A stretch of DNA of 64,000 bases from a virus: the IMG/VR virus record IMGVR_UViG_3300034101_003860, positions 1 to 64,000 of that record. One strand, written 5' to 3'. The notes under the pieces were generated by a model. The model had not been told where the DNA came from. It saw nothing but the letters and a program-made list of their open reading frames with translations, and made no database searches. Below, in pieces: positions 1-64,000 of the stretch (its first letter is position 1; each line of letters begins with the position of its first letter). The translations under genes were made by a program, and so were the position numbers.

Positions 1-912
1 GTATTAGAAATTTTAGCCGGTATTAAGCAAAGCGAGCAAAATAATAGCCCTAAGTATATTGATGATATTTTAGGAGATATTGATATTCATGGTTATAATT
101 TAGACCACATTGTGGAAAAGGTCTATGAGTATTATACCTCTCAGTTTAAACACCACGAGTGGTTGCCAAAAGATTTAAAAGACGCCCGTTTGTGGGTCAA
201 TAAGGCTATCGCAGACCACAATGGTATGTTTGATCCACGCTCTAGGGATATAGTACAACCAGAACAACATTTTGATATTGTTATAGATAAGCCTTGGGCA
301 GAATATAAGTACGAAACAAAAGAGGGTGTGATAGAAGGAAAATTGGCCATAAAAGGCACTATTGATCTTATTACCAAAGTTAACGATTCTACGTTAGAAG
401 TTATAGACTGGAAAACTGGCAAAAGACTAGACTGGGCTACGGGACAAGAAAAAACATTAGAAAAGCTATATGTGGATCCTCAATTAAAAATCTATCATTA
501 TGCTTTAAGTAAACTTTATCCAGAATATGATCACATAATTATGTCTATTAATTTTATTAATGATGGTGGCGCTTTTAGTATGTGTTTTGATAAATCCGAT
601 CTATTAGCTACTGAAGATTTGATACGTCAAAAATTTGAACAAATTAAAAAATGTATCAAGCCCAAATTAAGTAAAACTTGGAAATGTACCAAATTATGTT
701 ATTTTGGAAAAAACACTTTTGAAAATCATAAAAGCGTATTGCCAATACTAGAATATAGAGATAATCAAGTTTGTACAAAGGGCTCTTATATGACTATGTG
801 CGAACAAATTAAGCACGACACCGAATTGAACGGCATGAAAAATGTAGTTGACACCTACACGGTGGACGGTTATAGTGTTGGTAAGTACAAAAGCCCAGGT
901 TCCGTAGAATGA
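1..912 (+). CDS. RecB/Cas4-like PD-(D/E)XK nuclease, 5' end cut by window edge
   Basis: The reading frame is open from the first base, so the start lies outside the window. The visible part carries the PD-(D/E)XK core: a GTID strand near nt 355-366, an IDWKTGK strand near nt 403-423, and a QLKIYHYAL helix that matches the Q/Y motif of RecB- and Cas4-type exonucleases. Four cysteines near the C-terminus (CTKLC, then two more) resemble the iron-sulfur cluster of the Cas4/AddB group. Such enzymes process DNA ends in recombination or phage replication. The stop overlaps the ATG of the polymerase gene (ATGA), so the two are probably translated together. The family call is firm; the exact role is inferred. 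Confidence 0.8.
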   Translation, partial: VLEILAGIKQSEQNNSPKYIDDILGDIDIHGYNLDHIVEKVYEYYTSQFKHHEWLPKDLKDARLWVNKAIADHNGMFDPRSRDIVQPEQHFDIVIDKPWAEYKYETKEGVIEGKLAIKGTIDLITKVNDSTLEVIDWKTGKRLDWATGQEKTLEKLYVDPQLKIYHYALSKLYPEYDHIIMSINFINDGGAFSMCFDKSDLLATEDLIRQKFEQIKKCIKPKLSKTWKCTKLCYFGKNTFENHKSVLPILEYRDNQVCTKGSYMTMCEQIKHDTELNGMKNVVDTYTVDGYSVGKYKSPGSVE

Positions 913-2780
913 CAAAGTATATTCCTCTGCATCTACATTCTCATTTTTCTTTATTAGATGGGCTTAGTCAGCCTGAACAAATAGCAGAAAGATGTAAAGA
1001 AATTGGAGCCACTACTTGTGCATTGACCGATCATGGGAATATAGCAGGATCGGTAAAGTTTTACATGGCTATGAAAAAGGCTAATATTAAACCAATACTA
1101 GGTTGTGAACTTTACGTTTGTGAACAAGATCCAAAAATACAAGAAAAAGAAAATAGATCATTATCTCATTTTATAGTTTTAGCACAAAATTATAATGGGT
1201 GGAAGGATCTAATTAAGATTGTATCCGAATCAAACAAGCCAGAACATTATTATCATAAGCCTCGGTTGGATCTAAAAACAATAGCTAATTTAAATAGTGG
1301 TAATCTCATAGCTATTACTGGACATTTAGGGTCCACACTATCTGATATGATCCTTAATGGATATGAACTAAAAGATAATTGGCTAGACATCGGCAAACAA
1401 CATGTGTCATATTTAAAAGAAATATTTCAAAACAAAGTATTTTTAGAAGCTCAGTTAATAGATAAAGATAATTTGCCGGTGCAAGAAATTCTAACAAATG
1501 CTATCAGAAAAATAGGTCAAGAGACTAATACAAAAATTATTTGCACTCCAGACGCACATTACTGTAGAAAAGAAGATGCTATAGATCAAAGAATATTATT
1601 ATGCAATAATCTTAAAACAACTTTCCCAGAAATTAGTCGTAAGATTAGTAATGATGAAGATGTGGCTTTGTCTTGTTTTTTTACATCAGAAAATTATCAT
1701 ATACCATCTCAAGAAGAAATGAGAGAACTACATACCTCTGAAGAAATAGAAAATACTAATTATGTAGCTAATCTTATAGAAGAATATAGTATACTTAGCA
1801 AGCCAAAGCTTCCGCCTTTTCAATGTCCTAATAATCAAAATCCAGATGAATATTTAAGGCAATTGTGTAGAGACGGATGGAAAGACAAAATAGCAAATAT
1901 AATAGCAAAAGAAGAGCAAGAACAATATGTTGATAGAATTAAATATGAATTAGAGGTATTACAAGGTGCTGGATTATCTAGTTACTTTTTAATAGTTCAA
2001 GATATTGTTAATTTTGTACGAAAAAATGAATGGTTGCCAGGACCAGGTAGAGGTAGCGCTGCTGGTTGTTTAGTTTCATATTTAATTGGTATTACTAGCA
2101 TAGATCCAATAAAATATAATCTATTATTTGATAGGTTTTATAATGCTGGTCGCAATTCTGCTGATCATATTAGTATGCCAGATATAGATGTAGACGTACC
2201 AATTGATAAAAGAGAAGCTATCATAGAATACATCAAAAATAAATATGGACACGATAAAGTTTCACAAATGATTACTTTTAATACCATCAAGGGGAGAGGA
2301 GCCTTAAAGGATGTATTAAGAGTATATGGTAATATTAGTTTTGATGAAATGAATAAGATTACCAAAAATATACCAGACGAATCTAAAATTGCTGATGAAC
2401 TTCAAGAAATGAAAGAGGAAACCGGGGAATCTTCTATTATCCGCTGGGCATTAGAAAATAATGTTGACAAACTCAAAGAATGGTGCTATATTGATGATAG
2501 TGGACAATTGCAGGGTCCGCTGGCCAAAAGATTTGAACAAGCTATTAGGCTGGAGGGAACAAAATCAAATCAATCTAAACACGCAGCAGGAATAGCTATT
2601 AGTTCTGAGCCATTAAATGAAATTTGTCCTATGGTTTATGATAGTAAAAATAAACAACTAATTGCTGGCATGGAAATGCAAGACTTAGAAAATATTGGAA
2701 TTATTAAGTTTGATATTCTTGGTGTAGCAATGTTAGATAAAATTATGACGATTAGATTTTTATTACAACAAGGAGTATAA
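909..2780 (+). CDS. dnaE-N: DNA polymerase III alpha subunit, N-terminal half (split DnaE)
   Basis: This 623-residue protein matches the first half of bacterial DnaE, the replicative polymerase. The PHP domain is at the N-terminus with metal-ligand motifs present (HLHSH, TDHGN, PDAHY). The palm follows with PGPGRGSAAG near residue 377 and the catalytic PDIDVD near residue 424. The third catalytic aspartate is in IKFDILG near residue 601. The protein stops about 20 residues later, where full-length DnaE continues into the fingers. That remainder is encoded separately at 3640-5256. No intein N-terminal sequence follows the break. The PHP ligands look intact, so it may keep the ancestral PHP exonuclease activity. 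The start overlaps the upstream stop codon. Confidence 0.93.
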   Translation: MTKYIPLHLHSHFSLLDGLSQPEQIAERCKEIGATTCALTDHGNIAGSVKFYMAMKKANIKPILGCELYVCEQDPKIQEKENRSLSHFIVLAQNYNGWKDLIKIVSESNKPEHYYHKPRLDLKTIANLNSGNLIAITGHLGSTLSDMILNGYELKDNWLDIGKQHVSYLKEIFQNKVFLEAQLIDKDNLPVQEILTNAIRKIGQETNTKIICTPDAHYCRKEDAIDQRILLCNNLKTTFPEISRKISNDEDVALSCFFTSENYHIPSQEEMRELHTSEEIENTNYVANLIEEYSILSKPKLPPFQCPNNQNPDEYLRQLCRDGWKDKIANIIAKEEQEQYVDRIKYELEVLQGAGLSSYFLIVQDIVNFVRKNEWLPGPGRGSAAGCLVSYLIGITSIDPIKYNLLFDRFYNAGRNSADHISMPDIDVDVPIDKREAIIEYIKNKYGHDKVSQMITFNTIKGRGALKDVLRVYGNISFDEMNKITKNIPDESKIADELQEMKEETGESSIIRWALENNVDKLKEWCYIDDSGQLQGPLAKRFEQAIRLEGTKSNQSKHAAGIAISSEPLNEICPMVYDSKNKQLIAGMEMQDLENIGIIKFDILGVAMLDKIMTIRFLLQQGV

Positions 2781-2781
2781 G

Positions 2782-2964
2782 ATGAAAACAGTACAGTTTA
2801 AAGATGTTCCTGTAGACAGTAATTTTAAAATGAATGATACAGAATACAAAAAAATCCAGGAAGAAAGAGTTAGTTGTTGCAGATTTAACAATGCTTGCTT
2901 GGCGAGCGACGCTAACCAAAAAACTGGAATTAAGCCACTAACAGAAGTACAGGTAGATGATTAA
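2782..2964 (+). CDS. Small hypothetical protein inside the split polymerase locus
   Basis: A 60-residue protein of unknown function. The start follows AAGGAG with good spacing. That ribosome site overlaps the end of the polymerase half-gene, so translation is coupled. It has three cysteines around SCCRFNNAC and an acidic C-terminus (VQVDD). The sequence recalls small conserved phage proteins, but I cannot assign a role. It lies between the two polymerase halves and overlaps the exonuclease gene by 8 nt. Confidence 0.75.
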   Translation: MKTVQFKDVPVDSNFKMNDTEYKKIQEERVSCCRFNNACLASDANQKTGIKPLTEVQVDD

Positions 2965-3643
2965 TTATAATAAAATTTGCGTATTTGATTTTGAAACCGA
3001 CGGTTCCGATCCCAAAACCTGTAGTCCTGTGCAAATTGCTGCTGTGATTATAGATCCTATTAAATTAGAAATTATACCCAATTCAGAATTTAATATTAAT
3101 TTCAAACCAGAGGTACTGGAACAAAACGATGATTATGTTTATACCACAGATATTTTAGATTTTCATGGTAAGGTTAAAGGATGTTCTAAAGAAGACGTTC
3201 TAAATGAATGGAAAAACTATCCAAAACAACAACAGTCTTGGAATATGTTTGTGAATTATCTAGATAAATATCATTCAAGATCTTCTAAGAAAAGTCAATT
3301 TAGTGCTCCGATAGCGGCTGGTTATAATATTCATAGATTTGACCTAAAAATTATTGATAGATTAAGCCAGAAATATGACAATGTAAATAAAGAAAATACA
3401 TCAGACATTTTTTATCCTAGAGATATTATAGATGTTATGAATTTAGTTTTTTATTGGTTTGAGCATAATCCTGATCTAAAGAGCTATAGTATGGATAATT
3501 TACGAGAATATTTTGGTATAGATAAAGATGGCGCCCATGACGCTATCAAAGATGTTAAAGATACAGCAGATATTATGATTAGATTTATGAAACTACACAG
3601 AAATGTAGCCTCTAAAGTTAAGTTTAAAAACTCATTCAAATGA
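2957..3643 (+). CDS. DnaQ-like 3'-5' exonuclease (DEDD family)
   Basis: A 228-residue protein with the three DEDD exonuclease motifs in order: Exo I as FDFETDG near residue 9, Exo II as GYNIHRFDLK near residue 122, and Exo III as HDAIKDVKDTAD near residue 195 (the H-x4-D form). DnaQ homologs proofread for DnaE-type polymerases. Its position between the two alpha-subunit halves suggests that it is the epsilon-like proofreading partner. It overlaps both neighbours by a few bases, which points to one translationally coupled replication operon. Confidence 0.87.
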   Translation: MINYNKICVFDFETDGSDPKTCSPVQIAAVIIDPIKLEIIPNSEFNINFKPEVLEQNDDYVYTTDILDFHGKVKGCSKEDVLNEWKNYPKQQQSWNMFVNYLDKYHSRSSKKSQFSAPIAAGYNIHRFDLKIIDRLSQKYDNVNKENTSDIFYPRDIIDVMNLVFYWFEHNPDLKSYSMDNLREYFGIDKDGAHDAIKDVKDTADIMIRFMKLHRNVASKVKFKNSFK

Positions 3644-5256
3644 AAAAATTCAGTTATAATTGTGGTTGTTGTTTTGATATATTGGACGAATCTAAAAAAA
3701 GCATTCAATTTGATCCATTTATAGAAAATATTAATTTGGAATGTTCTAGAACATGGGATCTAATTAGCGAAGGAAATACTAAAGGAATATTTCAATTAGA
3801 ATCACGCTTAGGAAGATCTATCGCTAAAAAACTCAAACCTGAAAATATTGAACAACTCTCTGCTTTAATTAGCATTATGCGTCCCGGTTGTCTTGAAGCA
3901 ATTCGCGGAGGTAAAAGCGTAACCAATCACTATATAGACAAAAAAAATGGTGAGGAATCTCTTGATTATTTTCATCCATCGTTAGAACCCATATTGAAAA
4001 CAACATATGGAGAAATGATATATCAAGAACAGGCTATGGAAATTGCTAAGAATATTGCTGGGTTCAACTTGCAAGAGGCTGATATGTTGCGTAAAGCTAT
4101 CGGCAAAAAGAAACCAGAAGAAATGGCAAAGATTAAAACTAAATTTTTAGATGGAGTAGCTAATACAAAAATAGTTAATCAATCAGAAGCAGAGCAAATC
4201 TTTGGTTGGATCGAAAAAAGTCAAAGATACTCTTTTAATAAGTCTCATAGCGTAAGTTATGCCGTTAATGCTTACCTTTCTGCATACGCCAAGGCTCATT
4301 TCCCCAAAATCTTTTTTGCCTCATATCTAAGATTCGCCAAAGACAAAATAGATCCTCATGAAGAGATTAAAGCCCTGGTTCAAAACGCAAATGAAATGGA
4401 TGTTAGTATTAAAACTCCAGATCTTAGAATTATGAATGAATTTTTTGTTTTAAAAAATAATGATATTTATTTTGGTTTAACAGATATAAAGGGCGTGGGT
4501 TCGTCGGTCTTTGTAAAATTAAAGAAAATAGTAGAAGCATTAAATCAACCACTATCAGAGATGTCCTGGCCTAAAATATCTTTTATGATATTATCCAATA
4601 TAAACTCTACTGCCGCTAAAGCTTTAATAGAGAGTGGGGCGACATCCTTTATTAAAAAAACAAGAACCTGTATGCTTTTTGAACAAGAGCTTGTCTCTTT
4701 ATTAACTAAAAAAGAATCATCCTACATAATAGATAATATTAACAAATACGCAACTGTTAAAGAAGCTTTAGAAGACTTACTATTAAACAGTAAGATTAAT
4801 AAAAACAGAAAAAAAGTAATCTCTGATGCTATTAATATGATACAAAATCCACCCTACTCTTTAGAAGACAGTCCGGAATGGATAGCGGATGTTGAGGATA
4901 CTAATCTAGGTTGTGCAATAACGTGTTCTAAAGTGGATATGTATGATATCAGTATGACAAATGCCACTTGTAGAGATTTTAAAAATGGTATTAATAACAA
5001 TAATTTAATTATGGGCGGAGAGATAGATTACATAAATATAACAAAAACTAAAAATGGACAAAATCCGGGCGAAGAAATGAGTTTTGTTACTATGTCTGAC
5101 GGAACCGGATCTGTTGATTCTATCATATTTTTTCCAGAGATATATAAGAAATATAAGTCTATATTATTTTCTGGTAATGTGATTATTGTTTGTGGTAGTA
5201 GGTCTAGATCCAAAGACAGCTTTGTAGTAGAAAAGGCTTATGTTGCAAAAACTTGA
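3640..5256 (+). CDS. dnaE-C: DNA polymerase III alpha subunit, C-terminal half (split DnaE)
   Basis: This 538-residue protein picks up where the N-half stops. TKGIFQLESR, MRPGCLEAIRGG, TYGEMIYQEQAMEIA, ADMLRKAIGKKKPEEMAK and SFNKSHSVSYAV are signature blocks of the DnaE fingers and nearby regions. Further on are the helix-hairpin-helix-type GLTDIKGVGSS and a C-terminal OB-fold (GGEIDYINITKTK...SDGTGSVDSIIFF). The two halves together are about 1161 residues, the normal length of DnaE. The break falls in the linker before the fingers. No intein C-terminal sequence precedes the extein-like start, so the halves probably assemble without covalent joining. The start overlaps the exonuclease stop. 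Confidence 0.92.
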   Translation: MKKFSYNCGCCFDILDESKKSIQFDPFIENINLECSRTWDLISEGNTKGIFQLESRLGRSIAKKLKPENIEQLSALISIMRPGCLEAIRGGKSVTNHYIDKKNGEESLDYFHPSLEPILKTTYGEMIYQEQAMEIAKNIAGFNLQEADMLRKAIGKKKPEEMAKIKTKFLDGVANTKIVNQSEAEQIFGWIEKSQRYSFNKSHSVSYAVNAYLSAYAKAHFPKIFFASYLRFAKDKIDPHEEIKALVQNANEMDVSIKTPDLRIMNEFFVLKNNDIYFGLTDIKGVGSSVFVKLKKIVEALNQPLSEMSWPKISFMILSNINSTAAKALIESGATSFIKKTRTCMLFEQELVSLLTKKESSYIIDNINKYATVKEALEDLLLNSKINKNRKKVISDAINMIQNPPYSLEDSPEWIADVEDTNLGCAITCSKVDMYDISMTNATCRDFKNGINNNNLIMGGEIDYINITKTKNGQNPGEEMSFVTMSDGTGSVDSIIFFPEIYKKYKSILFSGNVIIVCGSRSRSKDSFVVEKAYVAKT

Positions 5257-5280
5257 CATAGCATCGCGCTATGTTATAAT
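5253..5280 (+). promoter_or_regulatory. Promoter of the SSB gene with an operator-like inverted repeat
   Basis: TTGACA at 5253-5258 and TATAAT at 5275-5280 are separated by 16 bp. Both hexamers are perfect sigma-70 matches. The perfect 7-bp inverted repeat ACATAGC/GCTATGT, separated by 5 nt, overlaps the end of the -35 box and fills the spacer, as expected for a repressor site. The promoter overlaps the end of the polymerase C-half and lies about 45 bp before the SSB start. Confidence 0.85.
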
Positions 5281-5324
5281 ACTGTTAGTTTGGTTACTTT
5301 TTATTTTTTAAGGAGCTTATATAT

Positions 5325-5696
5325 ATGAATATTGTTATGTTACGAGGTAATCTTGCACGAGATCCTGAGCTAAGAACCGTTAATATTGGAGATAAACAAA
5401 CTTCTGTAGTTAATTTTACAGTTGCTACATCTCGTGAATTTACCAAGGCTAACGGAACACAAGATAAGATTACATCTTTCATTCAGTGCGAGGCTTGGGA
5501 CAGTGGAGCCGAAGCGGTGGCCTCGTCTTTAAAGAAGGGCGATTTGGTCATGATAGAAGGAAGTCTAAGGAATGATAGTTGGGAAAAGGACGGGGTTAAG
5601 CATAGCACTCTTAAGGTTAGAGTAAATAATTTTGCTCCAATTGTTAAGGCTAAGAAATCTAAAACCAGTAATGAAACAGAAACTGTGGCGTTCTGA
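5325..5696 (+). CDS. ssb: Single-stranded DNA-binding protein
   Basis: A 123-residue bacterial-type SSB: an N-terminal OB-fold with MLRGNLARDPELR, NFTVATSREF and SFIQCEAWDSGAEAVASSLKKGDLVMIEGSLRNDSW, then a short C-terminal tail. SSB coats single-stranded DNA at the replication fork. The tail ends in VAF and is short, so the usual acidic DDDIPF tip for partner binding is absent or changed. It has its own strong promoter and an AAGGAGC ribosome site, and a terminator follows, so it is a single-gene unit probably made at high level. Confidence 0.95.
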   Translation: MNIVMLRGNLARDPELRTVNIGDKQTSVVNFTVATSREFTKANGTQDKITSFIQCEAWDSGAEAVASSLKKGDLVMIEGSLRNDSWEKDGVKHSTLKVRVNNFAPIVKAKKSKTSNETETVAF

Positions 5697-5712
5697 TAAC
5701 TTCTAATGATAG

Positions 5713-5736
5713 AGCCCCTAGCAATAGGGGCTTTTA
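5713..5736 (+). terminator. Rho-independent terminator after ssb
   Basis: An 8-bp stem AGCCCCTA/TAGGGGCT with a GCAA loop, followed by TTTTATC. It begins 17 nt after the ssb stop codon. Confidence 0.85.
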
Positions 5737-5757
5737 TCATTTTAGGACTATTAAAAT

Positions 5758-7401
5758 ATGAAAAAAAGAGTATTCATTGTTAACGATGCTAGCTTTTTGA
5801 ATACAGGTTATTCTATTTATGGAAAAGAAATCTTAACTAGATTACACAAAAATCCTAATTTTGAAGTAGCGGAACTTGGCTGTTATTGTGATATTTCTAA
5901 TTCTCAAATAAAAAATATTCCTTGGAAATTTTATCCAAATGCCGTCACTTCAAATGATCAAAGAAGTAATGAATACAAATCCAATATGCTTAATAGATTT
6001 GGATTATGGAGATTCAATAGGTGCGTAGCAGACTTTAAGCCCCATATAGTTTTTGATATTAGAGACTATTGGATGTTTGCATATCAAGAAAATAGTCCTT
6101 TCAAAAAGTATTTTCACTGGGTGATAATGCCAGCAACAGATTCATCTCCTCCTAAAATAGAATGGTTATATACCTATAACAATGCTGATGTTGTTATTCC
6201 ATATACAGACTGGGCTAAAAAAGTATTGTCTGAACATTGTGGTTCGCAAATTAATTTATTTCCTAAGATAGCAAATGCTGGGATAAATCCAGAGGAATTT
6301 TATCCATTAGAAAATAAAAAGCAGCATAAAATAAATTACTTGGGTGAGGATCTTAGCGTTGTTGGTTTGGTAATGAGAAATCAAAAACGCAAATTATTTC
6401 CAGATATAATGCTGGCATATAAAAAATACTTAGAAAGATTAAAGTCCTCTTCTCAAACAGAACTATATCAAAAAAGCTACTTATATCTACATACTTCTTA
6501 TCCAGAAGATGCCGGTTGGGATATACCTGGGCTTTTACTAGAATATGGACTACTTGATAAAACTTTTTTGACGTATGTTTGTAGAGAATGTAAAGAATTT
6601 TTTCCCTCTAAATTTCAAGGACCAATAGCAAAATGTATACATTGTAACAATGGTACGGCTACTATTGCTAGTTCTTCTGTTGGAGTAGATACTAAGCAAT
6701 TAAATCAGATTTACAATTTTTTTGATCTATTTGTACAATATGCTATCTGTGAGGGCTTTGGTATGCCTCAAGTTGAAGCGGCAGCTTGTGGTATTCCTAT
6801 AGCGTCTGTTGATTATAGTGCCATGACAGAGATAGTATCTAAGTTAGATGGATATGCTATACCAGTTAATAGAGTGTTTAGAGAATTAGAAACCAATGCA
6901 GACAGAGTGTATCCTGATATAGATGCTACAACGGATATAATGTATAACTTTTTTGTTAATACAACTGAAGAACAGAGAAAAGCTAAAAATATAGAAACTA
7001 GACAAAAATGCATATCGTATTATACTTGGGATAATGTTTATTCTGTGTGGGAGGAATGTTTCAATAGCATAGATATCACTAAGAAGCTATCTTGGTCATC
7101 ACAACCTATGCCTCAACCGTCTCATAAGTCTATCAAAGTGCCTAAAAATCTCAGCAATACTAATTTTGTAGAATATATATGTCATCATGTTCTGAATAAT
7201 CGTGATCTTTTAAAGACCGCTAATATACAATCGTTAATTAGAGATTTATCTAATGGTATAATAGCAAGAGATGGCAATATGACAATGATAAATAAAAATC
7301 AAGCTATAAATATTTTAGAATCATATTTAAATAATCAAATTAGTTGCGAAAAAATGAGATCAGAACCACAAGCTATACCCAAAGAAGATTTTATACAATG
7401 A
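5758..7401 (+). CDS. GT4-like glycosyltransferase (GT-B fold)
   Basis: A 547-residue protein that transfers a sugar from an activated donor. The C-terminal lobe has the family signature CEGFGMPQVEAAACGIPIASVDYSAMTEIV near residues 330-360, with the acidic pair that binds the donor nucleotide. Between the lobes, CREC...CIHC near residues 275-297 looks like an inserted zinc knuckle, which is unusual for the family. It opens a run of sugar genes ending at 15398. The next gene overlaps its stop by ATGA. The acceptor is unknown; a virion glycan is a plausible target. Confidence 0.82.
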   Translation: MKKRVFIVNDASFLNTGYSIYGKEILTRLHKNPNFEVAELGCYCDISNSQIKNIPWKFYPNAVTSNDQRSNEYKSNMLNRFGLWRFNRCVADFKPHIVFDIRDYWMFAYQENSPFKKYFHWVIMPATDSSPPKIEWLYTYNNADVVIPYTDWAKKVLSEHCGSQINLFPKIANAGINPEEFYPLENKKQHKINYLGEDLSVVGLVMRNQKRKLFPDIMLAYKKYLERLKSSSQTELYQKSYLYLHTSYPEDAGWDIPGLLLEYGLLDKTFLTYVCRECKEFFPSKFQGPIAKCIHCNNGTATIASSSVGVDTKQLNQIYNFFDLFVQYAICEGFGMPQVEAAACGIPIASVDYSAMTEIVSKLDGYAIPVNRVFRELETNADRVYPDIDATTDIMYNFFVNTTEEQRKAKNIETRQKCISYYTWDNVYSVWEECFNSIDITKKLSWSSQPMPQPSHKSIKVPKNLSNTNFVEYICHHVLNNRDLLKTANIQSLIRDLSNGIIARDGNMTMINKNQAINILESYLNNQISCEKMRSEPQAIPKEDFIQ

Positions 7402-8150
7402 ATAATCAAATATCCTCAATTCATACCCCATGTAAACAGTGTGTTTTTGCGAAATACATAGATAATACACAAACTGACTGTTATCTATCATATATAGATC
7501 TTTACAAACAAAATAGTGTGGAAGTTCTCGAAGCATATGATCATGATAAAGAGTTCTTTATCATTAATAATAAAAAATGTATTGGCTATAGAGAAAATAA
7601 ATGGTTTGAGAAGAGGGGCATGTCTAACTCTTCGATAGAAGATAAAATAGAAGCATATCGAAAATCAAATCATGCACACTATGCTGCGATTATAAGTCTT
7701 AAAACTATAGATATAAATCAATTAAACAATATATGTGAAATGCTTGATCATAGTGATATTAAACCAAAAAAAATTATTCTTATAAGATATCCAGATAATA
7801 AAGAGTTTCCTTATCAAGCTATAGAAAATATTTTTAAAGAAAAAAACATATCGTATCCTTGGCGTATACAAACTATGTTAGATAGTGATATGCCGCATGA
7901 ACATATATTATATGATATTATTAAAAATAACAAATCTTGTAGGTTTATTTTATCCATAAATACTGATACTTCAAAAATTAATGAAATAATTAATTATGCA
8001 AATGATTTGGTTTATAATGGCCTGGGTAGCTTCTATGCTTGTGGGGACTCTACTAAAAATGTTGTATTATATAGTTCTACAGTTTTGAGGCATTCGTTAG
8101 AGACAGGCAAAGATATTCTAAATGATGAGGAGCTATATAAAATTATATGA
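7398..8150 (+). CDS. Cysteine-cluster protein of the sugar gene block, function unknown
   Basis: I start it at the ATG at 7398, which overlaps the previous stop (ATGA), rather than at an in-frame ATG 54 nt upstream inside the glycosyltransferase gene. The roughly 250-residue product begins with CKQCVFAKY...DCYLSY...CIGYR, which could bind a metal or iron-sulfur cluster. The middle part (YAAIISLKTIDINQLNNICEMLDHSDIKPKKIILIRYPDN) looks like the start of a nucleotide-sugar binding fold. No catalytic motif is clear. It overlaps its downstream neighbour by 4 nt. Confidence 0.7.
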   Translation: MNNQISSIHTPCKQCVFAKYIDNTQTDCYLSYIDLYKQNSVEVLEAYDHDKEFFIINNKKCIGYRENKWFEKRGMSNSSIEDKIEAYRKSNHAHYAAIISLKTIDINQLNNICEMLDHSDIKPKKIILIRYPDNKEFPYQAIENIFKEKNISYPWRIQTMLDSDMPHEHILYDIIKNNKSCRFILSINTDTSKINEIINYANDLVYNGLGSFYACGDSTKNVVLYSSTVLRHSLETGKDILNDEELYKII

Positions 8151-8776
8151 ATGTTGTGATCCTTGGCGATAAATTTCAAAAAGGTAAAAAAACCAAGGGT
8201 TGCTCCGGCTTGTTTAAGGTTAAAAATACATATTTAATTCTTAAACAGTATAGGGCTATAAGGGCGGCGTTTCCAAAATCTAATATAGTATATGTCTGTG
8301 GATTCGAATATAAAAAGTTATTATCTACTATAGATGATTATGACGAAATAGTAAAAAATATAAATTTTATCATTAATGAAAATTATAATAAATATAATTA
8401 TGGATACAGTTTACAACTTTTAAAAGAGTATATTACACAAAAAACTTTGATATTATTTGGAGACAGTATTATAGATTATAAAATTTTGAATACTTTTGAT
8501 TGTCAAAACAATGTATCTCAAATCGTATTAAACAAAAAAAGTACCAGTAGTTTAGGATGTGTTATAAACAATAAAAAAATACATAACATTTTTTATGATT
8601 TAGATAATAAAATAGAAGAAATGTATTTTATCGCTAATAAAGATATAGGCAAATTAAAAGATATACTTGATCAACCAATAAAAAATATGTTCATATTTGA
8701 AATTATAAATAAGATGATAGATAATAATGTTTCATTTCAGCCACTAAAAATAGAAAAAGTGAACTATGTTGCCTAA
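8147..8776 (+). CDS. Nucleotidyltransferase-like protein (sugar-1-phosphate type)
   Basis: A 209-residue protein. The N-terminus (VVILGDKFQKG...KGCSGLFKVKNTYLILKQYRAIRAAFP) follows the outline of sugar nucleotidyltransferases: a glycine-rich nucleotide loop, a lysine before the substrate site and a helix after it. LILFGDSIID could supply the metal-binding aspartate. Such enzymes make the NDP-sugars that the neighbouring transferases use. The canonical GxGTRL...PK signature is degenerate, so the enzyme may be diverged or inactive. It is coupled to both neighbours by short overlaps. Confidence 0.55.
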   Translation: MNVVILGDKFQKGKKTKGCSGLFKVKNTYLILKQYRAIRAAFPKSNIVYVCGFEYKKLLSTIDDYDEIVKNINFIINENYNKYNYGYSLQLLKEYITQKTLILFGDSIIDYKILNTFDCQNNVSQIVLNKKSTSSLGCVINNKKIHNIFYDLDNKIEEMYFIANKDIGKLKDILDQPIKNMFIFEIINKMIDNNVSFQPLKIEKVNYVA

Positions 8777-9134
8777 AACACTTGCAGTATATTTAGATAA
8801 TGACTTGTCGGGCGACCACTATTTAGACATTCTTTATAATTACTTTAAAAATAGTTACGAGGATTTTGTTGTCATCTCTGACGAGAATAGTCTAATTAAA
8901 TCAACATATGCTGTAATTCCATCTTTATATTTAAAGTTTTTTAAAGGAGATGTTATATTTATGAGCGCAGCTACATTTTTAGAAAAAGAAGATATATTAG
9001 CAAATAAAATATATTTATGCGCTTCTATTAATGAGTTATTAGATAATAATATATGTAAAAGTCGTTTGAAAAACGTAACACTTATTGATATTAAACAATC
9101 TGCTATAGAGGTATTTAAAAATGATTGCGTATAA
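8766..9134 (+). CDS. Hypothetical protein in the sugar gene block
   Basis: A 122-residue protein that I do not recognise. It has alternating beta and alpha patterns (LAVYLDNDLSGDHYLDILYNYF, EDFVVISDEN, VIFMSAATFLE), consistent with a small Rossmann-like fold. It has no signal peptide or membrane segment. It overlaps the genes on both sides (11 and 14 nt), so it is expressed with the nucleotidyltransferase-like protein and may assist it. Confidence 0.65.
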   Translation: MLPKTLAVYLDNDLSGDHYLDILYNYFKNSYEDFVVISDENSLIKSTYAVIPSLYLKFFKGDVIFMSAATFLEKEDILANKIYLCASINELLDNNICKSRLKNVTLIDIKQSAIEVFKNDCV

Positions 9135-9903
9135 ACAGTTGTCGGATAAACAAAAAAAAGACTTGCTAATCAAAGAATATGAAATTAATAAAAAAAGTTT
9201 TGGACATATCGCTCAAGAACTTGGGACATATGCTAATCAAGTGCGTCGTGATGCTATCAAATATAATATCAAAATTAGAGATAAGAGCGAAGCACAGAAA
9301 AATGCTTTAAGTAGTGGTAAAATTCAACATCCAACCAAAGGCAAAGAAAGATCAGAAAAAACTAAGAATAAAATAGGACACAGTGTGCTAAAATCTTGGG
9401 AAAATTTATCTGAAAAAGAACTCAAACAAAGAAAAGAAAAAGCCAAATTAAATTGGGATAATAAAACGGAAGAAGAAAAAGAATTTATCCTAAGAGAAGC
9501 TAATATAGCAGTTAGAGAGGCTAGTAAGAAGGGGTCTAAATTAGAAAACTTTTTATTCCAAAAATTATTAGCAAATGGGTATAATGTGGATTTTCACAAA
9601 GAACAAAGCATACTAAATACTAAGTTGCAGATTGACCTTTTTCTACCCAAACATAATATAGCTATAGAGGTTGATGGCCCTAGTCATTTTGAGCCGGTGT
9701 GGGGGGATGATAGTTTAAAAAGAAATAAAAAGTATGATGATAAAAAAACCGGACTAATTTTAGGCAAAGGCTTATACTTGATCCGAATCAAACAAAGTAA
9801 GGATTTTTCAAAAAGTAGAGCATTGTTAATTTTTGAAGAACTAGATTCTACTATTAAAAATATATCAAATAATAATTCCAAAGTAATTCATATAGGAGAT
9901 TGA
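9121..9903 (+). CDS. Vsr/DUF559-like endonuclease with NUMOD-type DNA-binding region, probable free-standing homing endonuclease
   Basis: A 260-residue protein. The N-terminus looks like a helix-turn-helix (KSFGHIAQELGTYANQVRRDAIKYNIKIR). Next comes a basic NUMOD3-like stretch (SEKTKNKIGHSVLKSWENLS). The C-terminal nuclease domain has LQIDLFLPKHNIAIEVDGPSHF, the core of the Vsr/DUF559 branch of PD-(D/E)XK nucleases. Related Vsr-like homing endonucleases are known from phages and from fractured-gene loci. It sits between unrelated genes in the sugar block, as expected for a mobile endonuclease. A DNA-repair role is the alternative. Confidence 0.72.
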   Translation: MIAYKQLSDKQKKDLLIKEYEINKKSFGHIAQELGTYANQVRRDAIKYNIKIRDKSEAQKNALSSGKIQHPTKGKERSEKTKNKIGHSVLKSWENLSEKELKQRKEKAKLNWDNKTEEEKEFILREANIAVREASKKGSKLENFLFQKLLANGYNVDFHKEQSILNTKLQIDLFLPKHNIAIEVDGPSHFEPVWGDDSLKRNKKYDDKKTGLILGKGLYLIRIKQSKDFSKSRALLIFEELDSTIKNISNNNSKVIHIGD

Positions 9904-9910
9904 AAACTTT

Positions 9911-10636
9911 ATGCCAAGACCCAAAAAAGAAACTATTGAAACTGATAGCTCATTAGAACAAGCTGAAACTAAACAACCTACCCCAAACGATATTGAATGG
10001 ACAGATTATGTTTTAAGCTTACTTTCTGATGATGAAAAAATAATGGGAAATCCTACTACTGATGGTTTAAGACGAATATTTGAGAACGCTTTAGATTGTG
10101 TGGTTGTGGAAGCTACTAGCAATGTTATTCAAACTCCGGACATTAGTAATGAAAAAAGAGCCACAGTAACTCATACTCTTAGGTATGTTTTAAAAAACTA
10201 TGATACCAACAGTCAAGATTTAAAAAACAGGGTAGTGAGTGGGTCTGCTGACGTTTACTGGGGCAACTGTGACAAGATCTATAGAAACCACCCAGTGGCT
10301 GTAGCGGAAACAAGAGCAGAAGGACGAGCTTTAAGAAGAGCTTTAAAACTACGAAAAGTTGTGGCCGCTGAAGAATTGGCCAAAGATATTGAGGATCATC
10401 CTGATCATGATACTGTAACAAAAATAACTAATAACCAGTTAAATTTTATGGATGTTTTAGCTAAAAGATTAGATGTTAATATGAGTAAATTATTGGAGAA
10501 ACTTGCATTATCATCGACTAATATTTATAATATATCATATTCTGATGCTGTGGATATAGTTACAAAACTAACACAATACCAGCAGCAAAACAATGTATCC
10601 GAAGATATATTGGGATATGAAAGCAACTGGAAATAG
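9911..10636 (+). CDS. Possible single-strand annealing/recombination protein
   Basis: A 241-residue protein. The segment HPVAVAETRAEGRALRRALKLRKVVAAEELA near residues 135-165 resembles the AxAETRAxGRAL helix of phage annealing proteins (Erf/Rad52/RecT-like). The segment before it, THTLRYVLKNYD...ADVYWG, could be part of the beta sheet. The C-terminal 75 residues form a separate helical domain. The assignment rests on a short motif only. The nearby SSB and nuclease genes would fit a phage recombination system. It has no strong ribosome site; the start follows GGAGATTGAAAACTTT. Confidence 0.45.
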   Translation: MPRPKKETIETDSSLEQAETKQPTPNDIEWTDYVLSLLSDDEKIMGNPTTDGLRRIFENALDCVVVEATSNVIQTPDISNEKRATVTHTLRYVLKNYDTNSQDLKNRVVSGSADVYWGNCDKIYRNHPVAVAETRAEGRALRRALKLRKVVAAEELAKDIEDHPDHDTVTKITNNQLNFMDVLAKRLDVNMSKLLEKLALSSTNIYNISYSDAVDIVTKLTQYQQQNNVSEDILGYESNWK

Positions 10637-10643
10637 GTGAGTT

Positions 10644-10964
10644 ATGAAAGTTAAATATAAGATTGGTGATAAATTAGAATTTGAACTAGAGGCTAGTGGT
10701 CAAAAAGAAATTTTCAAAGAACTAGCGCTAATTCAAGAAATCTTTAGTGAAGAAAAGTGTGCTTTGTGTGGTAGTACTAATCTTAGGTTTGTGGTGAGAA
10801 CAGTAGAAGGAAACGATTTTTATGAACTTAGGTGTGCTGATTGTGGTGCCATATTAGCTTTTGGTCAACACAAAAAGGGTGGCACACTATTTCCAAAGCG
10901 CAAAGATGATGAGGGAAATTATTTACAAAATAAGGGTTGGCATAAGTGGAGTAAGGATAAGTAA
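10644..10964 (+). CDS. Zinc-ribbon protein
   Basis: A 106-residue protein. Its centre is a four-cysteine zinc ribbon (CALCGS...RCADCG, residues about 46-74) followed by LAFGQHKKGGTLFPKRK, a basic tail seen in small phage zinc-ribbon proteins. It probably binds nucleic acid or a protein partner. The ribosome site AGGTGAG precedes the ATG. Its stop overlaps the next start (TAATG). It lies just after the annealing-protein candidate and may act with it. Confidence 0.72.
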   Translation: MKVKYKIGDKLEFELEASGQKEIFKELALIQEIFSEEKCALCGSTNLRFVVRTVEGNDFYELRCADCGAILAFGQHKKGGTLFPKRKDDEGNYLQNKGWHKWSKDK

Positions 10965-11548
10965 TGAGTCCTCTTTTTACATACAACGGTAAATTATTGG
11001 TTGTTGATGGAAAATTAGCAGCTAATGAGAACTGCTGTTGTGGGTGCGATTGTGATGCTTGTAATATAGAGTCTGAAACAGTATATTATGGCGCCCTTAA
11101 TGGTAATTTTTTATCGCTTAATGGAGATGCTTATCCCGTCTGTAATTTTACCTTTGAACCGCCAGAAATTATTACTGGCACAATACAACTATTAAAACCG
11201 GATTTATGTAGAGTTAAATTGAGATTTTGGAGAAATATTTTTAGTAATTGCAATGGTGATCAACCGGCTGATATAACAGAAGAAAAAGTTACAATAAATT
11301 GTACTGATGGTAGAATTTTAGTAGAAAATCTTGGTACAAATACTAGAAAAACATTAAATAACGGAGATAATGTTATTTATGATAGTATAGGTTTAGACCC
11401 AGAACAAGGTCCTGTTCCAGAAAGTTCTGCTGGAGATACTATCGTAATTTGTTTAAGAGGAACAGAAAGCGCCACTTTTACTGTAGAGGCTAAACTCAAC
11501 TGGACTACCCAAAGGGATCATGATTTATATGGCAATATCTCATGCTAA
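10964..11548 (+). CDS. Cysteine-rich protein, possible virion surface component
   Basis: A 194-residue protein beginning LFTYNGKLLVVDGKLAANENCCCGCDCDAC, with six cysteines in a short cluster after an N-terminal beta hairpin. The rest is beta-rich with scattered Cys. The CCCGC cluster could bind metal or form disulfides outside the cell. I do not recognise a family. It is placed among glycosyltransferase genes and its 3' end overlaps the next transferase by 29 nt, so it may be a substrate or partner of them. This is inference. Confidence 0.6.
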   Translation: MSPLFTYNGKLLVVDGKLAANENCCCGCDCDACNIESETVYYGALNGNFLSLNGDAYPVCNFTFEPPEIITGTIQLLKPDLCRVKLRFWRNIFSNCNGDQPADITEEKVTINCTDGRILVENLGTNTRKTLNNGDNVIYDSIGLDPEQGPVPESSAGDTIVICLRGTESATFTVEAKLNWTTQRDHDLYGNISC

Positions 11549-13166
11549 TAAAATAAGTCTAGTAACAGGTATCTGGGATCTAAATCGCGATCAATCAAAG
11601 CCAGGATGGCAAAGAAGTTTTGATCACTATAAAAACCACTTTATACAACTACTAAAAGATTTACACTCTTACAATTTGATTGTCTTTATAGATCCTAGTC
11701 TTGAGGATATGATATGGGAATATAGAGATCGTAAAAATACAAAAGTATACCATCATACCAAAAATGACTTCTCGGGAAGTTTTTTTCCATTTTTTGACCA
11801 AGTTCAAAATATAAGAAAAGATCCTAAATGGTATAATCAAGCTGGATGGTTAAAAGATAGTACTCAAGGATCATTAGAGTATTATAATCCAATGGTGATG
11901 AGCAAAATGTTTTTGCTACACAACGCTAAATGCTATGACCCATTTAATAGCGAATATTTTTATTGGATAGATGGCGGGTTAACCAACACTATGAGTTTGG
12001 GTTATTTTAACAATCCAACCGTGATTGATAATCTAATTAAATTAAGTGATAACTTTTTATTCATTGCTTTTCCATACGAAACATCTAGTGAAATTCATGG
12101 ATTTTGTATAGAAGGTATGAAAAAATATGCTAAAAATAATGTTGTAAATAGAGTTGCCCGTGGAGGGTTTTTTGGGGGACACAAAGATAGTATATCAAAT
12201 GCTAATCAGCTATACTACTCGTTATTACAGGATACGTTAAGTGATGGATATATGGGTACAGAAGAGAGTATATTTACACTAATGACGTATCTTGATCCGT
12301 CTACATATCATCATGAAATGATAGAAGATAATGGTTTAATTTATTATTTTTTTGAACAACTACAAAAATCCAATCATAAATTTAGTAAAAAAAACTCTAC
12401 TAGTTTGTATTTAGTAACATTCAATAGTCCAGAACAAGTAGAGATGGTACTATCTTCATTTAAAAAATATGATAAAAATTTTATAGATAAAACAGATAAG
12501 ATCCTAATCAATAACTCTACAGATTCCTCCACTTTTGAGGCTTATGAAAAAATTGTAAAAGATTACGGCTTTACAGAAGTTAGGCGTGGCAATCTAGGCA
12601 TTTGCGGCGGTAGGCAATTAGCAGCAGAACACTTTAAAGATTCTGATTCTGATTTTATGTTTTTCTTTGAAGATGATATGTTGTTAGATTATGATGGATT
12701 GTGTAGTTTTGGTTTTGCTAAATATGTAAAAAACCTTTATGGTACACTATTAAAGATAATGACCAAGGAGAATTACGATTTTTTAAAGTTTAGTTTCAGC
12801 GAATTTTATGGAAACAATGGGGACCAGTGGAGTTGGCACAATGTGCCTTCTGCTCAAAAACTAGAATATTTTGGAGACATATCCCATAAACCATTAACCA
12901 AATTTAATTATATAAAAAATTTAGACGGTATTCCATATGCCGAGGGTGAGATTTACTATTCTAATTGGCCTCATATTATAAGTAAAATTGGTAATCAAAA
13001 ATGTTTTATAGACACTAAATGGAACCACCCGTTTGAACAAACCTGGATGAGCCATATTTACACATTAACTAAACAACAAATAGTAAAACCCGCCATTCTT
13101 TTAGCTAGTCCCATAACACACAACAGAGTACATCACTATCATGCAACAGACAGAAGAGAAAATTGA
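11520..13166 (+). CDS. Two-domain glycosyltransferase: HtrL/YibB-like domain fused to a GT2-like domain
   Basis: A 548-residue protein. Residues 1-290 follow the HtrL/YibB pattern (SLVTGIWDLNRD...HFIQLLKDL...LIVFIDP...YYNPMVMSKMFLLHNAK...FYWIDGGL). From about residue 298 a second domain begins like a GT2 transferase (LYLVTFNSPEQVEMVLSSFKKY...ILINNSTD...RRGNLGICGGRQLAAEHF...FMFFFEDDML). The EDD there is a likely DxD-type metal site. A second in-frame ATG lies 9 nt downstream; the first has AAAGGGA before it. It overlaps the next transferase by 26 nt. Confidence 0.75.
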   Translation: MIYMAISHANKISLVTGIWDLNRDQSKPGWQRSFDHYKNHFIQLLKDLHSYNLIVFIDPSLEDMIWEYRDRKNTKVYHHTKNDFSGSFFPFFDQVQNIRKDPKWYNQAGWLKDSTQGSLEYYNPMVMSKMFLLHNAKCYDPFNSEYFYWIDGGLTNTMSLGYFNNPTVIDNLIKLSDNFLFIAFPYETSSEIHGFCIEGMKKYAKNNVVNRVARGGFFGGHKDSISNANQLYYSLLQDTLSDGYMGTEESIFTLMTYLDPSTYHHEMIEDNGLIYYFFEQLQKSNHKFSKKNSTSLYLVTFNSPEQVEMVLSSFKKYDKNFIDKTDKILINNSTDSSTFEAYEKIVKDYGFTEVRRGNLGICGGRQLAAEHFKDSDSDFMFFFEDDMLLDYDGLCSFGFAKYVKNLYGTLLKIMTKENYDFLKFSFSEFYGNNGDQWSWHNVPSAQKLEYFGDISHKPLTKFNYIKNLDGIPYAEGEIYYSNWPHIISKIGNQKCFIDTKWNHPFEQTWMSHIYTLTKQQIVKPAILLASPITHNRVHHYHATDRREN

Positions 13167-14421
13167 TACTATTTTTATTCAAATTGCTTCCTATAGAGAC
13201 CCTCAGTTATTACCCACGCTAGCAGATTGTATAAATAAAGCTAAATATCCATCAAATTTAAGATTCTCTATAGCTTGGCAGCACTGTGATAATGATATTT
13301 GGGATAATTTAGACCCATATATTAATGATAGTAGATTTAAAATTCTAGATATAGACTACAGAGATAGCAAGGGTGTGTGTTGGGCAAGAAATCTTGTTCA
13401 GTCCTTGTACGCTAATGAAGAATATACTCTTCAACTAGATAGTCATCATAGATTTGTGCAAGATTGGGACGCTATACTTATAAATATGATAAAAGATTTG
13501 CAGTCTAAAGACTTTAAAAAACCGTTAATTACTGGATACATACCCAGTTTTGATCCAGATAATGATCCCGAGGCCAGGATTCAAGAACCTTGGAAAATGA
13601 CTTTTGATAGATATATACCAGAGGGGGCGGTCTTTTTTTTACCAGCTTCATTTAATATGGATATAGATAATATTAATGAGCCTTTAATGGGGCGATTTTA
13701 TAGTGCCCATTTTGCATTTAGTCTAGGAGTATTTGCCAAAGAAGTACAACATGATCCCAATTATTATTTTCATGGTGAAGAAATTAATGTTGCTGTACGA
13801 GCTTTTACTCATGGATATGATATATTTTATCCTAATAAAGTCATATGTTGGCATGAATATACTCGTAAAGGACGAAGTAAACAATGGGACGATGATAAAA
13901 AATGGTCAGATAGAAATTCTGTTTGCCATTCTAGAAATAGAAAACTATTTAATATGGATGGAGAAATAAACGATATTGATTTTGGTAAATATGGATTTGG
14001 CAATGTAAGGAGTTTAAGAGATTATGAGAAGTATGCTGGTATGAGATTTAGTACAAGATCAATCACACAAGATGTACTAGATCATAAACCACCAAAATTG
14101 GACAATATAAATATATCTGATGATGATTTTGAAAAGAGTTTATTGCATATATTTAAACATTGTATAGATATAGGCTATGATCAAGTTCCAGAAAATGACT
14201 ATGATTTTTGGGCAGTTGCATTTAAAGATGATCACGGAAATGATATGTTTAGACAAGACGCTGATGTTGAAGAAATATGTCGTATGAAAAAAGATCCTGA
14301 TGGATATTGTAAAGTTTGGCGATCTTTTGAAACTTTAAAAATCCCATCTAGCTGGATAGTATGGCCCCATAGTGAAAGTAAGGGTTGGCAAGATGCTATT
14401 ACGGGAAATATATGCAAATAA
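13141..14421 (+). CDS. GT60-like glycosyltransferase (Skp1 GlcNAc-transferase family)
   Basis: A 426-residue protein. The start IFIQIASYRDPQLLPTLADCINKAKYPSNLRFSI, then GVCWARNLVQSLYANEEYTLQLDSHHRFVQDWD, match the GlcNAc-transferase (GT60) family. Its founding member adds GlcNAc to hydroxyproline of the protein Skp1. The LDSHHRF block holds the DxH metal motif. The C-terminal 110 residues are an extra domain with many Trp and Asp. Family membership suggests that the acceptor is a protein, possibly the Thr/Pro-rich virion protein at 15995-17668. That link is inference. Confidence 0.78.
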   Translation: MQQTEEKIDTIFIQIASYRDPQLLPTLADCINKAKYPSNLRFSIAWQHCDNDIWDNLDPYINDSRFKILDIDYRDSKGVCWARNLVQSLYANEEYTLQLDSHHRFVQDWDAILINMIKDLQSKDFKKPLITGYIPSFDPDNDPEARIQEPWKMTFDRYIPEGAVFFLPASFNMDIDNINEPLMGRFYSAHFAFSLGVFAKEVQHDPNYYFHGEEINVAVRAFTHGYDIFYPNKVICWHEYTRKGRSKQWDDDKKWSDRNSVCHSRNRKLFNMDGEINDIDFGKYGFGNVRSLRDYEKYAGMRFSTRSITQDVLDHKPPKLDNINISDDDFEKSLLHIFKHCIDIGYDQVPENDYDFWAVAFKDDHGNDMFRQDADVEEICRMKKDPDGYCKVWRSFETLKIPSSWIVWPHSESKGWQDAITGNICK

Positions 14422-15398
14422 TTATTAGACATTTATTTAGAGACTTAAGAAATTATTATGTCACTAGTTTTTTTGATCTGTTTTTTCAAAAACTTGTAGA
14501 AAAATTTCCTGATCACCATTTTGATGTATCTAATGATGCATCTTATGAACACAATGGATATGGCAGTATATATAGCTGCATGAATTTTTCTATCATAAAT
14601 CCAAGCAATAAAAAGTATATTCTTATATCGTTTTTTGATAATTGGAAATATCATTTTATGAAGCATCTTGGTTGGAATCCATCAAATATGGTACAATTTT
14701 TTTATCCTGGTGGTTTTAATTATTTAGATTATTTTAATTTTAGAAATTACGAAAAAGATAACAAAGATATTGATTGTCCTATAAATATTAATGAAATTTA
14801 TCGTAGTTTTTTTTATGGCCCATATGAAAAAAATAATCTACAACACATAAAAAATATCTATAATAATTATCAGATTCTAAAAACACAACCATCTTTATAT
14901 TTTAGAGGCTATATGTGGGATTTTAGAAAAAACATGGTTAAACACATAAAAGACCAATCTATACTAGTAATTGATAAAAATAGAGAAAATAATAATTTAT
15001 CTTATGATAACTATCTAGTAGATTTGTGTTTATATAGATGTGCGTTAAGTCTGCCGGGAGGCACAGAAGTTTGTAACAGGGATATAGAGTGTTTTAGCGT
15101 TGGAGTTCCTGTTATACGTCCGTATCTTAATATAGAGTATCCTGACCCATTAATAGCTAATTATCATTATATAAGCTGCTATAATGATTGTAAGTATTGG
15201 GATGGCAATCCTAGCTACTTATCTTATAAAGATTTTGCATATAATTTGGAGGATTGTTGGAGTCGTGTAAAAAATAATTATGATTATTTGCAATTTATAA
15301 GTAAAAATGCTAGAAATTGGTTTCTTAAAAATTGTACTCTAGAAAATAATGTACAATATTTATTGTCTCAAATTAATATGGAGAAGTTATATGGTTGA
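14412..15398 (+). CDS. Glycosyltransferase-like protein
   Basis: I start it at the ATG at 14412 with GGGAA upstream, rather than the in-frame ATG at 14385 inside the previous gene. The 328-residue product has a C-terminal block CALSLPGGTEVCNRDIECFSVGVPVIRPYLNIEYPDPL. This has the layout of a GT-B donor-binding site: a GG turn, an acidic residue and GVPVI. RGYMWDFRKNMV earlier resembles the linker before that lobe. The family is uncertain (exostosin- or fucosyltransferase-like are candidates). It is rich in Tyr, Asn and Lys, like its neighbours. Confidence 0.62.
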   Translation: MQIIIRHLFRDLRNYYVTSFFDLFFQKLVEKFPDHHFDVSNDASYEHNGYGSIYSCMNFSIINPSNKKYILISFFDNWKYHFMKHLGWNPSNMVQFFYPGGFNYLDYFNFRNYEKDNKDIDCPININEIYRSFFYGPYEKNNLQHIKNIYNNYQILKTQPSLYFRGYMWDFRKNMVKHIKDQSILVIDKNRENNNLSYDNYLVDLCLYRCALSLPGGTEVCNRDIECFSVGVPVIRPYLNIEYPDPLIANYHYISCYNDCKYWDGNPSYLSYKDFAYNLEDCWSRVKNNYDYLQFISKNARNWFLKNCTLENNVQYLLSQINMEKLYG

Positions 15399-16005
15399 TG
15401 GAGGATATGCTTATGGCTATTTGTTTATGTCACAAAACAAAGAAGCAGAATACGTGTTTAAAGAATTACTTAATGAAATTAGACCATCTCGCATTCTAGA
15501 AATTGGCACATTTCACGGAGGTCTAACTCTAATGCTAAGAGATATTTTAGATTCATACAATCTACATAATAGCACTATTAAAACCTATGATATTAATAAT
15601 CAAGAGTTTTTAAGACCTCTAGTAACAAATAGGAAAGTAGAAGTTATTACAGATAATTTATTTAATGGCGACTACAGCGATTTCAAGAACGAATCTAAAA
15701 AAAATGAAATATTAAACTTTATTCAACAAGAAGGTTGTTCGCTAGTGCTGTGTGATGGTGGGTGTAAAAGGTGTGAATTTAATTTGATAGCTCCATTATT
15801 AAAAAGTAATGATATCATTATGGCCCATGACTATGCTCCAAATAACGATTACTTTCAACACCATATAAGGGGTAAAATTTGGGATTGGATGGAGATACAA
15901 GATAGCGATATTTATCAAGCTATTGTAGACAACAATTTCAAATCATTTAAAGAAACGTTAACTCAACAAGCCGCATGGTGCTGTAAAATTAAGTCTAGCA
16001 GTTAG
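15391..16005 (+). CDS. Class I methyltransferase-like / cephalosporin-hydroxylase-like protein
   Basis: The start at 15391 follows GGAGAAGTTAT and overlaps the preceding stop. The 204-residue product has the AdoMet-binding loop SRILEIGTFHGGLTLML, an acidic second strand (TYDINNQEF), and LVLCDGGCKRCEF followed by SNDIIMAHDYAPN. This pattern fits the Methyltransf_24 / CmcI-like group, whose members modify sugars or small molecules. It closes the sugar block and ends tail to tail with the Thr/Pro-repeat gene on the other strand (11 nt overlap). Confidence 0.7.
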   Translation: MVDGGYAYGYLFMSQNKEAEYVFKELLNEIRPSRILEIGTFHGGLTLMLRDILDSYNLHNSTIKTYDINNQEFLRPLVTNRKVEVITDNLFNGDYSDFKNESKKNEILNFIQQEGCSLVLCDGGCKRCEFNLIAPLLKSNDIIMAHDYAPNNDYFQHHIRGKIWDWMEIQDSDIYQAIVDNNFKSFKETLTQQAAWCCKIKSSS

Positions 16006-17668
16006 GTGAATAACAGTATGTTGTACCAGTAACTAAACCGGTATTGCTACTATTGTCATTAAATGTTGCATCTCCATTTACTTCTTCACTATTATATGAG
16101 ATATCATAAAAGAATGCATTTCCATAAATAGATCCAGCATTACCAGAAGTATTGTAAAAAGATACATTTCCGGTAATAGATCCAAAATTATTATAGGCTC
16201 CGCTTTTAAATATAGCATTACCAGTTATTGAACCATAACTCAAAACAGAGTTTGCATCAAAAACAGCTGTTCCACTAATATTTATAGTGATACCAACATT
16301 AATAAATGGGCTAACATACATATTACCTACTGTTGGAGTACTACCAGAATTATAAAAAATATTACTATTTAAAGTAACATTATTAGAGCTGGTTGGTAGT
16401 GCTACAGCTTGAGTTGTAGAAGAACTATCTTGCCACCAATTATTAATATTGTTCCAATCTTGATCGTAAGATGGGCTTGGTCCAGTATTGTCATTGAAGT
16501 ATAGCATCGTTAAGGTAGAAGACGATGATGGAGTAACGCTAATGGTCGGAGTTAGTGTTGGAGTAACGCTAATGGTCGGAGTTAGTGTTGGGGTTTCGCT
16601 AATTGTGGGCGTTAAAGTACTGGTTGGTGTTGGAGTAGGTGTTTCGCTAATACTAGGAGTTAAACTAATAGTAGATGTTCTGGTTGGTGTTCTAGTTTGT
16701 GTGGAGGTTCTGGTTGGTGTTCTAGTTTGAGTAGGAGTAGCAGAAGGTGTTCTGGTGGGGGTATTGGTCTGAGTAGGAGTATTTGATATTGTTGAGGTTA
16801 CTGTTAATGATGGAGTTACTGATATTGTGGAGGTTCTGGTTGGTGTAGAGGTTACGGTTGACGAAGGTGTATTGCTAATAGTTGTGGTGGATGTTCTGGT
16901 TGGAGTAGGCGTTGCTGTTAATGTTCTGGTGGGAGTTGGCGATTCTACCGGAGTTAATGAAGGAGTTCTACTAACACTTATTGTTGGGGTAATGGTTAGA
17001 GTGTTTGTGGGGGTTTTAGAAGGAGTTCTGGTATTAGTAGATGTAAAAGACGGAGTATTAGTAACTGTAGAAGATGGGGTAGAAGTTTGCTCAGGAGTAA
17101 CTGATCTTGTTAATGATGCTGAATTAGTGGGTGTTTTTGATGGTGTTTTAGTAGGAGTTAATGATGGAGTAGCGCTAATAGTCGGAGTGGGTGTAGGCGT
17201 AGAGCTTCTGGTTCGAGTAGGGGTTCTGGTGTGAGTTGCGCTATTAGATATAGTAGGAGTATTAGTAGGATTTGGCGTATTTGTAATAAATGTAGGAGTT
17301 AACCAAGATTCAAAATTTACAGGAGATTTAGTTAGAGTACGAGATGGACTAACTGTTGGTGTTCTAGTTAGCGTAGGAGTTCTTGTAAGAGTAGGAGTTT
17401 GAGATATACTTAATGTTGGAGATACTGTTTGACTCACAGAAACAGTAGGAGTAGTAGTTGGAGTTTGTGTAGCGCTATTGGTAACAGTTCGAGTAATAGT
17501 TGGAGTTGGGCTAGGGGTCACACTCTTAGTAATGGTCGGAGTAGGAGAACTCGTGCTTGTACGAGTTGGTGTGTTAGTTTTAGTAGGAGTACGAGTAACA
17601 GTAATTGTTGGAGTAGAAGTTTTAGTTGGTGTTCTTGTTTGCGTACTAGTTGGCGTTGGAGTTGACAT
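15995..17668 (-). CDS. Mucin-like Thr/Pro-repeat protein with C-terminal beta-repeat domain
   Basis: A 557-residue protein. About 375 residues are low-complexity TPT, TxTPT and SxTPS repeats with Arg, Val and Ile interspersed. Such extended stalks are often O-glycosylated. From LYFNDNTGPSPSYDQDWNNINNWW the C-terminal part is an ordered beta-repeat domain with units such as GNAxF...GSIxGNVSF, likely a solenoid and probably the receptor- or sugar-facing tip. It is the last gene of the late block, where tail fibres are often encoded. The DNA repeats make length changes likely. It may be a substrate of the adjacent glycosyltransferases (inference). Confidence 0.8.
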   Translation of the reverse strand: MSTPTPTSTQTRTPTKTSTPTITVTRTPTKTNTPTRTSTSSPTPTITKSVTPSPTPTITRTVTNSATQTPTTTPTVSVSQTVSPTLSISQTPTLTRTPTLTRTPTVSPSRTLTKSPVNFESWLTPTFITNTPNPTNTPTISNSATHTRTPTRTRSSTPTPTPTISATPSLTPTKTPSKTPTNSASLTRSVTPEQTSTPSSTVTNTPSFTSTNTRTPSKTPTNTLTITPTISVSRTPSLTPVESPTPTRTLTATPTPTRTSTTTISNTPSSTVTSTPTRTSTISVTPSLTVTSTISNTPTQTNTPTRTPSATPTQTRTPTRTSTQTRTPTRTSTISLTPSISETPTPTPTSTLTPTISETPTLTPTISVTPTLTPTISVTPSSSSTLTMLYFNDNTGPSPSYDQDWNNINNWWQDSSSTTQAVALPTSSNNVTLNSNIFYNSGSTPTVGNMYVSPFINVGITINISGTAVFDANSVLSYGSITGNAIFKSGAYNNFGSITGNVSFYNTSGNAGSIYGNAFFYDISYNSEEVNGDATFNDNSSNTGLVTGTTYCYSPNC

Positions 17669-17677
17669 ATATCAAGC

Positions 17678-18001
17678 CTATTCTTCTGTGCCGCTACAAG
17701 CAGTAAGTTCAATATTTGGACAATCATCGATTGCTTCAAAATCTTTTAATACAACAATAGACCTTCGTTCGATTTTTAATTCTGTCTCTTCTAATCTAAT
17801 GCAAGTTACGACATTCAAGCATTGATCTATAGTTGCCCACTGTAAGCCTCCGTTTGGTCTATGAACCAATATTTGTGGAACATCATTCTGGTGTCCAGGT
17901 ATTTGCTCTATTGGTTGATTAAAAAATCTATATTTTCTATTATCTTCTGGTGCGCCAAAAATTTGCTCTACATTTGTACATTGGGAAGCTGGGTCGGCCA
18001 T
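17678..18001 (-). CDS. Small late protein, probable tail-tip component
   Basis: A 107-residue protein with an AGGAGAAAAAT ribosome site directly before the ATG. It has no recognisable domain. Four cysteines (SQCTN, DQCLNVVTCIR, DDCPN, TACSG) and short beta strands are visible. It lies between the 1459-residue tail-tip protein and the Thr/Pro-repeat protein in the same orientation, so it is probably a structural linker or adaptor of the fibre. Confidence 0.65.
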   Translation of the reverse strand: MADPASQCTNVEQIFGAPEDNRKYRFFNQPIEQIPGHQNDVPQILVHRPNGGLQWATIDQCLNVVTCIRLEETELKIERRSIVVLKDFEAIDDCPNIELTACSGTEE

Positions 18002-18018
18002 ATTTTTCTCCTATTAAA

Positions 18019-21000
18019 TTATTCTGGTGGCTTACCTGTGCCTATAACTATATATTTGTAATTACATTTTGGATGTCCTGCTTCAATAACAGACATATCT
18101 GAGCCCACAAAAACTCTTTGTATTGTAACAAAATCTCCAATTTCTGCTCCGTGGCCCATAGGATTAAAAACATTGCCCTGTAATATGGTACCCATTGGCT
18201 CTCTGTCTGCATCCTGACAAGATGGAAGTATATTAGCCAAAGCATTTTCAAGATTAATACCCTTAGTATCTTTTGGAGTAAATTTGCTTTTAGCTTTACA
18301 TGTCATAATAACAGGAGCTTCTTGAGCATATATAATTTTATATTCACAGTTTTCAACTGCTCCATTGTCATCTTCGTATTCGTCCCACGACGCAATTATG
18401 AAAGATGTATCATATGTCATCCACTGTTGCCCATCGAGCATGGTAATAATCGGTTTTTTATCATTGGGGATAGCATTTGGTTCAAGACCATCCCAGAAGG
18501 TGTCTGATTCGCTGCTTATCTTTCTAGCTTCTAAGTCATCAAAATCTGGACAACCAAATAATCCAGGATTACTGACATCCAAAGTTCTCTGTGCAATATT
18601 TGCTATTTCGCTTTTAGTAACTATAGTATATATTAAATTTCCACCAACAGTAATTCCTGTTAACTGACTCATACCTCTACAGCCAACAATAATTTCAGCA
18701 GTCTTGTGGTCGTTATCAACAACCCCGCCATTCTGTAATTGTGTTTTGTCATAATGATTTTTACTTCTAACAGAATCCCACATAAATCCATGTAAAAATT
18801 GTCCCTCTATGTAAAGTGGATCATTAAACTCCACATCCTCACCCTTGTTTAATTTATTACCATAGTCTTGATTTTTAATATGATAACTACAGGTTAGTGC
18901 TGAGGTTTCGCATTCAATAATGTCATATACTAGATTTGTAGTAGTTGAAAATTCATTATCTAATGAAGCGATGAATCTACATCCATCAATATCGTTTATA
19001 ACGTTACCAGCATTAGCGGGATTATCAACCTTGTCGCCGATCATAAAAGTATGTCTACCAATAAAATCTTGTAAATTTTGTCTTATAATTACATTTAAAT
19101 TATTTGGTAAATTCCCGTGACCTCTTCCAACAGGTATAACCCCTTGTCTGTGACCAGCCCTACCTCCAAGATAATATCCATTAAAACTATTAGTAACCGT
19201 ACCAACTTTACCAGTAATAATTTTAGCAAAGTGCTCTAGTGTTATAATTTCATAAATAGTGTTATTAACTTGGGCTTCTGACTGTTGGGCGTCTATCCCG
19301 GCGCTGTGTTTTAATGCATATCCAATAAAGGGTCCTATGTTTGCGTATTGATTAGAGTATCCGTCCGATAAAACTATGCCATTAATATGTTCATTTAAAT
19401 TTGCCGAACCTAATGCTGGACCAAAAGCAGTCAATTCACCCGGAATACCACCACCGGCTAAAAATGGGTCTTTTACAGAAATAATATTTTGATTAAAATC
19501 ATTTTGATCAATCACACGAGTTTTACTGTCTTTTCTTACTGGATGTCCATTTTCATCCACTAAGATAGCTTGTGCTTCTGAATTACTTACATTTTTATCT
19601 TGTACCAAAGCAAACTTTACAACTTCTGATACGGCATCTTTTAGTGAGTTATATATAATATATTTTTTTCTATTTTCATCAAAAACAGCTAAAACCCTAT
19701 CTCCATAATTTAGTCTAGCAAAAGGATTTCTCTCTTCGTCTGTGTCTTTGAACGGATCAAATACTCTAAATTCTATCTCTTGTAATCCACCATTATTATT
19801 TTTATAGAATTTTGGCTCTCTACCATTTCCTGGATCTCCATAATATTGTAATATTGTTGCCGCAGCATTGCCTTCTGGATCCATTGTTTTATATTCATCC
19901 CCAGGATAGTCTCCAACATTTGAGTAAAGTTTTTGTGTAAGTTCACACTCTACAAATCTAGAATAATGATCTAAAAAGATTATATCATAAGATTCATACT
20001 GAGGATCTACAACAGAACATTGAACTCCTTGTTCTCCTAAGGTACAGGTGTTTTCAGCTTCTGGATCACACAATAAACCAAATCCTGTTGCTGCCTTTTG
20101 CTTCCATTCGTTGAACGCATTAGCTCCACCATTAACATCAAAAGCGGCATAAGCAGCACCAAATTGGCCACAAGTATCAAAAAGATTAATAAAAATACTT
20201 TTGCGTTTTTCTGGATCATCATCTAATATGTCATTATGATTGATAGGCTCTCCTTTGTTATCAATCGTATCTCCTTCACAATTGATTCGTATTCCTAAAA
20301 TGTGATTGTTAGGAAATTTATCTCCATATCCCGCATATTGAGTCCACATATCTCCATAATCTGGCTGTACAGGAGCACTTTCGCATAAATCAATAATTCT
20401 AAATCTTACACTTTGTTTTTGTTTTGCTTCTAATATTATATACTCACAATTAAAAGTGTCATAATAACAATAAACTCTGGTACCCGTACTATATTTTTGT
20501 CCTAATCTATCTACTACTTTGATGATAGCTTCACTATCTTCTTTTTCTGTAGCGGTAACTTCTTCTCCGTCCTTATTAAAAATTTTGGGACCAAATTCCT
20601 TATTGTGTTCTGTATCTCTGTTTATTAGTTGTGCCTCTGCTGTTTCGTAGGGTTCTAATTTTTCTTTCAATTCTGCTACGACAACCTTATATCCTGGCGG
20701 ACTAACCCATACTCCTCTTTTTCTATCGAATCTAAAGTCTATAGGAGCAACAGGCCATGTCGCTGGTTTACCCAACCAATCAGTCAAAAATTTATCTTTT
20801 AACTCTTCACTCTTAAAATCACCCTTTTTAGTATCGTCCTCAATATCTGCGTCATTTGGTATAGGTTTGCCTTGAGTGTCATACCCCCAACTGTGCAACA
20901 GTATGGGGCCTCTCATTCCCAAAAATCTATAATCTTCCGAATATCTATTGGCATCGTCTGGTTTATAAAAATTTGTGATAGCTCCGTCTTCAGTAACTTC

Positions 21001-22398
21001 TGATCCTCTTCCCACCAGATCGATAACATGACCTCTTCCTGGTCCATCGTGATGATGTTCATCACTACCAAAATTATTTGTTAAAGGATCTAGGTACTGT
21101 TGTGTTATTTCGAGATTGTGTTGATCAAGACCATTTTCAAAAGTACTCGCTTCACTACTGCTAGCAATTGCAAAAGGAGGTATTGGCTCTTCTGGAGAAG
21201 CTTTATGGCAACCAGCTTCAAAACTAGCATACTGTGGTAATCCACCATCCCCATCCTTAGATATTGGTCCAAATAATCCATCCAAACTCATGTAAGCTTT
21301 TTTATCATAGTCATAAACCATTTCTCCAACACTTTTATTTAAAGTATCAATTCCTACAATTGTTCTTTGTCCATCGTTTTGCCAATTATAAATTTCAGAC
21401 GCTAATACTCTTTGTAGTGATGCTGCTCTGTTTGGTCCTTGGTTTTGCGCATCTTTTTTAGCTGGAAACTTTTGATTGAACTTTTGTATTTTTCTAGTAA
21501 TATTATTTGATGATACTTGTTGATTACGTAAAAATCTTAACTGTTCGGTTCTATTTCTAGATATATCTTTTATTCTATCAATAAGATGTCTATTTAACCC
21601 TCCAAATTTTGGAGTATATGTTCTAAACTCGTAACTTGTGCTTATGCCGCCACTACCATAACTAAAATTCATGCTAGATAGTGTGGCTCCACCAGCGCCT
21701 AATGCTGTTCCCAAAGAACTAAATTGAGATATTGGTAATCCCGGAATAGTAATAGCGCCAGTTTCTGCTTTAGTTAAACCAATAGATGTAGATTCTACTA
21801 TAGATTGTCCAGCGTTATTCATTGATTCTATTGATCCAAAAACCCAAGGAGCTAAATCTGTATTAACATCAACCTGAGTTCCTCCACAACTTGATCCAAA
21901 ATTACTAGAAGCATATGGACCGTATGTTCTAACATTGCTTCTCATAGGAACAACGGCTGCTGATGGTATAACAGCAGTTCCTTGAAATCCCATAGCGTTG
22001 ATAGATCTTATATCTAATGCTCCTCGTCCCTGTTCTAGTTTATCTTTGTTCTCGCCTGATACTACTCCGTCTCTAATGGTATTGGCTTTTCTATCTCTGC
22101 CGGTGTCTAATGATCCAGATTCGCTTTCGCTACCTTCGTCTTCTCCACCATCTTGACAATCTAATATTTGAGCATTTTCTACAGCTCCCAATAAATTTCT
22201 GGGAATAGGATCTTTATCCGTACACATTCGTGCTATACAAGCATCATTAAATTTAATAACAACACAAGGTTTATCTTGATATATCCAAATTTTTTCTTCT
22301 ACATCAGCCTTAACCCATACTTTATTTCCAATGGTAACGATATTATCGTACCCCATCTCAGATATATCTAATTTTCCACAGCCAGCTAATCCTGCCAT
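18019..22398 (-). CDS. Large tail-tip/fibre structural protein
   Basis: A 1459-residue protein in the position of central tail-tip or fibre proteins, downstream of the tape measure and hub genes. The N-terminus (LDISEMGYDNIVTIGNKVWVKADVEEKIWIYQDKPCVVIKF) is beta-rich. Residues about 150-260 are Gly/Ser/Ala-rich. A basic coiled stretch (RHLIDRIKDISRNRTEQLRFLRNQQ) follows. The remainder is made of beta modules that repeat phrases such as YxxYDIIFLDHYSRFVECE and RVIDxCE. No enzymatic motif was found. Many Cys pairs suggest extracellular stability. A structural role in host contact is inferred from position and size. Confidence 0.72.
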   Translation of the reverse strand: MAGLAGCGKLDISEMGYDNIVTIGNKVWVKADVEEKIWIYQDKPCVVIKFNDACIARMCTDKDPIPRNLLGAVENAQILDCQDGGEDEGSESESGSLDTGRDRKANTIRDGVVSGENKDKLEQGRGALDIRSINAMGFQGTAVIPSAAVVPMRSNVRTYGPYASSNFGSSCGGTQVDVNTDLAPWVFGSIESMNNAGQSIVESTSIGLTKAETGAITIPGLPISQFSSLGTALGAGGATLSSMNFSYGSGGISTSYEFRTYTPKFGGLNRHLIDRIKDISRNRTEQLRFLRNQQVSSNNITRKIQKFNQKFPAKKDAQNQGPNRAASLQRVLASEIYNWQNDGQRTIVGIDTLNKSVGEMVYDYDKKAYMSLDGLFGPISKDGDGGLPQYASFEAGCHKASPEEPIPPFAIASSSEASTFENGLDQHNLEITQQYLDPLTNNFGSDEHHHDGPGRGHVIDLVGRGSEVTEDGAITNFYKPDDANRYSEDYRFLGMRGPILLHSWGYDTQGKPIPNDADIEDDTKKGDFKSEELKDKFLTDWLGKPATWPVAPIDFRFDRKRGVWVSPPGYKVVVAELKEKLEPYETAEAQLINRDTEHNKEFGPKIFNKDGEEVTATEKEDSEAIIKVVDRLGQKYSTGTRVYCYYDTFNCEYIILEAKQKQSVRFRIIDLCESAPVQPDYGDMWTQYAGYGDKFPNNHILGIRINCEGDTIDNKGEPINHNDILDDDPEKRKSIFINLFDTCGQFGAAYAAFDVNGGANAFNEWKQKAATGFGLLCDPEAENTCTLGEQGVQCSVVDPQYESYDIIFLDHYSRFVECELTQKLYSNVGDYPGDEYKTMDPEGNAAATILQYYGDPGNGREPKFYKNNNGGLQEIEFRVFDPFKDTDEERNPFARLNYGDRVLAVFDENRKKYIIYNSLKDAVSEVVKFALVQDKNVSNSEAQAILVDENGHPVRKDSKTRVIDQNDFNQNIISVKDPFLAGGGIPGELTAFGPALGSANLNEHINGIVLSDGYSNQYANIGPFIGYALKHSAGIDAQQSEAQVNNTIYEIITLEHFAKIITGKVGTVTNSFNGYYLGGRAGHRQGVIPVGRGHGNLPNNLNVIIRQNLQDFIGRHTFMIGDKVDNPANAGNVINDIDGCRFIASLDNEFSTTTNLVYDIIECETSALTCSYHIKNQDYGNKLNKGEDVEFNDPLYIEGQFLHGFMWDSVRSKNHYDKTQLQNGGVVDNDHKTAEIIVGCRGMSQLTGITVGGNLIYTIVTKSEIANIAQRTLDVSNPGLFGCPDFDDLEARKISSESDTFWDGLEPNAIPNDKKPIITMLDGQQWMTYDTSFIIASWDEYEDDNGAVENCEYKIIYAQEAPVIMTCKAKSKFTPKDTKGINLENALANILPSCQDADREPMGTILQGNVFNPMGHGAEIGDFVTIQRVFVGSDMSVIEAGHPKCNYKYIVIGTGKPPE

Positions 22399-22404
22399 AA
22401 TATT

Positions 22405-24030
22405 TTATTCTCCTGGAGATGGACCTTCTGGACCATATTCTGATTCTTCTGGATCTTGAGAATCATCTTCGCCGCTAGTTTCTGTTTTGTCTTCTTCGCC
22501 CACATCATCATCATTTATTGCAAAAACTGCAAAACAAGATATTCTATCATCTGTTTCTCTAAAAGTTCCTAGGTCTGGGTCGCTTAAGCCTAAGACGGGA
22601 GTGCCAGTATTTACCCATCCTCCAGCATTAGTTGGATCAGAACTAAAAATCTTTTCTTGAAAATTTTCTCCTTTATAGTAACATATTTTTTCATTTAATG
22701 GAGTAAAAAACTGTTTACCATAATAAGTATTACCCAAATTCTGAACAAAACTATGTATATTTTGCAAATCCTCTTGAAATGCATCTGCTATTGTTTTAGC
22801 TTTTGTGGGACAGTTAAAGATATCCGTAAGAGCTTTGTATCGAACAGCGTCGTCTATAGATTGATCTTGTTTAACGCTCTCAAATACTTTTCTTACTCCT
22901 TCGTCATTTAAATTATAATTATTTACAACGGCTTTATTAAGTCCCCCTTTAATATTTTTATTAGTAACTCTTGTCCACCAAGCCTCATAAGAAGCCATAG
23001 CCGCTTTAATATCTTGTTCACTTATAGTATAGGGACCATTTCCTGGTATTGGTTTATTTAGTGTAATATTTAGATCCTTGATTCTTTTTCTAATCCAGAA
23101 ACCATAACATTCATCAAATTTGAATGGAATAACAGGAATAAAATCATTACCATCCCACTCTTCTCCAAAATAATAATTAAATTTATGTACAGGACTTAGA
23201 TAGTGTTGTTTTTCTCCAAATAATACTGCTTTGGTAACTTCATTTCTTAGTTCTTGTCCATACGACAAGTCTGTAGCAGTGCCATCAAATTCATCAATAA
23301 TATTTCCAAAAGATGTTGGTGGGATTTTAAGATCAATGGTTCCAATCTTAATTACAGCCCCAACATCCATATATACATAAAATTCTAATCCTAATACTCC
23401 ACAAACGTCTTGTAGTAATTGCAGTATACTAATACTAGGTCCGGGTATTCTGTAATACTCAGGAGTACCAGCCGGAAAAGAATTCCAATCAATTGTAAAA
23501 TTATATCCTGTGGGACTACACAGTGTTGGATTTAATTGTTTTAATTTATTAATAATTTTTGTATACGGAGTTCCTTTTTCAGTTGATCCAGATGATCCGA
23601 AAGTGTCGCAATTTCCTCCTAATACTCCTCCTTCATAAGAAGCATAAACATTACAATAATTAACTCCTATTGTTGGTGGACCAAGATAAGAATCAATAAT
23701 AACAACAAAGTTTTCTAATAACTGTCTAGGATCAACAACTTTAACATTAAATGTTCTACCAGAACCACCCTGGGTACCTGTCCAATTGGTCAACAATCCA
23801 TTAAAACTAAAACCTGATCCATCAAGAAGACCAGTAGAAAAATATACAGGAGCGCCAACTTGCGCGGAATTATCTCCTGTGGGTGGCAAAAATACATCTC
23901 CAACATCACAGTCTTCTACTAAATCAACATTAAGACTACTCTCTTGTGCAGATCCTAAGCCTAGGGTTGTGTTGAAAGATAGTACCGTGGCTCCTAAAAA
24001 TTTTATTGGAGATGTTATTATATCAGCCAT
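22405..24030 (-). CDS. Tail hub-like protein
   Basis: A 541-residue protein. SGRTFNVKVVDPRQLLENFVVIIDSY and, later, GPSISILQLLQDVCGVLGLEFYVYMDVGAVIKIGTIDLK match the way baseplate or tail-hub proteins (gp27/late-control type) begin their second barrel. The C-terminal 50 residues are very acidic (DDDVGEEDKTETSGEDDSQDPEESE). It lies between the paralogous tail proteins and the large tip protein, where the hub gene is expected. The homology is judged by eye from short segments only. Confidence 0.6.
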   Translation of the reverse strand: MADIITSPIKFLGATVLSFNTTLGLGSAQESSLNVDLVEDCDVGDVFLPPTGDNSAQVGAPVYFSTGLLDGSGFSFNGLLTNWTGTQGGSGRTFNVKVVDPRQLLENFVVIIDSYLGPPTIGVNYCNVYASYEGGVLGGNCDTFGSSGSTEKGTPYTKIINKLKQLNPTLCSPTGYNFTIDWNSFPAGTPEYYRIPGPSISILQLLQDVCGVLGLEFYVYMDVGAVIKIGTIDLKIPPTSFGNIIDEFDGTATDLSYGQELRNEVTKAVLFGEKQHYLSPVHKFNYYFGEEWDGNDFIPVIPFKFDECYGFWIRKRIKDLNITLNKPIPGNGPYTISEQDIKAAMASYEAWWTRVTNKNIKGGLNKAVVNNYNLNDEGVRKVFESVKQDQSIDDAVRYKALTDIFNCPTKAKTIADAFQEDLQNIHSFVQNLGNTYYGKQFFTPLNEKICYYKGENFQEKIFSSDPTNAGGWVNTGTPVLGLSDPDLGTFRETDDRISCFAVFAINDDDVGEEDKTETSGEDDSQDPEESEYGPEGPSPGE

Positions 24031-24047
24031 ATTTTTAAGCTCATTGT

Positions 24048-25907
24048 TTAATTAAGTTTAGGTAAAATACATCCGTCATCACAAATATAAGCCAAACTTA
24101 TACTAAAGGAACCATCAACTGGATTTTTAGTATATTGTTTTTGTGTTAGTATAAAATTTCCGCCCAATGGTAGTTTAATAGGAAAATCTCCATCATCCTC
24201 ACAAGCTCCACAGCTAATTAATGTATTAAAATCTATTGCTTTTGGCTTGCCTTTGCATGACGGGTCTGTTCCAGAAATATTCAAAGTCACTGTTTTAGTC
24301 GTATAAGTTCCCAATTCCTGTATAATAGGACATTTTTCACTGTTAGGCACATTAAAAGTTGCTATTACTTTATTTGGTTTACTAGTTTGTATACTAATTT
24401 GAGTAAATTTAGCATTGTTGCCACTTTGACAGCTCGCGTTGTCGCTATTATATTCTACACTATATGATATAGTACCACTATTATAGTCGTGTGTCAAGTT
24501 AAAAGATGCTGGATGGGGAGGGTCTGGTATTATACAACCATCTTCTGGAGGACAAACCGGGTCTGGTTTGACTTCATCTGATGTAGACAGGGCTTCATTA
24601 TCGATACCCAATATGCTTTTGTATTGTGATTTTAAATCTCTTTTTCCACATTCTCCCAATCCTCCATTATAATCTGAGCTACTATATATTTTATCTAATA
24701 CTATTTTAGCATTATTATATTTATCATCAGAACTACTATTAAGCAAAGTTATGGCTCCGCTATTGGGTAGTGTAATAGCCTTATTAGTTCTAATTAATCC
24801 TCCTTCTATAAAACCTTCAATATTTCCTTCTATAGAAATAGTTTTAGAAATTTTACCATTAGTATCTCTAGTGGTTTGTATAGATTTACTAACAGAGTGC
24901 TTAGCTGCTGGATCTCCCCAATTTGAATTACCTAAAGTACTTTTCACTATAGCAGAATAGCTTGCAGAAAAAGATCCTTCTGATTCAGACACATCGCATG
25001 TAATTTCTTCATTATATATTTTATATGACGAATCCCCCAAAGAAGATAAAAGACCAGTGCTTCCAGGCAAATGAATATCATTTAATCCATCGGAGCTAGT
25101 GCAAGGGGTGTATGGGTTCTTAAGAACGTTACTAATTAAGCTCATTACTTGTTCATATAGTCTATATTGTACAAAATTTTTAGCTTGTTCCCAGGCTGGT
25201 AATAATGTAGCATTATTTCCGTCGTATATGTAGTGGTGTTTGCCTGTGGCATTTATAGAATATTCAATATTAAATGTGGTGTTATTTAAATTTAAATTAC
25301 CCCCAGAATCAATTGTTTCAATTCTGTCATAAGATTCATTTTCTCCAAAAGTAAAACTCCAACTGTCGCTAAAGTTTTTGATTTTGAAACTATTAATATC
25401 TACTATGCCTGGTTGACCGTCAGGAAAAGAAGTAGGATCTAAGAATACGCTACCACACGATTCTGTAGATGACATAAAGTCTACTTCTGTAAACTCTAGA
25501 GATGCTGAATAAGTAGCAAAGTGTGTCCAGTTGTTATTAGATTCATCAAAACTAAAGGATCTTAAAATGCCCCCACGAGCTTCTAAAATAGTAGCATCTG
25601 TTTCTCCATTTACTATGCGTAAAACATTTCCATTATTGCTAAGTATCTTTCTTAATTTATTGATATGATCAACAACTGCTCCAAGATTATAGTTTGTTGG
25701 ATCTGTGTATTCATCTCCGTAATCAAGATTTCTTAAATCTAATGCTGTAGCTGATCCAGTTAAATTAAATATATAAGAATATCCTATAATAGTATCGTTA
25801 CTATAAGTATATTCTGTAGAAATGGTAATATCTGGTGCTGGAATTAGTCTGTTTTCATCAGATATCGAACCGTAATATATTTTAATATCTGGTTTATATG
25901 TGTTCAT
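24048..25907 (-). CDS. Tail protein, paralog B of a tandem pair
   Basis: A 619-residue protein related to the gene just upstream (25911-27671). Both begin with a short Tyr-rich strand, then (L/R)xPAPxITIS, YxNDxIxGYxY, and a central AWxQAKxFVQxxLYxQVxxLI helix. Both end with ...DGSxSISLxYxCxxG. Their place directly after the tape measure is typical of distal tail proteins. The duplication suggests that two rings or a hetero-ring could form at the tail tip. No catalytic motif is seen. Confidence 0.68.
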   Translation of the reverse strand: MNTYKPDIKIYYGSISDENRLIPAPDITISTEYTYSNDTIIGYSYIFNLTGSATALDLRNLDYGDEYTDPTNYNLGAVVDHINKLRKILSNNGNVLRIVNGETDATILEARGGILRSFSFDESNNNWTHFATYSASLEFTEVDFMSSTESCGSVFLDPTSFPDGQPGIVDINSFKIKNFSDSWSFTFGENESYDRIETIDSGGNLNLNNTTFNIEYSINATGKHHYIYDGNNATLLPAWEQAKNFVQYRLYEQVMSLISNVLKNPYTPCTSSDGLNDIHLPGSTGLLSSLGDSSYKIYNEEITCDVSESEGSFSASYSAIVKSTLGNSNWGDPAAKHSVSKSIQTTRDTNGKISKTISIEGNIEGFIEGGLIRTNKAITLPNSGAITLLNSSSDDKYNNAKIVLDKIYSSSDYNGGLGECGKRDLKSQYKSILGIDNEALSTSDEVKPDPVCPPEDGCIIPDPPHPASFNLTHDYNSGTISYSVEYNSDNASCQSGNNAKFTQISIQTSKPNKVIATFNVPNSEKCPIIQELGTYTTKTVTLNISGTDPSCKGKPKAIDFNTLISCGACEDDGDFPIKLPLGGNFILTQKQYTKNPVDGSFSISLAYICDDGCILPKLN

Positions 25908-25910
25908 ATT

Positions 25911-27671
25911 TTATCCTTTGCAAGTATATTCTAATGATATACTATATGATCCATCTAGCTTATTGGATGTATAGTCTTCTTTAGTTTTTACCCAACCCTC
26001 ATTTTCTTGTATTAGTTGATCAAAATCTTTTATGTAAAATTTAGGTAAATTATCGCACACATTAAAACAATCTTCACTAAATGAAGTGATACATTCTTTA
26101 TTTTCTGAAGAAGCTCCGTCTATATTTATAGAAACAGTACGAGATGTTTTCATACCTAGTTTTTGTATAATTGGACCACCAGCCCTGCCGGGAATAACGA
26201 ACTCTTGAATAATTTCTACTGGATCATTTCTTACAATTGAAATATTAGAATATCCTTTTTTATTGCCATTAGTTGATGCTGTTTGAGTATCATATGCTGC
26301 GGTATATCCAACAGTACCAGCATATCCATGATCCAGAGTAAAAGAGGATGGCTTAGGAGAACTATCATCCTCTTCTTCTCCTTGACATGCTGTATTAACT
26401 AATAGTTCTGCTTTAGTAATATTTAATTCAGACTTAAAATCTTCTAATAGATCTGTATCTTGTCCCACTTTGGCTTTATAATAGGCTAATGCGTTAGCAT
26501 ATTTAGTTTCTGCACTATCTATTGTAGAAATAAATAAACCATTTTTTGGCAAATCAAAATCGTTATTATAATATATAAAACCGCCCCTAACTAATCCTTG
26601 AATAGTGCCTTGTATATTCATAGTAACATTTTTAGATTTGTTGTCTGTAGAAATATTATGAGTATATGTGTGTAAAGCGGCATTTTCTGCTGGATTTACT
26701 TCGGGATTGTTTTTTTTAAGAGTAGCATTATATGTTATAGAAAAAGTACCGTCTGCTTCTGATGTAGAACAATTAACTGTTTCATTATATACATCATAAT
26801 TAGCGGTTCCATCTCTTAAAGTATTTCCACCAGTAAATAATCCATCTGTTCTTGGTGAAGCGGTATCAACTTGATGCAGGTCAGTGAGAGGCTCTACTGG
26901 GGAACATCCGTCTTGGTTGCTTGGTAGTATTTGTAATACTCCATTAATCAAGGCTTTAACCTGATCGTAAAGTTTATCTTGCACAAACATTTTTGCTTGT
27001 TGCCATGCTGGTACTAGATTATCATTAACATAATAATTTTTACCAGTAGCCGATAGATTATATGAGACTCTGAATATATTATTATGAGTTCCATTATAAT
27101 GCTCATATATTTGATTGTCAATAGTGAAAGACCATTTATCATTAAACGTTTTAATTTTATATTTATTGATATCTATCAGATTTGATGATAGGGCAGAAGC
27201 GTCAAAAAACGAACTATTGCAACCTATTACTGCGTTGTTAGAGCAACCAATAAAATCTATTTCATTAAATTCTAGTTCTATAGTAAATGGAGCATAATTA
27301 ACCCATCGATTTTCTGATTGATTAAAATTTATGCTTTTTATAGTACATCCTTTGGCCACTATAACATTATTTCCACTTTGTTTTATATATAAATTGCCTC
27401 CGTTAGTATTAAAAATTTCTCTTATATCACCCATATGTTGAACGGTGTGATTCAATCCATATAAGACCGATCCAGAGTCAACTTCTTTACGTAAAGCATT
27501 AGCGTAGCCATTTAATGTAACGCTGTATGTATAACCAACAATACTATCATTAGTATAATAAATTTCTGGACTAATTGTGATAGTTGGGGCGGGGGCTAAT
27601 CTGTGCGACGAGCCGGGTGTTTCACTTTGTTTGCAATAATAAACTTCTGTTGTTGCATTATATCCTGGCAT
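25911..27671 (-). CDS. Tail protein, paralog A of a tandem pair
   Basis: A 586-residue protein lying 11 nt after the tape measure gene. It shares its whole domain order with the next gene: an N-terminal RLAPAPTITISPEIYYTNDSIVGYTYSVTL block, an AWQQAKMFVQDKLYDQVKALI helix, SFTLDHGY, and LDGSYSISLEYTCKG at the C-terminus. The similarity is clear but not close, so the duplication is old. It is probably a distal-tail component. A third diverged relative among the neighbours cannot be excluded. Confidence 0.68.
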   Translation of the reverse strand: MPGYNATTEVYYCKQSETPGSSHRLAPAPTITISPEIYYTNDSIVGYTYSVTLNGYANALRKEVDSGSVLYGLNHTVQHMGDIREIFNTNGGNLYIKQSGNNVIVAKGCTIKSINFNQSENRWVNYAPFTIELEFNEIDFIGCSNNAVIGCNSSFFDASALSSNLIDINKYKIKTFNDKWSFTIDNQIYEHYNGTHNNIFRVSYNLSATGKNYYVNDNLVPAWQQAKMFVQDKLYDQVKALINGVLQILPSNQDGCSPVEPLTDLHQVDTASPRTDGLFTGGNTLRDGTANYDVYNETVNCSTSEADGTFSITYNATLKKNNPEVNPAENAALHTYTHNISTDNKSKNVTMNIQGTIQGLVRGGFIYYNNDFDLPKNGLFISTIDSAETKYANALAYYKAKVGQDTDLLEDFKSELNITKAELLVNTACQGEEEDDSSPKPSSFTLDHGYAGTVGYTAAYDTQTASTNGNKKGYSNISIVRNDPVEIIQEFVIPGRAGGPIIQKLGMKTSRTVSINIDGASSENKECITSFSEDCFNVCDNLPKFYIKDFDQLIQENEGWVKTKEDYTSNKLDGSYSISLEYTCKG

Positions 27672-27682
27672 AATTATTTATC

Positions 27683-30600
27683 CTATGAGTTCGGGGAAGC
27701 GCCCATAGCTCCACCTGTTTTATCCCAAATCTTGCCCATTGCCTTCTTAATTTCTGATTGCATCATAGTCTCAAAATCTTTCTTTAAGCCTTCAAATGCT
27801 GCGGCTCCACTAATTCTCACATCAACAACGTGATTACCCCTCATTTCTATAACATCAGGGATTGTTGGAAATTCAAATGTTACTAATTTATCCACATAAC
27901 TAGCAAAATTAGTATTAAATGTATTTAATTTTTCAATACTAGTTGGATCTATAGTAAGTAATTGACCTTCTGTTGGTGTTGTTGATGGTATTTGTTGTGT
28001 TGTGGTTTGTTGGTTTATAAATGACGCTTGAGGAGGCATAGTAACCGGAACAGGAGCGGATACTACTCGATTAGCCGCATTAGCATTAGCTAGTTCCAAT
28101 CTGTTTGGAGTAATAGGCTTATCACTTACTTGAGGTTGAGGAGTAGCCATGTTTTGGATAGCGCCGACCGCATTACCCGCAACATAGCTACCCAAAGCTC
28201 CCGCAGGACCCATAGCTGTTTGTAAGGCTTGGCCTGTACTCATTTCAACTCCAAAAGCTCCCGCTATTGCTTTGATAGGGGTTGCTATAACGTCTAATGC
28301 TGTGGCTATCACAGGAGAAATAGCATTAATTGGCGCTAATAGTGCGGATACTCCTGCGGATACTTGATTTATTGCTGGAGTAAATACTGAAGCAATAGCT
28401 GCTAGTGTTGCATCTTTGGTATTTATACCCTCGGATAATGAGGCGATAGCCATTTGTTCTAATGCGGCGAACGGAGCTTGTAGGTTGTTCAATGCCTCTA
28501 AAACTTTAGCATCACTAACAGCTAATCCTGGTTCTCCGCTAGCAAGAGAGCCAAGGGTATTCATAGATTCTAATAGAACATCTAGTCTTTCTTGTAATCC
28601 AACATCATGAGTATATATGCTTCCGCTTTGTAGTGCTGCTGTTGCCATTTGAGCAACTAGATCTAGAGGACTTTGTAATTGGGCTACTGATGTTTGAACT
28701 CCTTCTGTGGCCGATTTAACTTCTGTGTCGGTTTTTCCTTCTGCTACTGGACCAGATACCTGAGCAGCATCTAGAGGAGAAGGTTGACTAGTTACTTGAC
28801 CTTGTTTTTCTTCTGCTGTTTTACTTTGTTCGGCTAATATTTGTTTTTGTTTTGCTAGTTCTGCTTGTTGAACAACTAAAGCCTCCTTAGAAGCATCTAA
28901 GCTACTTTGTGCTCCTAAAACATTTGGGTTAACAACTTGTCCACTCTTGTCTTTTAAAGTTCCAGCTCCCATAGCAGCAATTCTGGCTGCTTTTAATTTA
29001 TTTTCTCTCTTAGCAATTTCTTTTTGTCTATCTGCTATTAGGGGTTCTAAATTTTTAATTTCTGCGGCAGCAGCTTTTTTTGCTTCTTCTTTTTGTCTAG
29101 TAGCTTTATCTTTGACCGGTTGTTCAGTACCCGGGGCTGGAGGAGCTTGTATGGGTGCTTTTGGAACACCGGCCACTTCTACTTTTGTTTGTGATGGAAT
29201 AACTACCTGTGCTGATGGCTTAGCAACAGTACCAGCGGCTACTCTACCACTACCATCAGTAGCTACTGGCCTACCACCCTCTCTGGTTTGTACAGCGCGA
29301 TCAATAGCATCTTGTGCTTTAACTTTGTTTGCTTCTGTTTGTTTAGTTTTTTCTTCTGCTTTTGCCCAATATGCTCTTTGAGCCTCTAGTGAGGTTTCCA
29401 TTTCTCTAACCGCTTTATCTTTTGCTGCTAATGGGCCAAACTGACTAACAGTTTCTTTTCCTCCAGCTATCATTTGTTTAGCTTTTCTTTCTTTAGTATT
29501 AACAGCTCTAACTTCTTCTGAGCTAGAGAAGTATCCTAACTTATCTCTATCTTTCTTTGCTTCATTTAATAGTGTTTGACCTTGATCTATTTGTGCTTGT
29601 CCTTCTGATACTCTTGTTTCAGCATACGACGGTTCTGGTGGTTTTTTCTCCGGTTTAACTTCTGGTTTTGTTTGAGCATCCGTCTGTGCGTTGGCTGCGG
29701 CATTCGCCACAATATTTGGAAAATCTTCTGTTAGTTTTTTCCCTAAATCCATCATAGCTGCTGCTAAAATTTCTGATTGTGTCTGATATATTTTTCCTAA
29801 TTCAATGTTTGCTTGAGCTTGTATTTCTGTTGCTTCTCTATAGGCAATAACATTAGGATCGGTTTCGTCAATGCCTCCTTCTAATCTTTTAGTTAATTCA
29901 TCTAATGTTATATCTTTGCCAGCAATATTTTTAACAACATCTGTTCCTTTAAACGCTTGGCCAGTAGCTGGATTGATTTGAGATTCAAAACTTTTTCTAA
30001 TCAATGAGGCTCGTGTTTGATTATACTCATCTTTAGTCATAAATCCACGCTCTTGTTCTAATCCAGCAAAAGCATTTTGTCTATTTTGTCTACTCTCAAA
30101 AAATTCTGGACCAGATACTTGAGCAGCATTAAGGGCTACCGCTTGAAGTTCCATCTTGGCTAATTCTTGAGGTTCCGCAGTAAATACCTTTTGTGCAAAG
30201 TCCGCAAAACCTTCTATTGCTTGTTGTTGCTCCTGAATTTTGCCTAAAGCATTCGCGGCCTTAGTGCCATCATTAGCCAATTTTTCTAATGCTTGGCGAC
30301 CTTCTGCGGATGCTACCGTTAACTCTCCTACAGCTTGAATATTTTCTAATTGAGCTTGATTAAGCTGTTGTCTTAATGGATCTCCTGCTGGACCAGCAGG
30401 AATATTAGCTCCTGCTGCGGTTAATTCTGGGCTAGCTTTTTCTATTGCTTGTTTTCTTTTTTCTGCTGATGTAATTGCTGCGGCAATAGCTGTGGGATCA
30501 GATGATGCTCCAGCAGCAAGGTCTCCAGACTGTACTAATCCACCAGTTAGACTAGATATTTCCGCATCAAATGGTTTATTTAGTTCTTCTAAGCTAGGAC

Positions 30601-33600
30601 TTCTACCAAGAGCTTTAGCAAGATCTAATTCTGCATTTAATCTAACTTGATCAGCCTTCCTGAGATATGATCCACTTTCTAAGATAGCTTTATTATAATC
30701 TGCTTGGAATTTTCTAGCTTGTTGTAGCGTATCATTGTATTTTTTAGTAACATTTTGTAGCTGTTCCAAACCTTTACCAACTGTGGAAAATGATTTTGTT
30801 ACCGTGTCTTGTAGTTCAGCTTCTGATAAACCTTGTCCTTTAGCCAATTCATTTTTGAGATCTCCCAATATGGTATCTATAGCTGAACCTTCTAATCCTT
30901 GACTACTTAGTAAGTTTTTAACAGCCTCTAGTGCGTTATCTTGAGCGTCTGTATCTTTTCCTGCTGTTCTAAGCAAAGCTGGAATTTGATCTTGAACAAG
31001 TTTTTGTCCTACTGCTTGATTAGCAAGATTTTGTGCTTCTGGAGTACCTCCTAAAAATCCTGCTGTTGCGTTTGCTGCTGCTCTTACTTCTTCGGTTGAA
31101 TAAGCTGAAACGTTGCCTAATACTTGTTCATTTGTTCTATTGACCTCTCTAGTACTAGTATCTCCACCCAAACCAGAGACAAGAGCATTTACGTCAGAAC
31201 TAAACTGGTCCAATTCATCGCTATATCTTTGAGCTTCAGCGCCTATTCTTCTATAAACATCTAATAAGCTTTCTGTAGCTATAGCAACTTGTTTTGTGGC
31301 TTTAGCTAATAAATCTTGTTTAGCTGCTAATTCTCCTTGTGTTTTTAGTGCCTCTTCACCTTCTTTTTGTGCTGCTCCTCTGTTGCTAGAAATTTCTTTA
31401 GCTATCTGCTCATCTGTGGCGCCAGATTCTTTACGCTTTTTCATATAAGCATCTAAAGCTGCTCGTTCTTTGGCCTGAACAGTAATGCTTTTTGTTTGTT
31501 CTGCTGTTAGTTGTTTTGTTCCATTAGCAGCTTCTGCTGCTTTTAATGCTCCTTGAATATATTGTTCTGTTATGGGGTTCAATTCGCCCGTACCAGTTTT
31601 AATATTATCAAATATTTTACCTACTTCTTCTGTGGATTTGAATTTTAATCCAGATTCGGCGAGCCTAGCAGCAGATTCATTTCTTTGACCGGCTCCTCCA
31701 ACCATAGATCCTATAGCTTCTGTTCTTTGTGCTTCACTAGGAGCACTAAAATAGTCAACCAATAAACCTCCTCCAGTAGCGCCAAAAGCTGTTTGTAGTC
31801 CTCCTAATACTATCTTACTAATATCTCCTTCGGCAAAACCAGTGGATACCTTGTCTACGCCTCCAGTAAAAGTTGATCCTATACTTTCAACTCCAGTTTT
31901 ACTGAACGCTAAATCTTCTATAGGTTGACCGGCTGCTAAAACATCTCCAAAAGCTTTTTGAGCATTTTCAAGATTAACAGCACTAGCTTCTGATTCCAGT
32001 TTTTTAAATGCTTGATCTAAGTCTCCAGTAGTTTTAGCAATATTCTCTAGAGCGTTGGTAAGTATGGCTTGATTTTTACCACTAAAGAATCCTTGAATAC
32101 CTCCGATAATTGCTCCTCCAACACCACCAATAAGTGTTCCTATCGGCCCAGCAAAGCTACCCAATTGGGCTCCTATCGCCGCTCCGCTACCAGCGCCTCC
32201 TAGAGCCCCTAATGCCCCAGCAGTATTTGGGTCACTTGTTACGCTCTTTGGTAGAAATTGTTTAAGAGCTTCCGCACCTGTTGCTACTCCAGCACCAATG
32301 CCAGTAAATCCTCCAGCACCAGCAAAAGCTCTACTTAACTTGCCACCCTTACCACTAATAAAATCAGCTCCAGCTCCAAGACCTTTGCCGATACGAGTTT
32401 TAGAAAATTTTTCTGTTAATCCAGGAGCAAATTCTGCTAATCCGCCAAATCTTTGACCTTCTTTACTAGATATAAATTGTTGTTCTTTAATTTTTTGTGG
32501 AGAAATTTCTGCTCTTAAAGATTGTTCGCTTAATCCTGCTGCCTCTGCCACTCTTTTAAAAGCTTCGTCTAAATTTTGAGTTTCGGTAAATGTTTTATTA
32601 AATACTGCTTGAAGTTCGCTATTAGCTTCTATGATTTGTTTAACTGACTGATCTCCTTTTGCCAATCCTTCTGCCAATTTTGTTGCTGCTTTTCTAGCTT
32701 CACCCAAGCCTAGGTTAGGATCCACTTTACGCAAACTGGCTGCAAATTCTTCTATAATGTTTTGAACCTTAGATGCTTCTTCTCCAGTTGCTCCTTCTGC
32801 TGTGGCTTTGGCCACATCAACACCCTGAAGCTCTCTTGCTCTACCAGCAAATGTTGTTTGCGCTTCTGTTTTTGCAAATTGTCTTTCTTGTCCGATAGCG
32901 TATGCCTGAGTTCCTATTTGTTTGGTTAAATCTTGTCTAAAGCCACCAACTGTTTTTCCAGCTTTTTCTGCTTTATAAGCAAAAAATTGTTGTTGTTCTT
33001 GTCTAATTTGTTCGTTTACTTTTGGCATTCCAGACATTCCTGTTGCTGAAGCATCTGCTGCTTTTTTAGCGTCATAGAACGGGTCTGCTGCTCTAGCTTT
33101 AGTTTCCCTTAGTTGTTCTACCTGTTGTCTTTTTGAAGTTGCTATTTGTTCAGGGACTTTCGCTTGTTCTGTTTTTATTTCACCGGTTTGAGCCGCTTCT
33201 ATACTGGCTTTGGTATCTGCTATAGCAGATCTTTGTTGTTGTATTAAATTGGCTTCTTCTTTAGAATTTTTACCAGCAGCAGCTATTCTCGTAGCATAGA
33301 AAGCTCTAATATTATCGACTTCTGTTTGTAATATATCTTGATATTTTTGAGTAACATTTTTACGAACTTGTTCCATAGCATCGGCAACTTCTTGATCGGC
33401 AGTTTTTTGCAAATCTGATTTTGCTTTTTCTTTATTGGCGTCAGGAGTATTAGTCGATACTGTCGCTGCTTTTTTTGCCTCCTCTACATCTACTGCTTTT
33501 TGTCTAGCCTCTGCTACCTTGTTTGTAGCTTGCGATTTTCTTGATTGTGTTTCTCCTAGTTGTGTCTCCGCTGCTTTTACTGCATCTTTTGCTGTTTGTC

Positions 33601-36600
33601 TTTCGGTTTGAGTTGAAGATTTTCCAAGGTTTTGTTTTCTTTTTTTAGCTTCTTCTAATTGTTTTTTTGCAGCGTCTTGAGCTTCGGTAGCAGCTTTCAG
33701 TTCGTCTAAAGCAGCTTTCTCCTGTTTTTGAGCTGATTCTTCTCTGTATTTTAGAACTTTACTAGATACAGGGTCAATAGTTGATGATCCACCAAAATCT
33801 TCTCTAACCACACCGACAGCTCTTGCTTCTTCTCTTGTTAGTCCACCTTCTCTAGATTTAGCTGTATATGCTTCTTTTCTTTTTTTGCGTTCTTCTTTAC
33901 TAAGCCTACCTTCTTGTTGTGGTTTTGGTTTTTTTTGTTTATCATTTGGTGGATCTGGTGGGCTTGGTGGAAATACAAAAGATGGTCCAGATGGTGGAGC
34001 TGGTGGTAAACCAGATGGTGGAATAATTGGTAATGGAGGTTGTGGTTTAGGTGTAGATGCAGAAGTGTCTATGTCGGAAGCTTCTAGTCCAGCATATGTA
34101 TATCCGGTTTCTCCTAAAGTCTTAGCCAATTCTGCCATTCCGGTTTTAGCGTCGGTTGTAGAGGTTATAATTGCCCTAACTTCTGGACTAGCTTTAGCAA
34201 AAAACTCTGCAAATAATTCTTTACCACGTAATAAATAATCATTTATTCTATTACTACTTTCTCCAGCTGCTATAAATGCTTCTTCCATTTGTTTTCTAAT
34301 TTTAGCAACCAATTCGAATTGAAAGGTTCCTTCAATTTCACTAGCAGCTTTACCCCCACCCAACTCAAAGTCTGCTAAATGACCAGTTTCATGAGCTACT
34401 GTTTCTGTTGTTGCTCCACCTTTTTTACCGGTTATTTTTAAGCCTATAGCAGCGGCTGATTCTGAGGAGGCAGCTTGTCCTCTTGTATTTTCTGTAAAAG
34501 CTGGGGTACCACCCATTAAACTCTCGCCCGGCTCTAAATCTTTTAATCCTTTAAATTTTTTCAATAAAACTTCTCTTATTTGATCCGGTAACTGAGCCAT
34601 TATTTGTGCTAAAACAGCGCCAGCTTGCTCTACATCCTGTAAGATTTCTCCTTGTGCTCTTTTTGCGTCTTTTTTGTTTTGTCCACCTTTAAAGAATTTT
34701 CTAACTCCAACACTACCCCCTTTATTTAATCCCAAAGCCTTAGTAGCTTTTTCTCTTATAACATAGCTACCTGTTGGTAGTCCTATGGGACCAATACTAT
34801 CACTAGTTCCACTACCTGGCCCATTAAATACGCTAATACCACCACCGGCAAATCCTTTCATTCCGTTGCGATCAGCTTGATTCATCTTATCTAATTTAGC
34901 GTAACCAATTTTCTTAGCTACTTTTGGAGGAACAAAAGCTTCTCCATTACTAACCATAGCTGGAACAGTGCCAGAACTTCCTCCACCAGCAAGTTTTTGT
35001 ACTAAGTTTGGATTATTAATATCTGATGGACTTTTACTATATCCACTTTGTAATATCCATGCTGGGTCTGTAGCTGATGGCCAAGTATCTGGTGGGCCAT
35101 ATAATTTTTCATCTAAAAGTCTACTATTACTGACCCAATTCTCGGGGTTCAAAGGCGTTTTCTTAACATCAGATCTATTATTAAAATAGTAAGCCCATAC
35201 ACTCTTAGCAGCATCGCTTACTGTTCTTCTGTCTGACGTAAGCATACCACCAGCGGCTGTAGCAGCCTCCATAACAATATCATAAAGTTTTGGACCATAC
35301 CCCTTTGTGGCAGAAGATGATTGCACAGCATAGAGCCCACCTCCTATGCTATCGGCAATAACCTGTCCAGATCTTGCTGCCGCTGCTTCTCCCTCTTTTA
35401 TGTATGTGGCTTGTATTCTATTTCCTGTTCTTAAAGCAACTTTACCAAAATTCTTTTGTGTTTGGCTTGATGTAGATTGAACCGGTTCGGCTAGTAAGCC
35501 ACCAGCCGCTAATTGTTCTGGATTCATTAACTTAGCGGCTAATTTATCAGAATATGCTTGTAATTGTTTGAGATTTCCTGGCTGTTGGAAATTTAATCCA
35601 CTGTCACCAGATAAGCCACCCTTTGATTTAAGAGCGCCCATTAAGTTGTAACCGAAAGCGCGTTTTCGTTTGCTGATTCTGAATTGTATTTCTGGATATT
35701 TATCAATTATCTGTTGTTTAATTTCTTCAAATCCTGGACCATCAGCTTTGCCTCCGAAAGCAAAATTTTGAACTATATATTTTTGAGCCTCTGCCCATAA
35801 TCTACTAACAGCACTACTATCATTAGTGCGCTTAGTATCTGTTGGCATCTTGGGATCGATTCCCCATGTATTAGCAGCATATCCTAAGCCACTAGGATAG
35901 TCTATAGGTCTAAGAGGATTAGCGTCATCCGAAGAAATTCCAATCCCTAATTGTTTAACAATTTCTTCCAGACCATAACCTTCCATAGCAGCTATTGCTC
36001 TGTTTGAAGACTGATTAGCAGCACTTATATTTTGTGGTTCTCTATAAAGATAACCCAATTTACCAGCACCTGTAACGGCTCCGATATTTTCTAAATTATC
36101 ATCTACTAAAGTTTCCAATTCAGCAAGATTATCTACTTTATTCAATCCTCCACTAACTCCTGTGATCTTACTCTCTGGTATCGGTAATCCAAGAGAGGAT
36201 AATTTTGATGCTAAAAGCGGAGCATTACTTTGTGGTCTGGCTGTTAGTACTCGTATTTTATCCATTAATTCTGGATAATCTATTAATCTTTTTGCTAGTT
36301 CTTTACCCAATAGTGTTAGCTTAGAGTTTTGCAGCGAGTCTCTAACTTTTTTCAAGTCACTATAGTCTTCATTTTTCTTACCAGGAATATCTGCATCTTT
36401 AACAAGAGTTTCATCAAAATCAAAAGCTAATGGACCAATCGCTCCAAATATATCTGTATATTGAAATTGTTCTGCTCCTCTGGCTGGCAACCCAGCAATA
36501 TCTTGTTGTATTTTAGATACAGCGTCAGCGTATCGTGTTGGTAAACTTTTACGAACTAGCTGTGTTAAATATTTTGTGCTTCCATCCTTACCTAATAATT

Positions 36601-39600
36601 CTTTTGCACTAGTAATATTAGAGTATCCAAGTTCTCCATTAGGTCCATATAAACTAGCTAGTCCAAACTTAAGACCTTTTCCCGTAGCAGCTTGTTCATT
36701 GAGTTGTTTTTGTCCTGCTTGTTGTGCTTTCTCAGCCTCTTTTTTTTCTTCTGCTTGTTTTAATAAAGGTTCAATAATTTTTTCTAATAAGGAACCATTA
36801 TCTAAAGATTTTAATGAGGGAAGTGTTAATAGTTGTTTCGCGGTGCCTACTTTTGGCATCACCGCTCTAGCTTTTGCTACGGCTTTTTGAATTTCATCAT
36901 AAGAAACATTTGCAGTAATATAACCACTACCACCAACTTTTTGTATTCTATCAAGAATTTGTTGTGAAATTTTTCCAACAGGAGTTTCTACACCACCAAC
37001 TGATCCGGCCATAAATTTTTGTACTAATCCGCCATTAGCAAAATTTTTAGATTCTGGAATAGCTTGTCTCATAGCCCAAGCAAAATGAGATGCTCTACCA
37101 GTAACGGTTGGAAGAATATCTTTTTGATAATCTTTAGCTTCTTGTATAGCATTGCTAGCTTTTACAATTTTATCAAGAACGCTCTTGCGAAGTTTCTCGT
37201 CTTGAGTTTCTGATAACTCTTTTTCTAAAGATTTTCTGAAAGCAATAAGTCTCTCTGGAATATCTGGAATTTCATCTAGTAATGGTTTACCAGATATAAA
37301 CTCTCCACTTTTAGCAGATTGTTCAAATCGTTTTAAGAATCCGCCTTTTGTACCTGAATCTTTTTGATATCTGGCTATGGTTGCTTCTAAAACTTCCTTC
37401 GGTGCTCGCGGAGCTTGTTCAGCATACTTTAACAAGACATCCATAGGGACATTTTCTAAGCTAGATGAATCAACTCCGCCTGCTGTAGCAACCATTTTGC
37501 GCAAAGTTCTGGCGTCCATCTTTCTATGTACAGAGGCTTTAATTTTTTGTTCAGAGGCGAACGGAGATATTTTTTCTCTCCAAAAGCCTTTTTTGCCTAA
37601 ATAAGTTGTTAATTCAGATTCTAGTTCTGGTACTATTCTTTCTTGTGGTACTTCAACAAACTCATTCCCGATAACCATACCAGCACCAGCAGTACTAAAT
37701 ATATCATATGCTTGATCCTTAGCGTATCGTATTAGATCTTCTGTGCTAAGTTTATAGATTTCTTCTTGTGTTAATTCTTTGAACTTGCTACGAGCGCCCC
37801 GGGCTCCAGTTTTACCTCTCCCTTTACCGCTAGGAACATTAACGCCACCGACCGATCCAGCCATAAATTTTTGTACTATCCCACCCAAACTTAATGGAAC
37901 ATCAAAAGATGTATCTTCTCCTTCTTCAAATACTACTGCTCCGAAATTTTTTCTATTTTTTTCTCCCCCTGTAGCGCGATCTAGATATTTCTGAATTTTA
38001 GGTTGAAATAATTCTGGAGTTGCTCGATTTTTAGATAGTCTGGCATCTGTTGGCAAACCTATCAATTTGGTATTATCAAAAGCAGGAACATTACCTGGCC
38101 AATTACTATAATCGAAAGTTCCTCCAGCGCTTTCTTTAGTACCTCTTGGTTTAGACCTTCTAAGAGTTTGTTCTAATAAAGAACCTTTAACACTTCTATA
38201 TAATCTAAAGTTTTGAATAGAGGATTTTGTTTCATCTATTCCTTTTTTACCAGGAGGTAAGAATTGTGATTTACCTTTATTTACTATGTCTGCTAATCCT
38301 TGGTCAAGATAATCTGTATTAATAAATCCTGGCTCAGCATAATCGACAAAGACTTTTGCCTTACCTCCTTTAGCTAGTTTATTCATTTTAGCTAAATTGC
38401 CTCTTCCGTATTTTTGAGCAGCTTGGTTGTTGATCACAACCTCTCCGGGTTCTAGCATAGCAGGAACCTTATCTCCCTTTCCACTGCCTGGAACAATACC
38501 CCCCTTATTAAATCCTAATACCTTACCCCCACCTCTCAGAGTTGATGATCCTCTAGATCTCATGGTACTATCTAAACTTTGTACTGCTGATGTTAATGTT
38601 TTTAGAGCATCTGTATTTAATCTAATAGCATCTGCTGCTTTTGCTGTTACTTCTGCTCTTTGCTTCTCTTTAGCCCCACTTAAACTTTCTCCAATATTTT
38701 GACCAGCACCACCAGCGCCACCACCCTTTTTCAGACCGCCAAAAAAACCTGTGGCAAATTGCCCGATGGCGCTTACTCCTTTAATAGCTCCAAATACAGC
38801 TAAGATTGGCAATATTGGCTTAAATGCGCTCGCAAGACTGAGCAAGCCGCTAGTTAAACCAACCACGATTTTGAAAAATCCTTGAAAAACAGTGCTTTGC
38901 CCAACCTCACGAATCAAACCTAAAAATTGTTCACGAACTTTTGCTATTTGATTAGCTAAGCTTTGTTGTGCTTTTATCTGAGCGTCTGTTAAGCTGCTTT
39001 GTCCTCTTTGAGCAACACCCAAAGCTTGTTGTGCTACTGCAAATTGTTGAATTAAAGGAATGACTTTACCGATTTGTCTAAATCCACCAAGTTCTTCTAC
39101 TATTGTTGAAAATCGAATATCTCTGGGATCTAATTGATTAAGAGCATCACTAAGTCTTCTAATAGCTTCAAACGGACCAACGAACTTGCCTTCAAGATCT
39201 TGTAGTTCCACACCAAATTGTTTTAGTTGTTGGATAGTGCTACTTCTTTGAATTCTTGTAAAAATTGTTCTTAAGCCGGTAGCAATAGTCTCTGCACTTT
39301 CACGAGTAGTTTGACGAACACTAGTAAAAATAGCAATAAACTCATTTAGAGCATCGGTACCTTCGCTAACTCCTTTACTAGCACTAGCGAACACACCACC
39401 AGTACGCTGAATAGCAGCAATAATATCTCCAGATTCAACAGCGAACGCTGCTGCAACAGCATTGATACTACCTAGTGCTGCTTCTAGCTCTCCTGCTTCT
39501 AATCCGAACTGTCTAATCGCAGCAATGGCACCTTCTGTGGTTTTAGTTAGGCTTTCGAAAGATGGAGCCAGTTCTGTCTTAGCCAAAGCTTTAAGCGCTA

Positions 39601-40252
39601 TTCTGGTTTCTTCCACACTCAAACCCGCCTGGGCTAATGTTGAGGTAACTTCTAATAGTGCTGTGCTACTCACTCCCAAACTTATTGCTAAATTTGTAAT
39701 TTCGTCTTGTAGAATTTTTACACCCGTTGCTCCTCGACCAGTAACTTGTTGTAGTCTCACAAGTTCTTTGTCAAAATTTATAAATTCTTTAAAAGCACCA
39801 GTGACAGCATTTGTTAAAGCAAATATTCCTGTAGTAACCACAGAGAACGCCGCAAAACGACGAATAGCAAGAGCACTCTGCTTACCAAATTCTTCCATTT
39901 CTGTTCTAGCTACTTTAATGTCTTTAGCAACCTTTTCAATATTTTGAGAAGTTTTTCTAACGCCTCCAGCAGCAGCATTACTAGATGTTTGTACTGATCC
40001 CAAAGAACTAGACATATCTCTCAATGTTTGATTTAGACTAGTGGCATTACTTCTTACACTAACTAATACTTTATTCATAGCAGCAAGTCTATTAGTAGCT
40101 GTATCTATAGACTTCAGTGCTTTATTATCTATATTAAGAGAAATATCAGTATTAACAGAACCTAGCTGTTTTCTAATTTGACTAACAATCGGTTTAAGAT
40201 TTGTTGGTCCTCTTAAATTAATTTGTGCAGTAAGGTTGAAAGGTGATGCCAT
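27683..40252 (-). CDS. Tape measure protein, 4189 residues, with embedded enzyme-like domains
   Basis: It sets tail length and lies inside the tail tube. Residues about 100-420 are a TP901/PhageMin_Tail-type region (IRRFAAFSVVTTGIFALTNAVTGAFKEFINFDKELVRLQQVTGRG). Hydrophobic stretches lie near residues 470-500 and 2660-2720 (GIGAGVATGAE..., GTLIGGVGGAIIGGIQGFF). Glycine loops of the VPAMLEPGEVVI type recur. Three non-tape modules are embedded. One is HAD-like (DFDETLV near 1277, LTARP near 1335). One is acetyltransferase-like (KGYGPKLYDIV near 1650). One is a metallopeptidase (HETGH near 1954). Long Ala/Glu/Gln coiled coils fill much of the rest. At about 0.15 nm per helical residue the tail could exceed 500 nm. 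Confidence 0.93.
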   Translation of the reverse strand: MASPFNLTAQINLRGPTNLKPIVSQIRKQLGSVNTDISLNIDNKALKSIDTATNRLAAMNKVLVSVRSNATSLNQTLRDMSSSLGSVQTSSNAAAGGVRKTSQNIEKVAKDIKVARTEMEEFGKQSALAIRRFAAFSVVTTGIFALTNAVTGAFKEFINFDKELVRLQQVTGRGATGVKILQDEITNLAISLGVSSTALLEVTSTLAQAGLSVEETRIALKALAKTELAPSFESLTKTTEGAIAAIRQFGLEAGELEAALGSINAVAAAFAVESGDIIAAIQRTGGVFASASKGVSEGTDALNEFIAIFTSVRQTTRESAETIATGLRTIFTRIQRSSTIQQLKQFGVELQDLEGKFVGPFEAIRRLSDALNQLDPRDIRFSTIVEELGGFRQIGKVIPLIQQFAVAQQALGVAQRGQSSLTDAQIKAQQSLANQIAKVREQFLGLIREVGQSTVFQGFFKIVVGLTSGLLSLASAFKPILPILAVFGAIKGVSAIGQFATGFFGGLKKGGGAGGAGQNIGESLSGAKEKQRAEVTAKAADAIRLNTDALKTLTSAVQSLDSTMRSRGSSTLRGGGKVLGFNKGGIVPGSGKGDKVPAMLEPGEVVINNQAAQKYGRGNLAKMNKLAKGGKAKVFVDYAEPGFINTDYLDQGLADIVNKGKSQFLPPGKKGIDETKSSIQNFRLYRSVKGSLLEQTLRRSKPRGTKESAGGTFDYSNWPGNVPAFDNTKLIGLPTDARLSKNRATPELFQPKIQKYLDRATGGEKNRKNFGAVVFEEGEDTSFDVPLSLGGIVQKFMAGSVGGVNVPSGKGRGKTGARGARSKFKELTQEEIYKLSTEDLIRYAKDQAYDIFSTAGAGMVIGNEFVEVPQERIVPELESELTTYLGKKGFWREKISPFASEQKIKASVHRKMDARTLRKMVATAGGVDSSSLENVPMDVLLKYAEQAPRAPKEVLEATIARYQKDSGTKGGFLKRFEQSAKSGEFISGKPLLDEIPDIPERLIAFRKSLEKELSETQDEKLRKSVLDKIVKASNAIQEAKDYQKDILPTVTGRASHFAWAMRQAIPESKNFANGGLVQKFMAGSVGGVETPVGKISQQILDRIQKVGGSGYITANVSYDEIQKAVAKARAVMPKVGTAKQLLTLPSLKSLDNGSLLEKIIEPLLKQAEEKKEAEKAQQAGQKQLNEQAATGKGLKFGLASLYGPNGELGYSNITSAKELLGKDGSTKYLTQLVRKSLPTRYADAVSKIQQDIAGLPARGAEQFQYTDIFGAIGPLAFDFDETLVKDADIPGKKNEDYSDLKKVRDSLQNSKLTLLGKELAKRLIDYPELMDKIRVLTARPQSNAPLLASKLSSLGLPIPESKITGVSGGLNKVDNLAELETLVDDNLENIGAVTGAGKLGYLYREPQNISAANQSSNRAIAAMEGYGLEEIVKQLGIGISSDDANPLRPIDYPSGLGYAANTWGIDPKMPTDTKRTNDSSAVSRLWAEAQKYIVQNFAFGGKADGPGFEEIKQQIIDKYPEIQFRISKRKRAFGYNLMGALKSKGGLSGDSGLNFQQPGNLKQLQAYSDKLAAKLMNPEQLAAGGLLAEPVQSTSSQTQKNFGKVALRTGNRIQATYIKEGEAAAARSGQVIADSIGGGLYAVQSSSATKGYGPKLYDIVMEAATAAGGMLTSDRRTVSDAAKSVWAYYFNNRSDVKKTPLNPENWVSNSRLLDEKLYGPPDTWPSATDPAWILQSGYSKSPSDINNPNLVQKLAGGGSSGTVPAMVSNGEAFVPPKVAKKIGYAKLDKMNQADRNGMKGFAGGGISVFNGPGSGTSDSIGPIGLPTGSYVIREKATKALGLNKGGSVGVRKFFKGGQNKKDAKRAQGEILQDVEQAGAVLAQIMAQLPDQIREVLLKKFKGLKDLEPGESLMGGTPAFTENTRGQAASSESAAAIGLKITGKKGGATTETVAHETGHLADFELGGGKAASEIEGTFQFELVAKIRKQMEEAFIAAGESSNRINDYLLRGKELFAEFFAKASPEVRAIITSTTDAKTGMAELAKTLGETGYTYAGLEASDIDTSASTPKPQPPLPIIPPSGLPPAPPSGPSFVFPPSPPDPPNDKQKKPKPQQEGRLSKEERKKRKEAYTAKSREGGLTREEARAVGVVREDFGGSSTIDPVSSKVLKYREESAQKQEKAALDELKAATEAQDAAKKQLEEAKKRKQNLGKSSTQTERQTAKDAVKAAETQLGETQSRKSQATNKVAEARQKAVDVEEAKKAATVSTNTPDANKEKAKSDLQKTADQEVADAMEQVRKNVTQKYQDILQTEVDNIRAFYATRIAAAGKNSKEEANLIQQQRSAIADTKASIEAAQTGEIKTEQAKVPEQIATSKRQQVEQLRETKARAADPFYDAKKAADASATGMSGMPKVNEQIRQEQQQFFAYKAEKAGKTVGGFRQDLTKQIGTQAYAIGQERQFAKTEAQTTFAGRARELQGVDVAKATAEGATGEEASKVQNIIEEFAASLRKVDPNLGLGEARKAATKLAEGLAKGDQSVKQIIEANSELQAVFNKTFTETQNLDEAFKRVAEAAGLSEQSLRAEISPQKIKEQQFISSKEGQRFGGLAEFAPGLTEKFSKTRIGKGLGAGADFISGKGGKLSRAFAGAGGFTGIGAGVATGAEALKQFLPKSVTSDPNTAGALGALGGAGSGAAIGAQLGSFAGPIGTLIGGVGGAIIGGIQGFFSGKNQAILTNALENIAKTTGDLDQAFKKLESEASAVNLENAQKAFGDVLAAGQPIEDLAFSKTGVESIGSTFTGGVDKVSTGFAEGDISKIVLGGLQTAFGATGGGLLVDYFSAPSEAQRTEAIGSMVGGAGQRNESAARLAESGLKFKSTEEVGKIFDNIKTGTGELNPITEQYIQGALKAAEAANGTKQLTAEQTKSITVQAKERAALDAYMKKRKESGATDEQIAKEISSNRGAAQKEGEEALKTQGELAAKQDLLAKATKQVAIATESLLDVYRRIGAEAQRYSDELDQFSSDVNALVSGLGGDTSTREVNRTNEQVLGNVSAYSTEEVRAAANATAGFLGGTPEAQNLANQAVGQKLVQDQIPALLRTAGKDTDAQDNALEAVKNLLSSQGLEGSAIDTILGDLKNELAKGQGLSEAELQDTVTKSFSTVGKGLEQLQNVTKKYNDTLQQARKFQADYNKAILESGSYLRKADQVRLNAELDLAKALGRSPSLEELNKPFDAEISSLTGGLVQSGDLAAGASSDPTAIAAAITSAEKRKQAIEKASPELTAAGANIPAGPAGDPLRQQLNQAQLENIQAVGELTVASAEGRQALEKLANDGTKAANALGKIQEQQQAIEGFADFAQKVFTAEPQELAKMELQAVALNAAQVSGPEFFESRQNRQNAFAGLEQERGFMTKDEYNQTRASLIRKSFESQINPATGQAFKGTDVVKNIAGKDITLDELTKRLEGGIDETDPNVIAYREATEIQAQANIELGKIYQTQSEILAAAMMDLGKKLTEDFPNIVANAAANAQTDAQTKPEVKPEKKPPEPSYAETRVSEGQAQIDQGQTLLNEAKKDRDKLGYFSSSEEVRAVNTKERKAKQMIAGGKETVSQFGPLAAKDKAVREMETSLEAQRAYWAKAEEKTKQTEANKVKAQDAIDRAVQTREGGRPVATDGSGRVAAGTVAKPSAQVVIPSQTKVEVAGVPKAPIQAPPAPGTEQPVKDKATRQKEEAKKAAAAEIKNLEPLIADRQKEIAKRENKLKAARIAAMGAGTLKDKSGQVVNPNVLGAQSSLDASKEALVVQQAELAKQKQILAEQSKTAEEKQGQVTSQPSPLDAAQVSGPVAEGKTDTEVKSATEGVQTSVAQLQSPLDLVAQMATAALQSGSIYTHDVGLQERLDVLLESMNTLGSLASGEPGLAVSDAKVLEALNNLQAPFAALEQMAIASLSEGINTKDATLAAIASVFTPAINQVSAGVSALLAPINAISPVIATALDVIATPIKAIAGAFGVEMSTGQALQTAMGPAGALGSYVAGNAVGAIQNMATPQPQVSDKPITPNRLELANANAANRVVSAPVPVTMPPQASFINQQTTTQQIPSTTPTEGQLLTIDPTSIEKLNTFNTNFASYVDKLVTFEFPTIPDVIEMRGNHVVDVRISGAAAFEGLKKDFETMMQSEIKKAMGKIWDKTGGAMGASPNS

Positions 40253-40264
40253 TTAATTTGTCCT

Positions 40265-40306
40265 ATTAAAAAATATCCCCACAATACCATAAGTAGAGTG
40301 GGGATA
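40265..40306 (-). terminator. Terminator-like hairpin between chaperone and tape measure genes
   Basis: On the minus strand a perfect 9-bp stem, TATCCCCAC/GTGGGGATA, encloses a 15-nt loop and is followed by TTTTTTAA. It lies in the 80-nt gap before the tape measure start, whose ribosome site (AGGA) comes just after. It could partly terminate transcription and lower tape measure expression relative to the capsid and tube genes. Confidence 0.7.
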
Positions 40307-40332
40307 ATATATTATATACACAATAATGTTGG

Positions 40333-41202
40333 TTATTCTGACTTAGCAGATTCTTCTGATTGAGTTTTGGGTTCATCCTTTTCCTCAGTCTTTTTGCTTG
40401 ATTCATTTTCAACAACAACTGGTTTTCCATTATCGTCTAAAAATGGACTAAACTCAACAACATAATCACCCTTATCATCAACTAAATTACCATTTTTATC
40501 AATGAATTGTCCTTTTTCGTTGATAAATCTGCCATTTTCATCTATTAGTCTGCCTTTTTCATCAACCAATTTGCCTTCACTATTAATTAGTCTTAACTTG
40601 CTATCAACAAACTTATACTGCTTTAAGAATTTATTCTCTGGCAACTTTTCTTCGTAATCATTTTCCAAACCATACAACATACCGGCTAAATTTTGTGCTG
40701 CTAATAGAGCCACAGGATCTGCGGATCTATTATTATAATCCTCATAATTTTTAAAATATGATTCTTTACTATCATTATACACCGTACAGGCTGAAACCAA
40801 GTAATTAAATCTAGCATTATCAGCTTGACCTTCTGCTGTATGAGTATCTAAATTAGTTTTAACAGATATTAGATCTCTAACTTCTTCTCGGGTTTTTCTC
40901 ATCTGTAAAGCAAGTTCTTTGGCCTGTTTTAGAGGTATACCTCCTTTGGCTAATTTTCTTTCATTATCTAGAATTTGATTTTGTAGTTCTGTGAACTTAG
41001 CCTGTTTTTGATTATCCCATAATCCTTGATCTACTAAAAGATCGTCTAGTTTTGCTCTAACAACAGCTTTAGCTTTTAAGGCTTCGCTAAAACTTTGATT
41101 ATAGATTTTAGACGCTTCTCTTTGATCTTGTAAGGATGGAGACCTGACCATGAACTCGACTTCTTTATTATCAATAAACGCTTTGAAATTTCTAGTTTTC
41201 AT
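40333..41202 (-). CDS. Tail assembly protein with heptapeptide repeats, upstream of tape measure
   Basis: A 289-residue protein in the place of the tail assembly chaperone. The first 180 residues are helical (MVRSPSLQDQREASKIYNQSFSEALKAKAVVRAKLDDLL). Then come six tandem 7-residue units of the form (I/V)(D/N)x(K/N/E)Gx(L/F): INSEGKL, VDEKGRL, IDENGRF, INEKGQF, IDKNGNL, VDDKGDY. An acidic, Lys-rich disordered tail ends the protein. The chaperone role is inferred from position. I see no obvious frameshift site linking it to the 97-residue gene before it. Confidence 0.65.
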   Translation of the reverse strand: MKTRNFKAFIDNKEVEFMVRSPSLQDQREASKIYNQSFSEALKAKAVVRAKLDDLLVDQGLWDNQKQAKFTELQNQILDNERKLAKGGIPLKQAKELALQMRKTREEVRDLISVKTNLDTHTAEGQADNARFNYLVSACTVYNDSKESYFKNYEDYNNRSADPVALLAAQNLAGMLYGLENDYEEKLPENKFLKQYKFVDSKLRLINSEGKLVDEKGRLIDENGRFINEKGQFIDKNGNLVDDKGDYVVEFSPFLDDNGKPVVVENESSKKTEEKDEPKTQSEESAKSE

Positions 41203-41492
41203 AATTGTTCCTCGTTTCTATTATTTCTCTGATTAAATTTGTATTTATATTTGATGGTAGAGTGACCAAGATCTGAAATAGCTTTTCGCAATTGATTATT
41301 GCCATTATTTAATATTTGATTTCTAACCATATCCCATCTATCTAAAAAATCTAATTCTTTGTCTGTTAATTCTTGTTCGTTTTTATCTTGACCCCACAAA
41401 TATCCAAATGCTTTTTCAAACTCAAATAAGGCTCCTATCATTGTTGTTTGAAACCTTTTAGTTAATATTAATTTTTCTATATCTGTCATCAT
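41199..41492 (-). CDS. Small late protein, tail assembly region
   Basis: A 97-residue mainly helical protein (FQTTMIGALFEFEKAFGYLWGQDKNEQELTDKELDFLDRWDMVRNQIL). Its stop overlaps the next start and its start overlaps the previous stop, each as ATGA, so the three genes are coupled. It may be a tail assembly cofactor. No family is recognised. Confidence 0.65.
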   Translation of the reverse strand: MMTDIEKLILTKRFQTTMIGALFEFEKAFGYLWGQDKNEQELTDKELDFLDRWDMVRNQILNNGNNQLRKAISDLGHSTIKYKYKFNQRNNRNEEQL

Positions 41493-42541
41493 GATTTCCT
41501 AGAATTTTTAAATTGTTGATTAGATTGGACTACTAGATTTCTTCTAACGTCCGGGAGTTCTGTTTCGTTTAGCTCTTTACCCGTTTGTGCTAATATGGTT
41601 TGTCTTTCTTTAATTGTATGTCTGGCATTTGGATCATTAAGGTCAAAAATATTACTAGCTTCTTCTTTAGATTTTGCCATAACAAAGATTTCACCAGCTT
41701 TATCTAATTTTTTACCCTCAAGTAATTTTTCTGTTCTGTTTTTATTTCTAAGTTTTTCATTTTCTTTACGCTGAACAATCATCCATCCGTCAAACATATC
41801 ATCATCTTCGAACACAGAATCTGGTGGACATTCTGGATGCTCCATAGCAGCATCATACATTTTGGTTAAAATGACCAGAGTTCTTTGTTCGTCCGTCCAA
41901 TTTATTGTTGATCTATCAAATAGATTTTCTTTATTTGCAGACCAAAAGTTTTTCCACACATCGCTTCTAGCTATGCTCCTAAACACACTAACATCAATTA
42001 TGTTTTCTGATATAGCTAACGATAACTCATTTAATGATCTATAATCAGCATCCTCGTAGCAAGAAAAAATTTTATTATTTTCACAATCAAATATACTATT
42101 TACAAGTATATAATTATTTTTAACCGACTGAATAAATCCTTCTACCGTATATTGATCTAGTGAGTGTCTAATACTATATAATTTATTATATGAGCCAACA
42201 GTATTTAATAGTGTTCTTTTTATACTTTTAATTTTAGATGGATTTAAAAAGTTTTTATATAGATCTATTTTCAAATTATCTATTTGTTCCTCTAGCTTTT
42301 TAAGATTATCATCTCCTCCATAAGACCATAATCCTATATTAACTAAATAGTCTACTATGTCTGATTCCTGGATCCATTCATTAAATTTATTTTTATCAAA
42401 TTCTTCTTGAGCTAATAATTCTGCTTGATACTTTATATCCGTATTTGGATATATAAGTTTATATTTAATATTATTATATATAAATATGTAATATCCAGAT
42501 AGTATTCTAGATACATACATACCAAGCAATCTTTGATCCAT
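41489..42541 (-). CDS. Hypothetical late protein between tail tube and chaperone
   Basis: A 350-residue protein. It starts MDQRLLGMYVSRILSGYYIFIYNNIKYKLIYPNTDIKYQAELLAQEEFD, a pattern of strands then helices. It contains NWTDEQRTLVILTKMYDAAMEHPECPPDSVFEDDDMFDGWMIVQRKENEK in the middle and a charged C-terminus. I do not recognise it. Its place between the tube gene and the tape measure, together with its helical charged C-terminus, suggests a tail assembly factor rather than a virion component. A 39-nt gap separates it from the tube gene. Confidence 0.62.
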   Translation of the reverse strand: MDQRLLGMYVSRILSGYYIFIYNNIKYKLIYPNTDIKYQAELLAQEEFDKNKFNEWIQESDIVDYLVNIGLWSYGGDDNLKKLEEQIDNLKIDLYKNFLNPSKIKSIKRTLLNTVGSYNKLYSIRHSLDQYTVEGFIQSVKNNYILVNSIFDCENNKIFSCYEDADYRSLNELSLAISENIIDVSVFRSIARSDVWKNFWSANKENLFDRSTINWTDEQRTLVILTKMYDAAMEHPECPPDSVFEDDDMFDGWMIVQRKENEKLRNKNRTEKLLEGKKLDKAGEIFVMAKSKEEASNIFDLNDPNARHTIKERQTILAQTGKELNETELPDVRRNLVVQSNQQFKNSRKS

Positions 42542-42580
42542 AATCCTATGTATTAATCCGTTATCCGATTATTGACTAAA

Positions 42581-43693
42581 CTAAGCTGGAGTATATGTAC
42601 TATTAGCAAGACTAGCGTAGAAACCGGCATCTGAGCCAGAATGTGCAACAACAAAGTCATTAAAAGTACTATAACTATAAGTTACGCTAACATTACCACC
42701 GCCGGTGTCTCCACCAGTGTAATTAACACTTGTTAACTTATTCTTTGTGCCAAGATAAATTCTTGTACCTTCGCAACTCTCAATAAAGATAGTTTCGTCA
42801 ACAAGATTATGACGAGCATTGCACTGTGCGGTGTTTGTTGGGGCCACAGTGGTGCCTGTCAAGCCTAGGTAGTAACCGTCTTCTGTAGCATTAATCATAT
42901 CCCCAGTAATAGCAGCAACTTCGAATTCGCAAGTAACTTCGACTGGGAATGTAACATAACGATGATAAGGAGCGTATGTGCCTAGTTCGTTGATTGCTTC
43001 ACGACCAAAATCACAACTTACTGTGATATTTTGTAAATGTGCAGCAAAACCACTACCGTTACCTATAGCGTTGTTTGTACCACTACTACTAATACCAGGA
43101 ATTTGTGTTGGAAAACGACAGGCACTCATGTTGAGATACTTTCTACGACCAACACCACTTGCAGATTCGGGTTCGTCTGTGTTATCAAACGCACCAGATG
43201 AAGTAGTTCCCCAAACCTTGTTATTGCCCACTAGTGTCACATCTTCTGTAAAATTACCATCCACAGGAAAAGTATAACTAACACTACTAACATACATACC
43301 AGAGCATACTAGATCAGTAAAAGATGTTCCACTAGCACTAATGTTGGTGTCTGGGAAAATGGATAATCTCATATCTGTACGAGCATTTTGACGGCCAGGA
43401 ATGGTGGGATTAGAAGCAACTAATCCAGCGCCCACACTAGAGCCAGTTTCTGTAGCTAAGGTATAGATTAATGGATAACCGTCTAATACTTTATTAAGAG
43501 TAACCTCAATATCTGGTACTTCTTCAACGTTTTGATAAATAGCAAGTTGACCCATTTCGAATACTTGCTCTAGATTAAAATTAGTAGTAATTCCTAATGT
43601 TTGAAGGCCGTGAATAGGAGTTTGGGTAGCAGCATTAGCAGCGGGGCCTACTTTAACTTGTTGAATTGCGTAGTAAATACGATTATTAGCCAT
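42581..43693 (-). CDS. Major tail tube protein
   Basis: A 370-residue beta-rich protein. IHGLQTLGITTNFNLEQVFEMGQLAIYQNVEEVPDIEVTLNKVLDGYPLIY and YVSSVSYTFPVDGNFTEDVTLVGNNKVW are the layout of phage tail tube subunits: an N-terminal strand, a ring loop, then the VSYTF...G.ETE-like hairpin. The position between neck proteins and tail assembly genes agrees. No sheath gene is adjacent, which argues for a non-contractile tail. A 65-nt gap lies upstream with an ATTAAT leader but no clear promoter. Confidence 0.8.
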   Translation of the reverse strand: MANNRIYYAIQQVKVGPAANAATQTPIHGLQTLGITTNFNLEQVFEMGQLAIYQNVEEVPDIEVTLNKVLDGYPLIYTLATETGSSVGAGLVASNPTIPGRQNARTDMRLSIFPDTNISASGTSFTDLVCSGMYVSSVSYTFPVDGNFTEDVTLVGNNKVWGTTSSGAFDNTDEPESASGVGRRKYLNMSACRFPTQIPGISSSGTNNAIGNGSGFAAHLQNITVSCDFGREAINELGTYAPYHRYVTFPVEVTCEFEVAAITGDMINATEDGYYLGLTGTTVAPTNTAQCNARHNLVDETIFIESCEGTRIYLGTKNKLTSVNYTGGDTGGGNVSVTYSYSTFNDFVVAHSGSDAGFYASLANSTYTPA

Positions 43694-43758
43694 AATTAAT
43701 CTCCATTTAAACTATATGTATTTTCGGGCTATGTTCTTATACACCCAATTTTTTAAAA

Positions 43759-44712
43759 TCATGTAGAAATTATTTCCAGAGTTAGTCTAGCTGCTCCTTG
43801 ATGCAAATTGATATGTTTAGAGTCTAATTCTATCAAATTAATATTTTTAATAAAACATTTTCTCCAAGAATATTGAGATATTAAGTCTGGATACATTAAA
43901 GCATTATTTTTAATATCTCCATTATAATCTAGAGGAAAATCATCATTTTGACTAACGCTATTCGTATCAAATAAAGATAAAGTACTATCTTGTTGGAGTC
44001 GGATTATATCTAATAACTTATTTCGATCATTTTTATTTTCGCTTAAAATATATAGCACTATATCTTGTTCTAGCCATAAAAGACTATTGCCTAGTTCATA
44101 CGGTCTTGATCTAGATGATGGAATACTCTCTATTATTATACATGGGAGTTGTATTCTGTGGTAGGAGCCTATAGACCACTCTCCTGATTCATTCTGATTT
44201 ATATCCAAATTACCAGTATTAAAAGAGCTATATTGTATAAGATTAAACCAGGGTGATTCTGATGATCTTAGTACTTGCACAAATCTATAGCTATAATCTA
44301 ATTCTACATTAGCGTTTTTAGATATAGGAGTATAGAATATTATTCTGCCATTTGGATAGTCTACAAAAAAATTATTATTTTTATTTACAACCGATCCATT
44401 CACTAGAACACTACCTATAGAGATAGGACTAGTAGAGTTGTAAAAAGAACCAGTTTCCCAAACCCAATCCTTTCTGATACTTTGCCAAACAGAACCATCT
44501 GGATAAGATGGGTCTTCTACGTGACGAAGCTTATAGTGGTTATTGGTTCCGTATAGTGTTTCTTGAGGTTTAACAACATCAAACCAAGATCCTATCTTGA
44601 GAAAAGACCAGTCTAAATACATTTTAAAATTAGCTTCTAAAATATTAAGCAGTAGGTCTTGCGATATATTGTCTACTCCCTTAAAACAACTATTAAAATC
44701 GCAACTACTCAT
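43759..44712 (-). CDS. Neck or tail terminator protein
   Basis: A 317-residue protein in the head-tail joining cluster. It has an N-terminal helix (DLLLNILEANFKMYLDWSFLKIGSW), then a beta domain with VLVNGSVVNKNNNFFVDYPNGRIIFYTPISKNANVELDYSYRFVQVL. This resembles Ig-like or connector domains of phage necks. IQLPCIIIESIPSSRSRPYELGN follows. The exact neck role (completion, terminator or stopper) cannot be told. Its start overlaps the upstream stop by ATGA. Confidence 0.62.
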   Translation of the reverse strand: MSSCDFNSCFKGVDNISQDLLLNILEANFKMYLDWSFLKIGSWFDVVKPQETLYGTNNHYKLRHVEDPSYPDGSVWQSIRKDWVWETGSFYNSTSPISIGSVLVNGSVVNKNNNFFVDYPNGRIIFYTPISKNANVELDYSYRFVQVLRSSESPWFNLIQYSSFNTGNLDINQNESGEWSIGSYHRIQLPCIIIESIPSSRSRPYELGNSLLWLEQDIVLYILSENKNDRNKLLDIIRLQQDSTLSLFDTNSVSQNDDFPLDYNGDIKNNALMYPDLISQYSWRKCFIKNINLIELDSKHINLHQGAARLTLEIIST

Positions 44713-45344
44713 GATAAACTCTTTTCTAAGGTAGAATATATTTGGTCTTTAACAGAGTCTAGGCTTCTTGTGATCCAGTTATCTGCTTCTGTGCCGCTAT
44801 AAGTGGCGGGCACTCTCCAAGATCTATTGGATGGCGTCATAACAGCAAATCCAGTTCTAGAGTTTCTATTATTACCAAACAATACTTCATAATTACTAAC
44901 TAATGTTTTATTACCTTCTAATAATAGCCATCTTAACCAAGGTAAGGAATATCCTCTTTCATTATCGGTTACAAAACTAAATTCCTGATATAGCACGTCA
45001 CTAAAATCAGCTTTTATCATGTTAATACTAAAAAAACTTTTAATTTGGTTATTATTAATAAATGGTTTATTATATGTTATTTGCATATTGGTAATCCAAT
45101 AGTTTAATAAGTTATTAACTTTAGTGTTAGCATCTGGAATACCAAGCTCATATCTTAATTGACCGGCTAATAAAGCGTTATATTCTGGAGCATTTAATAT
45201 ACTATTTTGTACAATTAAAGGGATTTCTTGTTTTAATTTGGAATAGGCATCTTTCATTAAATTTTCCACCGCTGGCAATAAAGCGTCAAGAATTCTATTA
45301 TAGATATCTTGATTAGACTCTAATAGTTTAAGAGATATATTCAT
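44709..45344 (-). CDS. Neck/tail completion protein
   Basis: A 211-residue protein. The first 110 residues are amphipathic helices (RILDALLPAVENLMKDAYSKLKQEIPLIVQNSILNAPEYNALLAGQLRYELG). Then comes a beta segment with GYSLPWLRWLLLEGNKTLVSNYEVLFG and RSGFAVM-like (RTGFAVMTPSNRSWRVPATYSG). This helix-plus-beta layout and the position between head connector and tube genes suggest a tail completion protein. It overlaps its downstream neighbour by 4 nt. Confidence 0.62.
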   Translation of the reverse strand: MNISLKLLESNQDIYNRILDALLPAVENLMKDAYSKLKQEIPLIVQNSILNAPEYNALLAGQLRYELGIPDANTKVNNLLNYWITNMQITYNKPFINNNQIKSFFSINMIKADFSDVLYQEFSFVTDNERGYSLPWLRWLLLEGNKTLVSNYEVLFGNNRNSRTGFAVMTPSNRSWRVPATYSGTEADNWITRSLDSVKDQIYSTLEKSLS

Positions 45345-45364
45345 TTTTATATTTTGTTAAAAAC

Positions 45365-46051
45365 TTATAGTGTTGGGGTCGGGGTTGGTGTTAATGTGGG
45401 CGTGACACTAACGGTCGGTGTTATAGTTGGCGTAGCTGTTGGAGTAATAGTTGAGGTGGGAGTAATTGTTCTGGTCAACGATATTGTTGGAGTAGGGGTA
45501 GCAGCCGTAGGACTAGGTAGTGGTGTTTTTCTAGGCTCAGAATTAACTCCTATCTTTTCCCACATGCAAAATAAATAATTATTATCACCAAGTCCAGCAG
45601 GATTGGGTTCTCCGTAGAGTCTAAAAACAGGATTAGATCCTTCAGTATTATAAATAACCGTTATATCTTTACATTGCTTGATAGAAGATAAATAAGTCTT
45701 ATCACATATAGTTTGAATAAAACCTTCTGGATTATTAATATTAGGAGGAGGATTAATCCATTTTTTATAATCCCATATAATAGCTAAATAACCAGTAGAA
45801 GACGTTATTTCTCCATAGAAACCTATGCCATTACAATAAGGACAAATTTTACCAAGACTAAAAACAATGGGACCCCCAGCTTTATATTTACCAGAGGATT
45901 TTTTTAAGCTTACATCATAAATACAATTAGGACATATTATTTTTTTACTAATACCAAAATTAAATTCACACTCTGTGCTGAGGCCAGAGCTAGCCAATAA
46001 CATGTCCATTTGATTTTTGTAGACAGTTTGTAACTTATTAAAGTCTACCAT
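45365..46051 (-). CDS. Zinc-finger neck protein with Thr/Pro-repeat tail
   Basis: A 228-residue protein. CPNC...CPYC near residues 38-72, with a glycine-rich segment between, looks like a zinc-bound beta hairpin. The middle part is a small globular domain. The last 45 residues are TPT/TITPT repeats like those of the fibre protein at 15995-17668, although the two genes are 28 kb apart. A virion surface decoration at the neck, perhaps a whisker, is one possibility. The PT tail could be a target for O-glycosylation. Confidence 0.62.
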   Translation of the reverse strand: MVDFNKLQTVYKNQMDMLLASSGLSTECEFNFGISKKIICPNCIYDVSLKKSSGKYKAGGPIVFSLGKICPYCNGIGFYGEITSSTGYLAIIWDYKKWINPPPNINNPEGFIQTICDKTYLSSIKQCKDITVIYNTEGSNPVFRLYGEPNPAGLGDNNYLFCMWEKIGVNSEPRKTPLPSPTAATPTPTISLTRTITPTSTITPTATPTITPTVSVTPTLTPTPTPTL

Positions 46052-46059
46052 ATAAAATC

Positions 46060-46596
46060 CTATGAATAAAAGTCATTACTATTAGTGCTTCTAAAAGATC
46101 CTCTTAATAAATATCTTGGATCAAAATTATTACCCACAAAAGGACTAAGCACAGCACTAACAGCAGTAGCATTACCTATATTATGATCTAAGATCAATTG
46201 CTCGTAGAGTTTGCACGGCCCTTGGTCTTGGTCTAGTATCATTTTATATCCTGCTATATTACCACTAATACTTAAATTAGCAGACCCTAAAGCTGTTTTA
46301 ATGCCTTCTAGAGCGGCTTTGGTTCTGAATGTACTTTGATCTAAAATACATGCACTTTTCAAAGCTATCAAACCAATAAAATCAACATCTCTAGAATTAG
46401 GATCGCTAGGATCAGGAGATATAGTTTGATTAACAATATTGATAGTATAATTAGTAGTTAAGTTAGCATCTTTGGCCACATACTGAGCAGCAACTGTGGC
46501 TAGTTGCTGTATTCTATCATCAGAGTATGTTGGAATAGTTTCTAAGTCATTGATCAAAGTTCTTACAATAATAGGAATTTCAATTTGCCAGTACAT
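46060..46596 (-). CDS. Head-tail connector-like protein
   Basis: A 178-residue protein. The opening helix IPIIVRTLINDLETIPTYSDDRIQQLATVAAQYVAKD and the following acidic loop resemble adaptor proteins that bind the portal (gp6/gp15 type). FIGLIALKSACILDQSTFRTKAALEGI is a second helix pair. It directly follows the capsid gene and its terminator, where the first neck protein is expected. Assignment is by position and secondary structure. Confidence 0.6.
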   Translation of the reverse strand: MYWQIEIPIIVRTLINDLETIPTYSDDRIQQLATVAAQYVAKDANLTTNYTINIVNQTISPDPSDPNSRDVDFIGLIALKSACILDQSTFRTKAALEGIKTALGSANLSISGNIAGYKMILDQDQGPCKLYEQLILDHNIGNATAVSAVLSPFVGNNFDPRYLLRGSFRSTNSNDFYS

Positions 46597-46646
46597 ATTG
46601 TCCCTTTATTTTAATAAAAAAGATATCTATTAGTTATAATACACCT

Positions 46647-46680
46647 AAAAAAAAAGGCCGGCGACAAGCGCCAGCCTTCT
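46647..46680 (-). terminator. Rho-independent terminator after the major capsid gene
   Basis: Minus-strand stem GGCTGGCG/CGCCGGCC (8 bp, one G-T pair) with a 5-nt loop, followed by nine T. It is very strong and lies 24 nt after the capsid stop. It would make capsid transcripts far more abundant than neck and tail transcripts. Confidence 0.9.
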
Positions 46681-46703
46681 TTTCTAAGAGCATTAAAAAC
46701 CGA

Positions 46704-47708
46704 TCAGAGAGAACCAAGTAGAACTCTACGATTATCAAGAACAGCAAAACCCTGTTCAGCCCAACCATAGAAGCCAGCTCGCTTTTGGCGATGTAGTGTA
46801 TCGTCCTCGAAGATTTGAACTTCTTGACGCACTGGCATAATGAAACTATCTCTCTTGCGAAGATCAAGACCAACGACTAGTTCAACGTCAGTAGCTGGAA
46901 GGCTAGCATTTAGAACGTTTTCATAGAATAGTTGATATTGTTGATCTTCACCAAGCTCATCAAGATCGTGTAGATTGACGCCGAATACTCTGTTAAGAGT
47001 ACCATCAGCAGCAACATAGATCTCACGACGAGTGATTTCATCAACTTGATCAACACCCCAGTTGCGAATGTCTTCCATAGCTTCTGGACTAACATAAAGA
47101 TCAGTTAATAAACCACGGTTGTTACTAGCGCTGTTACCACCACCATTTCTGCGCATAACAGTCTTCATAAGACTAACTAAACGCTTGGTGAATTGACCAG
47201 CATCAGCATCACTATCGTATACTACGATGTTGCGATCAACACCAGCAGCTAATAGTGTGTGCCAACCATCGTCATTCATCTTCTTGACAAATTGAGCTTC
47301 GAGAACTTCCATAGCACGACCAACAACGTCCCAACGGGCGTCACGAGCATACTTTAGAAGATAATCAATACTAGCGCCAATGTCATAGGTTGGAACCATG
47401 ACATAATCGCCTTCAACATGACGCTGTGGAATATAACCATGATTTGGAATGGTATAAGCCACAAAGTCTTTTTCAGTACCTGGAGCAAGAAAGTCTAGTG
47501 GAAATTCTGGAGTAGCACTTTGAGCTAATACGATTGGCTCAAAAATACCATCAAGAATATCACCATTTAGAACACCTTGACGAAGAGGAAGTTCTAGGGC
47601 CTTAGCAAACTCTGCATTAGCACCTAAAGCTACTTCCTTATTTAGCGAACCAGAACGAACAAGAAGATCTGTTAATTCTGGAGTTGCTTCAAAACGTTTA
47701 TTGGCCAT
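46704..47708 (-). CDS. Major capsid protein (HK97-like)
   Basis: I start it at the ATG at 47708, which has AGGGAGAAAAAT before it; an in-frame ATG 18 nt upstream would place the ribosome site inside the gene. The 334-residue product has a helical N-arm, then FPLDFLAPGTEKDFVAYTIPNHGYIPQRHVEGDYVMVPTYDIGASIDYLLKYARDARWDVVGRAMEVLEAQFVKK, the E-loop and spine-helix layout of HK97-fold capsids. Its place after the protease/scaffold and decoration genes and before a strong terminator agrees. GC-rich, even codon choice compared with its neighbours suggests high expression. Confidence 0.85.
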   Translation of the reverse strand: MANKRFEATPELTDLLVRSGSLNKEVALGANAEFAKALELPLRQGVLNGDILDGIFEPIVLAQSATPEFPLDFLAPGTEKDFVAYTIPNHGYIPQRHVEGDYVMVPTYDIGASIDYLLKYARDARWDVVGRAMEVLEAQFVKKMNDDGWHTLLAAGVDRNIVVYDSDADAGQFTKRLVSLMKTVMRRNGGGNSASNNRGLLTDLYVSPEAMEDIRNWGVDQVDEITRREIYVAADGTLNRVFGVNLHDLDELGEDQQYQLFYENVLNASLPATDVELVVGLDLRKRDSFIMPVRQEVQIFEDDTLHRQKRAGFYGWAEQGFAVLDNRRVLLGSL

Positions 47709-47722
47709 ATTTTTCTCCCTTA

Positions 47723-48172
47723 TCATGTTATATTAATGTCTACTTTTACATAACCATCTGCATCTAGAGTGCTGAGGAATCTACCAACCTTAGTACTATT
47801 TGTACTTGTTATTGTGAGAACTCCATTAACACCATAGTAAGCATCGGCACCGATTGTTGGAGTACCACTAACTACGTTAGTAACCACTTGGCCTTGACGT
47901 AGTAATGTTACTTTACTGCCAATCTGAACTTCATCTTTATGCCAGTTGATGTGCTGTCTTGTTAGATCAAGATCAACAACATCATTTAGCAATAAGCCAG
48001 CGGGCTTGGTGCCGGATTGATTAGCGGCATATTCTACAACAGCGTTAGCATCATCCATACTAACTCCGCTGCCACCACTAACATGCACAACTATACCACC
48101 ACGTTCACCTGTTTCGTTCATGAAGAACGAGATATCTGTATATGCTTCGATACGATCTGGTTTTAAAGCCAT
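47723..48172 (-). CDS. Head decoration-like protein
   Basis: I prefer the ATG at 48172 (MALKPDR), preceded by GGGAG at proper distance, over an in-frame GTG two codons earlier. The 149-residue product is beta-rich (RGGIVVHVSGGSGVSM, GSKVTLLRQGQVVTNVVSGTPTIGADAYYGVNGVLTI). Genes of this size directly before the capsid gene often encode head decoration proteins. That role is inferred. Its codon use resembles the capsid gene. Confidence 0.65.
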   Translation of the reverse strand: MALKPDRIEAYTDISFFMNETGERGGIVVHVSGGSGVSMDDANAVVEYAANQSGTKPAGLLLNDVVDLDLTRQHINWHKDEVQIGSKVTLLRQGQVVTNVVSGTPTIGADAYYGVNGVLTITSTNSTKVGRFLSTLDADGYVKVDINIT

Positions 48173-48174
48173 GT

Positions 48175-49689
48175 TCACTCTCCCTTATTTAGTTTTTTAC
48201 CTAGTCTGTTATACACAAAATCAACTAAAGCAGCTCTTGTGTTTTCAGCTTCAGAAACTGTTTCTTCGCTACCAACACTAAGATCAATGGTTTCTTCTGT
48301 TTCTGCTGTTTCTAAAACATCGGCAGTTTCTTCAGAAGCCTTTTTCTTCATCATCATTGCTTCTTCTTCCATTTTCTTTTTCTTCATTGGCATCATAGCA
48401 GCAAAAACTTCTGTCATGCTGTCAAAAGAAGCATCGTCAAGACCTTCAAACTTTTCAACTGTGCTTGTAGCAAGCTCGGTTTCAAAGCCGGTTTCAAGAA
48501 GAGTTGCCATTCTTTTCATTTTCTTTTCTTTTTTCATCATTTCTGCTTCTTTGTCTTTATAGGCAGCGAGAATTTCATTAGCAGCATCAAAATCTGCTTT
48601 CATCTTTTGCATTTCTTCGTCTTTTTTCTTCATATCTTCTGCCATCTTTTTAGCAGCTTCTTCTTTTTCGACAACAACAGTTTTGACTTCAGATAGTTCT
48701 GTTTCTGTGGCTTGGAGCTTAGCAGAAAGTTCTGCGTTCTTACTTTCTAGATCAGAAGCTAAGCTTTTTACTTCAGCAATAGCGTCTTTGCATTGAGACA
48801 TAGCTTCGATTTTTTCTTTAATTTCGACAACTTCTTTTTCTAAACTCATATCATTCTCCTTTAGGTTGGCTTGATTTGAAAATACACCTATATTTTCAAA
48901 AGTATCTTTTTTTTCTTGTTGTAATTCTAGCTCGCCAATATTTTTTTGAATTTTTAGACTATTTTGAGTAAAAATAACACTTTCTGGGTTGGCTGGTTTA
49001 TCAACAAAACCCTTACCAGAGAATGTTATTTGTCTTAAAACTCTACCAATTTTATGGTCTTGATATTCACCAACACCACCATATGCTCTAAGATGTTTTG
49101 TTAAAAATGCTGTATCCTCTGCTCTGCTAAGAACTTTGTATTCTCCAGTGCTTTTATTTATTAATCCATAATCAAAACCTTTAAAAAAACATTCCATACT
49201 AACATATTTAGTTCCATTTTCAATTTCAGCAATTAATTTTTGTGATCTTTCTTTGAGGTCTGGTTCTGTATATCCTACATAAATAACAGATCCGGTTAAT
49301 ATATGATATTTATTAGGTAAGTTTTCTAAGGGAGTAGATTGATCTATCAAAATTCCATCATCTGTAATAGGCCAATTAGATGTAATGTGACCCACGATAA
49401 TACCTTCATTATGCTCTAAATTAGTAGGTTTATGAATTGGGGTATTTTTAGCTGCCCAAACCTCATCCTTATCAAAAATATCATCATTTTTATTCCAAGA
49501 AGTAGTAACTAATATGGATTGAGTATAGTATAAGTCTTTATCCTCCAACCCAGCTAAAGCTTTTATATCATTTATTTTTATGCAGGAATTGCTTGTAGAT
49601 GGTTCTGCTAAAGAGGCGTAAGTTAAAGAAGCCTGGGCGGATAGTGCGTTTTCTAGTCCGTCATTTAATTCTGCTTCAAAAATTTTCAT
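48175..49689 (-). CDS. Prohead protease fused to scaffold
   Basis: A 504-residue protein. Residues 1-260 are a capsid maturation protease: LEHNEGIIVGHITSNW carries the likely catalytic histidine and KYVSMECFFKGFDY the serine, the order of the S77/S78 prohead protease group. From residue 290 the chain is a Lys/Glu/Met coiled coil (LEKEVVEIKEKIEAMSQCKDAIAEVKSLASDLESKNAELSAKLQ) ending in acidic repeats, a typical scaffold. Fusion of the two lets the protease digest its own scaffold after assembly. An internal ATG (MSLEKEVVEIKEK near 48849) after GGAGAATGAT could also give a separate scaffold protein. Confidence 0.83.
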   Translation of the reverse strand: MKIFEAELNDGLENALSAQASLTYASLAEPSTSNSCIKINDIKALAGLEDKDLYYTQSILVTTSWNKNDDIFDKDEVWAAKNTPIHKPTNLEHNEGIIVGHITSNWPITDDGILIDQSTPLENLPNKYHILTGSVIYVGYTEPDLKERSQKLIAEIENGTKYVSMECFFKGFDYGLINKSTGEYKVLSRAEDTAFLTKHLRAYGGVGEYQDHKIGRVLRQITFSGKGFVDKPANPESVIFTQNSLKIQKNIGELELQQEKKDTFENIGVFSNQANLKENDMSLEKEVVEIKEKIEAMSQCKDAIAEVKSLASDLESKNAELSAKLQATETELSEVKTVVVEKEEAAKKMAEDMKKKDEEMQKMKADFDAANEILAAYKDKEAEMMKKEKKMKRMATLLETGFETELATSTVEKFEGLDDASFDSMTEVFAAMMPMKKKKMEEEAMMMKKKASEETADVLETAETEETIDLSVGSEETVSEAENTRAALVDFVYNRLGKKLNKGE

Positions 49690-49715
49690 AAATACTTTCT
49701 TTGTAAAGTGGTCTA

Positions 49716-51917
49716 TTAAGATAGATACACCAGTTGATACAAATAAGATTTTGTATACTTTGTTTCTTCTGCGGTGAGTGGTCTATTCAATTCTCTATTT
49801 ATTGCCTTATTAAATTGTTGGTACTGATAATATTTAGTATTAATTTCAATACTATTGATAGTATTGAGTTTTGATAAAACTAACTCTGTCGTGACTTCCG
49901 CAAACGGTTCTATTGAAAAAAAGATTTTAGCTTTGGTTGCTTCTGCTTCTTCATATTCTGTATTGGCTAGACTTCTCATATTTTTTTTATTATAAAATTC
50001 TAATAAGATAGGATTAACAATATTAGAAATTTTGTCTTGTGTATCCAACGACCAAATATTTAAAGAAGCACCGGTTTGTGGGGAAAATTCTTTAGTTTTC
50101 CTTTTGTTAGAATCTTTGCTGTTTCTAGGTCTTCCTTGTTGGGGTTGTCCCGGTAAAGACTTAGAAGAATTATCTCCTCCTAATGGAGAGGTTTTGATAG
50201 GAGGAAACTGTGTTTTGACCTCTATAGCATTCATCTCTCCTTTTTTCTTTTTGTCTAAATCTATTCCTATTTGTGATGGAGTAGCTAAACCAAGCTGCAT
50301 AGCCATTTTCTTAGCAGTATTTTCAAAGTTGGCATCAAAAAATGGACCAGCTTTATTGACCATTCTTTTATTTTTTCTTTCTCTGTTTTCTCTATTAAGT
50401 CTAGTTTTCTCCGTTTCTGGATCAAAACCAAAGACTCTTTGAATTAGTTCGTCAGAAACTATGTTTCTATCGGCTAGTTGAATTAATAATGCTTTTTCTG
50501 CTTCTTCATTACTTAAGTCCATTCTATCGAATTCTATCTTCGCAGGAAATCTGAAACCCATAGCTTTTTGTACCATAGCAATTTCTTTTTTCCAAAATGC
50601 CATTAGTACTTTGCGACCATACTGTAGTCTTTGAGTTAATGTTTTTAGGCTGATAAAATTATTTGTAGTTCCAGCAGCGCCATATGTGCCAGTTAGGGTT
50701 GGAGGAATACCGAGTCCTGCATAAACGCTATTTAAATGTGGAGTATACTTTCCTTCTCCTAAAAATTGATGAACATTAGTTTTGCTTTCTAACATTTCAA
50801 TATCTGGACCCCAAACTAAATCTATGGTTCCTCCGCCAACATTATTTTGTAAAATACTACTTAGTTTACTAGCGGCTGCTGGAGTAGGCGCAATTTTATG
50901 CTCTAAACTACCTAACTTGAAAATACGAATATTACTAATAGCACCATCTAATGCTGCTAAATCTGCTAGTTTTAATTTTTCAATAACATTAATATCATCC
51001 ATGATACTATAAATCATAGGATATGCCCAAGTCTTCCAATCATCTTTTTTATAATGAAAAACCAGAGTCTTTTCAGGATCTAAAACATATGGCTTCTTAG
51101 TTTTGGCCGCATCTATAATTGCTAAAGGTAGCTGATCAATAATTTTTCTTTCAGCATCATTTTTAGGACTGTTAATAATTTTGCGTAGTCCTGCTGGAAT
51201 AACAATAGAATAAGTTTTATTTTGAACGAATGATGATAGTGATCCTCCAATAACATCTACATATATAGGATCAATAAAAGTATATTTCCAAGGAATTTCT
51301 CTTTTTTCTACTTTGGGTTCGTTTTGATTAATAATTAAATCTGGACTTCCGACACTCTTATATAGGCTATCTTCAACTTTTACACTAATCTTAGCAGTTT
51401 GTCTATTGATAACAACATTACCAACACGATATAAATTATTTAAAAATCTTTCGCTTCTTTCTTCGCCACTAACTTTATCAAACCAATTTCTATAAAATCT
51501 TTCTATTCTTTTATTTGGATGAACCAATCTAATCCCTTGACAAGCAAAATCTCCCATAAGATCAATAACATTTTTTACTAATCCAACTCTGTTATAAACG
51601 ACATCTGCTTTATTTAGTATTCCTTTAATGTGGGTAGGAATACTTTCTTCTGGTCTAAAATAGTCATAATCACTACGTGTTAATCCAGGACGCCCACTAG
51701 TTGGTCCGTCAAGATTAGAAAAATCCAAACGATACCTACTGTTGTTGGCGGTACTTTTATCTATTACGGTAAATTCATCTAAAGCTTTTGATGCTTCATT
51801 TAATGCTGCTCTTTTATCATCTAGATTTTCATCTCCCCATGTAACATATGCTTGTTCTGGAGGTAGTATTTCAGCGTTTGGAATGGCCGCATTAGTTTTG
51901 TTTGGATTATCTGTCAT
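49716..51917 (-). CDS. Portal protein
   Basis: A 733-residue protein. The head-side part has YVDVIGGSLSSFVQNKTYSIVIPAGLRKIINSP and HYKKDDWKTWAYPMIYSIMDDINVIEKLKLADLAALDGAISNIRIFKLG, with an ALDGAIS-type helix found in phage portals. Then come VGGGTIDLVWGPDIEMLESKTNVHQFLGEGKY and GLGIPPTLTGTYGAAGTTNNFISLKTL. It forms the ring through which DNA enters the head. Its place between the large terminase and the protease is canonical. The C-terminal 100 residues are a Lys/Ser-rich extension of unknown role. Confidence 0.85.
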   Translation of the reverse strand: MTDNPNKTNAAIPNAEILPPEQAYVTWGDENLDDKRAALNEASKALDEFTVIDKSTANNSRYRLDFSNLDGPTSGRPGLTRSDYDYFRPEESIPTHIKGILNKADVVYNRVGLVKNVIDLMGDFACQGIRLVHPNKRIERFYRNWFDKVSGEERSERFLNNLYRVGNVVINRQTAKISVKVEDSLYKSVGSPDLIINQNEPKVEKREIPWKYTFIDPIYVDVIGGSLSSFVQNKTYSIVIPAGLRKIINSPKNDAERKIIDQLPLAIIDAAKTKKPYVLDPEKTLVFHYKKDDWKTWAYPMIYSIMDDINVIEKLKLADLAALDGAISNIRIFKLGSLEHKIAPTPAAASKLSSILQNNVGGGTIDLVWGPDIEMLESKTNVHQFLGEGKYTPHLNSVYAGLGIPPTLTGTYGAAGTTNNFISLKTLTQRLQYGRKVLMAFWKKEIAMVQKAMGFRFPAKIEFDRMDLSNEEAEKALLIQLADRNIVSDELIQRVFGFDPETEKTRLNRENRERKNKRMVNKAGPFFDANFENTAKKMAMQLGLATPSQIGIDLDKKKKGEMNAIEVKTQFPPIKTSPLGGDNSSKSLPGQPQQGRPRNSKDSNKRKTKEFSPQTGASLNIWSLDTQDKISNIVNPILLEFYNKKNMRSLANTEYEEAEATKAKIFFSIEPFAEVTTELVLSKLNTINSIEINTKYYQYQQFNKAINRELNRPLTAEETKYTKSYLYQLVYLS

Positions 51918-51969
51918 ATTTTAATACAATTATAATGTGATTGTTAATACTATTGATTAGTATACACAA

Positions 51970-54009
51970 TTATCTATAAATTCCTTTATATATATCATCG
52001 TTAGCTGCTCCTGTAAACCAAGTTGGTCCTTTATATAGTTCTCCGTTAGTACTCTTTTTAAAATCATCACGTAAATTTGATCCTATAATATCAAATGTCA
52101 CTGGAGTTAAACATCTATTTATTTGCCTTGCTAACATGTTTGCTATGATTAGAGCGCTATATCTATCTTTTCTTAACTTGCCCTTTTTACCATTAGGAAG
52201 TTTAACTTCTGGAGTATCCCATCTATCTCTTCCTCCTGAACCTGTACTTGTTTGACTCATAACAATAGTTGTAAGCTCGTTTTTTAGTTCTTCTATTTCT
52301 AGAATACAATCGCTTTGATTATCATATATATTATTAAAATCTGTTTCCATAATATCTTTATTTTCTTTGTCCAAAGCTAAAGCTAAACTAATTTGGTCAA
52401 ATCTTGGAAATAATAAAACTTTATCTTCTAAATCTTTCCTAAGACCATGATTAGCTTGACTAGTCCAGTCTGCTCTAGCAAATTGAACTAATTCTAAAAT
52501 GTGAAGTCCTGGCTGATCATCTGTATCTTTTGGTTTGTTGTTATCTATAGTTGGCCAAATTAAAGATTCTCCGTCTTCTAACTTACCAGGATCGTGTAAG
52601 GCTTCTTCTATGGCTACTCCTCCACCCTGAGCATCCATGCCAATTTTGGCTGGTGGAAAAGTTTTCATAAGATTACGTATTTTTCTAGCACAAAATCCAT
52701 AAAAATCATATTCATTAACCAGTCCTGTTTTTTGTCTATCTTTAAAATTATTTCGATTGGTGGTCCAACAGTATACTATCCGAGAATGATCAGGATGTAT
52801 TTCTAAAACCACTATACTAAAATTATCTTTCTCTGAAGCTGGATCTATTCCATAAACATATTCTAAGTTGAGATTTCCTGTTGTGGACGAGTCGAATACT
52901 ACAGTTTTACCATTTATAATGATAGGTTTAGTTTCGCTAGCAATACAGCTCTCTATAAGACTGCGTCTAAAAAATCCATCGCTATCTTCTGTAAAACATG
53001 CTGCGTATTCCATGTTGTATATACCGGTATGTATTGTGGCCTTAGCTCGACTAACTTGTTTATCATCCATAAAACCTTTAGGAATAAGTTCATATGGTAT
53101 ACGCACAATACTGTAGTCTTGCCAATTAAAATTATCTGGTACTTCTCCTTTAAAAATTTCTTCTAGTTTGTGTTTGTCTCCACGACTTTCGATAATTGTT
53201 TTGTATCTTTTCCAGTAACTAGCAAAGTGTTTAAAGGCGTAGTCTGCTGTGCCGGATATGATCGCCTGATTACCTTTTTTGATTTGGACTGCTTCTAATT
53301 CATCATTCCATAGTCCTGCTTCTGATAGTGCTTTCTTTTTAGCTTCTTCTTTAACGTTTTGGATTGGATTGGCCGACACGGCTGCGAAGCCTGATACTAC
53401 TGTTTCGTAAATATCTGGTGATATTGATGCGAATTCGTCTGCGATGATAATATGCGCTCTTAAGCCTCTAATCTTGCTACCATCACCCATAGGAACCGCT
53501 ATTGTCCAACTTTCACCTAGTCTAATAGTGCATCTATCAACATCTCGACGCGGACCATCATTGTTTCCTGTGAAGATGCTTCGTAATATGGGACTATTTC
53601 GCCACAACGTTTCCATATATTCAAATATGATTTTACTCTGTCGAAAAGCAGCACCCACAACCACGATTTTTGTTCCTGGCACAAGCATACAACGTAACAC
53701 ACAATATAGTGCCATCAAAAAGCTTTTACCAAAACCGCGAGAGGCTATAAACATAGGAAATGGTCTTACCCAAAATTCTTGTAAGATAGCTATTTGAATT
53801 GGATGAAGCTCTATATCAAATAACAATTTACAAGTACTACCAAAATACTTAGGATTTCTAAGCAGTCTTAACAAATGAAGATCAGGATTTTCTATATCTT
53901 CCTTTATCCTTCCGATCATAGGATTAGTATCAACTATGATTTTGGAAAGATCACCAAGACCAAGCCAAGCGTCCTCAAAGATTTTTTTATTTTGTATGAT
54001 ACTGTTCAT
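51970..54009 (-). CDS. terL: Terminase large subunit
   Basis: A 679-residue packaging motor. The ATPase domain has Walker A FIASRGFGKSFLMA near residue 84, an adenine-binding segment HPIQIAILQEFW before it, and Walker B HIIIADEFASISP near residue 185. The nuclease domain has YGIDPASEKDNFSIVVLE near residue 395 and KIGMDAQGGG near 460, with the metal-binding aspartates. It cuts and pumps DNA into proheads. It overlaps the ERCC4-type nuclease gene by 23 nt. Confidence 0.94.
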   Translation of the reverse strand: MNSIIQNKKIFEDAWLGLGDLSKIIVDTNPMIGRIKEDIENPDLHLLRLLRNPKYFGSTCKLLFDIELHPIQIAILQEFWVRPFPMFIASRGFGKSFLMALYCVLRCMLVPGTKIVVVGAAFRQSKIIFEYMETLWRNSPILRSIFTGNNDGPRRDVDRCTIRLGESWTIAVPMGDGSKIRGLRAHIIIADEFASISPDIYETVVSGFAAVSANPIQNVKEEAKKKALSEAGLWNDELEAVQIKKGNQAIISGTADYAFKHFASYWKRYKTIIESRGDKHKLEEIFKGEVPDNFNWQDYSIVRIPYELIPKGFMDDKQVSRAKATIHTGIYNMEYAACFTEDSDGFFRRSLIESCIASETKPIIINGKTVVFDSSTTGNLNLEYVYGIDPASEKDNFSIVVLEIHPDHSRIVYCWTTNRNNFKDRQKTGLVNEYDFYGFCARKIRNLMKTFPPAKIGMDAQGGGVAIEEALHDPGKLEDGESLIWPTIDNNKPKDTDDQPGLHILELVQFARADWTSQANHGLRKDLEDKVLLFPRFDQISLALALDKENKDIMETDFNNIYDNQSDCILEIEELKNELTTIVMSQTSTGSGGRDRWDTPEVKLPNGKKGKLRKDRYSALIIANMLARQINRCLTPVTFDIIGSNLRDDFKKSTNGELYKGPTWFTGAANDDIYKGIYR

Positions 54010-54451
54010 ATATTCTTTTCATTAAACTAGCAGAAAATTTTTCCGCATTATCAGAATCTCCGCAAAATACTACTTGTATGTTATATTTTAGTTGTATTTC
54101 AATTAGTCTTTTGATAATATAATTACCACTAATACGCAATTTGTCCCATAGCTTTTTAGGAATATCACTACCAACTGGAAAACTGTATACTTCATCTAAA
54201 GAAAATTCAAAGACCATATATGGATGTTTAATTTTACTTAATCTATCTAAAACATCCGAGAATCTACTTTCGCTCAAATTAGTAGCTATTTCGCTAACAC
54301 TCTTTTTTCTTTCTATAGCTAGTATATTTTCAAAACCTTCTATAGTATAATCTCCGGTATCTAGCTTTTTTTTAGCCGTATTATGGAAACCAAACTCCCA
54401 AGGAATTTGTTCTCTTGTATCAATTATAATTGTAAAAGGGTCTTGATTCAT
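53987..54451 (-). CDS. ERCC4-type nuclease
   Basis: A 154-residue protein with the XPF/MUS81 nuclease signature: FTIIIDTREQ, then KKLDTGDYTIEGFENILAIERKKSVSEIATNL, giving the GDY...ERK catalytic triad near residues 33-49. These enzymes cut branched DNA. Placed directly before the large terminase, it may resolve branches in replicating DNA before packaging, as T4 endonuclease VII does by a different fold. That role is inferred. The start overlaps the HNH gene stop. Confidence 0.85.
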   Translation of the reverse strand: MNQDPFTIIIDTREQIPWEFGFHNTAKKKLDTGDYTIEGFENILAIERKKSVSEIATNLSESRFSDVLDRLSKIKHPYMVFEFSLDEVYSFPVGSDIPKKLWDKLRISGNYIIKRLIEIQLKYNIQVVFCGDSDNAEKFSASLMKRIYEQYHTK

Positions 54452-54705
54452 TTTAATAATAATTTTGTAAAGAATTCTCTATAACTATCTTCATCATTTT
54501 TTATGAGCTCGTGATGCAGTCTACAGAGAGTTATACCGTTTTGAGGATGATATCTTAGACCGGGGAAATCGGCCCATCTGTATATGTGGTGGGCTTGTAA
54601 TTTTTTAGTATTAGTACAGTTTGGCCATTGACACTTGTGATTGTCTCGAGCATATATTTTTTTGCGCCATTCTTTATATTGGGGGTCTTGATAATTTCTA
54701 GTCAT
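54448..54705 (-). CDS. HNH endonuclease
   Basis: An 85-residue HNH nuclease: CQWPNC then KLQAHHIYRWADFPGLRYHPQNGITLCRLHHELI, with the paired His of the beta-beta-alpha-metal motif and two Cys pairs for a structural zinc. In HK97-like phages an HNH protein next to the terminase is required for packaging, and the position here fits. It could also be a simple mobile HNH gene. It is coupled to both neighbours by short overlaps. Confidence 0.88.
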   Translation of the reverse strand: MTRNYQDPQYKEWRKKIYARDNHKCQWPNCTNTKKLQAHHIYRWADFPGLRYHPQNGITLCRLHHELIKNDEDSYREFFTKLLLK

Positions 54706-55507
54706 CTAATACTACGCTTTCATGATTTAAGAATGGGCGATCTACAGTATTGTCTTGGTAGTTGTGATAACCAAATAAATCTTTTTGATATTTTTGTGTG
54801 GCCATATGTAAAATTTCCATTTCTTTGCCCTCTTTTTCTCTTAATTCTTCGTCTTCTAGCATTCGTATTAGTCCTACCCAGCTACTTTTTCCGTCTTCTA
54901 TTCTTTTTATTCGTTGTTCTCTAGTAGCTTTTAAATCTTTTCCTATTTTTTGTTGTTCTCCTAAAAGTTTAGAATATTCGTTAGTATAACTACTAATACT
55001 ATTTCTAGCAAAACTTAATTGGGTTTCTAGATTAGCTAGTCGTGGAATATCTCTTTGATCTTCGGGTTTTTCATATTCTTTATCTACTAATTTTTGCAGT
55101 TTTTCCGTTTCCGATATGTGTCTTTTTCGCTCTTTCATACTACGATTAATTAGAATATCTATAGTAATAAATTGTTTAATTTGAATTTCTTCAGCGGGTA
55201 AAACATCCTCTCTAAATTGTTTAATTAATCCTATCCAAATACTTTCAAAATATTCTAGTTCGCCGCTTTCTTCATCGAATTGGCGCTCTATTTCGTACCA
55301 AAAACTTTTACTATGTAGTTTTCTTAAAAGAACTTCATTTTCACTTTTTTCTTCTGTAGAAAATAATCTATTTTCATCAATATATCTATTGATAGGGTCT
55401 ATATTTCTATTTAAACTATTAGCAATTTGTTCTATGCTTAGTTGACCAATGCTATCTCGTATGAATTTTTCTTCGTCTAAGCTTAATTGTCCGCGTTTTT
55501 TTGCCAT
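54698..55507 (-). CDS. Helix-turn-helix protein, candidate terminase small subunit
   Basis: A 269-residue protein. The N-terminus LSLDEEKFIRDSIGQLSIEQIANSLNRNIDPINRYIDEN is a homeodomain-like helix-turn-helix. The rest is long charged helices (LVDKEYEKPEDQRDIPRLANLETQLSFARNSISSYTNEYSKLLGEQQKIG), as in the oligomeric central domain of small terminases. The position two genes before the large subunit supports this. The N-terminal motif resembles that of the regulator at 56297-56521, so a transcription role remains possible. Confidence 0.6.
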   Translation of the reverse strand: MAKKRGQLSLDEEKFIRDSIGQLSIEQIANSLNRNIDPINRYIDENRLFSTEEKSENEVLLRKLHSKSFWYEIERQFDEESGELEYFESIWIGLIKQFREDVLPAEEIQIKQFITIDILINRSMKERKRHISETEKLQKLVDKEYEKPEDQRDIPRLANLETQLSFARNSISSYTNEYSKLLGEQQKIGKDLKATREQRIKRIEDGKSSWVGLIRMLEDEELREKEGKEMEILHMATQKYQKDLFGYHNYQDNTVDRPFLNHESVVLDD

Positions 55508-56100
55508 AAAATTTCTCTTATATGACTTAGTAATCTATCTTTGTCGCTTTTGGGTACTTTACTGCCATTTTTAAGTTTGAGATAAATTAGCCGAAATTCC
55601 CCATTAAGATTTTCATCTAGTATTTTTAGTATTTCTATATTTTCTAAAGAATTAGTTCTATGATCTAGAAAAATATTACTATAATCTTTAGTTTCTTCTA
55701 GAGTGGTAAGATGCATCAAATTCTTTTTATTTTCGTTTCTTTTGCTCCATGTTTCGTATAGATCACAATCATATTTGTTACTATATTTTGTGCAGAGAGA
55801 ATTTTTCTTGTCGAAAAGAGGACAAGAGTAACAGGGTTTGTCGGGCCTTTGATAGTTATCTCTTTTGTAATTAAAAAGTCGATTGCGAACGTGGGTCCAA
55901 AGAAAGTTTTCTAGGGGCCTTTTGTGATCATAATTTTTTAACCCTTCCAAAGCAAAAATGCTTATCTGTTGCTTCATATCTTCTATATCATGATAGCCAA
56001 ATTTAAATTTGTAGGCTAATTTTTTAGTAATAATATCTATAACTTTTAATAGTTCGTTTTCATCAATCTGGGGATTCGGTCTTTTTTTCTTCTTTTTCAT
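55483..56100 (-). CDS. Phage sigma-factor-like protein (T4 gp55-like)
   Basis: A 205-residue protein. HDIEDMKQQISIFALEGLKNYDHKRPLENFLWTHVRNRLFNYKRDN near residues 40-85 matches sigma-70 region 2: the DLxQEG-like core-binding helix, then the FxxWxxxxIRNxL-type -10 recognition helix. A Cys-rich insert follows (CYSC...LCTKY...DCDLYETW), which is unusual for sigma factors. The C-terminal LLKL-type region 4 is short. Such proteins redirect host polymerase to late promoters. It is in the first position of the late block. It overlaps the small gene before it by 38 nt. Confidence 0.75.
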   Translation of the reverse strand: MKKKKKRPNPQIDENELLKVIDIITKKLAYKFKFGYHDIEDMKQQISIFALEGLKNYDHKRPLENFLWTHVRNRLFNYKRDNYQRPDKPCYSCPLFDKKNSLCTKYSNKYDCDLYETWSKRNENKKNLMHLTTLEETKDYSNIFLDHRTNSLENIEILKILDENLNGEFRLIYLKLKNGSKVPKSDKDRLLSHIREILWQKNADN

Positions 56101-56215
56101 TAAGAATTTCGCCTAGAGTTTTTTGGGGATCTTCAACATTAAGGTCTTGTGAAATGTCCAAATGTGAACTAGCAACTACTTTTAGCTCGCTCGGAATAAT
56201 ATTCTCAATTTTCAT
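56063..56215 (-). CDS. Small first gene of the late block
   Basis: A 50-residue protein beginning MKIENIIPSELKVVASSHLDIS, with AAGGA six nt before the ATG. It is hydrophilic, with an acidic, Lys-rich C-terminus (EILNEKEEKKTESPD). It is the first gene after the minus-strand promoter at 56253-56281 and overlaps the sigma-like gene. It could be a sigma partner or a coupling leader for it. No family is recognised. Confidence 0.65.
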   Translation of the reverse strand: MKIENIIPSELKVVASSHLDISQDLNVEDPQKTLGEILNEKEEKKTESPD

Positions 56216-56229
56216 AATTTGTCCTTGCG

Positions 56230-56257
56230 TTAAGTGAACAATGTTGTACTATATAAT
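56230..56257 (+). promoter_or_regulatory. Possible plus-strand promoter overlapping the late promoter
   Basis: TTAAGT (56230-56235) and TATAAT (56252-56257) are 16 bp apart. The -10 box is perfect and the -35 box weak. It faces the helix-turn-helix gene at 56297. Its -10 region overlaps that of the divergent promoter, so the two would compete. Confidence 0.5.
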
Positions 56258-56281
56258 AAGTTATTAGTACACTTTTGTCAA
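56253..56281 (-). promoter_or_regulatory. Promoter of the minus-strand late block
   Basis: On the minus strand TTGACA (56281-56276) and TATTAT (56258-56253) are 17 bp apart. It lies about 37 bp before the first minus-strand gene, so host polymerase could start the sigma-like gene. It overlaps the plus-strand promoter of the regulator gene. Confidence 0.75.
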
Positions 56282-56296
56282 AAAGGAACAACTATT

Positions 56297-56521
56297 ATGG
56301 GTAATTATAAAAAGTGGAGTGATGCAGAGTTGGGGTTTGTTAGGGATAATATTGAAGTTTTGAGTGATAGTGAATTGGCCAATAAGCTGAAAGATATGAC
56401 GGGTGAAAATATTACTACGGGAATGGTAAGACGTCAAAGACGCAAGTTGGGTATTGCTAAAGCTCGTGGTCGTAGAAAAAAGATCAAAGATACTGCTCCA
56501 CAGTTACATTCAGAAACCTGA
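56297..56521 (+). CDS. Small helix-turn-helix DNA-binding protein
   Basis: I start it at 56297, where AAAGGAACAACT gives a ribosome site; the frame is open further upstream through the promoter. The 74-residue product (WSDAELGFVRDNIEVLSDSELANKLKDMTGENITTGMVRRQRRKLGIAKARGRRKKIK) is a Myb/homeodomain-like helix-turn-helix with a very basic tail. It sits at the divergent hub between the early arm and the late block, so it is the obvious candidate regulator of one or both. A terminator follows, so it is a single-gene unit. Confidence 0.78.
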   Translation: MGNYKKWSDAELGFVRDNIEVLSDSELANKLKDMTGENITTGMVRRQRRKLGIAKARGRRKKIKDTAPQLHSET

Positions 56522-56549
56522 AACAATAATTGTATTCGGTATTCTAAAG

Positions 56550-56579
56550 AAGCATCAGATTCGTCTGGTGCTTTTTTTT
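56550..56579 (+). terminator. Rho-independent terminator after the regulator gene
   Basis: A 10-bp stem AAGCATCAGA/TCTGGTGCTT (one T-G pair) with a TTCG tetraloop, followed by TTTTTTT. It separates the regulator from the GC-richer arm. Confidence 0.92.
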
Positions 56580-56660
56580 GTTTGGTTATGGGGCTAATAA
56601 GAAGGTTTAGGTAATACATTTTAGTTATGAGGGGCTTATTGAGTTTGGACCACCGCCGCG

Positions 56661-56744
56661 TTTTGGGGGTTATACCCCCCATTGGTGGCAAAACAGAAAA
56701 ACCCCCCATAGGTGGGGAAAGGCTATAGCAAATCCTGTGCCAAA
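56661..56744 (+). repeat. C/G hairpins and one GCAAAT repeat before the first early-arm promoter
   Basis: The 345 nt between the regulator gene and the next gene hold no ORF. They contain GGGGGT/ACCCCC at 56665-56679 (3-nt loop), a CCCC/GGGG hairpin at 56702-56717, and one copy of the GCAAAT...TGCCAAA repeat at 56728-56744. Then comes the promoter at 56797-56824. The C/G hairpins recur downstream of other genes in this arm. Confidence 0.6.
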
Positions 56745-56796
56745 AACTCGAAAACTTACAATGTCGATAGAATATGGTTTCGACTATTTTTTTTAG

Positions 56797-56824
56797 TTGA
56801 CAATGCCGATACTAAATGTAGGAT
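56797..56824 (+). promoter_or_regulatory. Early-arm promoter 1, with CCGATA
   Basis: TTGACA (56797-56802) and TAGGAT (56819-56824), 16 bp apart. The spacer contains GCCGATA four bp after the -35 box. A run of eight T precedes it. Confidence 0.85.
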
Positions 56825-56866
56825 AGTGGCATGATTACGATGGAAACCCACAATGGAGATAGTAAG

Positions 56867-57124
56867 ATGCAAACGAATGGTGCGGTTATCACTGGACGCT
56901 ACATGATCGCAAGCCGCAGGGATGGTCGCGTTTTTAGTGGCATGGTCGAGTCGGTCAAGGCTCTAGACAAGGGTACGCTTGTGGTGCTAACGTGGTTTTC
57001 CCACGACGAAGAAAACTATGGTCACAAGTATCGTTCGTTTTATCTTGACAGCCTCACCGGCTGGGAAATGTATCTTGATGGCGAAGAGTACGATTGTGCG
57101 ATTGCTTGCATGGTCGAGGCATAG
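56867..57124 (+). CDS. Small SH3-like protein, paralog 1
   Basis: The start is at 56867, eight nt after GGAG. In-frame ATGs at 56831 and 56840 lie too close to the transcription start. The 85-residue product has the family pattern RDGRVFSGMVESVKALDKGTLVVLTWFSHDEE...YRSFYLDSLTGWEMY. Proteins at 58019 and 58758 share (G)xxYxGxIxKVxxxxKGTLVTIxW...YxSxYLE. This beta-strand pattern suggests a small SH3-like barrel. Function unknown; tandem paralogs in an early arm are often host-takeover proteins. Confidence 0.75.
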   Translation: MQTNGAVITGRYMIASRRDGRVFSGMVESVKALDKGTLVVLTWFSHDEENYGHKYRSFYLDSLTGWEMYLDGEEYDCAIACMVEA

Positions 57125-57155
57125 ACTGGCCGATATAGGGGTATCTTACATCCTC

Positions 57156-57168
57156 CCCCCTATGGGGG
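57156..57168 (+). repeat. C5/G5 hairpin
   Basis: CCCCC-TAT-GGGGG, 32 nt after a stop codon and 20 nt before the next start. There is no T tract, so it is either a weak terminator or a 3'-end stabiliser of the first message. Confidence 0.55.
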
Positions 57169-57187
57169 ATAACCTAGGAAAAATAAA

Positions 57188-57376
57188 ATGAACAATCTTG
57201 ATAAGATTTTCGGTGCTATGCGAACTGGCAAGTATGGTACGATTGTTGACCCGAAGGGCAAGGTATACGTCGGGATTATTAATAGCATCATGAGGGAAGA
57301 TGGTAGCGGTCGCAACTGGATTGTAACCGTCACGAATCTGACCACGACCGACAAGATTTTCATTCACGCTAACTGA
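57188..57376 (+). CDS. Small SH3-like protein, paralog 2
   Basis: A 62-residue protein with AGGAAAAATAAA before the start. GKYGTIVDPKGKVYVGIINSIMREDGSGRNWIVTVTNL matches the core of the neighbouring SH3-like proteins (a glycine turn, YVGxI, then a VTV strand) but lacks the C-terminal YLE segment. It shares a transcript with genes on both sides: the next gene begins 13 nt after its stop. Confidence 0.65.
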   Translation: MNNLDKIFGAMRTGKYGTIVDPKGKVYVGIINSIMREDGSGRNWIVTVTNLTTTDKIFIHAN

Positions 57377-57389
57377 AAAGGATAGAAAA

Positions 57390-57551
57390 ATGAGCGATTT
57401 TGAGCGGATTATCGCGGATAGCATGATCGACGAGGATGGGCAAGAGTGGACGGTTGGGTATTTTGGGGTGGATCTGGATGATGAGGAAGAATACATCGAC
57501 CACGAGGAAGACGCAGACTGGGACGTTTATGGGGAAGAGGAGTTTGCATAA
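57390..57551 (+). CDS. Very acidic small protein
   Basis: A 53-residue protein, MSDFERIIADSMIDEDGQEW... followed by DLDDEEEYIDHEEDADWDVYGEEEFA. More than a third of its residues are Asp or Glu. AAAAGGATAG before the ATG is its ribosome site. Such acidic phage proteins can mimic DNA and block restriction enzymes or nucleases, but this is only a possibility. It ends its transcription unit: a C/G hairpin and then a palindrome pair follow. Confidence 0.7.
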   Translation: MSDFERIIADSMIDEDGQEWTVGYFGVDLDDEEEYIDHEEDADWDVYGEEEFA

Positions 57552-57579
57552 CCCCCCGATGGTAGGGATAACCACACTC

Positions 57580-57595
57580 TCCCCCACATGGGGGA
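57580..57595 (+). repeat. C5/G5 hairpin
   Basis: TCCCCC-ACAT-GGGGGA, a 6-bp stem 28 nt after a stop codon. A weaker CCC/GGG copy precedes it at 57553-57567. Confidence 0.55.
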
Positions 57596-57649
57596 TTGTA
57601 CCACCCAAACTGGGCCGTTAGAACCTGCCAAAACGGCATACAAGGCAGA

Positions 57650-57693
57650 CTGCCAAAATGGCAGAAATCGCGCGAAATCTGCCAAAATGGCAG
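57650..57693. repeat. Palindrome pair A (29-bp phase)
   Basis: CTGCCAAAATGGCAG occurs at 57650-57664 and 57679-57693, starts 29 bp apart. The 14-bp spacer AAATCGCGCGAAAT contains its own palindrome, TCGCGCGA. A degenerate half copy precedes it at about 57624. The promoter begins 80 bp later. Confidence 0.93.
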
Positions 57694-57699
57694 CCACCA

Positions 57700-57742
57700 G
57701 CAAATATCGTGCCAAACTGCCCCCAGCAAATATCATGCCAAA
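57700..57742 (+). repeat. GCAAATATC-TGCCAAA direct repeats, copy pair A
   Basis: GCAAATATCGTGCCAAA at 57700-57716 and GCAAATATCATGCCAAA at 57726-57742, starts 26 bp apart. They share TGCCAAA with the palindromes and lie between palindrome pair A and the promoter. Confidence 0.88.
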
Positions 57743-57772
57743 TGAAAATCTTTTTTTCTCTATTTCTTTTTT

Positions 57773-57800
57773 TTGACAATGCCGATATAGAATGTAGGAT
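57773..57800 (+). promoter_or_regulatory. Early-arm promoter 2, with CCGATA
   Basis: TTGACA (57773-57778) and TAGGAT (57795-57800), 16 bp apart, with GCCGATA in the spacer and a T-rich lead-in. Confidence 0.87.
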
Positions 57801-57826
57801 AAGTGAAAAGGAAAAGGAGATTGAAA

Positions 57827-57961
57827 ATGTTTGACGATGCCGAATATATCTCGCAGTGCTGCGGTTGCCCGGTTGACGTACCTTGCCCAAGCGATCCGGT
57901 CGATGATATCGTCGTGATTTGCCCAGATTGTCAAGAATGGACGTCGATTGAAATCGAGTGA
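57827..57961 (+). CDS. Small cysteine-rich protein
   Basis: A 44-residue protein with AAGGAGATTGAAA before the start. CCGCPVDVPC...CPDC forms a likely zinc-binding unit (two Cys knuckles 15-20 residues apart). The rest is acidic. A promoter begins 10 nt after its stop codon, so it is a one-gene unit. Function unknown; small zinc-knuckle proteins of phages usually bind a host protein or nucleic acid. Confidence 0.72.
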   Translation: MFDDAEYISQCCGCPVDVPCPSDPVDDIVVICPDCQEWTSIEIE

Positions 57962-57970
57962 TTTTTTTTG

Positions 57971-57998
57971 TTGACAATATCGATACTAAATGTAGGAT
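57971..57998 (+). promoter_or_regulatory. Early-arm promoter 3, with CGATA
   Basis: TTGACA (57971-57976) and TAGGAT (57993-57998), 16 bp apart. The spacer has ATCGATA, one base off the usual CCGATA. There is no palindrome pair here; the promoter directly follows the preceding gene. Confidence 0.85.
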
Positions 57999-58018
57999 AG
58001 CAGTATCACAAGGGAGAA

Positions 58019-58267
58019 ATGCAAATGGAAAGCCGTTGCGACAAGTTTGGTACGGTTCAGGTGAACAAGGGTTTCGAGTGTGTCAAGCATAACGGCAAGG
58101 GTTATGCTGGAAATATCGTCAAGGTGTCGGCTCACCCTAGGGGTACACTTGTCACGATTGAATGGTATCTCCCGCGTGATCCTAGTCCCACCTATCGGTC
58201 GGTCTATCTCGAAGAGTGTGAAGTGTGGTGGACTCACACTTATAACCGCGAAGTTATCACCCATTGA
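58019..58267 (+). CDS. Small SH3-like protein, paralog 3
   Basis: An 82-residue protein with AGGGAGAA directly before the start. FGTVQVNKGFECVKHNGKGYAGNIVKVSAHPRGTLVTIEWYLP...YRSVYLEECEVWW matches the protein at 58758 along its whole length. They share FGTVQV, FEC, NGKxYAGxIVKVS, GTLVTI and YLE. It forms a short operon with the 60-residue gene that follows. Confidence 0.78.
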   Translation: MQMESRCDKFGTVQVNKGFECVKHNGKGYAGNIVKVSAHPRGTLVTIEWYLPRDPSPTYRSVYLEECEVWWTHTYNREVITH

Positions 58268-58286
58268 ACGAAAAGGAAAGCAAACG

Positions 58287-58469
58287 ATGAATGATGAAAT
58301 CCGAAATCTGGCAAACGCTCTCGGCCTTGTGGTCGCATCGGTATGGAATGGATACACTCGACGATGGATTGTGAGCGAACGTGACGCATACTACCCCCTC
58401 TATACTACTACCGATTATGCTACGCTGATCGAAGGATTGAAGAATGGAGGACGATTCCCCCCATTGTAG
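58287..58469 (+). CDS. Small hypothetical protein
   Basis: A 60-residue protein, MNDEIRNLANALGLVVASVWNGYTRRWIVSERDAYYPLYTTTDYATLIEGLKNGGRFPPL. AAAAGGAAAG gives the ribosome site. It has the helix-strand-helix layout of a small stand-alone domain. Its stop codon lies within a CCCCCC...TAGGG hairpin, as if the repeat doubles as the gene end. No family is recognised. Confidence 0.68.
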   Translation: MNDEIRNLANALGLVVASVWNGYTRRWIVSERDAYYPLYTTTDYATLIEGLKNGGRFPPL

Positions 58470-58505
58470 GGAATACCCCCCTCCGAAGTAGGGTGGGCTA
58501 CAATA

Positions 58506-58520
58506 CCCCCCTTATGGGGG
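58506..58520 (+). repeat. C5/G5 hairpin
   Basis: ACCCCCC-TTAT-GGGGGT, a stem of at least 5 bp, preceded by further CCCC and GGG runs at 58457-58495. It lies between the preceding stop codon and palindrome pair B. Confidence 0.55.
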
Positions 58521-58571
58521 TTGTCTCAGCCGAGCCTCTCGGCTTACAATAATGACAGTCAGCCAGTGAGA

Positions 58572-58615
58572 CTGCCAAAATGGCAGGCGCCGCGCGCTTT
58601 CTGCCAAAATGGCAG
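58572..58615. repeat. Palindrome pair B (29-bp phase)
   Basis: CTGCCAAAATGGCAG at 58572-58586 and 58601-58615, starts 29 bp apart. The 14-bp spacer is GCGCCGCGCGCTTT. The promoter begins 89 bp after the pair. Confidence 0.93.
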
Positions 58616-58620
58616 GCAGA

Positions 58621-58663
58621 GCAAATCTTGTGCCAAACGCCCACCAGCAAATATCATGCCAAA
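58621..58663 (+). repeat. GCAAAT-TGCCAAA direct repeats, copy pair B
   Basis: GCAAATCTTGTGCCAAA at 58621-58637 and GCAAATATCATGCCAAA at 58647-58663, starts 26 bp apart, the same phase as copy pair A. Confidence 0.87.
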
Positions 58664-58703
58664 CAAAAAATATTTTTCCACAATCTTTTCCTCTTTTTTT
58701 TTG

Positions 58704-58731
58704 TTGACAATGCCGATACCTAATGTATAAT
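58704..58731 (+). promoter_or_regulatory. Early-arm promoter 4, with CCGATA
   Basis: TTGACA (58704-58709) and TATAAT (58726-58731), 16 bp apart, with GCCGATA in the spacer. Both hexamers are perfect, so it is probably the strongest of the series. Confidence 0.9.
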
Positions 58732-58757
58732 CGAGGTATAACCAAGAGGAAATGAAA

Positions 58758-59012
58758 ATGAGTAAGTTTGGAACGGTTCAGGTTGGATACGATTTCGAGT
58801 GCCTGAAGAATAACGGTAAGCGGTATGCCGGTGAGATTGTCAAGGTTTCATCGTATGCTAAGGGTACGCTGGTCACGATTCGATATTATGAGTCAGATGC
58901 CTACAAAAACTCGTATGGGGAGTGGGTCGAGGGTTTTAGTCCAGTTCACAAGTCGATATATCTTGAAGATTGTGCCGAATGGTACACTGAGGAGCCAGCC
59001 CCCCAATACTAG
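58758..59012 (+). CDS. Small SH3-like protein, paralog 4
   Basis: The ATG at 58758 lies seven nt after AGAGGA; the ATG at 58752 would be too close. The 84-residue product repeats the paralog 3 pattern: FGTVQVGYDFECLKNNGKRYAGEIVKVSSYAKGTLVTIRYY...HKSIYLEDCAEWY. An 11-residue insert (DAYKNSYGEWV) lies in the loop before the last strand. The tail EEPAPQY overlaps a C/G hairpin. Function unknown. Confidence 0.78.
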   Translation: MSKFGTVQVGYDFECLKNNGKRYAGEIVKVSSYAKGTLVTIRYYESDAYKNSYGEWVEGFSPVHKSIYLEDCAEWYTEEPAPQY

Positions 59013-59016
59013 GGGG
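58999..59016 (+). repeat. C6/G5 hairpin over a stop codon
   Basis: CCCCCC-AATACTA-GGGGG. The stop codon of the SH3-like gene lies in the loop. Confidence 0.5.
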
Positions 59017-59057
59017 TTGTGCAGTTTGGTAGGATCAAGTCAGAAAGGAAAATGGTC

Positions 59058-59252
59058 ATGTTCATCATTATGAAACGTTCGCGAGCATATGAGGGGGCCA
59101 CACCCCTCGACGCCTACAGTGTTCCCGAAACGTGTGCCTGTGCTGGTGTTGAACCCGGCAAGGTATACAATAGTCGGGAGTCTGCCCAAGTTGATGCCGA
59201 CAAGTTGAGCCGGTACAATCCTATCGGGTTTGTTGTGGTTTCCTGTAAATAA
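59058..59252 (+). CDS. Small hypothetical protein
   Basis: A 64-residue protein, MFIIMKRSRAYEGATPLDAYSVPETCACAGVEPGKVYNSRESAQVDADKLSRYNPIGFVVVSCK. The start at 59058 has AAGG nine nt upstream; the ATG at 59052 is an alternative. The VYNSRESAQVDADKLSRYNPIGFVVV segment, a turn, helix and strand, is a pattern found in small phage proteins. It is co-transcribed with the SH3-like gene before it and the gene after it. Confidence 0.62.
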   Translation: MFIIMKRSRAYEGATPLDAYSVPETCACAGVEPGKVYNSRESAQVDADKLSRYNPIGFVVVSCK

Positions 59253-59280
59253 GTTTTTCTCACCACTAAGGGTATCAAAA

Positions 59281-59598
59281 ATGTTTCCGATTATTGAAAA
59301 AGCCAAGCGTCAAGCCTACCTTTGCTTCGTGGGTCTGGCTATCCCCTGCGACAAGTCTACGGCCGATGGCGGTATGATTCGGTCTGAAAAGGTTCTGAAG
59401 TTCAATCGGTCTGCTATGCGTGATAGTGTCAACGTCAAGGCCGAAAAGGTTGACCCCCGAATGAGTGGGGGTGAGGATACGATGATTGTTAAGGTGGGCA
59501 AGCCGGGTAGTCGGGAGAGGGTAGAGGCTTTCCGGTCACAATATGACGCTATCGCCGCTATGGGCGAGGAAGTATCCCCCTTCGCTTGGGAGGGGTGA
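59281..59598 (+). CDS. Small hypothetical protein
   Basis: A 105-residue protein started at 59281, with AAGGG nine nt upstream. It has a helical N-terminus (IIEKAKRQAYLCFVGLAIP), a basic middle (RSEKVLKFNRSAMRDSVNVKAEKVDPRMSGGED) and a helix near the C-terminus (SRERVEAFRSQYDAIAAMGEEVSP). No family is recognised. It ends the unit that began at promoter 4. The gene after it is driven by its own promoter beyond palindrome pair C. Confidence 0.65.
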   Translation: MFPIIEKAKRQAYLCFVGLAIPCDKSTADGGMIRSEKVLKFNRSAMRDSVNVKAEKVDPRMSGGEDTMIVKVGKPGSRERVEAFRSQYDAIAAMGEEVSPFAWEG

Positions 59599-59638
59599 CC
59601 CACCCACGAGAGGGGTTCTGTCAAGTTGGCAGCCTTGA

Positions 59639-59682
59639 CTGCCAAAATGGCAGAAATCGCGCGAAATCTGCCAAAATGGCAG
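59639..59682. repeat. Palindrome pair C (29-bp phase)
   Basis: CTGCCAAAATGGCAG at 59639-59653 and 59668-59682, starts 29 bp apart. The spacer is identical to that of pair A. It is followed by GCAAATATCGTGCCAAA at 59689-59705 and by the promoter 55 bp after the pair. Confidence 0.93.
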
Positions 59683-59736
59683 CCACCAGCAAATATCGTG
59701 CCAAAAGCCAAAATATTATTTTGCTATTTTTTTTGT

Positions 59737-59764
59737 TTGACATTCAAGGTATGGCTGGTAGAAT
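59737..59764 (+). promoter_or_regulatory. Early-arm promoter 5, variant
   Basis: TTGACA (59737-59742) and TAGAAT (59759-59764), 16 bp apart. The spacer lacks CCGATA, but ACCGATA directly follows the -10 box. Confidence 0.82.
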
Positions 59765-59794
59765 ACCGATATACCTAGCAGAGAGGAAAAGAAA

Positions 59795-60010
59795 ATGATC
59801 GAAAACAAAATCAAAGATGCACTGACTCAGATTTGGGGAAGCGAGTCTCACAACGTAACTTTTCTGGCAACCCCCGATGGTCGGCTGTACGCTGAGTGTG
59901 AGTCTACTATGGATCGTCGCCGGTTGACTGATAGTAACTATCGTGAGATTCTGAACGATATGTTTTATATTTACTGTCTGGAAAATGCCGCTTGGATGGG
60001 GGTTTCATAG
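59795..60010 (+). CDS. Small hypothetical protein
   Basis: A 71-residue protein, MIENKIKDALTQIWGSESHNVTFLATPDGRLYAECESTMDRRRLTDSNYREILNDMFYIYCLENAAWMGVS, with GAGAGGAAAAGAAA before the start. It shows a helix, two strands and a helix. No family is recognised. A C5/G5 hairpin lies 2 nt after the stop. Confidence 0.7.
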   Translation: MIENKIKDALTQIWGSESHNVTFLATPDGRLYAECESTMDRRRLTDSNYREILNDMFYIYCLENAAWMGVS

Positions 60011-60011
60011 T

Positions 60012-60027
60012 CCCCCTGTTGTGGGGG
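60012..60027 (+). repeat. C5/G5 hairpin
   Basis: CCCCC-TGTTGT-GGGGG followed by TTGATTTGTCTT, directly after a stop codon. Of the series it looks most like a weak terminator. Confidence 0.55.
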
Positions 60028-60094
60028 TTGATTTGTCTTATCCGATCCTATCGGATTGGCAAGGTGGGCTATAGTCAGCCAAAATGAGGGCCTA

Positions 60095-60178
60095 ATGGAA
60101 ATCGTGAGTTTGGTATTGACATTGTGGATATCGGGTGGTATGATTCTTAGTGTGGTTTGGTTGCTCTCTTTGGAGTAA
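60095..60178 (+). CDS. Micro membrane protein, 27 residues
   Basis: MEIVSLVLTLWISGGMILSVVWLLSLE is almost entirely hydrophobic, enough for a single membrane segment. GAGGG lies a few nt before the ATG. It ends 3 nt before the next start, so it is probably coupled. A TTGACA-N17-TATGAT match lies inside the gene. Two similar micro-genes occur at 60731 and 60834. Confidence 0.5.
   Translation: MEIVSLVLTLWISGGMILSVVWLLSLE
60116..60144 (+). promoter_or_regulatory. Possible promoter inside the micro-gene
   Basis: TTGACA (60116-60121) and TATGAT (60139-60144), 17 bp apart. Unlike the others it has a 17-bp spacer, no CCGATA and no T-rich lead, and it lies in a coding sequence. It could drive the gene at 60182, or be chance. 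Confidence 0.4.
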
Positions 60179-60181
60179 AAA

Positions 60182-60397
60182 ATGGATTACCAGAAAATCT
60201 ATAAGTTTGATAATGGTTATGGGGCTAGTGTGGTTTGTAACTTTGGAACCTATGGGGCCAAAGATGGTCTTTTCGAGGTTGCCGTTCTTGACAGTAACGG
60301 AGAGATTGCATACAATACGCCCGTTGCTAGTGACGTTATCGGCTGGCTTGACTTTGCAGACGTTGCGGATATTCTGAATAAGATTAAGGCTCTCTAA
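60182..60397 (+). CDS. Small hypothetical protein
   Basis: A 71-residue protein, MDYQKIYKFDNGYGASVVCNFGTYGAKDGLFEVAVLDSNGEIAYNTPVASDVIGWLDFADVADILNKIKAL. The layout is beta hairpins followed by a C-terminal helix, found in small phage proteins of unknown role. TTTGGAGTAAAAA gives the ribosome site. It lies 15 nt before the next gene. Confidence 0.72.
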   Translation: MDYQKIYKFDNGYGASVVCNFGTYGAKDGLFEVAVLDSNGEIAYNTPVASDVIGWLDFADVADILNKIKAL

Positions 60398-60412
60398 TCT
60401 AAGGAAAATAAA

Positions 60413-60715
60413 ATGACTTACGCCGAAGCGGTTTCTATGGTGCAAGGTAAAACCAATCGTAAGACTCGAAAGATTGGTAATAATACCTATGCGGAAATCG
60501 AGTATGATAACAGTGTTTCTATTCGGTTGCATGGTACATCGGTTGTAAGGTTTTATCCTAATGGGCTGGTGAAGTTGAATAGTGGCGGGTGGCGAACCAG
60601 CACCACAAAAGATAGAATCAACAAGTATAGCCCCGTGAGTGTTTACCAAAAAAACTTTGAGTGGTTTTTGCGTGATCATACTCCGTTTGAAGATAATATC
60701 TTGGTTCGTAACTAA
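60413..60715 (+). CDS. Small conserved-type phage protein
   Basis: A 100-residue protein. MTYAEAVSMVQGKTNRKTRKIGNNTYAEIEYDNSVSIRLHGTSVVRFYPNGLVKLNSGGWRTSTTKDRINKYSP has the pattern of a small all-beta phage protein with the IRLHxTxVVxFxxxGxVxLNSGGWxTxTTxxRxN motif, which I recall from many unrelated phages. Function unknown. AAGGAAAATAAA precedes the start. It is followed by two micro membrane genes. Confidence 0.8.
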   Translation: MTYAEAVSMVQGKTNRKTRKIGNNTYAEIEYDNSVSIRLHGTSVVRFYPNGLVKLNSGGWRTSTTKDRINKYSPVSVYQKNFEWFLRDHTPFEDNILVRN

Positions 60716-60730
60716 AGAAAGGGGCTAGGG

Positions 60731-60841
60731 ATGGCCGATTATATTAACTGGTATGTATTCTTTGCTGGATTTACTATTGGTGGTGCTTGTGTTTATAGTA
60801 TTTGTGAACTACTTTTTCCTTTGAGTAAAAAAGATGAATAA
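60731..60841 (+). CDS. Micro membrane protein, 36 residues
   Basis: MADYINWYVFFAGFTIGGACVYSICELLFPLSKKDE has one hydrophobic segment and a charged C-terminus, as expected for an inner-membrane micro-protein. AAAGGGGCTAGGG precedes the start. Its last codons overlap the start of the next micro-gene (ATGAATAA). Confidence 0.62.
   Translation: MADYINWYVFFAGFTIGGACVYSICELLFPLSKKDE

Positions 60842-64000: not shown

Follow-up and report, generated by a model that had tools for sequence, protein, structure and literature searches.

The virus genome studied here very likely carries a fixed, inherited split in the gene for its DNA polymerase III alpha (DnaE) homologue, so that the polymerase would consist of two permanent polypeptides, with a proofreading exonuclease encoded between them and with the break acting as a slot through which genes are exchanged. 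The stretch of DNA analysed, referred to as the window, comprises bases 1–64000 of a 68,040-base IMG/VR virus record. Re-reading of its open reading frames placed four tightly packed genes on the + strand at positions 909–5256 in the order A, s, Q, B. A (909–2780) encodes the N-terminal DnaE part (PHP and palm, 623 aa), and s (2782–2964) encodes a 60-aa protein. Q (2957–3643) overlaps s by 8 nt and encodes a 228-aa DEDDh DnaQ-like exonuclease, and B (3640–5256) overlaps Q by 4 nt (ATGA) and encodes the C-terminal DnaE part (fingers, HhH and OB, 538 aa). The break, from the A stop codon to the B start codon, spans 2778–3639. The existence of a two-gene DnaE interrupted by a 60-residue gene and a DnaQ-like exonuclease gene, as originally predicted, is real, and the A-(s)-Q-B order was found in 227 locus records from a large, uncultured phage family.

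A gene for a PD-(D/E)XK (RecB/Cas4-like) nuclease (1–912, + strand; PF12705, E = 2e-10), partial at the window start, precedes A, and its stop codon overlaps the A start codon as read from the sequence. An SSB gene follows B (5325–5696, + strand; PF00436, E = 8.5e-27). A sigma-70-type promoter with a perfect TTGACA-16-TATAAT arrangement lies upstream of ssb at 5253–5280 (+ strand), beginning at the last codons and stop of B; its −35 box overlaps the end of B and an inverted repeat (ACATAGC...GCTATGT) lies between the boxes. Similar −35/−10 patterns follow B in 15 of 125 relatives when a strict pattern is applied. Elsewhere in the window, a single 4189-aa ORF (27683–40252, − strand), which is very long for a 68-kb record, is probably a tape measure protein, and a 557-aa protein (15995–17668, − strand) consists of Thr/Pro/Ser-rich repeats over its first two thirds. 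In the segment 56200–64000, which continues to position 68040 of the record, G+C is 42–48%, up from about 28–41%; mostly small ORFs with almost no similarity to known phages are found there, and the segment represents a distinct module or else results from chimeric assembly.

Domain content of the two polymerase parts

Pfam matches in A were PHP (E = 5e-37) and DNA_pol3_alpha (E = 1.8e-74), and those in B were the fingers (E = 1.5e-47), HHH_6 and a weak OB match below the Pfam cut-off. An AlphaFold2 model of B (pLDDT 89.6) matched solved DnaE structures along the length of B, which supports the OB assignment that is weak by sequence. When aligned with E. coli alpha, A corresponded to residues 5–563 and B to residues 585–901 and, through the OB region, as far as about 1055; the break therefore lies in the palm–fingers connector (E. 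coli about 564–584). The palm aspartates D425, D427 and D602 are all on A, with D602 situated 21 residues before the end of A, confirming the expected position of the break after the third catalytic aspartate and before the fingers. As all three aspartates are on A, B contributes the fingers and not catalytic acids. The idea that the catalytic centre forms from two chains therefore holds in that the polymerase fold needs both chains, but the metal-binding acids are not divided between them. The PHP ligands of A are H8, H10, D17, H42, E67, H87, H139, D215 and H217.

Jointly, A and B contain the elements of a DnaE-form C-family polymerase, that is PHP, palm with three aspartates, fingers, HhH and OB, whereas the single polypeptide of DnaE is replaced by separate ORFs in every clade member. 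The combined length of 1161 aa (623 + 538) is that of a normal DnaE, as noted originally, although the domain content is not, as the tau-binding C-terminal domain of E. coli was not detected in B. B also begins with an extra segment of about 28 aa (3640–3723, + strand) containing a CGCxF motif and unmatched in E. coli DnaE.

Conservation of the break and separation of the chains

Viral contigs were searched for loci using the sequences of A, of B and of a divergent B, and genes were assigned by HMM scan. A and B were separate with Q between them in 227 of the 230 locus records covering both parts. Among the 227 are the window itself and loci that overlap on the same contig, and there were 145 distinct full A sequences. 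The other three belong to distant polymerases that fall outside the clade. In L177 and L179 palm and fingers share one ORF, and L178 is split at the same place as the window with other genes in the gap. No unsplit member of the window clade was found in the viral-contig searches. The s gene was missing in two records (L236 and L247) and the CGC segment of B in a few (L243, L244, L248 and L258), indicating that both are dispensable, while the split and Q were constant. The palm aspartates were invariant among relatives, as were D11, E13, D129, H194 and D199 of Q in 136 sequences. The nine PHP ligand positions were kept in most sequences, some N-terminal gaps stemming from start-site picking. 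Pairwise pN/pS was 0.08–0.34 in all parts, including A with its tail, s, Q and B with its new N-terminus; A, s, Q and B are all under purifying selection. Although Q is broken in one relative (L113), the identical layout in the 145 distinct sequences, the purifying selection on every part and the invariant catalytic residues refute a decaying pseudogene or a sequencing or assembly error, which we regard as having practically no chance of being correct. The sequencing error that would have overturned the original prediction is thereby excluded.

Three database matches to 'gut phages' (L164, L165 and L167, about 33%) were rejected as probably bacterial DNA, in which dnaE is followed by a pfkA-like gene. 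One locus (L159) is a 9.4-kb contig within a Flavobacteriales MAG. Strong Shine-Dalgarno use speaks against Bacteroidota as host.

The gene junctions were overlapping or within 10 nt in 137 of 143 cases for A–s, 149 of 151 for s–Q and 137 of 141 for Q–B. In the window the Shine-Dalgarno sequence of s (AGGAG, 2771–2775, + strand) lies within the last codons of A. Of 130 distinct relatives, 120 (92%) have GGAG, AGGA or GAGG upstream of s, compared to a background of 8%, and this embedded signal accounts for A commonly ending in G-E/V/D (GGA G..). Shine-Dalgarno sequences were rarer before Q and B (30–35%), both of which overlap the preceding gene, as expected for translational coupling.

We considered whether an intron, trans-splicing or an intein that escaped recognition could still unite the halves into one chain. 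In relatives, this polymerase does contain inteins at other sites, among them a split intein in A. In L095, L103, L112, L118 and L156, A is broken between GPGRG and SAAG, and the two fragments carry intein halves that flank an endonuclease-like gene (L095:5100-6480), and in L018 and L156 a contiguous HNH intein interrupts B between RPG and CLEA (L018:10900-11850; L156:3850-4750). These intein-caused breaks are plainly visible and serve as an internal control, as no intein is visible at the A/B break of any relative. A Pfam scan detected no intein (Hint) domain in A or B, in agreement with the predicted difference from the split DnaE of cyanobacteria, and the break gave no Rfam intron match. 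Moreover, A stops about 20–30 residues past the palm with a Shine-Dalgarno sequence embedded in its end, and B has its own coupled ATG. The A–B interval ranges from about 0.7 to 4.5 kb in relatives and contains unrelated genes. In L047, L049 and L136, gaps of 1.9 to 4.5 kb hold further genes; those in enlarged gaps encode ThyX, an FkbM methyltransferase, unknown proteins and a DUF1559 prepilin-like protein (PF07596; L047:11265-12248 and L049:11978-12961). Gaps of this size with extra genes rule out simple read-through. From these data splicing at the A/B break is effectively excluded and a joined product is highly improbable; A and B are separate chains that very probably assemble non-covalently. 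DUF1559 prepilin-like genes are typical of Planctomycetota, and this cargo suggests a possible Planctomycetota host for these phages.

The nested exonuclease and the small protein

Q matched the RNase_T Pfam family (E = 2.9e-12) and phrog_192, which groups polymerase exonuclease subunits, and it contains the D, E, D, H and D residues of a DnaQ-like DEDDh enzyme. The intact PHP ligands noticed originally are thus accompanied by an intact exonuclease site, and the PHP site of A may constitute a second exonuclease. The PHP domain has proofreading activity in some bacteria (PMC3919608), and this precedent, together with the largely conserved ligands of A, raises the alternative that PHP proofreads while Q serves recombination or degradation. 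We consider this unlikely, as Q is present in every member with its translation tied to that of B, and as PHROG places it with polymerase exonuclease subunits. A second clade also argues against it, as an exonuclease belonging to that PHROG is nested there next to a PHP whose alignment shows no N-terminal HxH motif.

This second clade (L279–L358, IMG/VR) encodes a PHP-like protein of 248 aa, an RNase_T exonuclease of 226 aa, a small gene product and a palm-plus-fingers protein of 860 aa (for example L280:3396-7583). The break at the PHP/palm border, with the exonuclease and small gene nested in it, was present in 72 of 80 loci; in L351 the slot also contains a cupin gene. The second-clade exonuclease and Q both match phrog_192, but their profile–profile alignment was unconvincing, which points to a separate insertion event at a different domain border.

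The s protein has an invariant CC at positions 32–33 and is predicted to form a small beta-barrel. It matched no Pfam family, no PHROG family and nothing in INPHARED; a fold search gave weak similarity to eIF5A/EF-P structures (best E = 0.046).

Combining these observations, one operon would specify a C-family replicative polymerase as A, bearing PHP, palm and all catalytic acids, and B. The two parts would fold separately and restore the palm–fingers unit by associating with no peptide bond between them. Translation of s would start from the Shine-Dalgarno sequence in A, and overlapping stop and start codons would couple s, Q and B, such that Q is produced in step with B and acts on A and B as their proofreading subunit. 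The s protein is perhaps an assembly or bridging factor, and the break would serve as a stable slot, lying between A and B, in which genes can be gained and exchanged. A more tentative extension, which we put forward only as a possibility, is that the polymerase is an obligate complex of A, B and Q, perhaps bridged by s, that the slot is permanent and takes up replication nucleases (DnaQ-like or RNase HII), and that the nested layout arose at least twice at different borders.

Origin of the break and comparison with known systems

The distant relative L178/L277 is split as in the window, with 30% identity in B and a CxC motif at the start of B. Its flanks match those of the window, with the PD-(D/E)XK nuclease gene before A serving as a synteny marker (L277:6054-6836) and a glycosyltransferase-like gene after B. 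The slot instead contains a 110-aa ORF, RNase HII and a Zn-ribbon protein. In both trees L178/L277 is sister to the window clade (SH-aLRT 98 and 99). The presence of RNase HII in the slot of a distant syntenic relative indicates that the break outlives its contents, and we conclude that it either predates them or is independent of them.

While unsplit members of the clade were sought, a split cultured relative was found instead. In Rossellomorea phage phiT1 (gp20/gp19/gp18, PV767480; about 35% identity), DnaE is broken at the same place as in the window, after the last palm aspartate and before the fingers, and likewise consists of two chains without inteins and with a small gene between. Unlike the window, a 49-aa gene replaces s, and there is neither an exonuclease in the gap nor a CGC segment. 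No relatives of phiT1 gp20 were found in IMG/VR. The placement of phiT1 shifted with taxon sampling, being beside the window clade in one tree (support 89) and elsewhere in the other, so that one or two origins of the split are both possible.

The original prediction likened the layout to a mobile gene landing in another gene. This was not supported, as s and Q are inherited vertically, evolve under purifying selection and are coupled in translation, and the window gap contains s and Q only, with no free-standing homing endonuclease. A historical version, in which dnaE was broken by a homing endonuclease or split intein that subsequently disappeared, s and Q taking its place, draws on the fracture of the same polymerase at other sites, on an HNH-like gene in the A–s junction of L011/L012 and on the different cargo of L178 and phiT1. 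However, an intein remnant at the A/B break was found in no relative, the phiT1 break holds only the 49-aa gene, s and Q are without signs of mobility, and simple operon rearrangement fits the data equally well. A mobile-element origin is thus unproven and, in our judgement, rather doubtful. Whichever event produced it, a stably inherited break is the reading we favour.

This locus provides a natural system, stable in evolution, for asking whether a replicative polymerase of the bacterial type can function with its palm and fingers on different chains, divided beside the active site, as well as a ready-made split enzyme with its own exonuclease. It also shows that gene order within a broken gene can persist for a long time and that such a slot can be reused by genes of related function. 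Annotation built around a single long DnaE ORF, or designed to 'repair' fragments, would miss or mis-describe such polymerases.

Split phage DnaE is already known, in phiT1 even at the site seen here. The homologue is in two genes, as in the window, in Gordonia phage Suzy, Microbacterium phage JDawG, Rhodococcus phage Weasels2, Mycobacterium phage Papyrus, Bacillus phage Jayan and Staphylococcus Sextaecvirus, but the breaks are at the PHP/palm border, mid-palm or in the fingers, and no DnaQ-like gene was seen in the break of those inspected. Bacillus phages Jayan and PS1 (L161 and L163) have near-identical DnaE, but that of Jayan is split mid-palm, a break that either arose very recently or reflects a sequencing error. 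Cyanobacterial split DnaE is also in two genes, but with split-intein halves that are absent at the window break; those genes are far apart and their split position differs. Dassa et al. reportedly described in 2009 enzyme genes fractured with split inteins in environmental phages. The GPGRG/SAAG breaks in relatives are look-alikes of these, whereas the window break has neither IntN/IntC halves nor an endonuclease.

In group 2.2 jumbo phages the minimal Pol III alpha core is made as two proteins from genes located far apart, in addition to a family B polymerase (PMC7824862). The two-protein C-family core is common to both systems; in the window, unlike those phages, PHP plus palm and fingers plus HhH plus OB are in one operon. 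PolC, like the window, ties an exonuclease to a C-family polymerase, but in one chain, inside PHP (PMC3919608). Pbunavirus shares this tie, but there dnaQ adjoins an unsplit dnaE. The literature searched contained no paper describing a split DnaE with an exonuclease nested between its parts. What sets the window clade apart is a multi-domain polymerase encoded in one operon, with an exonuclease gene between its parts, across a broad clade.
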